DNA of 64,000 nucleotides. Origin: Tritrichomonas musculus (taxonomy: Eukaryota > Parabasalia > Tritrichomonadida > Tritrichomonadidae). The stretch covers positions 310,001-374,000 of the forward strand of contig JAPFFF010000008.1 of NCBI GenBank assembly GCA_039105265.1, written 5' to 3'. A model generated the notes under the pieces. The model was not told the origin of the DNA, did no database searches, and worked only from the letters and a program-made list of their open reading frames with translations. Positions 1 through 64,000 of this stretch are shown here, piece after piece. The first letter of the stretch is position 1, and every line of letters begins with the position of its first letter. Both the position numbers and the translations under genes were made by a program.

Positions 1-680
1 AAACATATCAAGGTTTAGTTCGAGAATTACAAACACCATTGCTAGTACCTGCGCAAGAACTAACTCGAGAAATCTTTGAGGGAAGTGCAAAGGTAAATGG
101 TCTTGAAATCTCTAAGTCTGTACCTCTTCGTAACGCCACTAACATTACCATGATGTTTCCAAAATCGCCGGCAGACATCACCTGCTTTGATAATATTATG
201 TACAGAAATGTTCAGCTCATCGTAAATAAAAGAACATACCCAGATACTGAATTCAGTGATACGTGTGCAGCAAGGTTCTACCAACATCAACTTATTGCAA
301 ATGAACTCGACGGAACTTTAGAAGCAACCCAAGAATTTGAGGACTCCTTCACGCAACCTCTTAATGATCCTGTTACTGGAAAGCGTTATACCAATTGCAG
401 GAGTGATGGTACTTCTTTTGGTATCAATTTCCAAATGGAGAGAAGTAATGCTGGCTATGTCTTTGATGGTATCGATACGGGCTCAACATCTATTACAGTC
501 ACATTTAGAGGACAGCCAATGTACCAAGGAGAGAACGACACATACTTTATACCAGACCCTGACTATCCAGATCAACACCCACCTGCACCAGAAGCTTGGA
601 TTTGCAGCGATACATACTGGACCTGGAGCACAAATGGTGTAGAGTATTATGCTGTAGGTGTCCCTGCTGGATATGAGTAA
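1..680 (+). CDS. Candidate Maverick/Polinton-type major capsid protein, C-terminal part (5' end outside window)
   Basis: The frame is open from base 3, so the gene enters from the left edge and only about 225 codons are seen; it ends with TAA at 678-680. The protein is rich in beta-forming segments, aromatic residues and Gly/Asp/Pro turns (for example MFPKSPADITCF and GINFQMERSNAGYVF), and ends in an acidic Trp/Tyr-rich tail. This fits the C-terminal jelly roll of a double-jelly-roll capsid protein, a core gene of Maverick/Polinton elements, which are abundant in trichomonads. Its base composition is clearly less AT-rich than the flanking DNA, and it is followed by another compact gene on the same strand. 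The capsid call is inference from composition and context; no diagnostic motif was found. It could be another structural protein of such an element. Confidence 0.45.
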   Translation, partial: TYQGLVRELQTPLLVPAQELTREIFEGSAKVNGLEISKSVPLRNATNITMMFPKSPADITCFDNIMYRNVQLIVNKRTYPDTEFSDTCAARFYQHQLIANELDGTLEATQEFEDSFTQPLNDPVTGKRYTNCRSDGTSFGINFQMERSNAGYVFDGIDTGSTSITVTFRGQPMYQGENDTYFIPDPDYPDQHPPAPEAWICSDTYWTWSTNGVEYYAVGVPAGYE

Positions 681-765
681 GTGGTGGAATCTCATTAATG
701 TTGACTTTTGATGGTTTTTATTTTTGTTTAATTATTTTTGAATTTTATCTCATGTACAAAAATAG

Positions 766-1284
766 ATGACAACAGAAATGACAAACTCACGAATAACAAT
801 AACACCGAAGAACATTGAGAAGTATAACATTTATTGGAATTATAGATGCTTATCACCAACTGCAATCATGAATGTATTAAAGCAGAACTTCCCCTCTCGT
901 TATTTCAACACTGAATCCACCACTCATGTTTTCATAAATAAACATTCAACGATGCCAGATCATTTTGCTAAACCTGATCGTGATAGTTGTAATGTAGAAG
1001 TAAGTTGTATCTCATTGTCTAATCATGAAATTATTTCCAATCATGAGGTATCAATGCTGTTTAATTGTGGAATGTTATTCATTAGAGTTACGAAGAGTGA
1101 AAAGTGGATGCGAAAATATGGTATGTCATATGTTATAATCAACAATCAAATCACTGAAACTGAATCATTTTCGTACTATCCATCAAGCTATTCCAATATG
1201 TTGAAACCACCAACAGAAAAAGAAATACGAGAACAAAAAGAAAAGAGAAGTTTTAATATAGTCCTTAATCATATTCAACCGTGA
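766..1284 (+). CDS. Unrecognised 172-residue protein of the left-edge element
   Basis: Starts at ATG 766, 85 bp after the preceding gene, on the same strand. The protein is mixed alpha/beta with several Cys and His residues (CNVEVSCISLSNHEII) and a charged C-terminal helix rich in Glu and Lys (about residues 147-160). Codon composition is balanced, unlike the AT-rich host spacer, so it is likely a real gene. Position and spacing suggest it belongs to the same Maverick/Polinton-like element as the candidate capsid gene. No family was recognised. Confidence 0.55.
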   Translation: MTTEMTNSRITITPKNIEKYNIYWNYRCLSPTAIMNVLKQNFPSRYFNTESTTHVFINKHSTMPDHFAKPDRDSCNVEVSCISLSNHEIISNHEVSMLFNCGMLFIRVTKSEKWMRKYGMSYVIINNQITETESFSYYPSSYSNMLKPPTEKEIREQKEKRSFNIVLNHIQP

Positions 1285-1293
1285 AACCTATAA

Positions 1294-1407
1294 ATGAGAA
1301 TTATTTTTTATGCGCAATACAGGGTCCGAAATCACCTACCTTTAATTACATATGAAAACACTAATGAAAACCCCGCACAAGTCCATCAATTTATCTCGCA
1401 TATGTAA
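1294..1407 (+). CDS. Small ORF, 37 residues, downstream of the left-edge element genes
   Basis: ATG at 1294 lies only 9 bp after the previous stop and the ORF ends at TAA 1405-1407. The peptide begins MRIIFYAQYRV and has a balanced composition unlike AT-rich spacer. It may be a small element-encoded protein or the remnant of a longer gene. No homology is recognised. Confidence 0.25.
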   Translation: MRIIFYAQYRVRNHLPLITYENTNENPAQVHQFISHM

Positions 1408-1416
1408 TTCGATAAA

Positions 1417-1581
1417 ATGGCGATCATCAAAAAAGTTTTCAATGACGTTGATTTTGATTTTGAAAACGGTCCTGAGCATTGTTTTTGAGAAATCACGCCT
1501 ATTGAAGATAATATTGGAGAAAGATATAAGAATTGTATCGAAGGTTTAACAGTTGTACTTGCGCTAGGCGGACGACATTAA
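1417..1581 (+). pseudogene. Short reading frame with one in-frame TGA, left-edge element
   Basis: From ATG 1417 the frame reads MAIIKKVFNDVDFDFENG, then after 23 codons meets TGA at 1486-1488. Beyond the stop it continues for 30 sensible-looking codons (including EDNIGERYKNCIEGLTVV) to TAA at 1579-1581. The composition suggests a formerly coding stretch with one nonsense change. The function is unknown. Confidence 0.3.
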
Positions 1582-1624
1582 AAAGGGGGAGTGAGGACTT
1601 CGGTCCGAAATCACCCTTTTTATC
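1580..1624 (+). terminator. Stem-loop with UUCG tetraloop at the end of the left-edge element
   Basis: An outer stem AAAAAGGG/CCCTTTTT encloses an inner perfect hairpin GGAC-TTCG-GTCC, which is a classic stable C(UUCG)G tetraloop. It directly follows the last element ORF and precedes AT-rich host sequence. It could be a 3' end-processing or termination structure, or part of the element terminus; the sequence does not decide. Confidence 0.4.
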
Positions 1625-1979
1625 ATACTACTAGATTTTTATTCAAAAATAATAAAATTTGAATTAATTATTATTATATTAAAAACTCAAATTTCTATAC
1701 GATATAAAATTTGTTTCACTTTTTTCTTATTAGTACCTAGTTTTATATAATGTACACCACAATGATATTTATATGTTTATTTAAATATTGGAATATTTTT
1801 CTTTTTATTTCAATATGCGTAGAGCAAAATAATTTCAAAAACTCGTTATTTTTTGAATGTATAAAAAACGTAAACATTTGTAAAAGTTTCTTTATATTTT
1901 GTAAAGTATTTAATCAGTATATAATCAGAAATAAAAGAGGAGGAAGTAGATGCTGCTTTAAAAAAGATGTTTTTTGGAG
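1625..1979. other. AT-rich spacer, no gene supported
   Basis: Very AT-rich with runs of T and A. The open frame starting at 1750 is mostly Phe/Ile/Asn/Lys typical of non-coding AT-rich DNA; only its 3' end (from about 1980) resembles a known family. Confidence 0.6.
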
Positions 1980-2076
1980 GTATGCTGGGCCTAATATTAA
2001 AATTAATACAAAATATGATTTTGAAATAAGTGCTTTGATGAAACTAATTGAAAATTATAATAATCTATTTGATTAA
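1980..2076 (+). pseudogene. Ankyrin-repeat fragment (relic)
   Basis: The end of the open frame reads PNIKINTKYDFEISALMKLI, which matches the ankyrin unit in the complete paralogue near 9005-9080 (PNIKLNTKYNSEINALTMSI). It stops at TAA 2074-2076. The sequence after it (2080-2220) also resembles the spacer after the paralogous ankyrin gene (10220-10360), so this is the left edge of a segmental duplication rather than an independent gene. Confidence 0.6.
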
Positions 2077-2290
2077 AACAAAATATTTTATTGATTTTAT
2101 TTCTAAAACAAATTTCAAATTTTGCAATTTGAATTTCTTGAGGTGCATCTACACCATTTTTTAATAGGGGATGGCTTGTGCGAATAGCATTTCATTCTTT
2201 TTATAACAAAAACTCTTTTTAATAGTTCTGAGATTCGATTACAAAATCAAAATTTAAAAGAAACCCTTTATAAATTCGATTTTCATTTAT

Positions 2291-3730
2291 ATGGAAAAGA
2301 TATCAAGAGCGAGAAAGAAATTTCAGAATTTTCAAACAAATCACAAATCACAAATCATTGTAACAGATAAATATGAAGGATCTGATCAAAAAGAATATTT
2401 TTTTGTTTGTTTTGATTACCATTTAATTCTTGTTGAAGGCAATCAAGACTTGGCTGATTCACTTCTTTCAAAAATATCCAAATATGAATATTCTGAAAGG
2501 TATTATCTAAAAGGAAGTTCAGTTCCAGAAAATGCATCAGAAGAAGACAAGTTTTTTTTATATGAGATTGAAAATTTTTCATCGAACTTTTGGTTTGTAG
2601 ACAGCAAAATTGGATCGATTTTGATGAAGGTTGTGAGAATCATGAGTGGATTTTTGATCAAAAAAAGTTACAAAAAATTAGGAGAAAAATATGAATCAAA
2701 TAATTATGAGGACTTTGCAGATGAACAAAAAAAGATTGATCTAAAGAAGGAAGAATTTCTTCGTCTGAGAGAAGTTGGTAAAGGAAGTCTTGGCTCAGTT
2801 GAATTAATTTATCACATCAAACGAGAAGAATTATTTGCATTAAAAATTCCGAATGACGATACAAGTGAATCACAAGAATTAATTGAACGAGAGTCATCGA
2901 GATATTTGAAAATCGATCATCCATTCATTTGTCACTATTATGGCTCAGTTTCAATTTATCACAAAAAATGTCTTCCACTCGAATTCATCGAAGGCAAAAC
3001 ACTTGATAAATTCAACCTGGAATCACATTTTCTTCTTAAAGGCAGTATTATTTCCAAACTAATTCTTACTATTCAATATCTTCACGCGAAAGGATTCATA
3101 TATCGATTCTTGTATTTGGATAACATTATTATTAGCAACATGAATGATCCAATTTTGATAGATTTTTATCATGATGGACTCGGAGTTGATAAAAATTATA
3201 TGAAAGCAAAAAAATATTATGAACTGGCTGCTGAAAAAGGAAATTATTTGGCATATATATAATTAGGAGACATGTATTTCAAAGGCGAAGGAGTTGAGCA
3301 AGATTATACAAAAGCAAGGAATTTTTATGAAGCGGCCGCTGAAATTAACAATATGGATGCTCTTTTCAAATTATGTGATATTTATTTCAATGGATATGGC
3401 GTTGAGCGAGATTATCAAAAGGCCAAAAAATATGGTGAATTATCAGCAAAACAACATAACGCCAATGCATTGTTTTTCTTAGGAATGCATTATTCATCGA
3501 ATGAAATCTGTAACCGAAATATTTCGAAATCAATTGAAAACTATCTCAAATGCATACAAATTGGGCGAGGTTATATTTACATGCATTATTCAAAAGAAAA
3601 AGGAATTGTGAGGACTTTCAAAAATAACAGATATCGTCATCGTGCGATGAATGATCTTGGATTGATTTATTTGCTGGATTTTGAAGATTTTGAGAAAGTT
3701 GTGAATAAAAGAACTTTCTCGGTTTTATAA
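2291..3730 (+). pseudogene. Chimeric kinase-Sel1 repeat pseudogene
   Basis: One reading frame with an in-frame TAA at 3260-3262. The N-terminal half is a kinase N-lobe: glycine loop GKGSLGSVEL, Lys in FALKI, and a C-lobe start where the catalytic HRD is degraded to YRF. At the position of the Mg-binding loop (LIDF) the sequence jumps directly into Sel1 repeats (YHDGLGVDKNY). The N half matches the gene at 10458-12335 and the C half matches 14630-15160, so the gene is a deletion fusion of two neighbours. The stop replaces a Gln codon of the paralogue (CAA to TAA). The first 15 or so codons are frame-shifted relative to the paralogue (ESRIIV region), and the 3' end loses frame after FEDFEK. It cannot make an active kinase. 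Confidence 0.8.
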
Positions 3731-4279
3731 CTAATGAATCAAACTTTTTTAGAATTTTACATATATCTTATTACAAAGAATTCTTTTATCTAAATTATAG
3801 ATGGTCTAAGAAGTGTAGAAAGTATTCCGTTTACTTTTTTTAAAAAAGATGAGATGAAAAAAGTCCTTCAAAAAAGACTTTTCGATTAATATTTTGTTAT
3901 ATTACTCATTCAAATTTTACTTCAAAACTTTTTGATAATTAAATAATCAAAAAATTGAATTGTTTTTCGAAAACTTTTTGAAAGTTTTTTCTAATAAAAC
4001 GAATCACAATATCTTAAAAATGACTGAATAGAATTTATTTTTTTGGTTGTTATACACTAAATATATAATGCATAAAATTATATATATAAATAAAAGAATT
4101 TTATAAGAGAATTAGAGAGACATTTTTTATTGCCTTTTGGTCTTTATCATTTATTTCTCAATTTAATTAATTATTACTGAAATAAATGAACTGCAAAATA
4201 CTTTACACCTTAAATAAATGAAAATTAAAGCATCAATGCAGGTAATTCAAACAATTTATATAGTGAAGTAATTTATAAA
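3731..4279. other. AT-rich intergenic stretch, nothing recognised
   Basis: Homopolymer-rich AT sequence between two convergent genes. No RNA gene, repeat or conserved coding remnant was seen. Confidence 0.6.
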
Positions 4280-5257
4280 TCAATCAGTGTTGTAAATAAC
4301 TTTCAGATTATCATTTATCTTTCCTATTAAATCTGGTGGAATCAAGAAAATGTCAATATAACTTGATATAAATATTGACCAATTGATTTTTTCTATTTTT
4401 GAATTTTCTGGGATTTCAAATATGCAAAGGTATTCACAATAAGAAAAAGCTTCAGCACTAATTTCAGAAACACTTTTTGGTATTGAAATGGATGCTATAG
4501 AACTTCCAGAAAAAGATGAAATTCCGATTGATTTCAATTGCGAATTCTCTTCAAAATCGACATTTTTAAGATGGACGCATGAGTTAAAAGCAAACGGTTC
4601 GATTTTTTCAATAATTTTTGGGATTCTAATATTTATTATATCACGTTTTGCGAAAACTATCACATCAAAAGAATCTTTGTTTTTACCAGATTTTTCAACA
4701 ACAATTTGATCATCCCAAATTGAAAATTTTTTATTTTTTGGTGAAATCTTAATATCAGTCAAATGAATACTTGAAAGACATGCAGATTTAAGCTCTTTTA
4801 AATCATCAGGGATATAAAAACTATTAATTATTGTATTAATGAAAGCTTTTTCACCGATATATTGCAATTTTGAATTGCAAGGAATGATTACTTCATTCAA
4901 TAAACAGCAATTTGCAAAAGAAGATTCTTTTATTTCAATTAAACTCGAAGGTATTGAAATTGACTCGATTATTGTTGATGAAAATGATGCAACGCCTATC
5001 GTTTTTAGTTCTGAATTATCTGAGAAATGAATATTTTTAAATCGAGAGCTGTTGTAGAATGCTTTATCTCCTATTTCTGTGACATGAGCTGGAATAGAGA
5101 TGCTATGAATTGAACAATTTGTAAATGCTTCTTTTTCGATTAATTTCAATTCTGAATCATCTGAAAAAAAGACATCCTTAATTTTAGAAAGATAAAAAGC
5201 GCGATGTAAAATACTTGTTACGAGGGATGATAATTTTACCTGATCCCTTACGGCCAT
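4280..5257 (-). CDS. BspA-like leucine-rich repeat protein (325 residues)
   Basis: The protein consists of Treponema-pallidum-type (BspA, LRR_5) leucine-rich repeats of about 23 residues, with signatures such as LKLIEKEAFTNCSIHSISIP, ELKTIGVASF and HLKNVDFEENSQLKSIG. Trichomonads have large BspA families, many on the cell surface. No signal peptide or transmembrane segment is visible, so a cytosolic role or N-terminal loss is possible. A central block (KSGKNKDSFDVIVFAKRD) interrupts the repeats and is also found in the paralogue at 5882-7024, so it is a family feature. It reads without breaks from ATG 5257 to a stop at 4280. The first 18 or so residues are not LRR-like, so the true start may be downstream. 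Confidence 0.75.
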   Translation of the reverse strand: MAVRDQVKLSSLVTSILHRAFYLSKIKDVFFSDDSELKLIEKEAFTNCSIHSISIPAHVTEIGDKAFYNSSRFKNIHFSDNSELKTIGVASFSSTIIESISIPSSLIEIKESSFANCCLLNEVIIPCNSKLQYIGEKAFINTIINSFYIPDDLKELKSACLSSIHLTDIKISPKNKKFSIWDDQIVVEKSGKNKDSFDVIVFAKRDIINIRIPKIIEKIEPFAFNSCVHLKNVDFEENSQLKSIGISSFSGSSIASISIPKSVSEISAEAFSYCEYLCIFEIPENSKIEKINWSIFISSYIDIFLIPPDLIGKINDNLKVIYNTD

Positions 5258-5599
5258 TAATGATGGATGACGTCAATTCTTCTTCATTTATAACATATAT
5301 GATATTATTTATCGAAATTTTCTTTTGATATATATCATTTGCTCCAAAATTCTTTTTTTTTTAAATATCTTTTCATATTTTTCATCTGATTTAATATAAA
5401 AAGTTATATGAATTTGTTCAAGCATTCAAAAAGTTTACAATTTTGATCAACATTTTTCCAAACTTTTGGAAGATATCGGATGGGACTCATAAATTTTCCT
5501 TTGATAAACAAAACTAGTAAGAATTTGTCTGATGAATACAATAATTAATATTAAATGGTTGATCACTTAAGATGATATTAATCATTGTCTTTATCATAT
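5258..5599. other. AT-rich spacer between BspA gene and ankyrin relic
   Basis: AT-rich sequence with no supported gene. It separates the minus-strand BspA gene from plus-strand relics. Confidence 0.5.
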
Positions 5600-5890
5600 C
5601 ATGGGATGATTGGCTTATGAAAAGATTGATCCTTTCATCAAACTTATGGTTGATTTACAAAAAGAAAAAACAGCATTGCTAATGGCAATCGGAAAAGAAG
5701 ATATTGAAATAATCAAAATTTTGTTACAACCTCAATAAATTAAACCTAATTTGAAGCATCACTTTAATTCCAAACATGTTATTACAGCAATTGCCCAAAA
5801 TATGATTGAATATTATCAAATAAAAAAACTGATCCTAATGTTATATTCAAAATAGAAAATAAAAAATTCACAGCTTTAACTTTGGCCAGG
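5600..5890 (+). pseudogene. Ankyrin-repeat relic duplicated from the 9.2-9.5 kb gene
   Basis: Frames here contain VDLQKEKTALLMAIGKEDIE followed by broken units ending in FTALTLA. They align with 9250-9530 of the ankyrin gene at both protein and DNA level but carry stops and indels (for example TAA at 5736-5738). The relic runs directly into the BspA-like frame at 5882, giving an ankyrin-LRR junction. Confidence 0.65.
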
Positions 5891-7024
5891 TATGCTATTT
5901 TGAGAATCGACATCATTAAACACATTGAATTTGAGGAAGAATCAAAGTTGAGGGAAATTAGTCAAGAGTTATTTTTCGATTCACTTCTTGTTTCAATCTC
6001 GATTCAAAAAGGTGTCAGACGAATCTGTGATTCGGCGTTCTTCTTCTGTGGACACTTGAAAAGTGTAGTAATCGATGAGGATTCAGAACTTTGTGAGATT
6101 GATAAATCATCACTTTATGGATCTAAAATTGAAAGTATTCTTGTTCGATCGTGTGTTGAACTTAAAAACGGATGGAACAACAATGTGTCCAAAATGAAAG
6201 AGATCAAAATATTTGATAGGAAAAGAGAAAACATGAAAATTTATAAAGAATTTGTTCTTGTGAAATCAGATTGTGGAAGTGATGAGTTTGATGTCTTTCT
6301 CTTTGCTCCTCCTCACATCAGTAAAGTGACGATTCCATCGTTCGTCAAGTACATCGCTTCACACGCCTTCACTATTTGCAAAAATCTTGAAAATGTTGAA
6401 TTTGAGAGTGACTCACAATTGAAGGAAATACGAGGACGTTTATTTGAGATTCCACAGCAACCCACAAAAATTGCTAAAAAATCATTCTCATTTACAAACA
6501 AATTGAAAGTAATTGAATTTTCAGAGCAGTCAGAGATAAAAACGATTTGTGATTTTGCTTCTTCTCATTCGTCTCTTGAATTCCTGTCAATTTCATTTAG
6601 CATCGTCCATTTGAATAACTGCCTGTTGAAAACGACAAAATTGAATACAATAAAAATCATTCGATGCGAAGAAGAAAAGGTGAGAATTTTGAATGGCAAA
6701 TTAATCATTGGGAAAACCGATATAAAAAGTGACATTTTTGTTGTTCTGCTTTTTGTACAACGAAATATAAAAGAAGTTTCTATTCCTTCATTCATTAAGA
6801 AAATTGGTTCAGATGTTTTCAACGAGGGCAGACAAATTTCGTCTGTCACTTTTTCAGATGATGCACATTTAGAATCGATTGAAAATGATGCATTTTCTGA
6901 TTCGTCAATTGAATCAATAATGATTCCAAAAAGTGACATTAATATCGGCGAATGCGCCTTTATGAATTGCTCAAATCTAAGGAAGGCCGAATTATCAAAG
7001 AACTCAAGATTGAGAGTGCTTTGA
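5882..7024 (+). pseudogene. BspA-like leucine-rich repeat gene, probably truncated
   Basis: 380 codons of BspA-type LRR are seen, with units such as RRICDSAFFFCGHLKSVVI and LESIENDAFSDSSIESIMIP, plus the same non-LRR block as in the 4280-5257 paralogue (DEFDVFLFAPPHISKVTIP). The open frame has no natural gene start: its first codons come out of an ankyrin relic. The repeat ends abruptly after SRLRVL with TGA, and further coding-like sequence continues in other frames to about 7310. It is most likely a 5'- and 3'-damaged family member, though the central ORF is intact and could still be expressed from ATG 5882. Confidence 0.6.
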
Positions 7025-7742
7025 AAAAGTTCGTTTCTATTTTCATCTTGTTGAAATTGAAGAAAACGCAAAGTTGGACATTTCTGTGATTGAAAACTTA
7101 CAGAATATTTTCACAAACTGTCTTGTAACGCTTCCTGTAAAAATAATTCATGTAATGAACAATGTGAAAGAATGATTGAGTGCTTTCAAGAAGTGCATAC
7201 AACTTGTTTCTGTCAAAATTGATGATGATATTGAGAATAATGTGGAAAATCTTTGTCTTCCTGCCAATCGATCAATTTTTGAAGGCCATCATGATGAATT
7301 GTCAAAAAGACTCATTTGCTTTTTGAAAAAAAAAAAAAAATAAAAATTCATTATCCCTTTCTTATGCCAAACTTGAAGATTTTTTTATGTAAAGTATTCA
7401 AAAAGTTACACTTTTACCGTGCGCAGTATAAGTTTTGTAAAATAAACTATTCAATGAGCGACCAAATAGCTGTATTTTACAAAATCGCCGAAGGGCTACT
7501 AAATTCAAGTTACCAGTTGAAGAAAAAGTACCAACTGTCTTAATTGATAATAAAAAGCACAAAATTACAAAGGAGTATGCTGTATATTTTGGTAAAAGCA
7601 TTGAACTTTATGCCATACTTGAAACTGTAATAAATTTGCTGTATTTCGAAAAACTGCCAAATGGATATTTGGAAAAATTTTGGAAAATTTTGATCAAAAT
7701 TGAATGGTATTTAAATTTTGTGGAAATTTTTATTTTATATAA
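7025..7742 (+). pseudogene. Broken coding remnants between BspA and ankyrin genes
   Basis: Short frames with sensible composition follow the BspA frame (7070-7310) and again at about 7500-7720, the latter reading KLPVEEKVPTVLIDNKKHKI, faintly like the start of a trichomonad BTB-type domain. Stops and a poly-A run (7327-7340) interrupt them. The identity is uncertain. Confidence 0.3.
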
Positions 7743-10116
7743 ATGTCTCATGTTGTAGATAGTGGAGTGAACTTTTATCTTGAAGAAAGAGCTCAAATTG
7801 AGGACAATATCATCCAATATTTAGATCAGAAAGATGAAAATGAAAATGAAGTCAATGTTTTCACTTTTTTTGATAAATTAAAATCTCAAGAAACGGGACT
7901 TAATGCAAAAACAATACTTCATTTGGTAAGATCAATCATAGAAAACCATCATCGACAAAATGACTTTTTTACAAAAATAGAAAAGATAATAATTTACTTC
8001 AAAAGAGATATTGAACAAATTTTCACAAATGAACAACTTTTTGATTTTTTTCACAAAATAAAATTTGTCTTCTGATTCTTATAAAGAACGAAATGATTGA
8101 TGTGAAAGATCCGATGATAATTGAAAAATTAAAAACAAAAGAGAACATGAATTTCTTTTGGCCAGAAATCGACTCATTTTACACAGATGGCCAAATAACA
8201 TTTAATGATGATAAATATATAGAGAAGAGAGAAAATGAACAAAATGACCAACATCTTGCAATTTTAATTCGTAATGATTGGGTAGAACAATTCATAATTT
8301 ATATCAATTTAAATAATGTTCCACTTAATTCGAAGATTGGAAAATCACATTTTGAAACGAATTCTTTTTTAACAGATAAAAATCCAACATTGATTGAGTA
8401 TGCAGCATTTTTTGGTTCTATTCAAATTTTCAAATTTTTGCAAATGGAGAAAGTTGAATTAACAGGATCATTATGGATATATGCGATTCATTCAGACAAT
8501 GCAGAACTCATTCATATTCTTGAAGAAAATAAAATTGAGCCTGAAGATAATACATATAAAACATGCATTATCGAGTCAATTAAATGTCATCACAATGAAT
8601 TTGCGAGATATTTAATAGACAAATATGGACAAAATAATAATTATTTTGGTGAATGTTGGAAATATTATAATTATATGATTATTCCAAACGATCAAAATTC
8701 TTATTCATCTTGTCGTTTCAGTGTTAAAAAATTGTACAATTATATTCAAGTCAATCCAGAATTTATCAATTTACTTTATACGAGTTCATATTTGGATATT
8801 AATTTGAAAGAAAAAGGAAAGACAGTTTTGTTGATGGCAATAAAAGATATTAATATTAAGATTATTAAATTGATAGCTTCAAACCCAAAAACTGATCTCA
8901 ATATCAAGTTCAAGGAAAAAGGAGTAGAAAGCACAGTATTGACATTTGCCATTAAAAAAGGAAACTTAGAAATCATTCAAATATTATTATCAAGTCCACA
9001 AATTGATCCTAATATTAAACTTAACACAAAATATAATTCTGAAATAAATGCTCTGACGATGTCCATTGAAGATAATAATATTCCTATCGTTAATCTTTTA
9101 TTATCCAATAACAAAACTGATCCAAATATTAAGTTGAACATAAGAGGCAAAGAAAGTAATGCATTATCTATGTCAATTGAATGAAGAAATATCGATGTCA
9201 TTAAATTATTACTCGCTAATGAAATTATCGATCCTAATATCAAACTTGTGGTTGATTTACAAAAAGAAAAGACAGCATTGTTAATGGCGATTGAAAAAGA
9301 AGATATTAAAATAATCAGGCTTTTGTTATCAAATCAAAAAACTAATCCTAATTTAAAACATCAAATTGATTCTAAAAATGTGATCACAGCATTATCAGCA
9401 GCAATTGTTCAAAATAAATTTGATATCATCAATCTTTTATTATTAAATGACAAAACAGATCCTAATATTGAATTCAAGATAGAAGATAAAGAATGCACAG
9501 CTTTATCTTTGGCTTTTGAAAAGAATAATATGAAAATTGTTGAAGCGTTATTGTTAAATCCAAAAATTAATCCAAACATGAAATTCATGAATAAAAACAA
9601 AGAAAGCACTGCATTAGCAATAGCTGTTGAGAAATGTAATGTTCGTTTAACCAAACTTCTAATAAAAAAAGAAAACATTGATCCTAATGTCAAAATAATT
9701 CATAGATATATCAACAAAAGAACAATTCACAATGAAACAGAAGAAAGAACAGCTTTATCAACTGCAATTGATAAAGGAAGCATAAAAATGATTAAACTTT
9801 TATTATCATGTCCTCGCATCGATCCAAACTTAAAGTTGGCCACGATAGATAATAAAACAAAAGAAATAACGATGAGCACAGCTTTGCATTTAGCAGTGAC
9901 TAAAGGGAATAAAGAAATAATTAATCTTCTTCTAAATGATGGAAGAACAAATATGGCTCCAGTATGATGCAGATTGAGCCATCACAATTCAAAGAAAAGG
10001 ATATAATAGTTGTCATCAAGTACCAAACAACAGAAGAAACTGATGAAAAATCACCATTATTTACCAAAATTGAGGATGAATTTGAAATGAACGTTATTAC
10101 ATTTATTTGTATATAA
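7743..10116 (+). pseudogene. DUF3447-type ankyrin-repeat gene with one nonsense and two frameshift lesions
   Basis: The gene starts at ATG 7743 with the family N-terminal helical region (KTILHLVRSIIENHHRQNDF), followed by the DUF3447 block (LIEYAAFFGSIQIFKFLQ) and about ten ankyrin units of the form NPNIKLN...ALSMSIE...LLLSN. Lesion 1: near 8057 one A appears lost, shifting from the frame ending at 8075 to that of 8093-9184. Lesion 2: TGA at 9182-9184, in frame with the next piece at 9248-9967. Lesion 3: after TGA at 9967 a final 49 codons continue in another frame to 10116. All pieces are collinear with intact paralogues in this window (31810-32943 and 60228-62645). Sequencing error is possible but three lesions suggest decay. 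Confidence 0.75.
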
Positions 10117-10457
10117 ACATTCAACCAATACAAATTTCTGAATAAATTAATAAATCTAATTATTTGATAAATATGATTTTTCACTTCCAATTGAAATAAT
10201 TTATTTGATTAAAATTAATTTAAACCAACAAAATATTATATAGATTTTATTTTCTAAAACAAATTTCAAAACCTGCAAGATGAATTTTGTGAGGTGTATC
10301 TATACCATTTTTTAGTAGTAGATGGCTTGTGCGAATAGAATTTCTTTCTTTTTATAACAGAATATAAGTTTATAACGTATATCATGCTATTTATCTTCTC
10401 AATTTCATTTTAGACCAAAATTTTGAAAATTTTCATATTTTTTATTACTTTTTTGTT
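10117..10457. other. Spacer, partly duplicated at 2080-2290
   Basis: No gene. The block around 10290-10360 (containing GATGGCTTGTGCGAATAG) recurs at about 2145-2210, showing that the intergenic DNA upstream of the kinase-Sel1 gene was copied together with it. Confidence 0.6.
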
Positions 10458-12335
10458 ATGAAAGAGAGTTTTACTAGGTTCCAAACTCTTTTTAATAAAT
10501 CTAAGATTCGATTACAAAATCAAGATTTAGAAGAAACCTTTTATAAATTCGATTTTCATTTATATGAAAAAAATATCAAGAGCGAGAAAGAAATTTCAGA
10601 ATTTTCAAACGAGTCAAGAATTATTGTAATAGATAAATATGAAGGATCTGATCAAAAAGAATATTTTTTTATTTGTTTTGATTACCATTTAATTCTTGTT
10701 GAAGGTAACCAAAACTTGACTGATTCACTTCTTTCAAAAATATCCAAATATGGTGATTCTGAAAAACATTATTTATATCGACATCCTATTTCTGAAAAAC
10801 TATTTCAACCAAGAAATGATTTTTTTTCATATTGAACAAAAGAACCGAAAAATTTCATCGTCAGAAGAAGACAAGATTTTTTTATATGAAATTGAAAATT
10901 TTTCATCAAAATTTTATATTAATGACCCCAAAATTGGATCAATTTTGATGAATATTGTGAGAATCATGAGTGGATTTTTGATCAAAAAAGTTACAAAAAA
11001 TTACGAGAAAAATATGAATCAAATAATTATGAGGACTTTGCAGATGAACAAAAAAAGATTGATCTAAAGAAGGAAGAATTTCTTCGTCTGAGAGAAGTTG
11101 GCAAAGGAAGTCTTGGCTCAGTTGAATTAATTTATCACATCAAACGAGAAGAATTATTTGCATTAAAAATTCCGAATGACGATACAAGTGAATCACAAGA
11201 ATTAATTGAACGAGAGTCATCGAGATATATGAAAATCGATCATCCATTCATTTGTCACTATTATGGCTCAGTTTCAATTGATCACAAAAAATGTCTTCTA
11301 CTCTAATTCATTGAAGGTAAAACACTGGATAAATTCAATTTGAAATCTCTTGAAGAAGATGAAAAATGCAGGATCATTTTCAAACTGATTCTTACTATTC
11401 AATATCTTCACGGAAAAGAATTCATATATCGAGACTTGTATTTAGATAACATTATTATTAACAGCATGAATGATCCAATTTTGATTGATTTTGATCGATT
11501 AATTCAAACCGACGACACAACAAAAGTAGAACAAAAGACTTTAAATTTCCAGAAAATCCAATTACCAGAACTGGAAAGAGGTGAATATTTTACCTCCAAA
11601 TCAGACATTTTATTATTAGGATTCATTATCTATTACATTTATTATGAGAAAATTCCAACACGCAGTAACCAGTATGAAAACACGAATAAGCCATTATTTT
11701 ATGACATATCCAACATTGAATATGAATCAGAAGCAAAATTTTTTTCATCATGTTTTTTAAATGAACCAAACGAAAGACCTACTATAGATGAACTCTTTCA
11801 TCTATTCGACAAATGTTTTTACGCTATTTTTGAACTTAAAAGAAACAAGGAACAAAAAATGATTGAAATTTTTGAAAGCAATTCATTAAACAACAAACAC
11901 AATTTGTATTTTCTTGGTAAATTTTATTTTTTTGGTTTATATGCTACATATCCTTTCAGCCCAAACTCTAAATATCTAAATTCTTTAGAAGAAAAAATGA
12001 CTTTGGCAGGTAAATCTATTATTCGAGATATTGATAGAAGCATTTATTATTATTGTATGGCTGCAAATCAAAATTCTCTGGAAGCTCAAACAAGACTTGG
12101 AGATATTTATTATGACGGAGAATATGTTCCTAAAGACATCAACAAGGCCATCCATTATTATTCACTTGCTGTAAAAAATCATGACTCATATGCATCTTTT
12201 CAACTTGGAAATATTTATAAAGAAGGCAAATATGTTCCACGTGACATCGACAAAGCAATTCATTATTTCCAACTTGCTTCATATGATCCAGATTATTCAA
12301 TAAAAGATGATCTTGAGTCAGACTTGAAGAACTAG
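10458..12335 (+). pseudogene. Kinase-Sel1 repeat pseudogene
   Basis: Order: family N-terminal domain (IIVIDKYEGSDQKEYFFICF), protein kinase domain (glycine loop GKGSLGSVEL near 11098, Lys in FALKI, YRD in place of HRD, DFD in place of DFG) and a short C-terminal Sel1 array (DINKAIHYYSLAVKNHDSYA). Breaks: a frame loss near 10825 after FQPRNDFFSY, a second near 10990 where one A of an A-run is missing relative to the copy at 2291, and TAA at 11304-11306 replacing a Glu codon. The C-lobe and Sel1 region (11340-12335) is an intact ORF, but the catalytic domain is split. The tandem neighbour at 12485 is its paralogue. Confidence 0.75.
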
Positions 12336-15300
12336 ATTGTAATATAACCAGTATCAATCTCGAAAAACATTTAAAAGAGTATGAATCAATAAGAAACGAT
12401 ATAAAGTCTGATACAATTCATAAACTGTATTCTAACTTCATTTTCTCACATTATAAATTTCAAAATACTGATGACGATCATGTTTTGTTCACAAATAAGG
12501 ACAAATTGTTTTTTTATTTGAAAAATTTTAAATTTATCGTATTTGACATCAAATATTCAAAATCAACAGAAAAAAGTATATATTCTCAAATTGTTGAAGT
12601 TATTATTTGCGTTGAAAATAATTGCATCATTGTTGAAAACATCCCTATTACTGTATTAAAAGAAATAATCAAAAAACTTGAAAGTGAAAATATAAAAATT
12701 ATTAACATTGACTTTGCTATAAAAGAAAATTGTAAATCAAAAGAAGATATTTTTTTGAAAGAAGAGATTGAAAATTTTGAATCAAAATTCAAAGATGAAA
12801 TAAAAAACAATAAATTTGTAAAACAGACAATTTCATCAATAATCACTTATTCAGTTCATAGATTTTTTAATCCCACAAAATATTTCAAAGATCAATCATT
12901 TTTCAAATATTCAGATAGAGAAATTGAAGAAAATGAAATTCTAGCATCAATCAATGATATTTTATATTCATCAGATGAAGATGAACCATTTGAGAGAAAA
13001 ATGAGAGATATTGTTAAAAGAATTAAAGATAACGAACATCAAATAATTCAGAAACGAGAATTCAAAGAAGAAGAATTCATTGTATTAAGAAACATAACTT
13101 GTAAAGAAGAATCATCGATTAGTTTAGTTATTCATTGTGATAGTCTTCATATTTATGCGATGAAAAAAATAAAGAATATAAAACATAAAACCAAAGAAAT
13201 TGAACATGAAATCGATTTCTGTTCGAACTATTCACATCGAGTTTTCACACCATTTTATGGATTTGTTAAATCAGAAAACAACGATGATATAATTGGGTTT
13301 ATTTATAAATACATGAGCAACAATTCACTTTCTTCTTATTTATCATCCAAGAAAGCATATAAAGAGAAAGATGAAGATGATATATTCATAATGACCACGA
13401 TTCTTCGTATTTCTTCAGGTATTGAATATCTTCAATCAAAATCACTCATTCATCGAGATCTCAAACCATCAAACATTCTTCTTGATCATGATTTCATTCC
13501 TTACATTTCAGATTTTGAAACTATTCGTTCAATAAATGATGAATCCAAATCAACACCAATGACGAATGATCTTGGATCACTTCGATACACGTCACCAGAA
13601 CAAGATGATGGTAAAGAACTCACATATGCTACAGATATTTATTCATTTGGTCTTATTATCTACTTTTTATATGAGCAAGAAAACATGTATGATACAAATT
13701 TGATTTCTATTTTCGACAAAAAACGAAACTACAACATCAAATCTATTCAAAAATCATCAACCAAAATGAACAACCTTTATAAGAAATGTGTTAAATATGA
13801 ACAAACGGCAAGGCCAACAATAGATGAAATCAAAACCATTACTATTGATGAAATTGAATCATACTGTTATTTCCAACAATATTTTAATTTAATTGGAACA
13901 GATGACAACTTTCAACTAGCACTACAATTTATGTATGAAAATATTCTGATTTCAATAGATAACACAGAAAAATCAGATACTCATTTTAAATCTATAATGA
14001 TTAAGCGAGATTATTTAGATGCCAAAAAATATTTTATGCTCTTAACTAAAGATAATGGTTCAGATGCCTTTAAAAATTTGGGAACTATTTATTATTATGG
14101 CAAAGGAGTTAAACAAAATTATTTGAAAGCCAAAAATTTTTACGAACTATCAGCCAAACAAAACAACTCAGATGCCTTTAATTATTTAGGAAATCTTTAT
14201 CAATATGGCGAAGGAGTCAAACGAGATTATTTGAAAGCCAAAGAATATTATGAACTATCAGCCAAACAAAACAACTCACATGCCTTTATTAAATTAGGAG
14301 ATCTTTATCATTCTGGCGAAGGAGTCGAACAAGATTATTTGAAAGCCAAAGAATATTATGAACTATCAGCCAAACAAAACAACTCACATGCCTTTATTAA
14401 ATTAGGAGATCTTTATTATTCTGGCGAAGGAGTCAAACAAGATTATTTGAAAGCCAAAGAATATTATGAACTATCAGCCAAACAAAACAACTCAGATGCC
14501 TTTTTTAATTTAGGATATCTTTATCAAAGTGGACTAGGAGTTGCAAAAGATTATTTGAAAGCTAAAAAATACAATGAGTTATCTGCAAAAAAAGGAAACT
14601 CTTTTGCCTATTTTGTTTTGGGTAATTTTTATCATGATGGACTCGGTGTTGATAAAAATTATAAAGTAGCAAAAAAATATTATGAAATGGCTGCTAAGAA
14701 AGGAAATTATTTGGCATATATACAATTAGGAGACATGTATTTTAAAGGCGAAGGAGTTGAGCAAGATTATATAAAAGCAAGAAATTTTTATGAAGTGACA
14801 GCTGTAATTAACAATATGGATGCTCTTTTCAAATTAGGTGTTATTTATTTGAATGGATATGGTGTTGAGCGAGATTATCATAAAGCAATAAAATATTTTG
14901 AATTATCAGCAAAACAAAATAACGCAGATGCATTGTTTTTCTTAGGAATGCATTATTCATCGAATGAAATCTGTGATCGAAATATTTCGAAATCAATCGA
15001 AAACTATCTCAAATGCATACAAATTGAGAGAGGGGATATTGTCATGCATTCTTCAAAAGAAAAGACGAAAGCAAGGACTTTCAAAAATAACAGATATCGT
15101 CATCGTGCGATGAATGATCTTGGATTGATTTATTTGCTGGATTTTGAAGATTTTGAGAAAGGGAATGAATATATCAAAGAATCGGCGTTCAGCGAGTATC
15201 CATTTGGACAGAACAACTTTGGTTTAATCAACGAAATTTATCTTGGTGAGATATTAAAAGCGGAACATTTCTATGAACGATCATCAGAGCATTGTTTCTC

Positions 15301-16213
15301 ACTTGCAGAATACAATCTTGGATATTTGAAAGAAAAATCAGGGAGAGAAGAAGAATCGATTGAATATTACATCAAAGCATCAGAATATGAAGATAAACCG
15401 CTGATTTTCCGCAACATTGAACATCAAGACACTCGACTTACAATCTCTAAAACATTTGTTGTCTGTTTCACGAATCTCAAACTTTTTGAATATTATTTTA
15501 ATAAAGGAAATTCAGATGAATCAAGAAAATACTTCATTAAATCATTTTCGAAACTGACAATCAAAGAGAAAGATGAAGAATATTCATATCAATTTGAACT
15601 TCGATTTGATCACAATGATGTTCAAAAATCAATTTCATATCTCAAAACTTTCATTTTCAATTTCCCATCATTTAATTTGTTCAACCAACCGTCATTGAAA
15701 ACAATTTTGCAGTATCTGAAAATCAAGAATGAAAATGATCAAGAAAATAAGCATCAAAAAAGATCCAAAAAATCCAAAAAATCGAAACGAAAGACAGAAT
15801 CCGTAAAAAATCATTCAATTCATCGAGCAATGAAAGAAGAAAATTTTTATCATAAAATAAAATTATCAAACATGATTGAAAATGAAGAGCATGAAGATGA
15901 AGAAGATGAAGAAATTGGAGGATGTGCAAATGAAGGAGTCACCATATTTTCAGATCCAGGAGAATTCATCGATTTTGTTTATAAAAACGAACAACAGAAA
16001 ACGATTCTTATTGAATCGATCAGAGATATAATTCAAAGTATGAAAGAAATATTGTATACCCCGCCATATGTTATCTTATTTGGTCGACTACATATTCGAA
16101 AACGAAAAGATTGTTACAAAGAAATCAACGAACTTTTCCCACATCAGAAAGAAATCAACGAACTTTTCTATGAAGGTCTTGATATTGAAGAATTTCACTA
16201 TCACAAAACCTAA
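12316..16213 (+). CDS. Large kinase-Sel1 repeat protein (about 1,240 residues; 5' end uncertain)
   Basis: Counting from TTG 12485: residues 1-180 are the family N-terminal domain; about 195-460 a protein kinase with Lys in YAMKKI (227/228), Glu242, HRDLKPSN (323-330), DFE instead of DFG (343-345), SPE instead of APE and DIYSFG (384-389). About 505-1000 are Sel1/TPR-like repeats, many nearly identical 36-residue units. The tail has a Lys/Ser-rich stretch (KRSKKSKKSKRK) then an acidic stretch and a short globular end. Sel1 arrays usually act as protein-binding scaffolds. There is no in-frame ATG upstream of the kinase: the frame stays open back to about 12316 and the first Met is near residue 173. 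So the gene may be 5'-truncated or once continuous with the preceding kinase-Sel1 gene, which it overlaps in another frame. Confidence 0.7.
14088..14530 (+). repeat. 108-bp tandem repeats encoding identical Sel1 units
   Basis: About four head-to-tail copies of a 108-bp unit (core encoding DYLKAKEYYELSAKQNNS) are nearly identical at DNA level, unlike the diverged Sel1 units on either side. This indicates recent in-frame expansion or gene conversion. Confidence 0.85.
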
Positions 16214-16261
16214 ATTCAATAATTTATCTAAAAATTTTAATTCAATTTTTATTTTTTAAAA

Positions 16262-16890
16262 TGACGAAAGAGAATCAAATAAAGAATTAAGATCTGAACT
16301 TACCAAAAATTATGACATAATTGAAAATAAGGATAACAAAATTTACTATTTAAAATAGTATATTAAGGATGAAACGTTACGTTTTTATGGCAAAGGAGAT
16401 GATGAACAAAAGAACTTTTCTTTTGAAATTACAAAGAAAAGTCTCAACATGAATAGCGATCATTATAAATGTACAAAATATATTAAACAACAGTTCGAAA
16501 ATAAATATGGCGGAGGTTGGTCCGTATTTCTTAAAACACGAAATTATAGTAACTCTTTTTTTACTTATTCCATATGGGTGAATTTGTTGTCAGTATTTTC
16601 AAATCTAATGTTGGAAATGAAGCATTACGTTTATATGACAAAGAAAAATATGACAAAGTTAATATTTTGCAATAGATACTTCTAGAAAAAGCTTCGAAAT
16701 GCATGGCAACTTTTTTGATCGCCCAAAATATATTAAAGAACAATTAGAAAGCAAGTATGGTGGTGTTATGTGTGCTATTCTTCGGGCAAGAAATTATGGT
16801 ATTTTTTGCTTTAATTATTATGATGATTGCTACATTGATTTCAACATGGATGAATTTCTTGTCTGACAGTTAGAAATTACTATAAAACTT
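16262..16890 (+). pseudogene. Degenerate tandem dynein-light-chain-like (LC8-type) gene
   Basis: Two related units are visible. Unit 1: YIKQQFENKYGGGWSVFLKT then, after a frame change near 16555, MGEFVVSIFKSNVG; this matches the LC8 pattern (YIKKEFDKKY...W...G......FYLGQVA..LFKSG). Unit 2: PKYIKEQLESKYGGVMCAIL, ending FNMDEFLV. Each unit is preceded by a related linker (DETLRFYGKGDDEQ, NEALRLYDKEKYD). In-frame TAG and frameshifts break it throughout. LC8 proteins are dimeric hubs of dynein and other complexes and normally are one domain of about 90 residues, so a tandem copy is unusual even as a relic. Confidence 0.6.
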
Positions 16891-17519
16891 GAACGATCTT
16901 ATATTAAATAAATATTTTTTTATTCAAATATTAAAATTATTATTATTTGACTTTATGGTTTCTATTATAACTTTATTTCTATTAAATAATCTTTTATCCA
17001 GCATCATGACAACGATATGCATATCAGTTAAGGCAATTTAAAATACTGATGATATTATAAATAAATATTTATTCAAGAAAAATACCATAAAGAAAAAGAT
17101 GAAGAAATCCAAAAGCCAAAAAGAAGAAAGCCAAAGATTGTTAAGAATCCTAAAAATGCTTCAAAATCAAAATTCAGCGACATCAACAACAGCAAAGAAC
17201 GAAAAATAAATAAATAAATAAAATAGCCAGCTAGAAAAAACTTCTATAATTCTTTTCACCATAATTTATCCTTTTATAAAATCAAAAAGTAAAATTATTG
17301 AATAAACTGATTGAAAACCAAATATTTAAAAAGTTTTAATTTTCAATGAATCATCCTTGCCTTCACTTTCTTCTTTATCTTGTATCGTCATCTTCACTGA
17401 GATAATATTTATTTTCATCTTCATCATTATCGAAAAAAAAAAAAATCTTTATGGGTTATTAGGAGATAGGTAACTTTTTGAATGGATTCTTAAAAGTTGA
17501 TCGTTCATGCGAATTTTTC
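16891..17519. other. AT-rich spacer with a Lys-rich ORF remnant
   Basis: Mostly AT-rich. A frame around 17085-17210 reads EIQKPKRRKPKIVKNPKNAS before a stop, a short basic tail-like remnant without a gene start. Nothing else is recognised. Confidence 0.4.
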
Positions 17520-17880
17520 GACCAGCAACGATCTTTCAATTTTTTTCATGAATTTTTAAATTGATAGCCAAACATTGGATGGTAGTCATGGAACTCCATC
17601 GGTGACAAGTTCATGCATTAAAATCTGAAAAGAATAAGCATCTGCTTTTCTGTCGTAATGAGTGATTTCAGTCACTTCTAGTTCTACGTAAATGGAAGTT
17701 CCGTATTTTTTCAATTGTATGCTTGAATGGACTTTTTAATATTGTTTTGAAAGACCGAGATCTGTAATATGATACTAAATGTTGCCCAGCTTGAAATCGC
17801 GGTGTATAATTTGGGGTCGATGAAAGTGCATCATTCTGTAGACAACTCCAATAAGAATAATTTGTCAAAATTGTAATTCG
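17520..17880 (-). pseudogene. TKL-type protein kinase fragment
   Basis: On the minus strand one frame reads MMHFHRPQIIHRDFKLGNI, an HRD catalytic loop, then TAG, then ITDLGLSKQY (DLG in place of DFG), and further down HYDRKADAYSFQILMHELVT, the F-helix region of a TKL kinase. It has no glycine loop or catalytic Lys upstream and carries several stops. The neighbouring frame MTNYSYWSCL is a shadow. It is related to the multi-kinase gene at 54438. Confidence 0.65.
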
Positions 17881-18717
17881 TTTCTATTAATCTTGATTTT
17901 TGCAGTAAATTTAACATGCTTTAGCTTTTTGAACAGAACAAACAAAATCAAATCCGCCTGAGTCAAGCTGCTGAATGATCTTAAAAACTTTGATGCCAAT
18001 TATGAATAATCATATAAAATTCAATTTTGATAATTTGAAAAAAAAATATTATCGGATATCAAAAATACCAATATCTCACAATTTAAAAACTAAAAATAAA
18101 GAAAAAAGTATTTACTATTTATAATATACTTAATTAAATAAGTGTAGTTATTTTTTGCTGCATTTCTGGGAAGAATAAAAAAAATAAAACAAGATACGTT
18201 TTTTTTTTTTTTTTTTGAGTGAACCATTGAAATTTTTGATATGGACATTATTAAATATTTCAATAGTTTTCACAAAAGTTGTCCTTCACTAATTATTAGA
18301 TTTATCTAAAAAAGAAAAGATATATTTTTAATTAACTTCATTTTTTGTATTTTTCATCATATCAATTGTTAAAAAAATAATTCATTATTATTTAATTGTT
18401 TAAAATGATTTCATAGGAAAAAAAAACAAATGAGCCAAATGCAACCAAAATTACCAAAAAGAAATTAAATCAACCATTTTAAATGATTTCCCTTATTATC
18501 ATAAATGGTTTTTTTTATACAAATTCATGGATTAATATAAAATTATTACACAAATAATAAAAATAACTAATTTAAAGCAATGTCAAATTTATCTTCTAAT
18601 TTATATAAAACTTTATCATTAAAAATAAATAAAAATAAAAAACATAGAAAATCTTCCTATCAGCATCAAATATTTTGGAAGAAGATTCAGTTGTGAATAA
18701 AGAATTTTTTTGGTGAT
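17881..18717. other. AT-rich intergenic stretch, nothing recognised
   Basis: Long A and T runs (for example T-run near 18201-18215). No coding or RNA signal was found. Confidence 0.6.
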
Positions 18718-19458
18718 CTAAATTTGTTCAACCATGAAATTATAGGAAATATCTGGGTTTTGTGTCAAAAGTTGGAATTCATCGTTGGTTGCAAAGAAAT
18801 CAACAGTATTTAGATAGTCTTCACCATAGTAAACTTGATTGTATTCATTTTGGGCTACTTGGATGTTTATTGAATCTTGAGTTTCTTCGTCATTTACATA
18901 TTTCTTACATAAGAAGTAATTCCATCTATTTTTTAGAGAGTTTGGTGTTCTTCCTGGAAAGTATTTCTTGAGAAGAGACCATTTAGAGCCATATTGTGAA
19001 TATAGATTTGTGAGTAAATCATCTTCTTCATTGGACCATTCACCTTTAAAGTATCCTGGTACAAGATAATTGAAATATCTATCTCTGCATTGTCTTGAAG
19101 ACCTTCCGTCCATTAACGAGGAAATTAATGACCATTTTCGAGTACCATATGTTTTTACTAAATTCTTTAATTTTTCATCTTCATCTTCAGTGAAAAATAC
19201 TCTTTTCTTTTTTGTAGCTTGATTATTTAATGAATTTTGGGAATTGTTTGCATTTTTTTTGGTTTGACAATTAGTAATATTTGTTGCTTTTATAGGAATT
19301 TGATTGATAAAAACATTAGGGTTTACACTTATATTAAAATTATTATCTGTTACTGGATATTTTGATGTTAAAATAACTTTATCATTTTGCTGAGCCAAGT
19401 TGTTTGGCAAACTTTTGCTGAAAAGCAATTCATTAGAATATGAAGATGGTGTAGTCAT
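18718..19458 (-). CDS. R2R3 Myb DNA-binding protein
   Basis: 246 residues from the ATG at 19458. The longer upstream frame to 19656 was rejected because it reads as Phe/Ile/Lys-rich spacer. Residues about 85-132 form one Myb repeat (FFTEDEDEKLKNLVKTYG...WSLISSLMDGRSSRQCRDRY) and 138-183 a second (EWSNEEDDLLTNLYSQYGSK...LLKKYFPGRTPNSLKNRW). Conserved Trp residues are present in most positions; the first Trp of repeat one is Phe, which is common. The N-terminal 80 residues are Ser/Asn-rich and probably disordered, and a KKKR motif precedes the DNA-binding domain (possible nuclear signal). Trichomonad Myb proteins of this size bind promoters, including iron-responsive and initiator elements. No lesions seen. 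Confidence 0.9.
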   Translation of the reverse strand: MTTPSSYSNELLFSKSLPNNLAQQNDKVILTSKYPVTDNNFNISVNPNVFINQIPIKATNITNCQTKKNANNSQNSLNNQATKKKRVFFTEDEDEKLKNLVKTYGTRKWSLISSLMDGRSSRQCRDRYFNYLVPGYFKGEWSNEEDDLLTNLYSQYGSKWSLLKKYFPGRTPNSLKNRWNYFLCKKYVNDEETQDSINIQVAQNEYNQVYYGEDYLNTVDFFATNDEFQLLTQNPDISYNFMVEQI

Positions 19459-20857
19459 AATTTCTATTATTACTTTGGACTTAAATATCAAACAAAAAAA
19501 TGATCGATATGAAAAAAAAAGTGAATTTAAAAAATTGAATAGGAAATAATGGATGAAAGTTTTTGATATTAAATATGTTAACTCAAAAAGTTGCATTCCT
19601 TTATTGAAAGTTATCATCACTTCATATAAAAATTTTATTTCCTTTATTTTTTTCATCGAATATTTGACTAATCAAGGTGCTGATCTATTACCATATAAAA
19701 ATTTAGCTATTCAATTTTTTTTTTTTTAATAATAAAAAATGAAATTCTAATTATATTTATACTGCATTTTATAGATAAATCATTTCAAATATCGGAAATA
19801 TCAGATTATGAATAAAAATTCTGGTATTTGAGAAATAATCATCAAGAAGATTACGTAATAAAAAATAAAAATAAAGCTTCCAAATAAATGTTATATCGTA
19901 ACATCAAATAAAAAAACAAAATATGATATTGTTTCATAGATCAATGAATATAATAATATAATTCATAATATGAAAAAAAAAAAAATCAATATTGTTTTGA
20001 GAATCTAGCACAATATTGGAAATAAAAAATATTGTGGGAATATTGCATAACTTGTATTATTTTTTTTATTTCAAATTATTTTTGATAAATAATATTATTG
20101 CTATATATTGATTAATTCGTTATAATTTTCGTTATTATATCTAAAGCCAGAAAAATTTTTACTTTTATTGGATAATAATCAGGATAAAAAAATTTTGCTT
20201 TTGAAAAAATAATATAGAATTATTAAACGCTTACCTAAAAAATTAGCCTTATAAAAACAGTTATTAAACTCAATATGAACTATTGAAATGTATTCAATTG
20301 TTTTTCAATAAAATAAAAAAAATTGAGAGGATGTAAAATTTTAAAAAAATATCGGTCTGGTGAAATATCACAATCATTGACCTAAACTTTTTCTGAATTT
20401 AAACTATCAAAATATATTTTCTAAGATTTTTTTCAATATTGAAAAGTTTATATAACAATTTGATAACAATATATTAATAAATTATTTTATATATCATGAA
20501 AAAGTAAAAATAAAATAAAAAAGTGATAAAAAAATTAAGATATCTAGTAAACAAATTAATTTTTTTTGTATGTTTTACAAAATATTTTTTCTATTCAAAA
20601 AGAGATTAAAAAATTTGGGTTCTCAATTTAAAATTTGCAAAAATATGAATATCTCAATGAAAACAAGAAAAATCAATGATAAAAATATGTAAATAAAACA
20701 GTTAAATAATATATAAAAAAGTATATGTTCATTGCCAATTTTTTAATTTCTCATGTATTGCCAAAGAGCATAGAATTCAAAATAAATTCAATGATATATA
20801 TAATTCGTTGAATTTTTATTAAAAAAACAACAGATTATAATTTAATGCCTTGATTAA
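19459..20857. other. 1.4-kb AT-rich intergenic stretch, nothing recognised
   Basis: Both strands lack coding-like composition. Only A/T homopolymers and simple AT motifs are seen. Confidence 0.6.
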
Positions 20858-22600
20858 TTATATCTTTTTCATGATCATGATCTTCATTATATTCAGCATT
20901 ATCAGTATCATCAGTTTCTTTTTCTTTTTCTTCTTTTTTCTAAGCCTTGCCAAAGATATAGCTTGCATTATCAAGATAACAATTGGAATAAAAACGAAAA
21001 TTTGGCTTAAAATTGACAAAGCAGTAGTAGTTGACTGATAAAGTGTTGCGCTCACAATAATGACAATCAATACAATGTGTAACGCTTCAAGAAGGAAATA
21101 AACAATGAGGTAATAATTCCATCTTTTAGTTTGAATCATGAAAGCAATCTAAGCGAAAATAATTGTTGAAGGCAGAAGAACAATTAAAGCGAAAAAGCAA
21201 GTCAACGTCAAAGACCAATGATCCAAAGCGAAAGAACCCAAATAATAACCAAAAAATCCAACAAATCCGTAATATTTTCCAACCTTAATCAAGCAAAAAG
21301 GCACAAAAAGAGGAGTAAAAATGAAGAAAAAATAAACAATTTGCATCCATTTTGAAATCACCTGATAAAACTGTGATTTCATATAAGTAAAACCAAATAT
21401 AATTGAAATGCATTCAATTGCAGTTCTCTTACAATTTTTTGTGTATTCAGCATTCTTTCCCCAGACCCAGTTGCAATAATAACTAAAGGAATTGAATGGC
21501 GGAAAAGGGCACCAAGTTATCCATATTAAAATCCAACAAATAACGCCAACAACCAACAATGCTTTACGTGAAGAAACGTCAGTATCAAGTTTTTCACGAT
21601 CAAGTTGAACAAAATTTCCTGTAACAAAAACGGTTGTTCCATTGAAATCCACTGAAAAAGTGGGAATAAATTCAGTGAAGATTGTTTGATTTACTATGTC
21701 ATTTTGGTCACATAACTGCTTTAATGATGTTGAGTATAATGACTGGTTCCGTCGAATAACACGCTGAATCTTAAGAAGAGTTGAATTCGATTTGTAACCA
21801 GTTGATTTACAACGGCAAGTGACGGTTATACTCAAATTTGGATTCTCTGAAAAATGGACAACTCTGACATCGGCTTGATTGAATGTATTGAATGAAAAAT
21901 CGGTCCGATGACTGATGATTTTCTTTGAGATTGGATACGTGACAATAGTCTTTCAAGCTTCAAGTTGTATGAATGATCATCAAAATTACCGTTATCAACC
22001 GTTATATACCGATATGCTTGGGATCCTTTCAAGCCTCTTTTTATCGCCCACGGATGAATTTCGAGTGCTGTGTTTCTATGAACAATTAACTCACGAGTGA
22101 GGCCAGCTAAAAAGACAGTCATGTTACTTGTTGTTATGACTTTCATTAACGTCTTTTTGCTCTTTGACCTCACTCGCTCAGTTGTGTACGTCAATGGAAA
22201 ATGTGTGATCAAAATGCGTGATCAAAATGCGTGCATTTGAATCTGTTGGTTTTGATAAAACTGACTCGATTCTATCAATCATTCCACTTTTTATGTTCAT
22301 GTAATAACCTAGTTCAGCATTAACTGTCGGATAATGATATGCATTCATTACAAAAATGTCAATATTGTCATGCTTCACTTTAGAAATGAGAAAATTGTCA
22401 TATTTTTCATATATTTGGTTTTCTTTGTAAAAATCAACATACTGTATAATATAATGTTTTGGAGAGTTGTAGACATCAATGCCAAATTCATCATGGTTGC
22501 CTGACGCTACAATTATGAAATCGTCTGGATAATCTTTGACTATGTTAACATATGAATTAAAATCTTTTTAATTTGATGACAATGCTTTATCATACTTCTA
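20858..22600 (-). pseudogene. TMEM62-like metallophosphoesterase membrane protein, broken
   Basis: Minus-strand order matches TMEM62: the second half of a calcineurin-like phosphoesterase (VASGNHDEFGIDVYN near 22490; ILITHF near 22220; FLAGLTRELIVHRNTALEIH), a beta-rich domain (SITVTCRCKSTG), then about six hydrophobic segments from residue KALLVVGVICWILIWITW to VILIMQAISLA and a Lys-rich C-terminus. The first metal-binding motifs (DxH, GDxxD) are missing, so the 5' end is lost. Lesions: a 13-bp tandem duplication at 22207-22232 shifts frame; a further frame change occurs near 21950; an in-frame TAG lies at 21149-21151 just before the last 93 codons; and TAA interrupts the frame near 22570. 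Separate ORF calls in this area are pieces of this one gene. Confidence 0.7.
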
Positions 22601-23058
22601 GAGCCATAAAAAATGTTCACATATAAATATGATAGTATAATGCATTTACATTTTATAAATGCTACATATATCCAAAAATATCATAAGAAAAAATATGATA
22701 ATGATTATCCTTTCATTTTTCGATACTAAATATATCTGTATACGTGCTATATCGATTTAAAAAATATTAATATATTCTTTAAATATCATATAATGCATAA
22801 AATCGGATTAAAAACATGAAAAATTGGATAGATGTGATATGACTATTTTATCATTCAAAATAAGATGAGTACTCCCATATGTGTGGGTAGACGATCAAAA
22901 TTCGTTAAATTATTTAAAATTTTTATTTATTAAAAATTTTTTTATTTTATTTTTATATATATAATAATATAAAAAAGCATTTAATTAATAAAAGTTGACC
23001 AAATTAAGATTTATAATTTTTCAATAGTAATATAAATATTGAAAGAAATTTAAAATCA
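22601..23058. other. AT-rich spacer, no gene
   Basis: No coding signal. A small GC-richer motif at about 22866-22895 (ACTCCCATATGTGTGGGTAG) stands out but has no assigned role. Confidence 0.5.
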
Positions 23059-23589
23059 TTTAATATCTTGTTATAGAGCTCCGAATTTATATTAAATAAA
23101 TAAATATATAATAGTATTAAATTATATTATACTTATATATATATCGGGAATGAACTTTTAATCAGCAGTTTTTTAAAAAAAGTTCTGAGAAGTTTCTTTT
23201 TTTTATCATAAATTTTTAGCAATTCAAAATATTTGAAAATGAAAAAACGATAAATAAGAATCTTTAATATCTTGTTATAGAGCTCCGAATTTATATTAAA
23301 TAAATAAATATATAATAGTATTAAATTATATTATACTTATATATATATCGGGAATGAACTTTTAATCAGCAGTTTTTTAAAAAAAGTTCTGAGAAGTTTC
23401 TTTTTTTTATCATAAATTTTTAGCAATTCAAAATATTTGAAAATGAAAAAACGATAAATAAGAATCTTTAATATCTTGTTATAGAGCTCCGAATTTATAT
23501 TAAATAAATAAAAATATAATAGTGATAAGTTACATTATATTTATATTTATATTGGGAATGAACTTTTAATCAGCAGTTTTTTTAAAAAA
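23059..23589 (+). repeat. 204-bp tandem repeat, about 2.6 copies
   Basis: Copies begin at 23059, 23263 and 23467 with TTTAATATCTTGTTATAG and contain AGCTCCGAATTT and CGGGAATGAACTTTTAATC. The first two copies are almost identical; the third is partial and more diverged at its 3' part. Confidence 0.9.
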
Positions 23590-23675
23590 ATGCATACAAG
23601 CTATTTTGTCACTTTTTATTACTTTATAAAAAATAAAATGAGTGAATTCTTGAAAGATCAGATATCATAATATAT

Positions 23676-24048
23676 ATGCATTCTCGAGAACTTGTCGAAT
23701 CTTCTTTAATGGAATTCTTGAAAAATTCAGATGATCTTGAAGAAAATTATGAAAATTTAATTCGCATTTTTAATGATTACAAATTTGATGAAAATTCGCA
23801 AGATTTAAAAGATGTCTTAAATATAATTATTTCTTTTTGAAATAATTATCCTTGAAATCTACTATTTTTTTCAAAGATTGAAAAAATTATATTTTTTTTT
23901 AAGCCAAAAATTATGAAATTCTGGTCAAATATTGAAAAATTCCATATTTTTAGAACCAACAAACGAATTCTTTTATTTGCGCTCAACGAAAAAATTGTTA
24001 CACTTGACCAAAAGATATTGAATTGTTTTTTTAGCTCCAAAAAATAAA
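23676..24048 (+). pseudogene. N-terminal relic of a DUF3447 ankyrin-family gene
   Basis: ATG 23676 opens a frame reading HSRELVESSLMEFLKNSDDL and continuing to LKDVLNIIISF before TGA. After frame changes it reads LLFFSKIEKII and then FRTNKRILLFALNEKIV, which matches the N-terminal region of the 31810-32943 gene (IFKNNKRILLFLLREKII). The ankyrin part is absent. Confidence 0.6.
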
Positions 24049-24697
24049 CATAATTCTTAACATTTATATTTTTTCTAATATAATATATTTATATATTTTT
24101 ATTTATATTAAATAATTTATAAATATAAGTAGTTCTAAAAGATAAAAATATTTCATAATTAAATTTTTATATTCAAATATTTCAATGATCTTATTCAAAA
24201 AATAAAAAAACGATCATTTCTCATTTAAAAATAAAATCGTTGATATATCACTTATTGCCCATTAAAATATTCTGGTATTTATAAAATAATCTAATTAACT
24301 CTTAATTAATATAATATATGAATATATAAATAAATGACGGAAGAGAATCCAGTACCCATACATATGTACTCCCTTAACGCTTCCAAAATTTTCTTCAATA
24401 TATCGATATTTTTCAGACAAACAAGCAATAAAATTCCATAAATCCTATATTTTTGACTTATAAATTATATAATAATTGCAATATATTTTAATTTGTAGGG
24501 AAATTGAAAATAATACCTGATAAAATTTCTTTGATACTAAATCAAATCAAAATTTTTTAATTTTCCTACAATCAAAGGTACACCTTTGAGAAATCAAAGA
24601 AAAATTCACAATAAAAATTCATAAAGTACTGTATACATAAGCCATTGATCTATTTTATGCTTTATTTAAACACTTAAAAATATATAAATAATATAAA
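24049..24697. other. AT-rich intergenic stretch
   Basis: No gene. A GC-richer motif at 24350-24380 (ACCCATACATATGTACTCCC) resembles, in inverted orientation, the motif at 22866-22895, but the match is short and imperfect. Confidence 0.5.
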
Positions 24698-25660
24698 TCA
24701 TGCCTGAACTTGAAGAGGATCGGTCGCAACTCCGCATTGGTTATCTTTATTTCTGCTCATTCTTATATATCCGTTTTCTCCCCAATTTTCTCCCCACGAG
24801 TTTCTTACAAGCCAATAGTCAATTCCATTCTCAGTACCATAGCCGACTAAACCTACTGAGTGTCCAATTTTAGATGATGAACAAGAAGGTTCATCGTAGA
24901 TTCCACCGCTGTACATTTGAAATGACCATTTTGATGCGTCAATTGCTATAATACATACACCATTTGAAACAAGTAATTTTAAATTATTTTCATCAAATCT
25001 TTCGCCATTTATGTATGAAGAGATTTTGTTGATCGCTTTTGTTTGATCGAAAGAACAAGTACCATCAATTGCTGTGTAGGGATAGTCAGACTCTGAATTT
25101 AAGAAGCCGTCTTGATATCTGATAATATATAGTAATGCTTGAGATTCAGAACCTCCACTGCAACCAGAACAATAAGTACAACAATCAACAAGATTTTGTT
25201 CTGAGCATGAAAAAAGATGGCCATATGATAAAGCAAAAGCTGATTCGCAAGCTTGAATCGTACCAAAGGCCCAGCAAGATCCGCATTGCCCTTGATCTTT
25301 TACAACATTAACAATTCCTTTACTTCGCCAATCAACCGTATCAGGTAATTCTCCTTTATATGCTTTTGTATCAAATTTTCTGTTTAAATAATTTTTTGAA
25401 GATGTTGATAAACGCCCAAGAAGTAAATTATATTCTGAAGGAGTGCAACAAGAAAATTGATTAAGGGAAACTCTGAACGATTTTCCAACTGAATTGAAAT
25501 TTTGAACATTGCGTAGATTTGAAATGAAAATACCAAGGCGAAAATGATAATCATCACCTGTGAAAAATTGATTTGATTGCCTCATCCATGATAAAAATGA
25601 TTTTTCTTCATATGATTTAATTAATATTGATGCAGAACATGATATTAAGGCAGCTAGCAT
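24698..25660 (-). CDS. Papain-family cysteine protease (cathepsin L-like, C1A)
   Basis: 320 residues, a complete prepro-enzyme. Residues 1-14 form a short hydrophobic signal-like segment. The prodomain carries an ERFNIN-type helix (R41, F45, N48, V52, N56). The mature enzyme probably starts near LPDTVDWRSKG (about 105). Catalytic residues are all present: oxyanion Gln123, Cys129 in QCGSCWAF, His267 in IGHSVGLVGYG and Asn287 in RNSWGENWG. The GCSGG motif and paired cysteines (C126/C167-type, C160/C161) support disulfides. Trichomonad enzymes of this clan act in lysosomes or are secreted and degrade host proteins. The C-terminus (NQCGVATDPLQVQA) ends as in the family, and there are no lesions. 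Confidence 0.97.
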   Translation of the reverse strand: MLAALISCSASILIKSYEEKSFLSWMRQSNQFFTGDDYHFRLGIFISNLRNVQNFNSVGKSFRVSLNQFSCCTPSEYNLLLGRLSTSSKNYLNRKFDTKAYKGELPDTVDWRSKGIVNVVKDQGQCGSCWAFGTIQACESAFALSYGHLFSCSEQNLVDCCTYCSGCSGGSESQALLYIIRYQDGFLNSESDYPYTAIDGTCSFDQTKAINKISSYINGERFDENNLKLLVSNGVCIIAIDASKWSFQMYSGGIYDEPSCSSSKIGHSVGLVGYGTENGIDYWLVRNSWGENWGENGYIRMSRNKDNQCGVATDPLQVQA

Positions 25661-25742
25661 ATTTGAAAATTATTCAATTAAAGAGAAAACGAATATTTCC
25701 ATTATATAATTATTATTAAAAAATTATTTAAGAGAATGTTGA

Positions 25743-25814
25743 GGGTGATTGGTCCAGTGGTAGGATTCTCGCTTCGGGTGCGAGAGATGTCGGGTTCGAT
25801 TCCCGAATCCCCCC
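25743..25814 (+). tRNA. tRNA-Pro (anticodon CGG)
   Basis: Cloverleaf: acceptor GGGTGAT/ATCCCCC with one T-C mismatch at 4:69, D arm with GTGGTA, anticodon stem CTCGC/GCGAG with loop TTCGGGT giving CGG at 34-36, variable loop, and T arm CGGGTTCGATTCCCG. The discriminator is C. The anticodon arm is nearly identical to eukaryotic tRNA-Pro. No intron. A T8 run follows as the Pol III terminator. Confidence 0.95.
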
Positions 25815-25822
25815 TTTTTTTA
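25815..25822 (+). terminator. Pol III terminator after tRNA-Pro
   Basis: A run of eight T residues immediately after the discriminator base, the normal RNA polymerase III termination signal. Confidence 0.8.
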
Positions 25823-26277
25823 ATATATTTTTTTCTTCCCAACATTTTAAATTATGTAAATATACAGAAAGAACAAATATACATTTCATTCACATGATTA
25901 AGCTTTTTCATTTGTCTTTAACGTACAATCATGAAATCAACTTTTGTTTCTGACTTTGTTTCATATTCAAAAAGTTGGAGTAAAGAATATGAAAGAAAAT
26001 TACTTAACTGTAATAAAAAGTATTATACATTATATTAATATTTTAATTCTTAGAAAAAAACAAATGCATTAATCGATATTATGATTTTTGATTAGAATAT
26101 TGAATATGAAAATACACTTTTGTCTAGACATATTTAGACAAGACTTGTCTACGTTAACTATTCAAAATTGAATGAAATACTTTTGTCTATTTTGCTAAAT
26201 CTTAACATGATTAATGAAGAATAAATAAAGGAAAAAAAAAAAAAAAAAAAAAAAAGAGATGAAAAAATTCAAAAAAA
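25823..26277. other. AT-rich spacer between two tRNA genes
   Basis: No coding signal; an A23 run lies at about 26232-26255. Two related motifs with TTTTGTCTA occur near 26118 and 26181. Confidence 0.5.
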
Positions 26278-26349
26278 TGGATGTTAGAAGATTCGAACTT
26301 CCGACCTTTGCACCGCCTGTGCAATGCTCTACCACTGAGCTAAACACCC
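26278..26349 (-). tRNA. tRNA, probably Ala (anticodon GGC), with atypical anticodon loop
   Basis: Minus-strand cloverleaf: acceptor GGGTGTT/AACATCC containing a G3-U70 pair, D arm AGCTCAGTGGTAGAGC, anticodon stem TTGCA/TGCAA with loop CAGGCGG, T arm GGAAGTTCGAATCTTCT with a terminal G-T pair, and discriminator A. A 7-T run follows. The formal anticodon is GGC (Ala), and G3-U70 with A73 is the known alanine identity set. Position 33 is A instead of the near-universal U, so decoding by this copy is doubtful or the loop is modified or edited. Internal promoter boxes A and B look intact. Confidence 0.8.
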
Positions 26350-26410
26350 TTCTGCTAATTTATATTTAAATATTCAATTTATATATATAAGTTAATCTTT
26401 TTCTATTTTT

Positions 26411-26500
26411 ATGGTGCATATTTTTCACCGATACTTACCGCCATCCACCTGGACTTGGCCATGCTCGACGCCCGCTAGGCTGTATGTAGTCTCGGTAAGA
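26411..26500. ncRNA. GC-rich structured island near tRNA genes, possible ncRNA
   Basis: A 70- to 80-base GC-rich stretch stands in AT-rich DNA. Its ends CTTACCG (about 26435) and CGGTAAG (about 26494) are exact inverted repeats that could close a stem, and GGTG...CACC forms a smaller hairpin at its left. The plus strand contains ATACTTACC, similar to the 5' end of U1 snRNA, but no U1 stem-loop I loop or Sm site is visible. The short ORF overlapping it has no sensible protein composition. Strand and class are undecided. Confidence 0.3.
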
Positions 26501-27144
26501 AATATAATAAAATATAAAAAGATTATAAAAAATTTATTTTCTAAATTTCTCGAAAATAAAAAAAAAAAAAAAAAATTGAGAGAAAAATTAATTATTTTCT
26601 TATTCAATTTTTGAAAGTTATAACAAAAAGTCTCTTTTGGGTAATCAGTTACCGATGAAACATGCTTTTAAACCATTATTTCAATATATTAGACATCTTA
26701 GTTAAAATTTTTGTAATCCTCTTCAATTTTTTCACTCAAATGAGCTCAAGAAAGAAATTGTAATTTGGGAGTTTTATTAATGCTTATATCAAAAATGATT
26801 TTCGACTATTTTGATGAAGTTGTTATGAAAGTGGAAAAAGAATCAAAAAGTTAAGTGACCAAAATTTTGAAAAAAGTTGCATTTTTCGTTACAAAAGTGA
26901 AATAACTCTAAAATAATTTTGTAAGATTATTCACAACATGTTTAGCAAAACATCTAAAACCATATAATTATTTTATTTTTAGAAAAGAAAAGTTTTTCTG
27001 TAATAAAATTCAAAATGGACAATTCCATATTTTAAATAATAAAGGTCAAAATTTTAAATTCTGAGAAACATATGCCTTATTTCAATTTTATTTATTTGTT
27101 TATCTATTAACAAAAAAAATAAAGTCATTTCATTTTTATTGATG
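26501..27144. other. AT-rich intergenic stretch, nothing recognised
   Basis: A and T runs only; no coding or RNA signal. Confidence 0.5.
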
Positions 27145-27423
27145 ATGGCAAATCAGGAATCACCTAAAAAAACAAGCATAGATATATTAGAAATGAAAAT
27201 GTCACAAGAGCCAAAGAGGAAATAATAAATATCAGAAAGAAAACATAAATCTAAAAGAAGCTATTCACCGATAAGAAAACATTCAAAATATGGAGGACAT
27301 GGTCATCAAAATAAAACTGAATACAAAATGAGATCTAAGGTTAGAATTGAAAAAGAAGAATATAGCAAAGATGATTTCGTTTATAAAATAATTGAACCAA
27401 CAATTAAAGACAACAAAAGATAA
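27145..27423 (+). pseudogene. Small Lys/Arg-rich protein gene with double stop
   Basis: ATG 27145 opens MANQESPKKTSIDILEMKMS, and two consecutive TAA codons follow at 27223-27228. The same frame then continues for 64 codons with coding-like, basic composition (SERKHKSKRSYSPIRKHSKY) to TAA 27421. Either a gene killed by nonsense changes or two fragments. No family was recognised. Confidence 0.4.
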
Positions 27424-28060
27424 ATTATCATAGAAGCATCAAAATGAAATTTCACATTTATTTACTAATAAACTATTTAAGTTATCATTTATTTGTTTAT
27501 TATCTTAAATCAAAACTAAAATTATTTTGAATTCAAAACAAAGTTGAAGTCTGGGTTATTTATCGATAAGATTTGATAACGGTTTTGTTCGTTATGAATA
27601 TATCAAAAATATTGAGAAAAATTCATATAATGATAAATATCAATGCCATTTTCTCACCAAAGCTCTCACATTTTAAAATTCATTCGATATTTATTGTTCG
27701 AACCGATCTCAAAAATATACGGAAAATCTTAGTTTTTTGTCAAATCTCAATAATTATTTTATACGATTAAAGCCTTGATTATTTTTATAATATATATTAA
27801 TAAATAATAAATTATTTTAATTAAATTTTAACTTTTTGATGCGGTTGGAGAAAAATTTTATTCATTGAAAAAATATTTTTTGGGGGATATCATGCAATCA
27901 AGTTTCTTGTTTCAGTTTACATATAATAGTTGTCAAAAAGATAAAAAATAAGTAAATATTTTGAAAAAAGTTTTCTGTTCATTGACATACATAAAGATCA
28001 ATATGTATAAAGTTCAAATATATTTAAAAAAAAGAGTATAATAAAATATTAATTTAATTT
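27424..28060. other. AT-rich stretch, no supported gene
   Basis: A 65-codon frame at 27573 has a composition expected of AT-rich spacer. Nothing else was found. Confidence 0.5.
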
Positions 28061-28184
28061 AATAAAGATATCCTTTTAATAGTTCTTTTATTTCTTCATT
28101 ATCAGTCATATCTATTGGTTTTCTCCAAAAATAAAACAAATGAATCATTAAATTATAATTTGAATTTGATTTAAAATTTGAATT

Positions 28185-28292
28185 TGAACTTCATCTTTGG
28201 CATTGAGATCTATATCTCTACAGCATAATAATAGTTGAATGATTTCTATATTTTCATTTTTTACAGCAATATGTAAAGCAGTTGTATGAACA
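28185..28292 (-). pseudogene. Isolated ankyrin-repeat module D
   Basis: The minus strand reads TTALHIAVKNENIEIIQLLL then CCRDIDLNAKDE, one ankyrin unit of the family. It is flanked by AT-rich repeat rather than by further units and is collinear with modules at 29850, 30197 and 31592 and with the gene at 31810. Confidence 0.7.
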
Positions 28293-29849
28293 AAAAATTA
28301 ATCTAAATTTGGTAAAAACATAATAATTTTAATTTTATAAAAAACAATTAATTAAAAATTACATAAATATTTTTTTTGAAATTTTATACAATAATAATCT
28401 GAAATGTAATATAATTTTTAAATTTAAATTTTATGAATTGATAATATTGAAATTATATTGAAATGATTAATATTAATTTTATAAAATTAATATGATTTGT
28501 GAATATTATTAAAAATCAAAATTGAAATTGCATTGAAATATGATATTTAAAATTATGTTTAAGCAATAAATTAAAATTGTATTTAAATTGAAAATTTAAG
28601 ATTGCATTCAATTAAATATGAAATTGCAAAAAAAAATTAAATATTGAATTCCAAAAATAAAATTTAAATCAAATGTGATTAAAATATCAGTTTTCCAATT
28701 ATATAAAAATTATTTTTTTGAAACCAAATAAAAAAAATTTATGATAAAATTAAATTTAAAAAAATGATTTAAAATTTCATTAACAATATATGATTTTAAA
28801 CTATATTAATTTTAATAGTAAAACTGCATTCAAATGTGATAAAATAAACTCCGTTAAAGTTTTGAATATTAAAATTACATAAATATTTTTTTAAGAAATT
28901 ATATGAAATTATGAAACTTTCAAATTACATTAAAATTATATTTGAAATATAATGAGAATTTTTTTTAAAAAAATTCCATAAAAATATTAGCCGAGAAATA
29001 TCATTAAGGGAAAAATGTTTTTAAAACAATTTTATAAAAAAAATATTCAAAATTGTATTAAATTAAAAAAATGAAATGTCATTAAATATTTAAATATAAA
29101 ATTTTACAAAAACAATTAGCACCAAATTTGATAAAAAATGTTAATATAAAATATTGTTAATATAGTTATGTTGAAATTAGGTTAAAATAATTCATTAAAA
29201 ACGAAATAAAAAATATTGAATTTTAAAATTACATGAAAAAATAATATTATGAATTGTACTAAAAGAATTAATAAAAATTTCATTAAACAATTTAATTAGA
29301 ATGATATAAAAAATCATTTGAAACAGCATGAAATCAACTAATTTAAAACTCTATTCAAAATTTTATTTTAACTCTATTTAAATTAATTAATTAAATCCAA
29401 TTAAAAAATATAATTTTGAAATTATATAAATATGGTATATTTTAAATATCATAAAACTTTCTGTGAAATTGAATTAAAATAAAATCAATTTAAATTTTAT
29501 AAATAATATTTTTTTCAAATTTCATTAATAAATTTAATTAAAAACTAAATTACAAATATGAATATAAAATTCCATAAAATATTTTAATTATAATTTTATT
29601 AAAAATATTATTTTAGAAACTGAATTTTAAAATAGAATATATAATTCCATTAGAAATATATTTTGAAATAAGATGAATATAATATATTTGGAATTCGATC
29701 TAAATTTTGAATATAAAATTACATTAAAATAAATATTCAAATTGAATTGAAATAATTGTATATTTAACTGCATTAATAACTTGATTCAATTTGATTAAAT
29801 ATATATATATATTGAAATTGCGTTAAAAAATAAAATGCAAATTATTTTC

Positions 29850-29940
29850 ATATTTACATCAATTTCTTGATGCGATAATAATAATTGAACAATTTCAGTA
29901 TTTCCTCTTTCCACTGCGATATGTAATGCTGTTTTATAAA
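29850..29940 (-). pseudogene. Isolated ankyrin-repeat module C
   Basis: The minus strand reads KTALHIAVERGNTEIVQLLL followed by SHQEIDVN, one well-conserved ankyrin unit with no neighbouring unit within about 250 bp. Confidence 0.75.
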
Positions 29941-30196
29941 ATTTAATAATTTATAACTTCATTAATATTGAGTTAAAAACCGTATTAAAATAAATTAAAA
30001 TTTGGTAAATATAAAAAAAGAAACTAGGTAAATATATTATATAAATGTCGTAAAAAAATTTTATTCGAATTTCATTTAATTTTAAAAAAAAAATATTGTG
30101 AAATACTATTTTTAAATTATATTAGAATAGTATATTAAACATCATAAATATATGTATAAAACTAGATAAATTATTAAATGGAAATTAGCTTAGAAT

Positions 30197-30283
30197 TAAC
30201 ATTTATTTTTGGATTTGTTAACAAAAGCTGAACCATCTCTGGATTACCTTTTTCAACTGCAATGTGTAAAGCTGACTTGTTAA
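30197..30283 (-). pseudogene. Isolated ankyrin-repeat module B
   Basis: The minus strand reads KSALHIAVEKGNPEMVQLLL followed by TNPKINVN, a well-conserved unit bounded by AT-rich repeat on both sides. Confidence 0.75.
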
Positions 30284-31591
30284 AGTATAATATAAATTTC
30301 ATTAAATCATGGATTTGAAATTTGATGAAAATAGAAGATTAAATCACATTAAATATAATTTAAAACATGATAAAAAATAATATAAAATTGTATGAAGAAT
30401 TAAACATGGAACTGGATTAAAAAAGTTTTTTTAAAAATTGGATTAAAAATATTTTTATAATTTTTTTATGAAAAATAAAAATTTAAATTTCATTAAAAAA
30501 TATTAAAATTGGATAAAAATTATAATAAAATTTGATGAAAATAACTGATAGAATTGGGTAAACAAATATAATTTGAAATTGGATAAAATAAACAAATCAA
30601 AACTGGATGAAAAAAAACATAAAAACTGGATAAAAGCAATAACATTAAAACTGGATTTAAATCAATATGCTAAAATTGGATGAAAAAAATTTAATTAAAA
30701 TTGGATTAATTATATTAATTTGAAATTGGATAAAAATATTACACAAATTTGATAAAATAAAATTTTAAAAAATTCCATAAAATTATATAAAAAATAATAT
30801 CAGAAATAATTTTTGAAATTCTATAAAAAAAGTAAAATTTGAATCTGATGAAATGAATAGATTTAAATTTGATGAAAAAACATTTTTCTAAATATGATTA
30901 AAAAATAAAAATATAATTTGATGAAAAATTTTAATATTGAATATGATGATAATTTAAAAATTTGAATTATATCAAAAATAATATTAAATATCATATTGCG
31001 TCTTATAAAAAATATTGATATGGAACTAAATTAAAATATACAAATAAAAATCAAATTAGTGAATTAGGGTTGAAATTACATTAAAAATCATTTTTATAAA
31101 ATGTAATAAATAAATAATTATTGTAACTAGATTTGAAAATAATGATTTTAAATATGATTAAAAAAATATATTTTAATGTTGTCTAAAATAATGATTTGAA
31201 ATTAGATTAAAATTAGCAATTACAAATTAGATAAAAAACAATTATGTAAAATTTGATTGAAATAAAAAAATGAAATTTTATTTCAAATAATTTTTATTTC
31301 AAATATGATAAAATATTTTTAATAAAAATTGTATTAAAATGATAAAATTTGAAATGAAATTAATTATATATAAAAATGTCATTTAAAAAAAATTCAAATT
31401 TGATTAAAAAAAAATTGATTTTAAATTTCATTATAAATAAAATAAAAAATTCTTTCATGAAAAAATATATCATAAAATATCAGTATAAAATTAATAATTT
31501 GAAATTTGATAAAAACAAATGAGTTTTAAATTGGATAAGAAAGCATAATAATAAAAATGAAATGAAATATGATAAATTAAAATTATATTTT

Positions 31592-31676
31592 CATTTATAT
31601 TTATTCCTGTTTGTTTTAAAATCAACTGAACAATTTCAGTATTTCCTTTTTCAACTGCTGCATATAATGAATCCTT
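31592..31676 (-). pseudogene. Isolated ankyrin-repeat module A
   Basis: The minus strand reads KDSLYAAVEKGNTEIVQLIL followed by KQTGININ. It lies 130 bp downstream of the stop of the ankyrin gene at 31810, in the position expected for its next repeat. Confidence 0.75.
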
Positions 31677-31809
31677 ATTTTAATATTTTTTTTTAAATTT
31701 GATAAGTAAAAAAATTATTTATGAATAGTATAAAAAAAAATTATTTTTAAAAATTTGATAAATCAATTAATATTTTGAATTGCATTAATGAATAATTAAT
31801 TTTGTAATG

Positions 31810-32943
31810 TTATTCAAAAAAAAAATAATTATTGAAAACAGTTTTTGATGATAAATCTACCAACTTATTCTTTAAAATAAATTCAACAATAGTGAAATAA
31901 TCATTCTTGCAAAATCCACAAAAACTATTCACATCAACTTCAGTAAATTCATCAGTTGTTGAACCAAAATTGTAAAAAAGTGGGAATCCGAGAATTTTCT
32001 CATTACTTTCAAGTTTATAATAATTTTCCAAAATGTAATTCATGAAATCATTATGATGACATTTTGCTGATTCCAAATAGCAATCAATAAAAGATTCATC
32101 TTTTGGCTTGAGTTCATTATTTTCAAGAAGATGAACCAAGTCTGCATTTTTTGAATGAATTGTATAAAGCCACAATGAAGGAGTCAATTTTACATTGCTT
32201 AGTCTCAAAAATTGAAAGATTTGAATTGATCCAAAGAAAGCTGCATATTCAATTAAACTTACTTCTTTATTTTTGAATAAGAACAAATTTGTCTCAAAAA
32301 TTGATGGCTTAATAATTGTATCAGAAAGTGACAAATTTGTTTGGTTTACATAAGTAACGAATTCTTCAACCAAGTCTTTTTGAATTAATTGGCAAATGTA
32401 TGAATCATTCTCACCATTTTCTCTCATTTGATTATAAACAATCGGATCAATTTTTGATATCTCTGATTTGACTTCTTCGGCCAAATTTCGATCGAAATAA
32501 TATTTGAATTCAGGATAGAAATATTGAGGATAAAACCGTTCTTTGTATTTGTCATTTGAAATAATTAAAAATATCGATTTTTCGGGAATTATTATTTTCT
32601 CTCTCAATAGAAATAATAAAATTCGTTTGTTGTTCTTGAAAATATTGAAAACACAAAAATTCGAGAAATATTTGTTGATTTCTTTATGAAAAAGTTTGAT
32701 AATTTGCTCAATTTTGCTGAAAAAATCATGCGCTCTTTGATGATTATCTGCTATTTTGGAAATTAAATGAAGCAATGACTTCAATTCATGCTTATTGTCT
32801 TTGATGTTCTGCTTGTTGAAATAATCTATCAAATCATTGAAATTTTCGTTACTGATTTCGTCATTTTCTATGAATTCAATGATTAATCTTTGTATTTCTC
32901 TCATTTTATCCATATATTGTTGTATAAATGATATATCTTCCAT
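31810..32943 (-). CDS. DUF3447-type ankyrin-family protein, N-terminal part
   Basis: 377 residues from ATG 32943 (MEDISFIQQYMDK); the longer frame to 33054 is spacer-like. The helical N-terminal domain contains LLHLISKIADNHQRAHDFFS and IFKNNKRILLFLLREKII; the DUF3447 block contains SLIEYAAFFGSIQIFQFLRL and AKCHHNDFMNYILENYY. It ends with one partial ankyrin unit (NDYFTIVEFILKNKL) followed by AT-rich codons and a stop at 31810. Intact relatives continue with many ankyrin units. Here the next units are found as isolated modules 0.1-3.6 kb downstream, so the gene is truncated or interrupted. Ankyrin arrays mediate protein binding; the exact role is unknown. Confidence 0.75.
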   Translation of the reverse strand: MEDISFIQQYMDKMREIQRLIIEFIENDEISNENFNDLIDYFNKQNIKDNKHELKSLLHLISKIADNHQRAHDFFSKIEQIIKLFHKEINKYFSNFCVFNIFKNNKRILLFLLREKIIIPEKSIFLIISNDKYKERFYPQYFYPEFKYYFDRNLAEEVKSEISKIDPIVYNQMRENGENDSYICQLIQKDLVEEFVTYVNQTNLSLSDTIIKPSIFETNLFLFKNKEVSLIEYAAFFGSIQIFQFLRLSNVKLTPSLWLYTIHSKNADLVHLLENNELKPKDESFIDCYLESAKCHHNDFMNYILENYYKLESNEKILGFPLFYNFGSTTDEFTEVDVNSFCGFCKNDYFTIVEFILKNKLVDLSSKTVFNNYFFFE

Positions 32944-33587
32944 TTGGAAAACAGTTGCTAAATAAAATATTATAATTTTGAATTGATATTGAATTTTTTC
33001 TGAAGTGCAACCATATAAATATAGAAAACCAATGCCATAAAAATGTTTTTGCAATTAATCTATTATAATTAGAGGAAAAAAATCTATTATAATCCAAAAC
33101 TTTGAAAAAGAATATAAAAGAAAACCTAAAAAAAAAAATTTCCAATTCAAAAAATTTTATGCCACTCTTAAACGAATTTACAAATGATGATAAAAGATTT
33201 GAAATTGCAAAAAACTGTTACTTTATCAGTTACTATACTAAATTTTTATTTAATGGTATTGATATTTAACAAAATCTTTCTATCTAATCCAAAATATTCA
33301 TTTGATAGTAATGTAATTTTTATTCTCAATATTATATGAAAATATAAATATAGCTATTTTATTTCTGTAAGCTTTTTTTTTTAAATGCTGTAGTTTGGCT
33401 TTTTTATTAAATAGAAGACGAAAATCACGTGTATATATTAATATTGGCTCGAGGATTACATTGCATTTATATTCTTCATTTTGTAAATCCTGTTTTTTTG
33501 GTGGATTATTTCAAGGAACAATGTTTACTGGTCTTTTATATTTAAATATTTTGTTTTACAGTGTCAACTGGTGAGCAGTTATAGTTA
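32944..33587. other. AT-rich spacer upstream of the ankyrin gene
   Basis: No gene supported; overlapping short frames are Phe/Lys/Asn-rich. Base composition changes abruptly to GC-richer coding-like DNA at about 33585. Confidence 0.5.
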
Positions 33588-34066
33588 TTTGAGTGGTACA
33601 AATGACTCAAAATTTATCTTTAATCTAATGTAGTGTTTGACATCTTTATTGTCATTTAATACAAATACATATTCAATTTCATCATTATTCATTTGAAAAC
33701 ATATATCGAAATACATGACTCCTGATCCCCTATCACTTATTTCGCAATAATCATTTTCACCAACTTCATGATTATTAAACCCTTGATAGAAATCAGGCAA
33801 AGCTGGTCCATGTAGTTCAATTTGTTGCCCCATTTGAATTTGGAGATACTTCATAAAACTGCTGCATAATGATATACTTGAATGGGTTAGTAGTTGCATC
33901 CCAATGAACCTCATCTATTGGGTCAACATATTCATCAGCTAAATATATCTTAATATCCCTTGAGTCATTAGTAGTCTTAGCTGAATATGTATATTCAAGC
34001 TTTTCACATGAATCAAGTACACCATGTAAGAACAACCATACCTTGTCTCCTTTATCTAACCTCTAT
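33585..34066 (-). pseudogene. Frameshifted unknown gene of a decayed element
   Basis: Two overlapping minus-strand frames are collinear: the upstream one (from about 34066, GDKVWLFLHGVLDSCEKLEY, no ATG) runs to TTNPFKYIIMQQFYEVSPNS, and the downstream one continues with GQQIELHGPALPDFYQGFNN to SFVPLK. The frame change lies around 33840-33880. Composition is balanced and unlike host spacer. No family was recognised; it probably belonged to the same mobile element as the adjacent HNH gene. Confidence 0.5.
33588..33606 (+). repeat. 19-bp direct repeat, left copy
   Basis: TTTGAGTGGTACAAATGAC occurs here and again at 34558-34576, bracketing about 950 bp that contains the unknown ORFs and most of the HNH gene. 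Confidence 0.85.
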
Positions 34067-34264
34067 GATTATTGGTGTGAGACTAATGAGGGTTTATGTG
34101 ATATTTTAATTAATAAGATAAAAGAGTTAGCTGCTGAGTATTTCGAACCTGAATTTCTTAGTGTAATGATGAAAGATGGTGATTTGGAATTTATAGACCA
34201 AATTGAACACTTTGCCTTTGAGTTCTTAGAGTACAATATATCTATTCTGCCCTCGCATTTATAA
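34043..34264 (+). CDS. Short acidic ORF without ATG, element remnant
   Basis: 73 codons from TTG 34043. Good coding composition (DILINKIKELAAEYFEPEFL), but the first in-frame ATG is internal, so it may be a 5'-truncated gene. It converges on the HNH ORF, overlapping its 3' end by about 20 bp. Unrecognised. Confidence 0.3.
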   Translation: MSPLSNLYDYWCETNEGLCDILINKIKELAAEYFEPEFLSVMMKDGDLEFIDQIEHFAFEFLEYNISILPSHL

Positions 34265-34635
34265 TTTTGGGCATGCCCATGTTATAGTTACTATCAGTTG
34301 GTGTTACCCATCTTAGGTTTCTTAGATGGTAGTCAGCCCTATTCCTATTGATATGGTCTACTTCGATTTTATTTTTATGGTCATCATTAGGTATGAACTG
34401 TCTTGCTCTAAGTAAATGTTTCAAGTAGTAGTTGTCATTTAGACATACTTGTATATACCCCTGAATATGTTTTGCATCTTTGCATATAAAATGATTACTC
34501 TTATGTCTTATAGTAAAGAGGTACCTATTCTGTATCTCATAGTTTTTAGTAAAGCCTTTTGAGTGGTACAAATGACATTCACTAATATTCAAAAGGTAGG
34601 TACGAGATTCTCGAAGTGGGGTACCTGTGCCGTTT
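34242..34635 (-). CDS. HNH endonuclease of homing type (NUMOD/HNH_3-like)
   Basis: The central region carries the HNH signature: IEVDHINRNRADYHLRNLRW preceded by LKHLLRARQFIPNDDHKNK, with conserved DH, N and the NLRWVT end; the usual DNR is DYH here. An upstream block with GYIQVCLNDNYY resembles the NUMOD segment found before HNH in phage and large-virus homing enzymes. The ORF track of codons starts at TTG 34590; the frame is open further to about 34635 without an ATG, so the start is unknown or lost. Such enzymes cut DNA to spread introns, inteins or themselves. It lies between two copies of a 19-bp direct repeat. Confidence 0.7.
34558..34576 (+). repeat. 19-bp direct repeat, right copy
   Basis: Exact second copy of the motif at 33588-33606; on the minus strand it encodes the start region of the HNH ORF (HLYHS). 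Confidence 0.85.
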
Positions 34636-34873
34636 CATAGATGGTGGGCAGTAGTGAGAACCATCTTGGAGAAAAAATATTTTTTTTTTTATCTATGTTA
34701 GGAGTTCGGGTTGACACTGGGGGAGACAGCCCTCGCGGGAACCGACTCCTATATACTACTTCTTATAGCTCCAAAGAAATGTTTGAGATGATGCGATCCG
34801 AGAGCTCCAAGATCAACACATCTATTTTGTGAAATCTGATGAGACAAAGAAGCACAAAGAGAGATAGATTTTT
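34636..34873. other. GC-richer non-coding segment with stem-loops, left flank of the palindromic element
   Basis: Contains TAGGAGT (34699-34705) and ACTCCTA (34745-34751) as arms of an imperfect hairpin extended by CGGGTT/AACCG, and GATGGT/ACCATC arms near 34640-34665. It may be an element terminus or structured RNA. The last five bases are TTTTT, repeated after the right end of the palindromic element. Confidence 0.45.
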
Positions 34874-35097
34874 AGTAGTATAGTATAGGCTGTGGTCGCT
34901 TCTCTCCCCCAGCCTAACCTGCTCGCCACCAAGCTCAGGTACGCCTTCGCTTGGAGCTTCGCATACGGCCGCGGTCGCTATGTTCCCTCTGCCTATACCT
35001 TGTGTCAATTCTGTCACGCTATGACACAATTTCCACAAGCTTCTATACTAGGCGTCAGATTTTGTGTCAGTAACGTGACCAAATATTTACCTTCATA
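34874..35097 (+). repeat. GC-rich terminus of the element, left
   Basis: Much more GC-rich than anything nearby. Contains TGTGTCA (35001-35007) / TGACACA (35022-35028) inverted arms, CCAAGC...GCTTGG arms near 34930-34955, and several TGTCAC/GTGACA-like words. Candidate recognition region for replication or transposition proteins. The mirror copy is at 47465-47688. Confidence 0.6.
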
Positions 35098-35235
35098 AGT
35101 ATAATACCATTAAGAACCTAGTAAACATACAAGCATCTACTTATCATAGAAAACACAACACCCTCATAAGCACAAATACACATCCAATTAAATACACATC
35201 ATTTGTTTTCTTTTTTTGTTTTTATTCTTGTCCAA

Positions 35236-36663
35236 ATGACAACCAAGCAGTATGTTGACTGGAATGTGTTTGAGAGCCTTCCCGTTAAATCATATGAAAT
35301 CACTTATACTAAAAGTGCCTCGCAGCGAGAGCTCGGCTTGAGCGTAGAAGAAGAAGAGATAACCATAGAGAAAGCCATAAAGAAGTTCATCTGCCAAGCG
35401 CCTATTGGTTCAGGCAAATCAACAGCAATAAGGAAATGGATCTATAACACAGTACCTGATAACAAGTTCATACTCATCGTACCTACCATTAACATCGCTG
35501 CGGAGTTCTACTCTAAGTTGTATGTAGCATTAAACAACAATCACCCCGAGAACATAGATGAAATGATAAAGTTATGTGTAAAGGAAGGGGCGTTTAAAGA
35601 GTTTAAGAAAGCCATCAAGCACTTTATACCAGTTGTTATAACTACATTCTCTACCGCATCTAAGTGTCTTGGAGGAATCATAGAGCATTTCTATCACCAC
35701 CAAATAGATTTCAACAGTGAATACACACTCCTTATTGATGAAGCACACCTACTACTAGAACACATATCGTTAATAGAGATCTGTAGAGAGTTTAATAATG
35801 TAGGTTTGATTACTGCTACAGCATCTGACATTTCTTGCTTATCAGTCTTTGAAGAATACGAAAAGATAAACCCATTAGCCGACATCAAATACCACAGAAC
35901 GATATATCTATACAAGCTGAGAAGCAATATGCAAGAGCAAAGAGAGACTATAGCTAAACAAGTACTAGAAGAGATAAAGAGGTATGATAAGATATTAATT
36001 AAGATAGAAGACAAGAATGAATGTGAACGATTAAAGGAGTGTATCGACAATGAACTTAATAAAGCATTGTACAACTCTGATAAGAAGGAAGTAGAGATAA
36101 GTGATGAAGGCAAGTTTGTTAGCACGGAGGACGTTGATATAGTTATTGCTACTTCATGTATCCAATCAGGTCAGTCACTGAAGGAAAATCTATTGTCTAT
36201 ATTCATTCAGACCCCATTAGATACCGTATCATCAGTTGAACAGTTTGTAGGAAGAAACAGGAACGAGAATTCAACAGCTTATCTATACATGAGGCAAGTA
36301 AAGGTACCAGAAGAGAAGTTTACATACAAGGTAGCCAAGAACAGATATAAGACAAGATTAAATCAATTGAGAGCTAATGCATGGCAATCAATGGACAAAA
36401 ATTCATGGATAAGATACATGAGCAAGATTGGAGAAGTTATTGTTGAAGAGACAAACGCCTCGCTCGAGGAAGAAACAAATAAGGATACAATAATGATAAA
36501 CGAAAATGATTTGAACAGAGAGTTTAATGGCAAGAAACAGTTATATCAACACTTTGGGTTTAAAAACGAGAAGGAAGTGCCTGAGGGATATGAAATAAGA
36601 AGTAGATATAACAGAGAGAAAGGTAAAATGCAAAGAGTATATAATTTAGTTAAGATAGAGTAA
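35236..36663 (+). CDS. SF2 helicase (DEAH), left-arm copy
   Basis: 475 residues from ATG 35236 (MTTKQYVDWN); the frame's earlier TTG start at 35203 adds a spacer-like hydrophobic leader. Motifs: Walker A GSGKST (58-63), motif Ia LIVPT (80-84), DEAH (168-171), motif III TATAS (193-197), motif V VIATSCIQSGQSL (303-315) and motif VI QFVGRNR (336-342). All catalytic helicase residues are present, so ATP-driven unwinding or translocation is expected. The layout resembles origin-binding or phage-type SF2 helicases rather than chromatin remodelers. It is the only enzyme recognised in the element and likely its replication or mobilisation factor (inference). It is transcribed toward the centre and converges with the 90-residue ORF across the repeat arrays. 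Confidence 0.85.
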   Translation: MTTKQYVDWNVFESLPVKSYEITYTKSASQRELGLSVEEEEITIEKAIKKFICQAPIGSGKSTAIRKWIYNTVPDNKFILIVPTINIAAEFYSKLYVALNNNHPENIDEMIKLCVKEGAFKEFKKAIKHFIPVVITTFSTASKCLGGIIEHFYHHQIDFNSEYTLLIDEAHLLLEHISLIEICREFNNVGLITATASDISCLSVFEEYEKINPLADIKYHRTIYLYKLRSNMQEQRETIAKQVLEEIKRYDKILIKIEDKNECERLKECIDNELNKALYNSDKKEVEISDEGKFVSTEDVDIVIATSCIQSGQSLKENLLSIFIQTPLDTVSSVEQFVGRNRNENSTAYLYMRQVKVPEEKFTYKVAKNRYKTRLNQLRANAWQSMDKNSWIRYMSKIGEVIVEETNASLEEETNKDTIMINENDLNREFNGKKQLYQHFGFKNEKEVPEGYEIRSRYNREKGKMQRVYNLVKIE

Positions 36664-36679
36664 ACCATTCAATTATATA

Positions 36680-37880
36680 TTTTTATTTTATGAAGCAATC
36701 AGCATCTATTAAAATTATTTAGCATCAACAACAACATTTAGTATTAATATCAACATCAGCATCAACAGTATCATTTATTAATATCATCATTTACTATTAA
36801 CATTAACATCAATATCATTTACTATCAACATCATCACCATTTATCATTTATCATCAACATCAGCATCAACAGTATCATTTATTAATATTAATCATCAACA
36901 ACATTTATCATTAACAACAACAGCATCAACAGTATCATTTATTAATATCATCATTTACTATTAACATTAACATCAATATCATTTACTATCAACAACAGCA
37001 TCATCCATCAACGACGGCATTTATCATTAACAACAACAACAACAGCAGTATTAACATTATTTAGCATCAAACAAGAGCATCTATCAGCCAACATTATTAA
37101 TATCATCATCAACCAACAGGCATCATCTATCAACAACAACAACAACAACAACAACATCTATCATTGACAACAATATCAACATTATTTATCATCAACCAAC
37201 ACCATCATCTATCAACACCATCACATATCATCAACATCAGTATTAACATTATTAATATCATCCATCAACAACAGCATCAACATTAACTATCAACAGCATC
37301 TATCATTAACAACAGTATTAACATTATTTAGCATCAACAACAACATCAACCAACAGCATCAACAACAACTATCAACTATCAACAACAACAACAACAGCAT
37401 CTATCATTAACATTATTAATATTATTTAGTATTATCAACAACAACACCATCTATTAACATCTATCGACAACAGCATTTATCATTATCAACAGCATCAACA
37501 TCAACAGCATTTACTATTAACATCTATCATTAACAGCATCTATCGACAACATCAACATCAACACCATCTATTAACATTATTAATATCGACAACAACATTA
37601 TTAATATTATCATCAACAACGGCATTAACAACATCAGTATTAACATTATTTAGTATCATTATCAATGGCATCATATATCAACAACAACAACAGCATCATC
37701 TATCAACATCAATAACAACAGCATCAACCAACAACATCAATAACAACAGTAGTATTAACAACAACATCAACGACGGCATATATTATTAACATCAACAGTA
37801 TCATCCACCAACGACGGCATCATCTATCATTATTAATATCAACAACGGTATCATATATCATTTATCAACAACACCCAAAA
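36680..37880 (+). repeat. ATCAAC/AACAAC-type low-complexity array, left arm
   Basis: About 1.2 kb composed of words such as ATCAACAACA, CATCAACA, TTTATCATTA and ATTAACATTA, strongly purine/pyrimidine-biased (almost no G). It begins directly after the helicase stop. No coding frame. Confidence 0.9.
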
Positions 37881-38168
37881 ATAATGTTAAAGTTTAGTTC
37901 TCAACACCAATCTATTCGTTCAAATGCAAAAGTTCAAAAGTGACAAATCAACATTCCAGTCAATCAGTAATTAGTAATCAACAACAATCGAATCATTAAC
38001 AACATCCACGTATTTTTCATTTAAAGGTGAAGAGGTGAATTGTCACCCGATAAACACCACCTTCTTGTTTTCATTCCTTTCAATTACAACATTCAATAAT
38101 ATTCATTCATTCATTCATTCATTTCTAAATAAGAGGCCAATTTATGTCAATTGCATTAAAGGTTAACA

Positions 38169-38182
38169 GGTTAGATCTAACC
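38169..38182. promoter_or_regulatory. Palindromic motif GGTTAGATCTAACC, copy 1
   Basis: Perfect 14-bp palindrome within a longer conserved block that also has GGTTAACA on one side and CTATTTTTCTAACC on the other. Candidate protein-binding or origin site (inference). Mirror at 44380-44393. Confidence 0.5.
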
Positions 38183-39285
38183 CTATTTTTCTAACCTTAT
38201 TGCTTCCGATCAATTCGTTCAATTCCATTCATTCAACATCATTCATTCAATTCCATTCAATTCGTTTAATAGTGTAGTTAATTTGTTCATTCAACTCAGT
38301 TCGTTTAATAGTATAGTTAATTCGTTCAATATATTCGACATTATTCATTCATTCAAATGCATTCGTTCGTTTAATTCAATTCATTTAATTCGTTCAATTC
38401 ATTTATTCATTCCAGTCAATTCGATTCGTTCATTCATTCACAATAAGGTCAAATACGAGGTGAATTGTCGCCTTCTGTCTTCGATCAACAACCACAACAT
38501 GAAACAGAAAATGGAGTGAACAGATTCATTTCATTCGTTTGTTCAATTCAATCTATTCGTTCAAAACCAGCACCCAATTTATGTAAAATGCATTAACTAG
38601 AAATATTGATAATTAGGTTCAATTCATTCATTCAATTCGTTCGTTCAATTCATTTGTTTCATTCAATTACAGTCATTCAATAACATCATTTAATTCATTC
38701 AATACTATCATTCAATTTGTTCAATAACACTTGCAATAACATTCACAACAAGGCCGTTTCATTCAATTCAATCTATTCGTTCGTTCAAAACCAGCACTCA
38801 TTCAATTCATTTATTCATTCCAGTCAATTCGATTCGTTCATTCATTCACAATAAGGTCAAATACGAGGTGAATTGTTTCCTTCTGTTTTCATTCAACAAC
38901 CACAACATGAAACAGAAAATGGAGTGAACAGATGACCGATCAAATGCATTCACTCAATTTATTCGTTCAATTCGTTCAATTCATTTAATAACATCATTCA
39001 ATTCGTTCACTCAATTTATTCATTCAATTCGTTCAATCTATTCGACATTATTCATTCATTCAAATAAGAGGTCAAATGCATTAATGAGAAATAACACTTA
39101 CAATAATATTTACAACAAAGCCGTTTCATTCATTTGTTCATTCCAGCCAATTCATTTGTTCAATAAGGTCATTTAATAGGGTAGTTAATTTGCTTAATAC
39201 TATCATTCATTCGATTCCATTCGACATTATTCGTTCAAAACAAGCACTCAATTTATGTAAAATGCATTAAAGGTTAGAAAAATAG

Positions 39286-39299
39286 GGTTAGATCTAACC
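39286..39299. promoter_or_regulatory. Palindromic motif GGTTAGATCTAACC, copy 2
   Basis: Same motif and the same flanking words as copy 1 but in opposite orientation. Mirror at 43263-43276. Confidence 0.5.
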
Positions 39300-40202
39300 T
39301 GTTAACCTTATTGCTTCCAGCCAATTCATTTGTTCATTCCATTCAATTTGTTCAATAACACTTGCAATAACATTCACAAAAAGGTCAATTCATTCTATTC
39401 ATTCATTTGTTCGTTCAATTCATTTGTTTCATTCAATTCAACGCACATTCACAACAAGAAAGAGTGGGATAATACTTTCATTCAATTCATTTATTCAATT
39501 CCATTTCTAAATACTAAGGCGAATTGTATTAAAGGTGAGCAGGTGAAATGTCACTATATTTTTGTCACCTCTGCTTTCGATCAACAGCAACAACATGAAA
39601 CAGAGAAATATGGACCAATCAAATGCATTCATTCAAACAATTCCATTCAATTCATTCCAGCCAATTCATTTGTTCATTCCATTCAATTTGTTCAATAAGG
39701 TCATTTAATAGGGTAGTTAATTTGCTTAATACTATCATTCATTCAATTCCATTCGACATCATTTATTCAATTCCATTCGATTCTATTCATTAATTCAATT
39801 CGTTTATTCGTTTCATTCGTTCAATAACACTTATAATAATTCATGTCAAATACAGGTGACGAAAATCGGGTGAGAATTCACCTCTTCACCCTGACTATAT
39901 TTTTCAAATAAGAGGCCATTTCATTCGTTCGTTCATTTCATTCAATTCATTCAATTCATTCATTCGTTCGTTCGTTCATTCAATTCATTCAATTCGTTTA
40001 ATAATTAGATTCGTTCAAGTACTAAGGTTAATTCACTTTAATAATCAATAATGCTTCTTAGATAATGTAATGGACAGGTCAAATACAGGTCGAATACTAA
40101 GGCCAATTCATGTAAAATGCATTTAACAAATACCGCTTCGTGTCACTGAATAGAACAAGTAAGATAAAGATGACAGGTCAATTACAAGGGTTAGAAAAAT
40201 AG

Positions 40203-40216
40203 GGTTAGATCTAACC
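40203..40216. promoter_or_regulatory. Palindromic motif GGTTAGATCTAACC, copy 3
   Basis: Same orientation as copy 2, with GGTTAGAAAAATAG upstream and CTCTTCACC downstream. Mirror at 42346-42359. This copy lies outside the array, between it and the 90-residue ORF. Confidence 0.5.
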
Positions 40217-40427
40217 TCTTCACCTTATTAGTAATCAGTTCATAAAAATGAAGTGGACAGATATAAGTAAAATAAATGAAAATATTTTTTGGTTTCGCTA
40301 ATGTCACTGTGTCACTAGATGTCACTGGATAAATCGTTTCCTAAAAAATGGAGCGGACAGATGACAGATGACAGAACATAAACCCCTTTTTTAATATTAT
40401 TCCAGCGAAGACAAAAATAATATATTA

Positions 40428-40700
40428 TTAGATCAACTCATTCATAACTTCATTTAATACACCAAGGCACTTATCATTAACTGAATCCTTCTTGTCTACG
40501 ATTAATATTAAATTACCATTCCTTTTAGTAAACTTGTATCCAGTTATCTTAATCTGATTATTAAGTTCCTTAGTATTAAATTGATTACAGTAAGGATTAT
40601 TCTTTATAAGCTTCCTTAATGGTTTAATCTCATCTCTCTTAGCTAGCTCACTTATGAAGTTAAACAAAATTTCTTTTTCACTAATATCATAAATATTCAT
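40428..40700 (-). CDS. 90-residue protein, left-arm copy
   Basis: ATG 40700 to TAA/TAG at 40428. Charged, mostly helical N-half (EKEILFNFISELAKRDEIKP) and a short beta-like segment (IKITGYKFTKRNGNLILIV). No cysteine cluster, signal or transmembrane segment. It follows the acidic-protein gene by about 33 bp on the same strand, so the two may be co-expressed. No family was recognised. It could be a small DNA-binding or regulatory protein, but nothing proves it. Confidence 0.7.
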   Translation of the reverse strand: MNIYDISEKEILFNFISELAKRDEIKPLRKLIKNNPYCNQFNTKELNNQIKITGYKFTKRNGNLILIVDKKDSVNDKCLGVLNEVMNELI

Positions 40701-40733
40701 TTAAATATAAACAAAAATAATAACAAAGATTGC

Positions 40734-41354
40734 TTACTTATTAATCATATCAGCAAAGACTTTATTTCTCCTCATCATCTTAGGCATCGGTTCGTAATAA
40801 ACTATATCAACATCATCGCTCGAGTCATCTTCTTTATTCTGTTTAATTACCTCGTTTATTATTTCTTTAGTAAGTTTCTTGTGCTCCTTTCGTTCTCTTT
40901 CTTTCTTTAAGTACTCGTTTATCTGTTGCAATTCTTGTAGTATCTGTAAACTGATATAAATTGGATCTAGATTAAGGTGGTGATTAAACTTAGGGCTGTA
41001 TAAAGGAGGTTGTTCGTCTTCTTCATCTTTATTATTTGTATTATCATCTTCTTTATTATTTGTATCTTGTTCGTCATCATCATCGCTAGAGGCTTCTTCG
41101 TCATCTCTTTTTGTTTCTCGTTCGTCTTGTTCTCTTTTTGTATTATCTCGTTCGGCATCTCTTTTTATATTATCTTCATTGTCGGCATCTTCATCGTCGC
41201 TTACTTCTAATGGCTCCTTTCGTTTCTTAAGAATATATTTTCCGTCTTTGCGTGTTGGATAAACTTCGTAAAACGGGTCTTCGATTCCTCTTAACCATTT
41301 GTTTATTATCTGTAATCGTTTTGTGCCTTTCAAGTATTCACCAGATTTGCTCAT
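40734..41354 (-). CDS. Acidic Asp/Glu-rich protein, complete copy spanning the centre
   Basis: 206 residues from ATG 41354. The N-terminal 45 residues are basic and folded-looking (MSKSGEYLKGTKRLQIINKW); the middle (about 50-115) is a highly acidic low-complexity stretch (EASSDDDDEQDTNNKEDDN); the C-terminal part is helical and charged (QILQELQQINEYLKKERERK) with a likely coiled coil and a basic end (PKMMRRNKVF). Its 5' third lies in the unique spacer, so only this copy is complete. Acidic tails with coiled coils occur in replication and chromatin proteins, but the function here is unknown. Confidence 0.7.
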   Translation of the reverse strand: MSKSGEYLKGTKRLQIINKWLRGIEDPFYEVYPTRKDGKYILKKRKEPLEVSDDEDADNEDNIKRDAERDNTKREQDERETKRDDEEASSDDDDEQDTNNKEDDNTNNKDEEDEQPPLYSPKFNHHLNLDPIYISLQILQELQQINEYLKKERERKEHKKLTKEIINEVIKQNKEDDSSDDVDIVYYEPMPKMMRRNKVFADMINK

Positions 41355-41438
41355 TTACAATAATAGTAAAAAGTAAGTTCGGTAAGTATTGGTAATTGCA
41401 AATATTATTATTAGTTAGTATTGTTTTTTCCTATTTTT
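41124..41438. other. Unique 315-bp centre of the palindromic element
   Basis: Holds the 5' third of the acidic gene (41124-41354, minus) and 84 bp of AT-rich DNA upstream of its ATG, presumably its promoter. Neither half is repeated elsewhere in the window. It acts as the loop of the inverted repeat. Confidence 0.85.
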
Positions 41439-41828
41439 GAACGAGAAACAAAAAGAGATGACGAAGAAGCCTCTAGCGATGATGATGACGAACAAGATAC
41501 AAATAATAAAGAAGATGATAATACAAATAATAAAGATGAAGAAGACGAACAACCTCCTTTATACAGCCCTAAGTTTAATCACCACCTTAATCTAGATCCA
41601 ATTTATATCAGTTTACAGATACTACAAGAATTGCAACAGATAAACGAGTACTTAAAGAAAGAAAGAGAACGAAAGGAGCACAAGAAACTTACTAAAGAAA
41701 TAATAAACGAGGTAATTAAACAGAATAAAGAAGATGACTCGAGCGATGATGTTGATATAGTTTATTACGAACCGATGCCTAAGATGATGAGGAGAAATAA
41801 AGTCTTTGCTGATATGATTAATAAGTAA
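41421..41828 (+). pseudogene. Acidic protein, 5'-truncated right-arm copy
   Basis: The homologous part begins at 41439 (ERETKRDDEEASS) and is identical to the left copy to its end. The first 79 residues are absent; the frame opens with MFFPIF from unrelated spacer. The inverted duplication breakpoint therefore lies inside this gene. Confidence 0.75.
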
Positions 41829-41861
41829 GCAATCTTTGTTATTATTTTTGTTTATATTTAA

Positions 41862-42134
41862 ATGAATATTTATGATATTAGTGAAAAAGAAATTTTGTTT
41901 AACTTCATAAGTGAGCTAGCTAAGAGAGATGAGATTAAACCATTAAGGAAGCTTATAAAGAATAATCCTTACTGTAATCAATTTAATACTAAGGAACTTA
42001 ATAATCAGATTAAGATAACTGGATACAAGTTTACTAAAAGGAATGGTAATTTAATATTAATCGTAGACAAGAAGGATTCAGTTAATGATAAGTGCCTTGG
42101 TGTATTAAATGAAGTTATGAATGAGTTGATCTAA
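41862..42134 (+). CDS. 90-residue protein, right-arm copy
   Basis: Identical mirror copy of the left-arm ORF (40428-40700), 33 bp downstream of the truncated acidic gene. Confidence 0.7.
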   Translation: MNIYDISEKEILFNFISELAKRDEIKPLRKLIKNNPYCNQFNTKELNNQIKITGYKFTKRNGNLILIVDKKDSVNDKCLGVLNEVMNELI

Positions 42135-42551
42135 TAATATATTATTTTTGTCTTCGCTGGAATAATATTAAAAAAGGGGTTTATGTTCTGTCATCTGTCA
42201 TCTGTCCGCTCCATTTTTTAGGAAACGATTTATCCAGTGACATCTAGTGACACAGTGACATTAGCGAAACCAAAAAATATTTTCATTTATTTTACTTATA
42301 TCTGTCCACTTCATTTTTATGAACTGATTACTAATAAGGTGAAGAGGTTAGATCTAACCCTATTTTTCTAACCCTTGTAATTGACCTGTCATCTTTATCT
42401 TACTTGTTCTATTCAGTGACACGAAGCGGTATTTGTTAAATGCATTTTACATGAATTGGCCTTAGTATTCGACCTGTATTTGACCTGTCCATTACATTAT
42501 CTAAGAAGCATTATTGATTATTAAAGTGAATTAACCTTAGTACTTGAACGA

Positions 42552-44572
42552 ATCTAATTATTAAACGAATTGAATGAATTGAATGAACGAACGAACGAAT
42601 GAATGAATTGAATGAATTGAATGAAATGAACGAACGAATGAAATGGCCTCTTATTTGAAAAATATAGTCAGGGTGAAGAGGTGAATTCTCACCCGATTTT
42701 CGTCACCTGTATTTGACATGAATTATTATAAGTGTTATTGAACGAATGAAACGAATAAACGAATTGAATTAATGAATAGAATCGAATGGAATTGAATAAA
42801 TGATGTCGAATGGAATTGAATGAATGATAGTATTAAGCAAATTAACTACCCTATTAAATGACCTTATTGAACAAATTGAATGGAATGAACAAATGAATTG
42901 GCTGGAATGAATTGAATGGAATTGTTTGAATGAATGCATTTGATTGGTCCATATTTCTCTGTTTCATGTTGTTGCTGTTGATCGAAAGCAGAGGTGACAA
43001 AAATATAGTGACATTTCACCTGCTCACCTTTAATACAATTCGCCTTAGTATTTAGAAATGGAATTGAATAAATGAATTGAATGAAAGTATTATCCCACTC
43101 TTTCTTGTTGTGAATGTGCGTTGAATTGAATGAAACAAATGAATTGAACGAACAAATGAATGAATAGAATGAATTGACCTTTTTGTGAATGTTATTGCAA
43201 GTGTTATTGAACAAATTGAATGGAATGAACAAATGAATTGGCTGGAAGCAATAAGGTTAACAGGTTAGATCTAACCCTATTTTTCTAACCTTTAATGCAT
43301 TTTACATAAATTGAGTGCTTGTTTTGAACGAATAATGTCGAATGGAATCGAATGAATGATAGTATTAAGCAAATTAACTACCCTATTAAATGACCTTATT
43401 GAACAAATGAATTGGCTGGAATGAACAAATGAATGAAACGGCTTTGTTGTAAATATTATTGTAAGTGTTATTTCTCATTAATGCATTTGACCTCTTATTT
43501 GAATGAATGAATAATGTCGAATAGATTGAACGAATTGAATGAATAAATTGAGTGAACGAATTGAATGATGTTATTAAATGAATTGAACGAATTGAACGAA
43601 TAAATTGAGTGAATGCATTTGATCGGTCATCTGTTCACTCCATTTTCTGTTTCATGTTGTGGTTGTTGAATGAAAACAGAAGGAAACAATTCACCTCGTA
43701 TTTGACCTTATTGTGAATGAATGAACGAATCGAATTGACTGGAATGAATAAATGAATTGAATGAGTGCTGGTTTTGAACGAACGAATAGATTGAATTGAA
43801 TGAAACGGCCTTGTTGTGAATGTTATTGCAAGTGTTATTGAACAAATTGAATGATAGTATTGAATGAATTAAATGATGTTATTGAATGACTGTAATTGAA
43901 TGAAACAAATGAATTGAACGAACGAATTGAATGAATGAATTGAACCTAATTATCAATATTTCTAGTTAATGCATTTTACATAAATTGGGTGCTGGTTTTG
44001 AACGAATAGATTGAATTGAACAAACGAATGAAATGAATCTGTTCACTCCATTTTCTGTTTCATGTTGTGGTTGTTGATCGAAGACAGAAGGCGACAATTC
44101 ACCTCGTATTTGACCTTATTGTGAATGAATGAACGAATCGAATTGACTGGAATGAATAAATGAATTGAACGAATTAAATGAATTGAATTAAACGAACGAA
44201 TGCATTTGAATGAATGAATAATGTCGAATATATTGAACGAATTAACTATACTATTAAACGAACTGAGTTGAATGAACAAATTAACTACACTATTAAACGA
44301 ATTGAATGGAATTGAATGAATGATGTTGAATGAATGGAATTGAACGAATTGATCGGAAGCAATAAGGTTAGAAAAATAGGGTTAGATCTAACCTGTTAAC
44401 CTTTAATGCAATTGACATAAATTGGCCTCTTATTTAGAAATGAATGAATGAATGAATGAATATTATTGAATGTTGTAATTGAAAGGAATGAAAACAAGAA
44501 GGTGGTGTTTATCGGGTGACAATTCACCTCTTCACCTTTAAATGAAAAATACGTGGATGTTGTTAATGATTC
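42552..44572 (-). repeat. TTCATTCAATTCG-type low-complexity array, right arm
   Basis: Mirror copy of 37990-40010 with the same embedded motifs. Confidence 0.9.
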
Positions 44573-44681
44573 GATTGTTGTTGATTACTAATTACTGATT
44601 GACTGGAATGTTGATTTGTCACTTTTGAACTTTTGCATTTGAACGAATAGATTGGTGTTGAGAACTAAACTTTAACATTAT

Positions 44682-45882
44682 TTTTGGGTGTTGTTGATAA
44701 ATGATATATGATACCGTTGTTGATATTAATAATGATAGATGATGCCGTCGTTGGTGGATGATACTGTTGATGTTAATAATATATGCCGTCGTTGATGTTG
44801 TTGTTAATACTACTGTTGTTATTGATGTTGTTGGTTGATGCTGTTGTTATTGATGTTGATAGATGATGCTGTTGTTGTTGTTGATATATGATGCCATTGA
44901 TAATGATACTAAATAATGTTAATACTGATGTTGTTAATGCCGTTGTTGATGATAATATTAATAATGTTGTTGTCGATATTAATAATGTTAATAGATGGTG
45001 TTGATGTTGATGTTGTCGATAGATGCTGTTAATGATAGATGTTAATAGTAAATGCTGTTGATGTTGATGCTGTTGATAATGATAAATGCTGTTGTCGATA
45101 GATGTTAATAGATGGTGTTGTTGTTGATAATACTAAATAATATTAATAATGTTAATGATAGATGCTGTTGTTGTTGTTGTTGATAGTTGATAGTTGTTGT
45201 TGATGCTGTTGGTTGATGTTGTTGTTGATGCTAAATAATGTTAATACTGTTGTTAATGATAGATGCTGTTGATAGTTAATGTTGATGCTGTTGTTGATGG
45301 ATGATATTAATAATGTTAATACTGATGTTGATGATATGTGATGGTGTTGATAGATGATGGTGTTGGTTGATGATAAATAATGTTGATATTGTTGTCAATG
45401 ATAGATGTTGTTGTTGTTGTTGTTGTTGTTGATAGATGATGCCTGTTGGTTGATGATGATATTAATAATGTTGGCTGATAGATGCTCTTGTTTGATGCTA
45501 AATAATGTTAATACTGCTGTTGTTGTTGTTGTTAATGATAAATGCCGTCGTTGATGGATGATGCTGTTGTTGATAGTAAATGATATTGATGTTAATGTTA
45601 ATAGTAAATGATGATATTAATAAATGATACTGTTGATGCTGTTGTTGTTAATGATAAATGTTGTTGATGATTAATATTAATAAATGATACTGTTGATGCT
45701 GATGTTGATGATAAATGATAAATGGTGATGATGTTGATAGTAAATGATATTGATGTTAATGTTAATAGTAAATGATGATATTAATAAATGATACTGTTGA
45801 TGCTGATGTTGATATTAATACTAAATGTTGTTGTTGATGCTAAATAATTTTAATAGATGCTGATTGCTTCATAAAATAAAAA
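44682..45882 (-). repeat. ATCAAC/AACAAC-type low-complexity array, right arm
   Basis: Mirror copy of 36680-37880. Confidence 0.9.
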
Positions 45883-45898
45883 TATATAATTGAATGGT

Positions 45899-47326
45899 TT
45901 ACTCTATCTTAACTAAATTATATACTCTTTGCATTTTACCTTTCTCTCTGTTATATCTACTTCTTATTTCATATCCCTCAGGCACTTCCTTCTCGTTTTT
46001 AAACCCAAAGTGTTGATATAACTGTTTCTTGCCATTAAACTCTCTGTTCAAATCATTTTCGTTTATCATTATTGTATCCTTATTTGTTTCTTCCTCGAGC
46101 GAGGCGTTTGTCTCTTCAACAATAACTTCTCCAATCTTGCTCATGTATCTTATCCATGAATCTTTGTCCATTGATTGCCATGCATTAGCTCTCAATTGAT
46201 TTAATCTTGTCTTATATCTGTTCTTGGCTACCTTGTATGTAAACTTCTCTTCTGGTACCTTTACTTGCCTCATGTATAGATAAGCTGTTGAATTCTCGTT
46301 CCTGTTTCTTCCTACAAACTGTTCAACTGATGATACGGTATCTAATGGGGTCTGAATGAATATAGACAATAGATTTTCCTTCAGTGACTGACCTGATTGG
46401 ATACATGAAGTAGCAATAACTATATCAACGTCCTCCGTGCTAACAAACTTGCCTTCATCACTTATCTCTACTTCCTTCTTATCAGAGTTGTACAATGCTT
46501 TATTAAGTTCATTGTCGATACACTCCTTTAATCGTTCACATTCATTCTTGTCTTCTATCTTAATTAATATCTTATCATACCTCTTTATCTCTTCTAGTAC
46601 TTGTTTAGCTATAGTCTCTCTTTGCTCTTGCATATTGCTTCTCAGCTTGTATAGATATATCGTTCTGTGGTATTTGATGTCGGCTAATGGGTTTATCTTT
46701 TCGTATTCTTCAAAGACTGATAAGCAAGAAATGTCAGATGCTGTAGCAGTAATCAAGCCTACTTTATTAAACTCTCTACAGATCTCTATTAACGATATGT
46801 GTTCTAGTAGTAGGTGTGCTTCATCAATAAGGAGTGTGTATTCACTGTTGAAATCTATTTGGTGGTGATAGAAATGCTCTATGATTCCTCCAAGACACTT
46901 AGATGCGGTAGAGAATGTAGTTATAACAACAGGTATAAAGTGCTTGATGGCTTCCTTAAACTCTTTAAACGCCCCTTCCTTTACACATAACTTTATCATT
47001 TCATCTATGTTCTCGGGGTGATTGTTGTTTAATACTACATACAACTTAGAGTAGAACTCCGCAGCGATGTTAATGGTAGGTACGATGAGTATGAACTTGT
47101 TATCAGGTACTGTGTTATAGATCCATTTCCTTATTGCTGTTGATTTGCCTGAACCAATAGGTGCTTGACAGATGAACTTCTTTATGGCTTTCTCTATGGT
47201 TATCTCTTCTTCTTCTACGCTCAAGCCGAGCTCTCGCTGCGAGGCACTTTTAGTATAAGTGATTTCATATGATTTAACGGGAAGGCTCTCAAACACATTC
47301 CAGTCAACATACTGCTTGGTTGTCAT
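45899..47326 (-). CDS. SF2 helicase (DEAH), right-arm copy
   Basis: Mirror copy of the left-arm helicase, also intact, with all motifs. Residue differences are at 98 (V), 125 (E), 188 (K) and 389 (D), none in a helicase motif. Retention of two open copies suggests either recent duplication, gene conversion or selection. Confidence 0.85.
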   Translation of the reverse strand: MTTKQYVDWNVFESLPVKSYEITYTKSASQRELGLSVEEEEITIEKAIKKFICQAPIGSGKSTAIRKWIYNTVPDNKFILIVPTINIAAEFYSKLYVVLNNNHPENIDEMIKLCVKEGAFKEFKEAIKHFIPVVITTFSTASKCLGGIIEHFYHHQIDFNSEYTLLIDEAHLLLEHISLIEICREFNKVGLITATASDISCLSVFEEYEKINPLADIKYHRTIYLYKLRSNMQEQRETIAKQVLEEIKRYDKILIKIEDKNECERLKECIDNELNKALYNSDKKEVEISDEGKFVSTEDVDIVIATSCIQSGQSLKENLLSIFIQTPLDTVSSVEQFVGRNRNENSTAYLYMRQVKVPEEKFTYKVAKNRYKTRLNQLRANAWQSMDKDSWIRYMSKIGEVIVEETNASLEEETNKDTIMINENDLNREFNGKKQLYQHFGFKNEKEVPEGYEIRSRYNREKGKMQRVYNLVKIE

Positions 47327-47464
47327 TTGGACAAGAATAAAAACAAAAAAAGAAAACAAATGATGTGTATTTAATTGGATGTGTATTTGTGCTTATGAGG
47401 GTGTTGTGTTTTCTATGATAAGTAGATGCTTGTATGTTTACTAGGTTCTTAATGGTATTATACT

Positions 47465-47688
47465 TATGAAGGTAAATATTTGGTCACGTTACTGACACAA
47501 AATCTGACGCCTAGTATAGAAGCTTGTGGAAATTGTGTCATAGCGTGACAGAATTGACACAAGGTATAGGCAGAGGGAACATAGCGACCGCGGCCGTATG
47601 CGAAGCTCCAAGCGAAGGCGTACCTGAGCTTGGTGGCGAGCAGGTTAGGCTGGGGGAGAGAAGCGACCACAGCCTATACTATACTACT
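47465..47688 (-). repeat. GC-rich terminus of the element, right
   Basis: Mirror copy of 34874-35097 with the same inverted arms and TGTCAC words. Confidence 0.6.
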
Positions 47689-47693
47689 TTTTT

Positions 47694-48420
47694 GACAAAA
47701 CCTTTTTTTCATAAAGAGTTACACACTTTCCTTCACCTTTAGCTTTGGATGTTTTTTGAATCATTTGATTTTCATTTGAAGTATATTGAGAAAGTTTTGT
47801 ATAATAAATGTAAACGATCGAAAAACCATATGATAGAAGTTCCAATCTTTGTTCTTTTGAATAGTGATCATTTAAAATAGATTTAATCAGAAGAGTAGAT
47901 GGCATTATTGAAAAAGCAATATCTTTTCTTCCTCTTGATCTAAGATGTATAACGTTTTTAAAAAAGTGAAATATTTGAGAGGCAAAGTGTCATCCATTTT
48001 AGCATATCTTTTTTTGTCTAAAATCCAACGAGGTATGCCACTTTTCTCATTCGAATCTTTTGAAATTGTATGATTTGCAGCATAAAGTGATGGACAAATT
48101 TTAGCTCCACTGACTTTGCGATATCTATCACTTTCACCAAGTGCAAGGGATATTCGTATATATAAGTTCCATGATTCACATGAATTGCAATTTTGGCTAA
48201 TTCTGCTAGGGACAAATCAGGCCTTTGTAAAATATTTATGCATAATTCTTGGGCATATGCGCAGGTTCTTGTTAGCCGCCCTGGATCTCCATCGAAGACC
48301 TCGCCTGCAACATTAAATTCCAAGTAGTTATACTAAGGTGGCTCCGCTCTACGAGCTCAGCCCAACTTAAGTAGTAGTGAATCACCACTCTCGACCTGTC
48401 ATTTATTTTCGATGTTGTAT
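47694..48420 (-). pseudogene. Decayed coding remnant split by the palindromic element
   Basis: Minus-strand frames with good composition: GRLTRTCAYAQELCINILQR (48018-48323), SGIPRWILDKKRYAKMDDTL and, after a frame change near 47950, LLIKSILNDHYSKEQRLELL. The last frame (from 47905) is cut by the element at VLSK; without the element and one TTTTT it would run on 16 codons into the left flank (YLSLCFFVSSDF) to a stop near 34820. So the insertion disrupted an older ORF. No family recognised. Confidence 0.5.
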
Positions 48421-48451
48421 AATCCGCACGAATACATTAACCAATACAACT

Positions 48452-48616
48452 TTAACCACTTTTATTGAGTTTCGCATAATTGATAAATTTTTGTTTTAAT
48501 TGGTAGGATTTTGATCTAAAAGATTCATTTCGAGCACATTCTGCTCCAGCTTGATGTTCTTCAATGTTTTGAATTTGATTTTGCCTAGCGATTGTTCCAG
48601 TTTTACTATTAAACAT
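48452..48616 (-). CDS. 54-residue ORF, unrecognised
   Basis: ATG 48616 to TAA 48452. Composition is coding-like (TGTIARQNQIQNIEEHQAGA, FRSKSYQLKQKFINYAKLNK) and contrasts with the AT-rich DNA around it. It is upstream of, and on the same strand as, the decayed remnant at 47694-48420, so it may be its original 5' exon or first gene. Confidence 0.35.
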   Translation of the reverse strand: MFNSKTGTIARQNQIQNIEEHQAGAECARNESFRSKSYQLKQKFINYAKLNKSG

Positions 48617-49099
48617 TAATATGATTTGAATTTAGATATGTATTATGAAAAATTTCAATGCGTTTTATTAAAAAATTTTTTTTTAGTTCAAATGTTCATA
48701 AATTTTAACATTACGATAAAATTATATTTTGAATTTTTTATAAAAAAATATTAATATTTCTTAAAATCTACCTTCAAAAAATACTTTAAAATGAACAATA
48801 CATTTATTTATCCTGAATTATATAAAATGTCATGATTACATGAAAAAATTACTTTCTACCCTTCTGAAACCCCCCTTACCATTTTACTTTTTCAAAGAGA
48901 TATTTGAATGTAAAAATAGCCGCCGATAAAACAAGGTAAAACAAAAAGGTTAAAAAAAAAAAAAAAAATGGTAGGTCGTTTTTACAGTGGTAGGAAGGTT
49001 TTACACTGAACTATATTATTTGATGTTTTCAATTTATAAATGGTCATATTATATGAGGATTTCATTTTAAAATATAAACCATTGAAAAAAAATACTTTG
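48617..49099. other. AT-rich spacer upstream of the NimA-like gene
   Basis: No gene. Contains an A18 run near 48952-48970 and GGTAGG-containing words near 49002; no clear promoter motif. Confidence 0.5.
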
Positions 49100-49648
49100 A
49101 TGTTTTCATCTTTTTCAAAAATAGCTTCAAGTCAAATGAGAAGAAAAGATCGCCAAATTATTTCAAAAGATGAACTCTTCTCACTTGCAAAATCATGCAA
49201 ATTTGCATCAGTTGGATTAATTGATAAAAATGATGAAAACATTATAAGACCTTATGTTGTTCCTCTATCATTTGGAATAAAGTGGGAACAAAAATCAGAA
49301 TTACCATCTTTTTATTTTCATTCAGCAAAGAATGGACGGAAAATTCAATTATTAAAAAAAAATTCTCATGCTTGCATAACTTTAGTTAAGTCAGCCAACA
49401 TAAAACCTGTCGATAATAAAGTGCCGAATTCAGATGTCTGCACAGCATCAATGTATTATGAATCCATTATAGCAGACGGCCAATTTCAAATCATTCAAAA
49501 TGAAAAAGAGAAAAAAGAGGCTCTTTCGATAATTCTCGATCATTATGGGCAACCAACCAGTCCGATGAATTCTGATCTTTTATCTCAAACTTGCGTTTTT
49601 AAATTAACAGCCGAAAATATTAGCGGTAAGAAGAACGTCCAACACTAA
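49100..49648 (+). CDS. Pyridoxamine-phosphate-oxidase-like flavoprotein (NimA-like)
   Basis: 182 residues from ATG 49100; an alternative start is ATG 49136 (MRRKDRQI, the usual family N-terminus). The split-barrel FMN-binding fold is recognisable: MRRKDRQIISKDEL, FASVGLIDKN, RPYVVPLSFG, FYFHSAKNGRKIQLLKKN, ACITLV and YESIIADGQF. Relatives include bacterial Nim proteins linked to 5-nitroimidazole reduction and resistance, and heme- or FMN-binding oxidoreductases. If translated from 49100 the extra N-terminus MFSSFSKIASSQ is Ser-rich with one Lys, compatible with a short hydrogenosomal presequence (inference). The gene stands alone, is intact and may be of bacterial origin, as described for trichomonad Nim homologues. 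Confidence 0.8.
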   Translation: MFSSFSKIASSQMRRKDRQIISKDELFSLAKSCKFASVGLIDKNDENIIRPYVVPLSFGIKWEQKSELPSFYFHSAKNGRKIQLLKKNSHACITLVKSANIKPVDNKVPNSDVCTASMYYESIIADGQFQIIQNEKEKKEALSIILDHYGQPTSPMNSDLLSQTCVFKLTAENISGKKNVQH

Positions 49649-50946
49649 TTACCTTTGGTGATTTTCTATTTCAGTAAAATTAAATAAAATGAGTTTTTTA
49701 ATCATACAACTTTTTTAATGAGATAACCTTTATTCACATCATTTAAAATTATAATGTTTAATTCCGAAGGTTCAATAAAATGATGTGTTTTAGTACTATT
49801 TATGCGAGTTAAGCATTTCTCTTTAAATTCAACGATTTAAAAAATTCATTAGTGGAACTCCAATCATATGTTTAAAAGAGAAACATAATTAAATGAATTA
49901 TTTTAAAATTTATTATTATAAAAAAATTATATTATTAAATTATTTGATTTCAAAGATACCTACTTTGTATATTATTTTAAAATTTTCTTAATCGATAATT
50001 GAATACAATGCTCATTGAAATTTCAATAAAAATAAAATTATTTTTTCTAATAGATTTTCTCAATTTATGTTTTCACTTCATTAAAATTTTTTTTTTCTAT
50101 ATATATATAATTGTAACAACTTTTTGAGAACATAGCTCTAAAAAAGTGTGGAAGAAATTCAGAGTTGAATACACTTTTTGAGTTTTTCTCTCTCAAAAAG
50201 TGTGTATTTAAGATATTTTTTCTTTATAATAAGTTAAGAAAAAGTTAAAATCAAAATATAATCGAATTATTTTCAAATAAAATATCTTGAAAAAACAATA
50301 GTTTATCCTATAATTTTAGTTTATAATTGTATTCTATAAAATATAAATAATACTTTTATTATTTATTATTGTCCAATATCTTTTGATAAATAATAATTTT
50401 TTTTAAAAAACTCATTACAAAACCCATTTTTTGTTAAATTATAATATACATACTTATTCTTGCTTAGTTGTTAAAATTTTCTCTTCATTTCCTTGAAATT
50501 GCTCATATAAAGCTTATCTGAAAATTCAATTTAAAATATTCAAATAAATATCTAAAAAAAAAAAAAAAAAAACAAATCACTCTTTTAATAAGACATTAAA
50601 AGAATGTTTTCTGCATTTTTGTACTTATGATGAAAACTTGATTTTATAACAAAAAATAGTCATTTACCATTGAATTATTGAATTGAAAAAACACAATTCA
50701 ATTATATTATTGAATTTAATTAAATAAATTGAAAATGCATTTCCTTTTTTATTTATAATTTTTTTTTAATGACAAAATAATTTAATATTTTATAATTTAT
50801 TAATTTTAATATTTATAGAAAAACATAAAAATAACTATTAAATTTAAGTATTTTATGAGTAATTGTTATTTTATTGTAAAACCTCTATCTTTTTGAATTC
50901 ACTTTTTGTAATAATTTTTTTTGAATTGCATAATTTGGTTCGGATA
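49649..50946. other. 1.3-kb AT-rich intergenic stretch with one perfect hairpin
   Basis: No gene. At 50171-50182 and 50192-50203 there are perfect 12-bp arms ACACTTTTTGAG/CTCAAAAAGTGT with a 9-base loop. An A18 run lies near 50553. Confidence 0.6.
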
Positions 50947-52434
50947 ATGACCGAGCACGCTTCTTATATATATACAACTTATTCAGAATATTTATCGCTT
51001 TCTAATGATCAGATATTACAAGTTGGTTGGAATAATATAGAAGACTCAAATCCAATTCCTTCATTTGATGAAAGTTTACTCATAAATCTTTGTGCTGATG
51101 CTAAAAATATATTCGAAAATGAAGACATTCTATTAAAAATCAATGGCGATACAACTTTTGTTGGAGATATTCATGGAAGTTTTCATGATTTATTACGCAT
51201 TTTAAATTATGTAGCAGCCACTCCAAATAAAATTTTATTTCTAGGTGATTATGTTGATCGTGGAAACTTTTCGCTTGAATGCATTACATTATTATTTACA
51301 TACAAAGTATTATATCCAGATAAATACTTTCTTCTCCGAGGCAACCATGAATTTGATTCCTCATGTTGTCAATATGGATTCAAAAAAGAGATTCTTAATT
51401 ATCATAATCCACAAAAAATTGATAAATCCCCCTCAAAGCCTATTCCCACAAACTATGATCCCACCCATATAAATCTGGACGAAGAACTAAAAAAAGCAAG
51501 CAAAAAATCCGAATCTCCAGAGAAACTCTGCGATACATATTTTGCAAATCACGTCAACATCTATTGCTACAAGTATACAGAAAATTTATACGACTCGTTT
51601 ATTGAAGCCTTTTCATATCTTCCCATTGCAGCCATTGTCAACAACACCACTTTTTGCATTCATGGAGGATTATCTCCCCAACTCGACAAAATCGAGAAAA
51701 TCGAATCAATAAAAAGACCCATTTATGACTTTGACCAGAATCAACTACTAACTGATCTATTATGGAGCGATCCTTCTCCTGATATTGAACATTTCTTTTG
51801 TGACAATCCGAGAGGAATGGGCAAATTATTCAATAAAACCGCCACATTAACTTTTCTGAAGAACAACAACCTCCAAAGAATAGTCCGTGCCCATGAATGC
51901 ATAAATAAAGGCTTTGATTTAAAATTCAGTGAAAAGTGCATAACCGTTTTTTCAGCCTCATCGTACGATAAAGACTTGGGCAACAAAAGTTCAATTATTG
52001 AACTTTTTGAGAAGGACGATACGCTTGATTCAATTATTTTTTCTCCAATTAATCGTCTCAAAAAATTTGACACTTTTTATTATAAGGTCAAATCTTTTGA
52101 AAATTCAGAACAAAAAGCGCCAGTTTTGGCACGATATATGAGTGGCCCAATGTATGATTCTGACAAAAGTGAACAGAATTCTGACCACTCAAAAAGCTTG
52201 GCTAATAAAAAAACAAGTTCAAGAAGAAGAGCTTCGTTCAGCTTAAAAATTCCGTTTAATACTGGCCTTAAATTAGGGAATATAAAAAGCAACTGTCCTT
52301 TCTCGCCGAAGGATTCGTCGCATAACAACATTCCTCATTTAAATAATTGGAGATTCAGTGATGAAAGTGCACGAGAAAGTTCGTTGACTAATCGTGCTTG
52401 TTTGCCTACTTTGAGTAAGAAATTTAATGTGTGA
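50947..52434 (+). CDS. PPP-family serine/threonine protein phosphatase (PP1/PP2A-like) with insertion
   Basis: 495 residues from ATG 50947 (MTEHASYIYT). Signature motifs: GDIHG (73-77), GDYVDRG (100-106), RGNHE (131-135), IHGGLSP (238-244) and RAHE (near 51890), so both metal sites and the catalytic His/Asp are present. Between FKKEIL (150) and YTENLYDSF (210) lies a roughly 55-residue Lys/Pro/Ser insertion not found in PP1. The C-terminal 100 residues are Ser-rich and basic (KKTSSRRRASFSLKIP) and probably disordered or regulatory. The longer upstream frame to 50863 is spacer-like. The gene is intact and likely encodes an active cytosolic phosphatase. Confidence 0.92.
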   Translation: MTEHASYIYTTYSEYLSLSNDQILQVGWNNIEDSNPIPSFDESLLINLCADAKNIFENEDILLKINGDTTFVGDIHGSFHDLLRILNYVAATPNKILFLGDYVDRGNFSLECITLLFTYKVLYPDKYFLLRGNHEFDSSCCQYGFKKEILNYHNPQKIDKSPSKPIPTNYDPTHINLDEELKKASKKSESPEKLCDTYFANHVNIYCYKYTENLYDSFIEAFSYLPIAAIVNNTTFCIHGGLSPQLDKIEKIESIKRPIYDFDQNQLLTDLLWSDPSPDIEHFFCDNPRGMGKLFNKTATLTFLKNNNLQRIVRAHECINKGFDLKFSEKCITVFSASSYDKDLGNKSSIIELFEKDDTLDSIIFSPINRLKKFDTFYYKVKSFENSEQKAPVLARYMSGPMYDSDKSEQNSDHSKSLANKKTSSRRRASFSLKIPFNTGLKLGNIKSNCPFSPKDSSHNNIPHLNNWRFSDESARESSLTNRACLPTLSKKFNV

Positions 52435-52623
52435 TTTTGGTCTTATTGGCCAAATATACATTCAATTTTATATTTGTAGAATAAATAATAAAAATTATAT
52501 ATAAAATGATAGTTTAAATATTGAACAAAGTTCTTGAATCGATTTTTCTTGCATTTAAATTATAATTCAAAATCATAAAATTTCAAATTTAAATACAATT
52601 TTTTTTTTATTAAATGAAGATGT

Positions 52624-53109
52624 TCATTTGGAGTGCGAGTGCATCTCATAAAGTTCTCTTTGACCATCAATGACTTTTTTGTTTTCATCTCTAAGTTGAA
52701 TGAATGGTAATACAGGAAATATTAATTCCCAGTTTTCTTTGAACCATTTCATTAAAAGCACAAAACTTCTTTTTTCTGTTCTACTTGGCTCTTTAACTTG
52801 AGGAAGTAAAGTGCTCAAAATTGTGGCTATACTAACATATTCTTTGAGAGTGGCACCAGAACTGAATGTTTGAACTAATATTCTGTACTCGTCTGATTTT
52901 TCATATGAAAATGCATCATCTAATTTGTTGGCACATTTTTTGAACATAACTTCATTTGATCTATTATTACAAAAACTGTTGCAGAAGTTGTTCCTTATTG
53001 GAAAACTTCCATAATCAGCAGTATCGTTTTCTTTAGTAAAAAGGTAAATGTCGAAGGGGGCCTTGATGGCTAGAATCGCTTTCCGTGCTACCTTCTGAGG
53101 AAGATTCAC
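52624..53109 (-). CDS. Unrecognised protein, possibly broken at its 5' end
   Basis: 161 codons from a GTG/TTG-type position (no ATG at the frame start): VARKAILAIKAPFDIYLFTK and GATLKEYVSIATILSTLLPQ, with good composition to the stop at 52624. Just upstream in the same frame, beyond two TAA codons near 53125, is a hydrophobic segment (ATSIIVVAIIQTL) that could be a transmembrane helix. This suggests a membrane protein whose N-terminal half is separated by stops. The overlapping frame at 53033-53221 is a shadow or alternative N-terminus. Confidence 0.45.
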   Translation of the reverse strand: MNLPQKVARKAILAIKAPFDIYLFTKENDTADYGSFPIRNNFCNSFCNNRSNEVMFKKCANKLDDAFSYEKSDEYRILVQTFSSGATLKEYVSIATILSTLLPQVKEPSRTEKRSFVLLMKWFKENWELIFPVLPFIQLRDENKKVIDGQRELYEMHSHSK

Positions 53110-53221
53110 TACCTTCGACTCTTACACCATTTATAACGTTTGTATTATTGCCACTACAATAATTGAAGTTGCTATAATACCTATTATTTCTTCCGTAATT
53201 GGACCTATCTACTAAATACAT

Positions 53222-54437
53222 GCAAATATAGTAATGATATCATTTAGTATGTTTTATTTGAATATAAAATTTCATTTGAAAAAGTTAAATTTAAAATTTA
53301 TATTTCAATCATAATAGTGGCGACAAGAAAAAATTTTTTTTTGTGAAAACTAAAATTTTTTCATTCAAACATAAAATTTTTTTATCACAATTTATATATA
53401 AATTTTTTTCATTCAAACATAAAATTTTTTTATCTCAAGTATAATTTTTGTATAATTCAAATTACAAACTTGTATCAATTACTTTAAAACTTGCACGATC
53501 AGCCTATTTTCCAAAACCCACCAAATGCATTTTTAAGTCTAGAAAAAGTAATTATAAGTTGTTAAAAAAACTTTTATCTTGCTTGAAAATTTAAATAAAT
53601 GCTTGTTGAAAGGAAAAGATCATGATCATTCATGCAAGTTTTTGATAAAAAGATTGACATAATTAGTATTCTATATAATAATAATAATGATACTGAAATT
53701 AAGAAGCCTCTCAATAAGCCAGTATTCATATTTTTCATTTTTTAGATTTACATCTTTGAGATTAGAGTTGTAATATGATTTGAGAATATCTCTCAAAGTT
53801 CAATGAAAATTGAGATATAGGTCCCAAATTTTTTGAATTAATTGAAATTATTAAATAAAATTTTCAGATAAAAAACGATTAATTTTATAAATATATATTC
53901 AGACCACCTGGAATAAAATTTTTTCTATTAAAAATGCTCCATATTTCAAATACTAATAACACTCTATATAGAAATTACAAATATTAAATATTTTAAAAAA
54001 ATTGGCGCAGAATTTTAAGATAAAATTATTTGTATGTAGATAAATATTTCTAAGATATATGATCGTTTTTTAAATAAATTGAAAGCTTTATTTCATAAAT
54101 TAAATAAATACATTATTTTTTACTGAACAAATAACTGATTTGCTATTAATAAACATCAAATGATTTATCTATTTAATTTATTTAATTATCATTAATTTTT
54201 TCAGAATGATTAAAATTTGATTTTTCATATACTGCTTTAATAGCACTTTTTATTATTATTATATATTATAAAATAATGTTATTATTTATATTCAAATGTT
54301 TAATTGTTTATATATTGTTTTTTTTTATGAGTTATATATAAATTATTGTCTTCAAAAAAATATCTCAATTAATTTGAATAATCTCATAGAATCGGTCAGA
54401 CTGTTAGAAAATTTCAAAACGTTTTTAAGCCAAAAAC
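53222..54437. other. 1.2-kb AT-rich intergenic stretch, nothing recognised
   Basis: A/T homopolymers and a twice-repeated TTCATTCAAACATAAAATTT (53359 and 53409). No gene or RNA signal. Confidence 0.6.
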
Positions 54438-57400
54438 ATGAGTTCCAGCAATTTTGAAGAAAGTCATTCTGCTGGAAGAGATTTGGTTCCAATAGATATA
54501 CATGATTTTGGAGTTATTGACAAAATTTATAATGGCATCTTTGGTCAAGTTTACACAATTCAAGAAAAAGCGACCAATAAGACCTATGCTGCAAAAGTTT
54601 TAGAAGGCACACATACAGGTCTTGATTTCATGAAGAGATTTTATTATGAAGTTGAAATCATGTCCAAATTCAATTCTCCATTTATTGTAAAATACGTCGG
54701 TTACAGTTTAAATGATTTCTATGATAGACCATCACCAACAATTATTATGGAATTTGTCCAAAATGGAACTTTAAAGGATCTATTAGATAATGCTCGAAGG
54801 GGATGTGCACCCAAAGAATGGAATTCGACCCGAATTCTCATTATAATTTACTCAATTGCATTAGGAATGGCAGCAGTTCACTCAAAAAACGTCATTCATC
54901 GTGATATCAAACCAGAAAATATTTTGTTGGATAACCATTTATTGCCAAAAATTTGTGATTTTGGATTATCTGTCTTTGACAACGCCGAAATAGATAAAAC
55001 AGAGGCTGGTACACCAATATACATGGCTCCTGAAGTGGTGTTACAAAATGGATATTCCAAGGCTGTTGATGTTTATGCCTTTGCATTGGTTGTTTATGAA
55101 ATAATTACTCTCAATGAACCACACAGTAAACGCAATTATTTACAAATTGTTGAAAGTTTAAATAAAGGAGAAAGACCAGAAATTTATGAAGAGATACCTG
55201 AATCATATAAGAGACTCATTACAAAGTGTTGGCAGCAGGATCCAAAAGATAGACCAACTTTTGAGCAGATTGTTTCAATGCTGAAAACTGACAGAGGCTT
55301 CATCACAGACGATGTTGACGAAGATGAATTTTTAGATTTCATTGATCTAACAGAAAACATTGATTTTCAAGGAAACTTTGATTTTGACGAAGTTCATATC
55401 GATTACAATAAAGGTAAAGAATTGTCAGTTGATTTTGACGAAGCTAATTTGGATTTATTTGAAAAGATTGAGAAAGTTGGCCAGGGACAATACGGTGATG
55501 TATTCAAAGTTAGAGATAAAAGAAACGGCACTTTGTATGCAGCCAAAGTTAATCAGCTACTTATTGAGAATTGCACTTTTGACCAAATGAAGTGTCTTTC
55601 ACGAGAAATAAACATTCTTTCAAAGATTAATTCGCAATTGCTTCTCAAATTTGTTGGCTTCAATCGAAAGAACTTTGAAGGTGACAAAAAACCAACTATT
55701 ATAACTGAATTCATCAAGAATACGTCTTTGGATAAAATTATTGAACTGAATAATTGTGGAAGAAGACCACCTGAATGGAATGATACCAAATTGTTGATTG
55801 TTACATACGGAATTGCAGCTTGAATGGCTCATTTGCACTCGCTAAGCATCCTTCATCGATCTCAAGCCAGACAACGTCTTTCTTGATGAATATTTGTTCC
55901 CAAAAATTGGCGATTTCGGATTATCTAAAGAAATAAAAGATGATAGTGAACATGCGCGATCAGATAGTAACGTCGGGTCACCTGCATTCATGGCACCTGA
56001 AATTTTTGAAAGGTTTGAATATTCTAAAGCAGGCGATGTTTATGCCTTTTCAATTCTGCTGTATGAAATTACAACTTTCGATCTCCCTTATGAAGGATTT
56101 AATATTTTCAATCTTCCTCCTAACGTTATTAGAGGCGTAAGACCTGTTTTTAATATTGATATTCATGAATGCTATAGAAAATTAATTGAAAAATGCTGGC
56201 AACAAGAACCAGAAAAACGGCCAACATTCAATGAAATTGTTGAACTTCTTAGAAATGATGAAGAATTCTTAACAGACGAGGTTGATGAAGATGAATTTTT
56301 CAAATATGTTAAGTTTGTAGATGATAACATACTTGATGATTCATTCAAGCAAGTTGAGGTTGATATCAAAGAATTGAAAAGAATCCAAGAAAGTGATCCG
56401 TTATTGAATGTGCCTTATATTGACATTAAATTGTTTGAGAAGCTACATTTGATTAAAAAAATTGATAATTTTGACATATTTGAAGTGAAAAACAATGAGA
56501 CAAATGAACATTTTGAAGCCAAAGTCTCGACATTTCGAATAACAAAGTTATCAAGAAAAGAAATCATTCATTTATCAAGAGAAATAAACATCCTTTCAAA
56601 ATTGATTCATCCTTCATTTTTGAAATTCATTGGATTCAGTCCGATCGACTTTGACAAGCATCCATTGCCAGTTTTGGTCAGTGAATTGCCTCCTAACAAA
56701 TCACTTGAACATCTCCTTAATAAAGAAAGAAGTGACGATCATGTTGAAGAGTGGAATGACACGAAAAGATTAATCTGCATTTATGGAATCGCATGTGGAA
56801 TGTCATTCTTGCACTTGCATGACATTCTGCATCGAAACCTCTGTCCAGAAAGCATTTTCTTCGATGAGTTCTTGTTCCCGAAAATCGGAAATTTTGGCCT
56901 CTTGACGAAAATCCATGCAATTGAAAGCATGACATTTCAATCATCAATCGGAGTCAAAGGAACTCCTTCCCACTCATCGCCCGAGCTGCTTGAGTCAGGC
57001 GAATATTCAAAAAGTAGCGATGTTTACGCATTCGCTTTGATTGTTTTCGAATTGATGACATTGGAAGTTCCTTTCAAAAACATAAACACAATCAATGGCC
57101 TCTACAATGAAGTTGTAACTTTGGGAAAACGTCCTCAATTCAATGTTAATGTTGCTGAATCTTATCGAAGACTTATTGAATCATGCTGGTCACAAAATCC
57201 GTTAGAACGACCATCTTTTGATGACATTGAATCATGTCTGAAGACTGATGAAGGATTCATCACAGAAAATGTCGATAAAGAAACATTCAACCAATATGTC
57301 AAGCTCATTGAGCAGTCACGTAAAGTTTTTTATTCCAACAATCGAGTTGTTCGTTATGATGATCTTATTGAAGGTAAAAGTTCAAGCAAAGATACAGATG

Positions 57401-58455
57401 AAACACAAAAAGACACAACTCAAAATAAAGATGACGAAGCTGAATCAGTAGACAGAAGCAAAAAGCAAGATGATTCATCAAGTAAGAGTGCCACTAAAAG
57501 CGAAAGATCAATCACACCAGAAATAAGTGATGAAGTTGAAAATTTGATTGAACGTCTTTCGAACAAAGAATACATCGGCAAATTTGGACCAGACTTGCTG
57601 GATTATCTTCTAAATGAGTCAGATCAAATTTCCACATCGACGATATTTACAACGTTCAAATTTGAATGCTCTGAAACACGAGATGATGAAGATTCTATTC
57701 TGATCAAAGTTTTCAGCAAGAAAAAAGATATTGACAGTTTCAAAAAGAAACAAGAAGAACTCAAAAAGTGCCAAAAATTCATCATTGAATACAAGAAAGT
57801 CAACAAACTGAATCATCCAAACATCAGCAAGGCACTTGGATTCTTTGAAGGCGACAAGAAGAAGCATCAACCATCAATTATTTTCCCATTTTATTCAAGG
57901 AGTCTTAAAGATGCAATTCAAACATTGGAAGACGTTTATCTCGTTAGCATCATTTATGAAATCACACATGCAATGATGACTGCTCATTCGAACAAAATAA
58001 TTCATCGAAATTTGAATCCAGAAAACATTTTCATTGATTTTGAAAATCACGTCAAAATAACCGGTTTTGGAATTCCAATTTTGATGGACACGAAAGAGCA
58101 AGCCAATTTGAATTACAATGTTTTCTGTCTGCCAAAGGAAATTCTTGAGAGTAAAGAATACAACGAAAAAGTTGACGTCTTCTCATTTGGAGTGATCATG
58201 CTGTTCATCCTCACAAGAGGGAAGGGACCTTTTTGGTCAATAGATGATATCAAAATGGAACAGATAACAAAGATACCAACATACATAAGTAAAACATCAT
58301 CCATTATCATATCCCAGTGCTTGTCTCATTCACAAGATAAAAGACCAACATTCAATCAAATCAAAAAATATATTGTGAAAAACAATTTCAAATTAATTGA
58401 TGGAATTGATAGCAAAGTTCAATTCATTCAGGATCACTTGAGATCCAATCACTAA
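54438..58455 (+). pseudogene. Four-domain tandem TKL kinase gene with a stop and a frameshift
   Basis: Domain 1 (54480-55290): glycine loop region NGIFGQVYTI, Lys in YAAKV, HRDIKPEN, CDFGLS, MAPEV; looks active. Domain 2 (55450-56260): GQGQYGDVFKV, YAAKV, GDFGLSK, MAPEI; it is broken by TGA 55821-55823 (GGA expected, IAAGMAHLHS) and by loss of two bases near 55856 in the HRD codons. Domain 3 (56420-57250): no glycine loop, HRNLCPE, GNFGLL: pseudokinase. Domain 4 (57540-58400): HRNLNPENI, TGFGIP: pseudokinase. Domains 1-3 are joined by acidic linkers ending DEVDEDEFLDF; a Lys/Ser/Asp-rich linker precedes domain 4. If the two lesions are sequencing errors the protein would be about 1,340 residues. 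Confidence 0.75.
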
Positions 58456-58497
58456 GTCAGAAAGCTTCCTGACTTTTTGAAACAAATTTTATATTCA

Positions 58498-59038
58498 AAA
58501 AAATTTGCTCATTCTAACATTAAAAGCATTTATGCAAATCACAATACTATAAATTTTGCTCATTCTAACATTAAAAGCATTTATGCAAATCACAATACTA
58601 AAAAATTTGTAAATTCTAACATTAAAAGCATTTATGCAAATCACAATACTAAAAAATTTGCAAATTCTAACACTAAAAGCATTTATGCAAATCACAATAC
58701 TATAAAATCTGCAAATTCTAACATTAAAATCATTTATGCAAATCACAATACTATAAAATCTGCAAATTCTAACATTAAAATCATTTATGCAAATCACAAT
58801 ACTATAAAATCTGCAAATTCTAACATTAAAAGCATTTATGCAAATCACAATACTATAAAATCTGCAAATTCTAACATTAAAAGCATTTATGCAAATCACA
58901 ATACTATAAAATTTGTAAATTCTAACATTAAAATCATTTATGCAAATCACAATACTATAAAATTTGTAAATTCTAACACTAAAAGCATTTATGCAAATCA
59001 CAATACTATAAAATCTGCAAATTCTAACATTTATAAAT
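58498..59038 (+). repeat. 51-bp tandem repeat, about 10.5 copies
   Basis: The unit encodes SNIKSIYANHNTIKSAN on the plus strand, and both strands stay open (231 codons plus, 168 codons minus). Copies differ at a few fixed positions (TCTGCAAAT, TTTGTAAAT, TTTGCTCAT). It lies 42 bp after the kinase-gene stop and ends in a T-run near 59047. Probably non-coding satellite-like DNA; a repeat protein cannot be excluded. Confidence 0.9.
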
Positions 59039-59076
59039 TATCTAATTTTTTTTTTTTTTTATTCATAATAATACAA

Positions 59077-59928
59077 TTAATTGAATGTGTTAATAGTGTT
59101 CCTATAGAAAGAAATATCAATCAATTCTGGAAGACTAAAGTAGTGATCTGGCTCTTCAAATTTTTCATCTGATTTAATAAGATCAATATAAAGAGGTGGA
59201 CAATTATAGTTATTATTAATATCAACAATGGCAGCATTCACGTAAAGCGTGTTTCCATGTCGATAACTACCTGTACAACAATGAGTATGACCAAATATAT
59301 GTAATGGCGTTTTACATTCTTGAATTTTCAATGCAAGATAAGGATCTCCAAATTGTCCATCCCTGATATCAAAGTCAAATACTCCACTTGGCGGAGAATG
59401 AGTTACTACAACATCAAAATTGTTGTCAATTTTTGCCCATTCTTTCCCTTTATTTTCTAATTTGGTAGGAAAACAAAATTTGTTTATGTGTGGTGATCTT
59501 GGGGAGCAATAGAATTTAATTCCCATTAAATCGACAACTGAATCTTCAACATATGTAATTTCGGGACAATATATTTCTTTTTTTGAAAGTTCAGGAGGTT
59601 CCGTATAGCCACGTAGAACAAATACATTTTTAAGTTCATCTCGCATTTGTTCATCAAAAGATAAATCATGGTTTCCAGCAATTAATATTTTGTGTTGTGT
59701 TGGTAATTGTTTAAACCAATCACGAAAAGAAATTACTTCTGAGCGTTTTCCATACATTGTAAAATCACCTGCATGAATTGCGATATCTGCTGGAAAGATC
59801 GATTCCTTTGGTATATCAGAATGTTTAGTGTGTGTATCAGACATACACATAATTCTTACAGCACCAGGAGGTTTTTCTTTTGAAGGATCTTCGACTTGAT
59901 AGGCAACCCAACGTTTTTGATCAGACAT
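59077..59928 (-). CDS. Calcineurin-like metallophosphoesterase (MPPED1/2-like)
   Basis: 283 residues from ATG 59928. Metal-binding motifs are complete: MSDTH (29-33), IHAGDFT, AGNHDLSFD, VVTHSPPSGVFDFD and FGHTHCCTG. The sequence order and the THSPP-GV-D and FGHTH..G motifs match the MPPED/239FB class, which hydrolyses phosphodiesters such as cyclic nucleotides. The N-terminal 20 residues (KRWVAYQVEDPSKEKPPGAV) are also typical. The last 15 or so residues come close to the 51-bp repeat. The gene is intact and single, with no signal peptide, so cytosolic. Confidence 0.93.
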   Translation of the reverse strand: MSDQKRWVAYQVEDPSKEKPPGAVRIMCMSDTHTKHSDIPKESIFPADIAIHAGDFTMYGKRSEVISFRDWFKQLPTQHKILIAGNHDLSFDEQMRDELKNVFVLRGYTEPPELSKKEIYCPEITYVEDSVVDLMGIKFYCSPRSPHINKFCFPTKLENKGKEWAKIDNNFDVVVTHSPPSGVFDFDIRDGQFGDPYLALKIQECKTPLHIFGHTHCCTGSYRHGNTLYVNAAIVDINNNYNCPPLYIDLIKSDEKFEEPDHYFSLPELIDISFYRNTINTFN

Positions 59929-60227
59929 TAAATAAATTAAATGAAACTGTAATCCATATAAAATCGTAATAACGAATAAAAATATTCATTCAAAATTTCA
60001 ATGTATTAAAATTTTGTTTTCATAAATTTTTATCAAAATTTCAGAATATAAAAATATTTGAATAACCAAAAAAAATAATTATCAGAAAATTATATAAAAC
60101 AATAAACAAAATGCAATTACGATCAAAATGTTTATACAAAAATTAATCGCGATTAATTACTTTAAAACTTAACAAAATAATATTTACAATGAAATCATAA
60201 AAGTTCAATGAATATTCACATAAAAAT

Positions 60228-62645
60228 TCATTTCTGACTAATTGATGAAGATATTGAATTTTGAGGGAGTGATGTACACCCGTCAAAAGCGCCAAATTCA
60301 ACAGAAGTCATAGAAGAAGATACTGTAATTTGTTTCAGTGAAGAACATCCTTTGAAAGCATATTTTCCAATAGATGTTACTGAAGATGGAATTGCTATTT
60401 GCACCAGTGACTTGCAATAGCTGAAAACTTCATTTCCGATGCTTTTCAAATAAGAAGATATTGTTACTTGTGCCAGCGAAGAACATTTACTGAAAGTATT
60501 TCTTCTCAATTGAGTTACAGAATTTGGAATTTCAATTTCTTTCAGCGAAGAACAATCATAAAAAGCCTTATCTCCAATTGAAAGCACAGAATCAGGAATC
60601 GTTATTTGTCCTATTGACTTGCACCTATAAAAAGCGCCATTTCCGATATATTGAACTGAAGGAGGAATTGAAATCTCCTTCAATGACGAGCATCCGTTGA
60701 ATGCGTTGTTTCCAATTTGCTTCACAGAAGAAGGGATTGTTATTCTTGACAATAAAATGCATCCATTAAAAGCAGAGCAGCCAATTGATGAAACAGAATC
60801 TGGAATTATCACTTCTTCCAACGAGCAGCATTCGCTGAAGGCACAATCATCAATGCTCGCAACAGGAGAAGAAATCTTTATTCTTGTTAAAGACACGCAA
60901 TTATTGAACATAAATTGGAATACTTGTGTCAAATTTCCGGTTATGTCAAGTGACGCTATTCCATTGAAAACACACTCTTCAATGTTGACAACAGAAGAAG
61001 GAATTTCAATTTCCGTTAACGATGAACAATCAACGAAAGCTCCACATTTAATTGACGTTACTGAATCAGGAATTGTAATTTTTTTCAATGATTTACATCC
61101 TTTGAAAAGGTTCCTTTCAATTGACGTTACTGAAGAAGGAATCGTTATCTCAGCAAGCGATGTGCAACAGCTAAAGACTTCTTCGCCAATGCAGATTACT
61201 GATGAAGGAATTTCTATTTCCGTTAACGATGAACAATCAACGAAAGCTCCACATTTAATTGACGTTACTGAATCAGGAATTGTAATTTTTTTCAATGATT
61301 TACATCCTTTGAAAAGGTTCCTTTCAATTGACGTTACTGAAGAAGGAATCGTTATTTCAGCAAGCGATGTGCAACAGCTAAAGACTTCTTCGCCAATGTA
61401 GATTACTGATGAAGGAATTTCCACTTCTTCTAATGACCGGCACTCACTAAAAGCATTGCTTTCAATCCTTTTTACTGATGGTGGAATTTTTATTGTCTTC
61501 AAATTCTGGAATTTTCTGAAGAGCGAACAACCAATCTCTGTTTCTGAGGGGAGAATTGTTACTTCTGTCAATGATACAAATGGTTGATAAATATCATTCT
61601 CGCATCCATCGGATAGATGGCAATATCTAAGCAGTAAACTGTAATCTGTGGGCAAGAGTTCATAATTATAATATTGAAATGCAATTGATATAGAATCCAC
61701 TTCATTATTAATAAAATTATTTTTTATATATCGGGCAATGTCGTTATGATGACATTTAATTGACTCATTTAATAGTCTTTCATATGAATATCCAATCTGA
61801 CTTTCTTCAATGAGATGAATTAATTCGGCATTTCGACCATGAATCGCAAATTCCCAAATTGATGGCCTAATTTCAACTCCATTCAATCGCAAATAATTAA
61901 ATATTTGAAGTGAGCCATAAAAACTCGAATATTCAAGTAAAGTTGGCCGTTTATTTTTTAAAAAAATATTCGTTTCAAATATTGATTGGTTTATATGTGA
62001 ATCAAGTTCATAATTGGTTCGATTTACATAAGAAATAAATTCATCAATTAAATCTTCACGAATTAAACCACAGATGTATGAATCATTTTCTCCATTTTCA
62101 CAATTTTGTTGAAAAATATTAGTATCATTATTATATTTTAATAATATTTCGCTTTCAATCTGTTCTTGCACGTTTTTGTCAATGTATTCTTTTATATAAT
62201 TGTATAAAAAGTACCGATTTGGCAATTTTTCTAATTGATAATAATAATTACTTTGACTTTTTCCTGATAAAATGACATTTATCAAGTTTGGACTAGGAAC
62301 AATTATTTTATTTTGAATAAGAAAAAGAATAATTAATTTATCGGTTTTAAAAATCTCATAAATATCACAATCGGAAAAGTTTAATTGTATATCAGAAAGG
62401 ATAAAATTGAGAATTTGGATAATTTTGCTGAAAAAGCTTTTTTCTCTGCGATGATTTGCTGAAATATTGGATATTAAATGAAGTAAGTCAATCAAATCTT
62501 GCTTATTTTTTGAAATGCTGCATTCATTGATGAAATTACATAGTTCCTCAAAAATTATTTCATCATCATCATCACCATTCTCTATAAAATTAAGAATAAG
62601 TGAATGAAGTTTTCTTTTTTTCATGAGCTCAATTCCAATTTCCAT
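60228..62645 (-). CDS. Fusion of DUF3447 ankyrin-family N-terminus and BspA-like LRR
   Basis: 805 residues from ATG 62645. Residues about 1-330 are the same helical plus DUF3447 region as in the ankyrin genes (IDLLHLISNISANHRREKSF, LLEYSSFYGSLQIFNYLRLN, KCHHNDIARYIKNNF). About 350-800 are some twenty BspA-type 23-residue LRRs (SLEEVEIPSSVIYIGEEVFS). There is no signal peptide or transmembrane segment, so the LRR is probably intracellular. The fusion shows that both trichomonad families share N-terminal modules. Intact; the antisense frame at 60697-61401 is a shadow. Confidence 0.9.
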   Translation of the reverse strand: MEIGIELMKKRKLHSLILNFIENGDDDDEIIFEELCNFINECSISKNKQDLIDLLHLISNISANHRREKSFFSKIIQILNFILSDIQLNFSDCDIYEIFKTDKLIILFLIQNKIIVPSPNLINVILSGKSQSNYYYQLEKLPNRYFLYNYIKEYIDKNVQEQIESEILLKYNNDTNIFQQNCENGENDSYICGLIREDLIDEFISYVNRTNYELDSHINQSIFETNIFLKNKRPTLLEYSSFYGSLQIFNYLRLNGVEIRPSIWEFAIHGRNAELIHLIEESQIGYSYERLLNESIKCHHNDIARYIKNNFINNEVDSISIAFQYYNYELLPTDYSLLLRYCHLSDGCENDIYQPFVSLTEVTILPSETEIGCSLFRKFQNLKTIKIPPSVKRIESNAFSECRSLEEVEIPSSVIYIGEEVFSCCTSLAEITIPSSVTSIERNLFKGCKSLKKITIPDSVTSIKCGAFVDCSSLTEIEIPSSVICIGEEVFSCCTSLAEITIPSSVTSIERNLFKGCKSLKKITIPDSVTSIKCGAFVDCSSLTEIEIPSSVVNIEECVFNGIASLDITGNLTQVFQFMFNNCVSLTRIKISSPVASIDDCAFSECCSLEEVIIPDSVSSIGCSAFNGCILLSRITIPSSVKQIGNNAFNGCSSLKEISIPPSVQYIGNGAFYRCKSIGQITIPDSVLSIGDKAFYDCSSLKEIEIPNSVTQLRRNTFSKCSSLAQVTISSYLKSIGNEVFSYCKSLVQIAIPSSVTSIGKYAFKGCSSLKQITVSSSMTSVEFGAFDGCTSLPQNSISSSISQK
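61003..61416 (-). repeat. 207-bp tandem duplication inside the LRR gene
   Basis: Two adjacent copies (period 207 bp; for example GATGAACAATCAACGAAAGC starts at 61021 and 61228) encode 69 residues, exactly three LRRs. They are almost identical, so the duplication is recent and in frame. Confidence 0.9.
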
Positions 62646-62798
62646 TTTTATTTTTAAATATTTTGTGAAATGTTTAATTTATTGAATAAGACAATTGTCT
62701 TAAAATTTTTTTTAAAATTTTCAAAAATATGACAATTGAATAGAAACGATCATTTAACATTCAAAAAGGAAAATATTTAATCGAATATGAAAAGAAAA

Positions 62799-62845
62799 AA
62801 CTCGTGAATAAAAACCTTTTTCCGTATTTTTTTCATTCACGAGTT
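62799..62845. repeat. Short inverted repeat
   Basis: AACTCGTGAAT (62799-62809) and ATTCACGAGTT (62835-62845) form an 11-bp stem with a 25-base loop, upstream of the LRR gene and 54 bp left of the MITE. Confidence 0.6.
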
Positions 62846-62898
62846 GGGTGGGGTAACTTAAATAACGTATTTTTAGCATAAACTTTTTTTCAAAAATA

Positions 62899-63770
62899 TT
62901 GGGTGGCCATTAAGTAACCGCAATTTCAAAGACTGATGAGTAATGAATATTATTTTTAATGTATTATTAATGTTTATGAATTTAATTTTTTTTTGCTATT
63001 ATTGTGGACTTTAATATATTATATTTGGTTCAAAAAAATTGATTTCAGAAAAATCCCACTTTTTGAGACAAAAGCATTAAAATCAAATGTTAAGGCTAAT
63101 AATAAATTTCAAAAATGCTTTCAGTTTATAGCTTATTAATTACTCAAACAAATAATACTTTTATAATTTTAAAAATCTATTCATAGATTTTTTTTCTCTC
63201 AATTTTAATTTTTTCACATACTTATAAAAACTGCGAAATGCGGAAGTTTTTGAATATTCATTGTTTTCTTTTAATCAAAGTATTTTGGTAAATCAAAATA
63301 TTAATAATTAAAATATGGTTGATTCTATCAATTATGCTATTTTGAAATCAATTGTATATCTTGAATGCATTTTGAATAATAATCACTATTTTATAGCAAG
63401 ACCAGATTTTGGTCTTTGAGTAAATAATTTGAGTATTATATGTTACACATGATGAAAATGATCTTAAAAAATATCACATGATGAAGCATTTGTATATATA
63501 AATATAATTTATATGGTGATAAAATGATATCCTTACAGTTAAATATTTTTTTATGAGTTAAATCACAATTTTACATTTTTTTTGACTTTTATATATTAAC
63601 ATATTATGAAAATTAACTTTTTGATAATGATTTTTCTAGATATGCATCAAAACAAAACTAAAAATTAATTATGCAAATTAAAATTATTTAAGCATAGTTT
63701 TAAGAAATACTTATATTTTTCGAAACACATTGTCATTCATCGAGATTGCGGTTACTTATCGACAACCCTA
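62899..63770. mobile_element. Mariner-like MITE (872 bp)
   Basis: Terminal inverted repeats of about 28 bp: left GGGTGGCCATTAAGTAACCG (62901) and right, on the reverse strand, GGGTTGTCGATAAGTAACCG (ending 63768), followed by CAAT. TA flanks both ends (62897-62898 and 63771-63772). The TIR pattern resembles mariner termini (GGTTGGCTGATAAGT type). The interior is AT-rich with no transposase frame, so this is a non-autonomous or deleted copy. Confidence 0.65.
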
Positions 63771-63772
63771 TA

Positions 63773-64000
63773 AATATTTCAACAATTGTTTTGAAATTTA
63801 ATTTCTGTTAATCAAAAAGAATGGAAGAAAAAAAAAAAAATCAAGTAAATATACATTTTTATATTTTTATCATTTTTCGATATCATGATGGTGGATCAGT
63901 ATATAATATTCAAAACTAATTTGTTATATTTAATATGTATTAAATACTTTGTTAAAACTATCATCCATTAAATTTGTCATATATATTTTTCGAAAATCGA
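63773..64000. other. AT-rich right edge, no gene
   Basis: No coding signal to the end of the window. Confidence 0.5.

Follow-up and report, generated by a model that had tools for sequence, protein, structure and literature searches.

Self-comparison of a 64,000-nucleotide window from the genome of Tritrichomonas musculus, a mouse gut protist, identified a 12.8-kb element that forms a near-perfect palindrome, with a helicase gene and mirrored low-complexity arrays in each arm (Table 1). The first-pass annotation had every position x of the left arm pairing with 82562−x; its 6,250-bp arms and 315-bp spacer stand, but 'every' is slightly too strong, as 8 of the 6,250 positions are mismatched (35394, 35400, 35528, 35608, 35631, 35799, 35805 and 36400). 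Beyond the arm limits, pairing falls to the random level. The intact superfamily 2 helicase described for each arm was confirmed, both copies being open over 475 amino acids from an ATG, as were the low-complexity arrays (approximately 36.7–40.0 kb, mirrored). Gene content is asymmetrical at the palindrome centre, where the ORF p206 is whole in one arm only because its start sits within the spacer.

Table 1 Features of the palindromic element and its flanks (positions in the window).
Feature	Position	Strand	Remarks
Left target-site duplication, TTTTT	34869..34873		within T run; the 5 bases vary among six other loci
Palindrome left arm	34874..41123	+	8 mismatches in 6250
Terminal 17-bp core AGTAGTATAGTATAGGC	34874..34890	+	common to 24-kb Mavericks
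SF2 helicase (DEAD/ResIII-like), left copy	35236..36663	+	475 aa
Low-complexity arrays	36700..40040		CAA/ATC-rich, then TTCA/TTCG-rich; limits approximate
32-bp motif GGTTAGAAAAATAGGGTTAGATCTAACCTGTT	38165..38196	-	
32-bp motif, copy no. 2	39272..39303	+	exact
Motif, copy no. 3	40189..40217	+	shorter; 29 bp exact to Maverick part of locus C10
p90	40428..40700	-	90-aa ORF
p206	40734..41354	-	206-aa ORF crossing arm/spacer boundary; homologous to Maverick gene
Unique spacer	41124..41438		315 bp; contains p206 start
Palindrome right arm	41439..47688	-	
Mirrored C-terminal part of p206	41439..41825	+	residues 78-206, without N-terminal part
p90, mirrored copy	41862..42134	+	
Low-complexity arrays, mirrored	42522..45862		limits approximate
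32-bp motif in right arm	43259..43290	-	
32-bp motif in right arm	44366..44397	+	
Helicase, right copy	45899..47326	-	475 aa
Terminal 17-bp core at right end	47672..47688	-	
Right target-site duplication, TTTTT	47689..47693		

The left helicase copy (the one scanned) matches Pfam DEAD (2e-11) and ResIII, assigning it to superfamily 2. A PDB profile search gave a single weak match; among the viral contigs searched, nine stretches fit a pattern and none was confirmed as a relative. Consistent with the earlier statement that the element has no recognisable transposase, integrase or polymerase, domain searches recognised no DNA polymerase B (PolB) or rve integrase in its three ORFs; no capsid gene was recognised in the element either. 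The genes are under purifying selection across the family as a whole: all 16 palindromic arms keep an open helicase ORF (mean pN/pS 0.13), and p206 is open in 7 of 7 (pN/pS 0.25). Helicases of single-arm copies likewise average 0.13, so this selection is not specific to the palindromic form. Stop codons occur in 4 of the 22 full-length close helicase copies outside the eight palindromes, versus none of the 16 palindromic arms.

The element inserts as a complete palindrome

As the first-pass annotation had advised, we searched the genome for other copies and recovered a multi-copy family with eight close palindromic loci. Perfect 5-bp target-site duplications and different flanks were found in all seven that are readable at both ends; the eighth, C31, is without its left end and stands outside this count. 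The spacer is common to nine loci, seven of which have arm sequence on both its sides. These insertions are of entire palindromes, bounded by Maverick-type ends and by target-site duplications of 5 bp. A survey that scored 90 of 855 candidates yielded 88 merged helicase loci, among which all 11 pairs within 20 kb point inwards; two of these convergent pairs belong to a diverged subfamily (helicase approximately 84% and p206 46–60% identical).

Single-arm copies look like derivatives. Of 14 such loci at least 93% identical (the internal fragment C24:431k being left out), 12 break off 10–323 bp before the arm is complete and the other 2 extend 25 bp beyond it, which is suggestive of breakage near the centre. 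One copy, C12, has a 3-base insertion at the turn-around; we considered it as an alternative turn-around, but the insertion is uninterpretable, as the opposite arm is missing.

Locus C10 is a chimera in which a palindrome arm is joined to a Maverick, with PolB in the Maverick part. It had no matching target duplication when tested (at C9 the duplication agrees in 4 of 5 bases). The Maverick part read (approximately 19.6 kb, with the right end outside) gave no helicase match and no integrase, and shares just the motif and a p206 relative with the element; the 24-kb Mavericks also share the 17-bp ends. We rejected C10 as an intact parent, given its right end of another type, the unmatched duplication and a p206 piece without a start next to a Maverick part that possesses a separate p206 relative.

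Features shared with resident Mavericks

The element ends in the same termini (AGTAGTATAGTATAGGC) as the PolB-bearing 24-kb Mavericks of this genome, and C10-type PolB is present in 9 of the 12 intervals of 22–27 kb bounded by them. Its terminal inverted repeats begin AGTAGT; 5′-AGTAGT...ACTACT-3′, that is (AGT)2//(ACT)2, is one of the two end motifs given for vertebrate Mavericks in PMC8097293, which reports 6-bp target-site duplications there as against 5 bp here. A 32–40-bp motif is exactly common to the element and Maverick intergenic DNA, its 32-bp form having 69 exact sites in the genome versus 0 for the reversed control (33 lie near the palindrome family, 25 keep recurrent distances to PolB and 11 are unassigned). 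The central gene, p206, has a homologue among the Maverick genes, and 15 of 103 p206 relatives lie 2.36–2.79 kb from an rve integrase (expected 0.8).

These shared ends, motif and central gene contradict the earlier view of Mavericks as an unrelated kind. Its suggestion of a virus satellite fits best, with Maverick-type ends, a shared motif and gene, and no recognised polymerase or integrase; for its movement the element probably depends on enzymes and other machinery of the large, virus-like Mavericks in the same genome. No intact progenitor combining helicase, PolB and integrase was found in the genome.

Arm likeness and rival explanations

Over the terminal 1.5–1.8 kb, the two arms of an element differ by 0–8 substitutions (at most 0.45%), versus 0.68–2.62% between elements, and arm pairs are sisters in the tree in 8 of 8 elements. 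Arm lengths differ by 0, 0, 0, 0, 1, 1 and 30 bp in seven elements, despite element sizes spanning 12,207–14,335 bp. The other elements were read at their ends and centre, and whole-arm identity is thus known for the window element alone. In a tree of the terminal 1.8 kb the palindromes are not a single clade (the labels change 7 times, and well-supported branches force at least 2 of these changes).

We consider it likely that the element is a copy of a non-autonomous, natively palindromic Maverick/Polinton satellite, integrated by Maverick enzymes and with arms renewed by snap-back copying. A co-resident Maverick would supply PolB, integrase and possibly capsid in trans; the strand displaced in replication would fold through its complementary arms into a long hairpin with the 315-bp spacer as loop, and copying of this folded strand would renew both arms from one template, keeping the arms similar even as elements drift apart. 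A role in this replication is probable for the helicase that the satellite encodes, which may unwind the hairpin or act at the motif shared with Mavericks. One-arm copies may arise by palindrome breakage or recombination, some of it with Mavericks.

The main rival to snap-back copying keeps the same satellite but has its arms homogenised once integrated, through gene conversion from one inverted arm to the other. The eight arm differences in the window all fall within 1,007 bp (chance 1.5e-5) with the inner 4.7 kb identical, a clustering that speaks for tract-wise exchange in one or more cases, and some left-arm alleles match other copies. However, the base-exact equality of arm length in four of seven elements and the absence of any difference between the arms of C30 and between those of C8:2.36M (1.75 kb compared) are most simply explained by a single template for both arms at insertion, and we regard conversion as the less probable, though serious, account. 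It is rather improbable that the palindromes lack a lineage of their own, each being a defective genome, derived by snap-back deletion in repeated events from living Mavericks that carry the helicase. Longer helicase relatives exist in the genome (open frames of 498–598 aa, 44–63% identical), adeno-associated virus (AAV) produces snapback genomes according to PMC8235507, and the second subfamily has no mirrored p206 piece among the matches listed, which suggests a different turn-around there. The spacer common to nine loci argues instead for a single event that was then propagated, and the approximately 19.6 kb read of the C10 Maverick part yielded no helicase match.

The palindromic form and the helicase also recall the first-pass proposal of a self-sufficient hairpin-ended linear plasmid or virus integrating as a head-to-head dimer. 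This is very doubtful: among the integrated copies that a genome assembly displays, the 17-bp terminus is that of 24-kb Mavericks, the ends and the 5-bp duplications (7 of 7 loci) are Maverick-type, and none of the three ORFs has a recognised polymerase or integrase domain, such that this replicon is neither supported nor needed. The assembly's PacBio reads average 8.9 kb as given in PMC11978803, shorter than the element, but an assembly artefact is very unlikely because seven loci, differently flanked, combine perfect 5-bp duplications with a common spacer; substitutions particular to one arm and the convergent helicase pairs of the second subfamily also speak against it. Two unrelated head-to-head insertions are ruled out by the shared spacer, and artefact or chance juxtaposition of two elements is, taken together, scarcely credible: we take the palindrome to be a genuine mobile element.

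Known systems and significance

Like the Maverick/Polintons of T. vaginalis, T. foetus and vertebrates, the satellite has AGTAGT ends and short target-site duplications, and it shares a p206 relative and the 32–40-bp motif with local Mavericks; unlike them, it has no recognised PolB, integrase or capsid gene and is wholly palindromic. Foldback transposons have very long inverted repeats and repetitive subterminal DNA, whereas this element has Maverick ends, duplications and motif, and arms encoding proteins under selection. Mimiviridae transpovirons (approximately 7 kb), which depend on giant viruses, are likewise dependent linear plasmid-like elements with terminal inverted repeats (380–520 nt), a helicase gene that has tandem repeats on its 3′ side, and regulatory elements resembling those of the host virus; the part of PMC7031253 drawn on here does not describe them as palindromic, and the title of a reference cited there ties their helicase to superfamily 1, in contrast to superfamily 2 here. 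The snapback (5′-SBG) defective genomes of AAV, as presented in PMC8235507, share the snapback configuration, part of a replication gene and the need for a full virus, but are described as products that one virus forms during replication and encapsidation, whereas the element is a propagated lineage with conserved spacer and open genes; no intact helicase-bearing Maverick was found in the genome.

In the literature searched by titles and abstract openings, with subscription journals mostly outside that search, we met no gene-bearing dependants of Mavericks that would compare with virophages or transpovirons. We tentatively suggest, at slightly less than even confidence, a class of mobile element inherited as a coding palindrome, a snap-back Maverick satellite with its own helicase in which every round of replication goes by way of a kilobase-scale hairpin that makes both arms anew from one template, the form being kept through at least the split of the two subfamilies. 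Mavericks make up about one third of the genome in both T. vaginalis and T. foetus, as stated in PMC10120064. A satellite of this palindromic kind, whose genes are open and under selection, offers a handle on Maverick replication, in particular strand displacement and folding, and bears on whether Mavericks can be parasitised. Should arm renewal by snap-back prove correct, the divergence between arms could date each insertion, much as LTR divergence does.

The palindrome and its family

The window, in the 193.4-Mb genome of Tritrichomonas musculus (G000:C8:310001-374000; G000 denotes the genome, C8 and the like its contigs), contains a palindrome whose every position from 34874 to 41123 had been said to pair in the first-pass annotation; the arms and spacer were borne out, with 8 mismatches among the 6,250 paired positions. 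Beyond the palindrome limits, pairing is at the random level, and such a structure cannot arise by chance. Also upheld were an intact helicase and low-complexity arrays in each arm, the repeat arrays being part of both. p206, a 206-aa ORF, is whole in one direction only, because its start sits within the spacer.

Features of the window and of two related loci (window coordinates unless a contig is named)
Feature	Position	Description
Left arm	34874-41123	Pairs with 82562-x
Spacer	41124-41438	
SF2 helicase	One per arm	475 aa, open; Pfam DEAD and ResIII hits in the left copy
p90	One per arm	90-aa ORF
p206	Over inner edge of left arm, start inside spacer	206-aa ORF
Low-G+C block	28000-32000	14-16% G+C; many degenerate A/T-rich tandem repeats of ~22-26 bp
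Older Maverick remains	33799-34559, just left of element	Fragment 54% identical to long C10 Maverick ORF; another 47% identical to the C10 HNH protein
Tandem repeat	58500-59031	51-bp unit, ~10 repeats, 95% match
Miniature	G000:C31:1157198-1161892	4.7 kb; both family ends present; two inward-facing helicases, the first of full length and interrupted by stop codons, the second truncated
C2 pair	G000:C2:1406604-1447631	Two inverted helicases, stop codons in both
5-bp duplications	Seven loci	TTTTT, TGAAC, GTGGT, TTACC, AAAGT, GTTAT, ATATA

Other copies, a check named beforehand, were found by searching the genome with the helicase DNA, which gave at least 41 matches. In the close family (the window element and near-identical loci) eight loci are inverted pairs, and perfect 5-bp duplications flank the ends at all seven loci with both ends read, the eighth, C31, standing outside this count as its left end is missing; the close family is mobile. 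Nine loci have the spacer in common (arms read on both sides in seven, on one side only at C31 and C12), and C12, unlike the other eight, carries a 3-base insertion near the turn-around. At the protein level, with 90 of 855 candidates scored, there are at least 88 merged helicase loci (56 full length), and all 11 helicase pairs no more than 20 kb apart point inward. Two of these pairs, C62 and C7:2.74M, belong to a second subfamily (84% identical in helicase), and between their helicases lie p206 relatives of 53-57% and 46% identity; no mirrored p206 piece is among the matches listed, and therefore p206 may sit wholly inside a wider spacer there. In a third pair of this subfamily, C2:1.41M, 38 kb separate the helicases, and the interval contains a Maverick-ended element of 26.9 kb; the arrangement looks like a palindrome into which a Maverick inserted. 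No title or abstract start describing such an element was found in literature on Tritrichomonas Mavericks, palindromic, non-autonomous or satellite Polintons, and T. vaginalis, a scope mostly outside subscription journals.

Selection and renewal of the arms

The helicase is open in all 16 palindromic arms, with a mean pN/pS of 0.13 among the eight palindromes (pairs not independent) and also of 0.13 among single-arm copies (4 of 28 rows without the expected start were excluded, all single-arm and two from the same locus), so the ratio shows purifying selection on the family as a whole, not the form in which it operates. Beyond the eight palindromes there are 22 close copies of full length, 4 of them with stop codons; the 16 palindromic arms have none. 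p206 has an open frame in 7 of 7 cases (pN/pS 0.25), and residues G58, G60, K61, S62, D168, E169, H171, Q336, F337 and G339-R342 of the helicase are invariant across 24 aligned sequences 43-85% identical to the query. Close relatives of both genes (97-99%) also occur on short contigs from other sources.

Elements outside the window were read at their ends and centre only. Over the terminal 1.5-1.8 kb, the arms of the eight elements differ by 8, 7, 3, 1, 0, 1, 0 and 4 substitutions, elements differ from one another by 0.68-2.62%, and a tree built from 27 end sequences groups the two arms of each of the eight as sisters. For seven elements with total lengths of 12,207 to 14,335 bp, the arms differ in length by 0, 0, 0, 0, 1, 1 and 30 bp. 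Six palindromes had exact motif copies, and there the positions mirror each other to one base or better. The arms of one element are, to judge from their sequences, renewed together. We infer from the arm identity that the palindrome would be renewed via copying of a folded single strand; the rival is that gene conversion keeps the arms alike. All eight arm differences in the window fall inside 1,007 bp (chance 1.5e-5) and mix alleles found nowhere else with alleles that other copies share, and therefore some tract exchange occurred; the same cluster and mosaic speak against a simple clock for arm divergence.

Ties to Mavericks

Ten single-arm loci were read over 20 kb. Among those in which the arm is joined to Maverick genes are C10 (PolB, HNH protein), where a search for a matching target duplication found none, and C9, where the right end is that of another Maverick type. 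At C1:9.38M the facing end lies ~10.5 kb on; here and at C9 the duplication matches at 4 of 5 bases. The 6-kb element C3:1.49M carries a 286-bp repeat at either end, and its AT-rich site shows a perfect duplication, ATATA. The palindromes are not one clade in the end-sequence tree (7 changes), a pattern that repeated origin of single-arm copies from palindromes, or recombination between copies, would produce.

The 17-bp terminus AGTAGTATAGTATAGGC occurs exactly 315 times genome-wide (reversed control, 0), and 50 of 220 counted places yielded 16 facing pairs at most 30 kb apart; among the 50 PolB copies listed, C10-type PolB (at least 99% identical) lies inside 9 of 12 intervals of 22-27 kb, and the 4 shorter intervals hold none. 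The arms share with C10, in intergenic DNA of its Maverick part, a 32-bp motif that belongs to an exact match of 38-40 bp; no 18-base word of the arm recurs in 49 kb of flanking DNA from the window. Its 69 exact sites genome-wide (control, 0) comprise 33 near this palindrome family, 25 at recurrent PolB offsets and 11 unassigned; an offset of 429 bp recurs in 12 cases, and the motif lies within 4 kb of 20 of 50 PolB copies (best 50 of 1371 candidates). Distant relatives of p206 number more than 100, and an rve integrase lies 2.36-2.79 kb from 15 of 103 listed outside the close family (two being second-subfamily), with 0.8 expected (150 of 797 rve candidates). The three ORFs of the element showed no recognisable domain of a polymerase or an integrase.

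Downstream of PolB, several Mavericks carry exact motif copies in opposite orientation, spaced by ~1.2 kb; in C10 (L010/L053) that stretch contains a gene of 339 aa (DUF3839), with one exact motif copy and two that differ by one base on its flanks. Three palindromes show a similar layout, each arm having its two exact copies inverted relative to each other at a distance of 1.1-1.3 kb. Identity is 99-100% for all 50 listed C10-type PolB copies, the best 50 of 1371 candidates, and this points to a recent burst of Maverick activity in T. musculus; the main text of the published assembly paper does not contain the word 'Maverick' (PMC11978803).

Given the shared ends, duplications, motif and gene, we hold that Maverick integrase and polymerase would move the element in trans. 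Transpovirons are described as having a helicase, then tandem repeats, together with host-virus-like regulatory elements (PMC7031253); from this analogy and its conservation, our guess is that the helicase could be the satellite's own contribution to replication.
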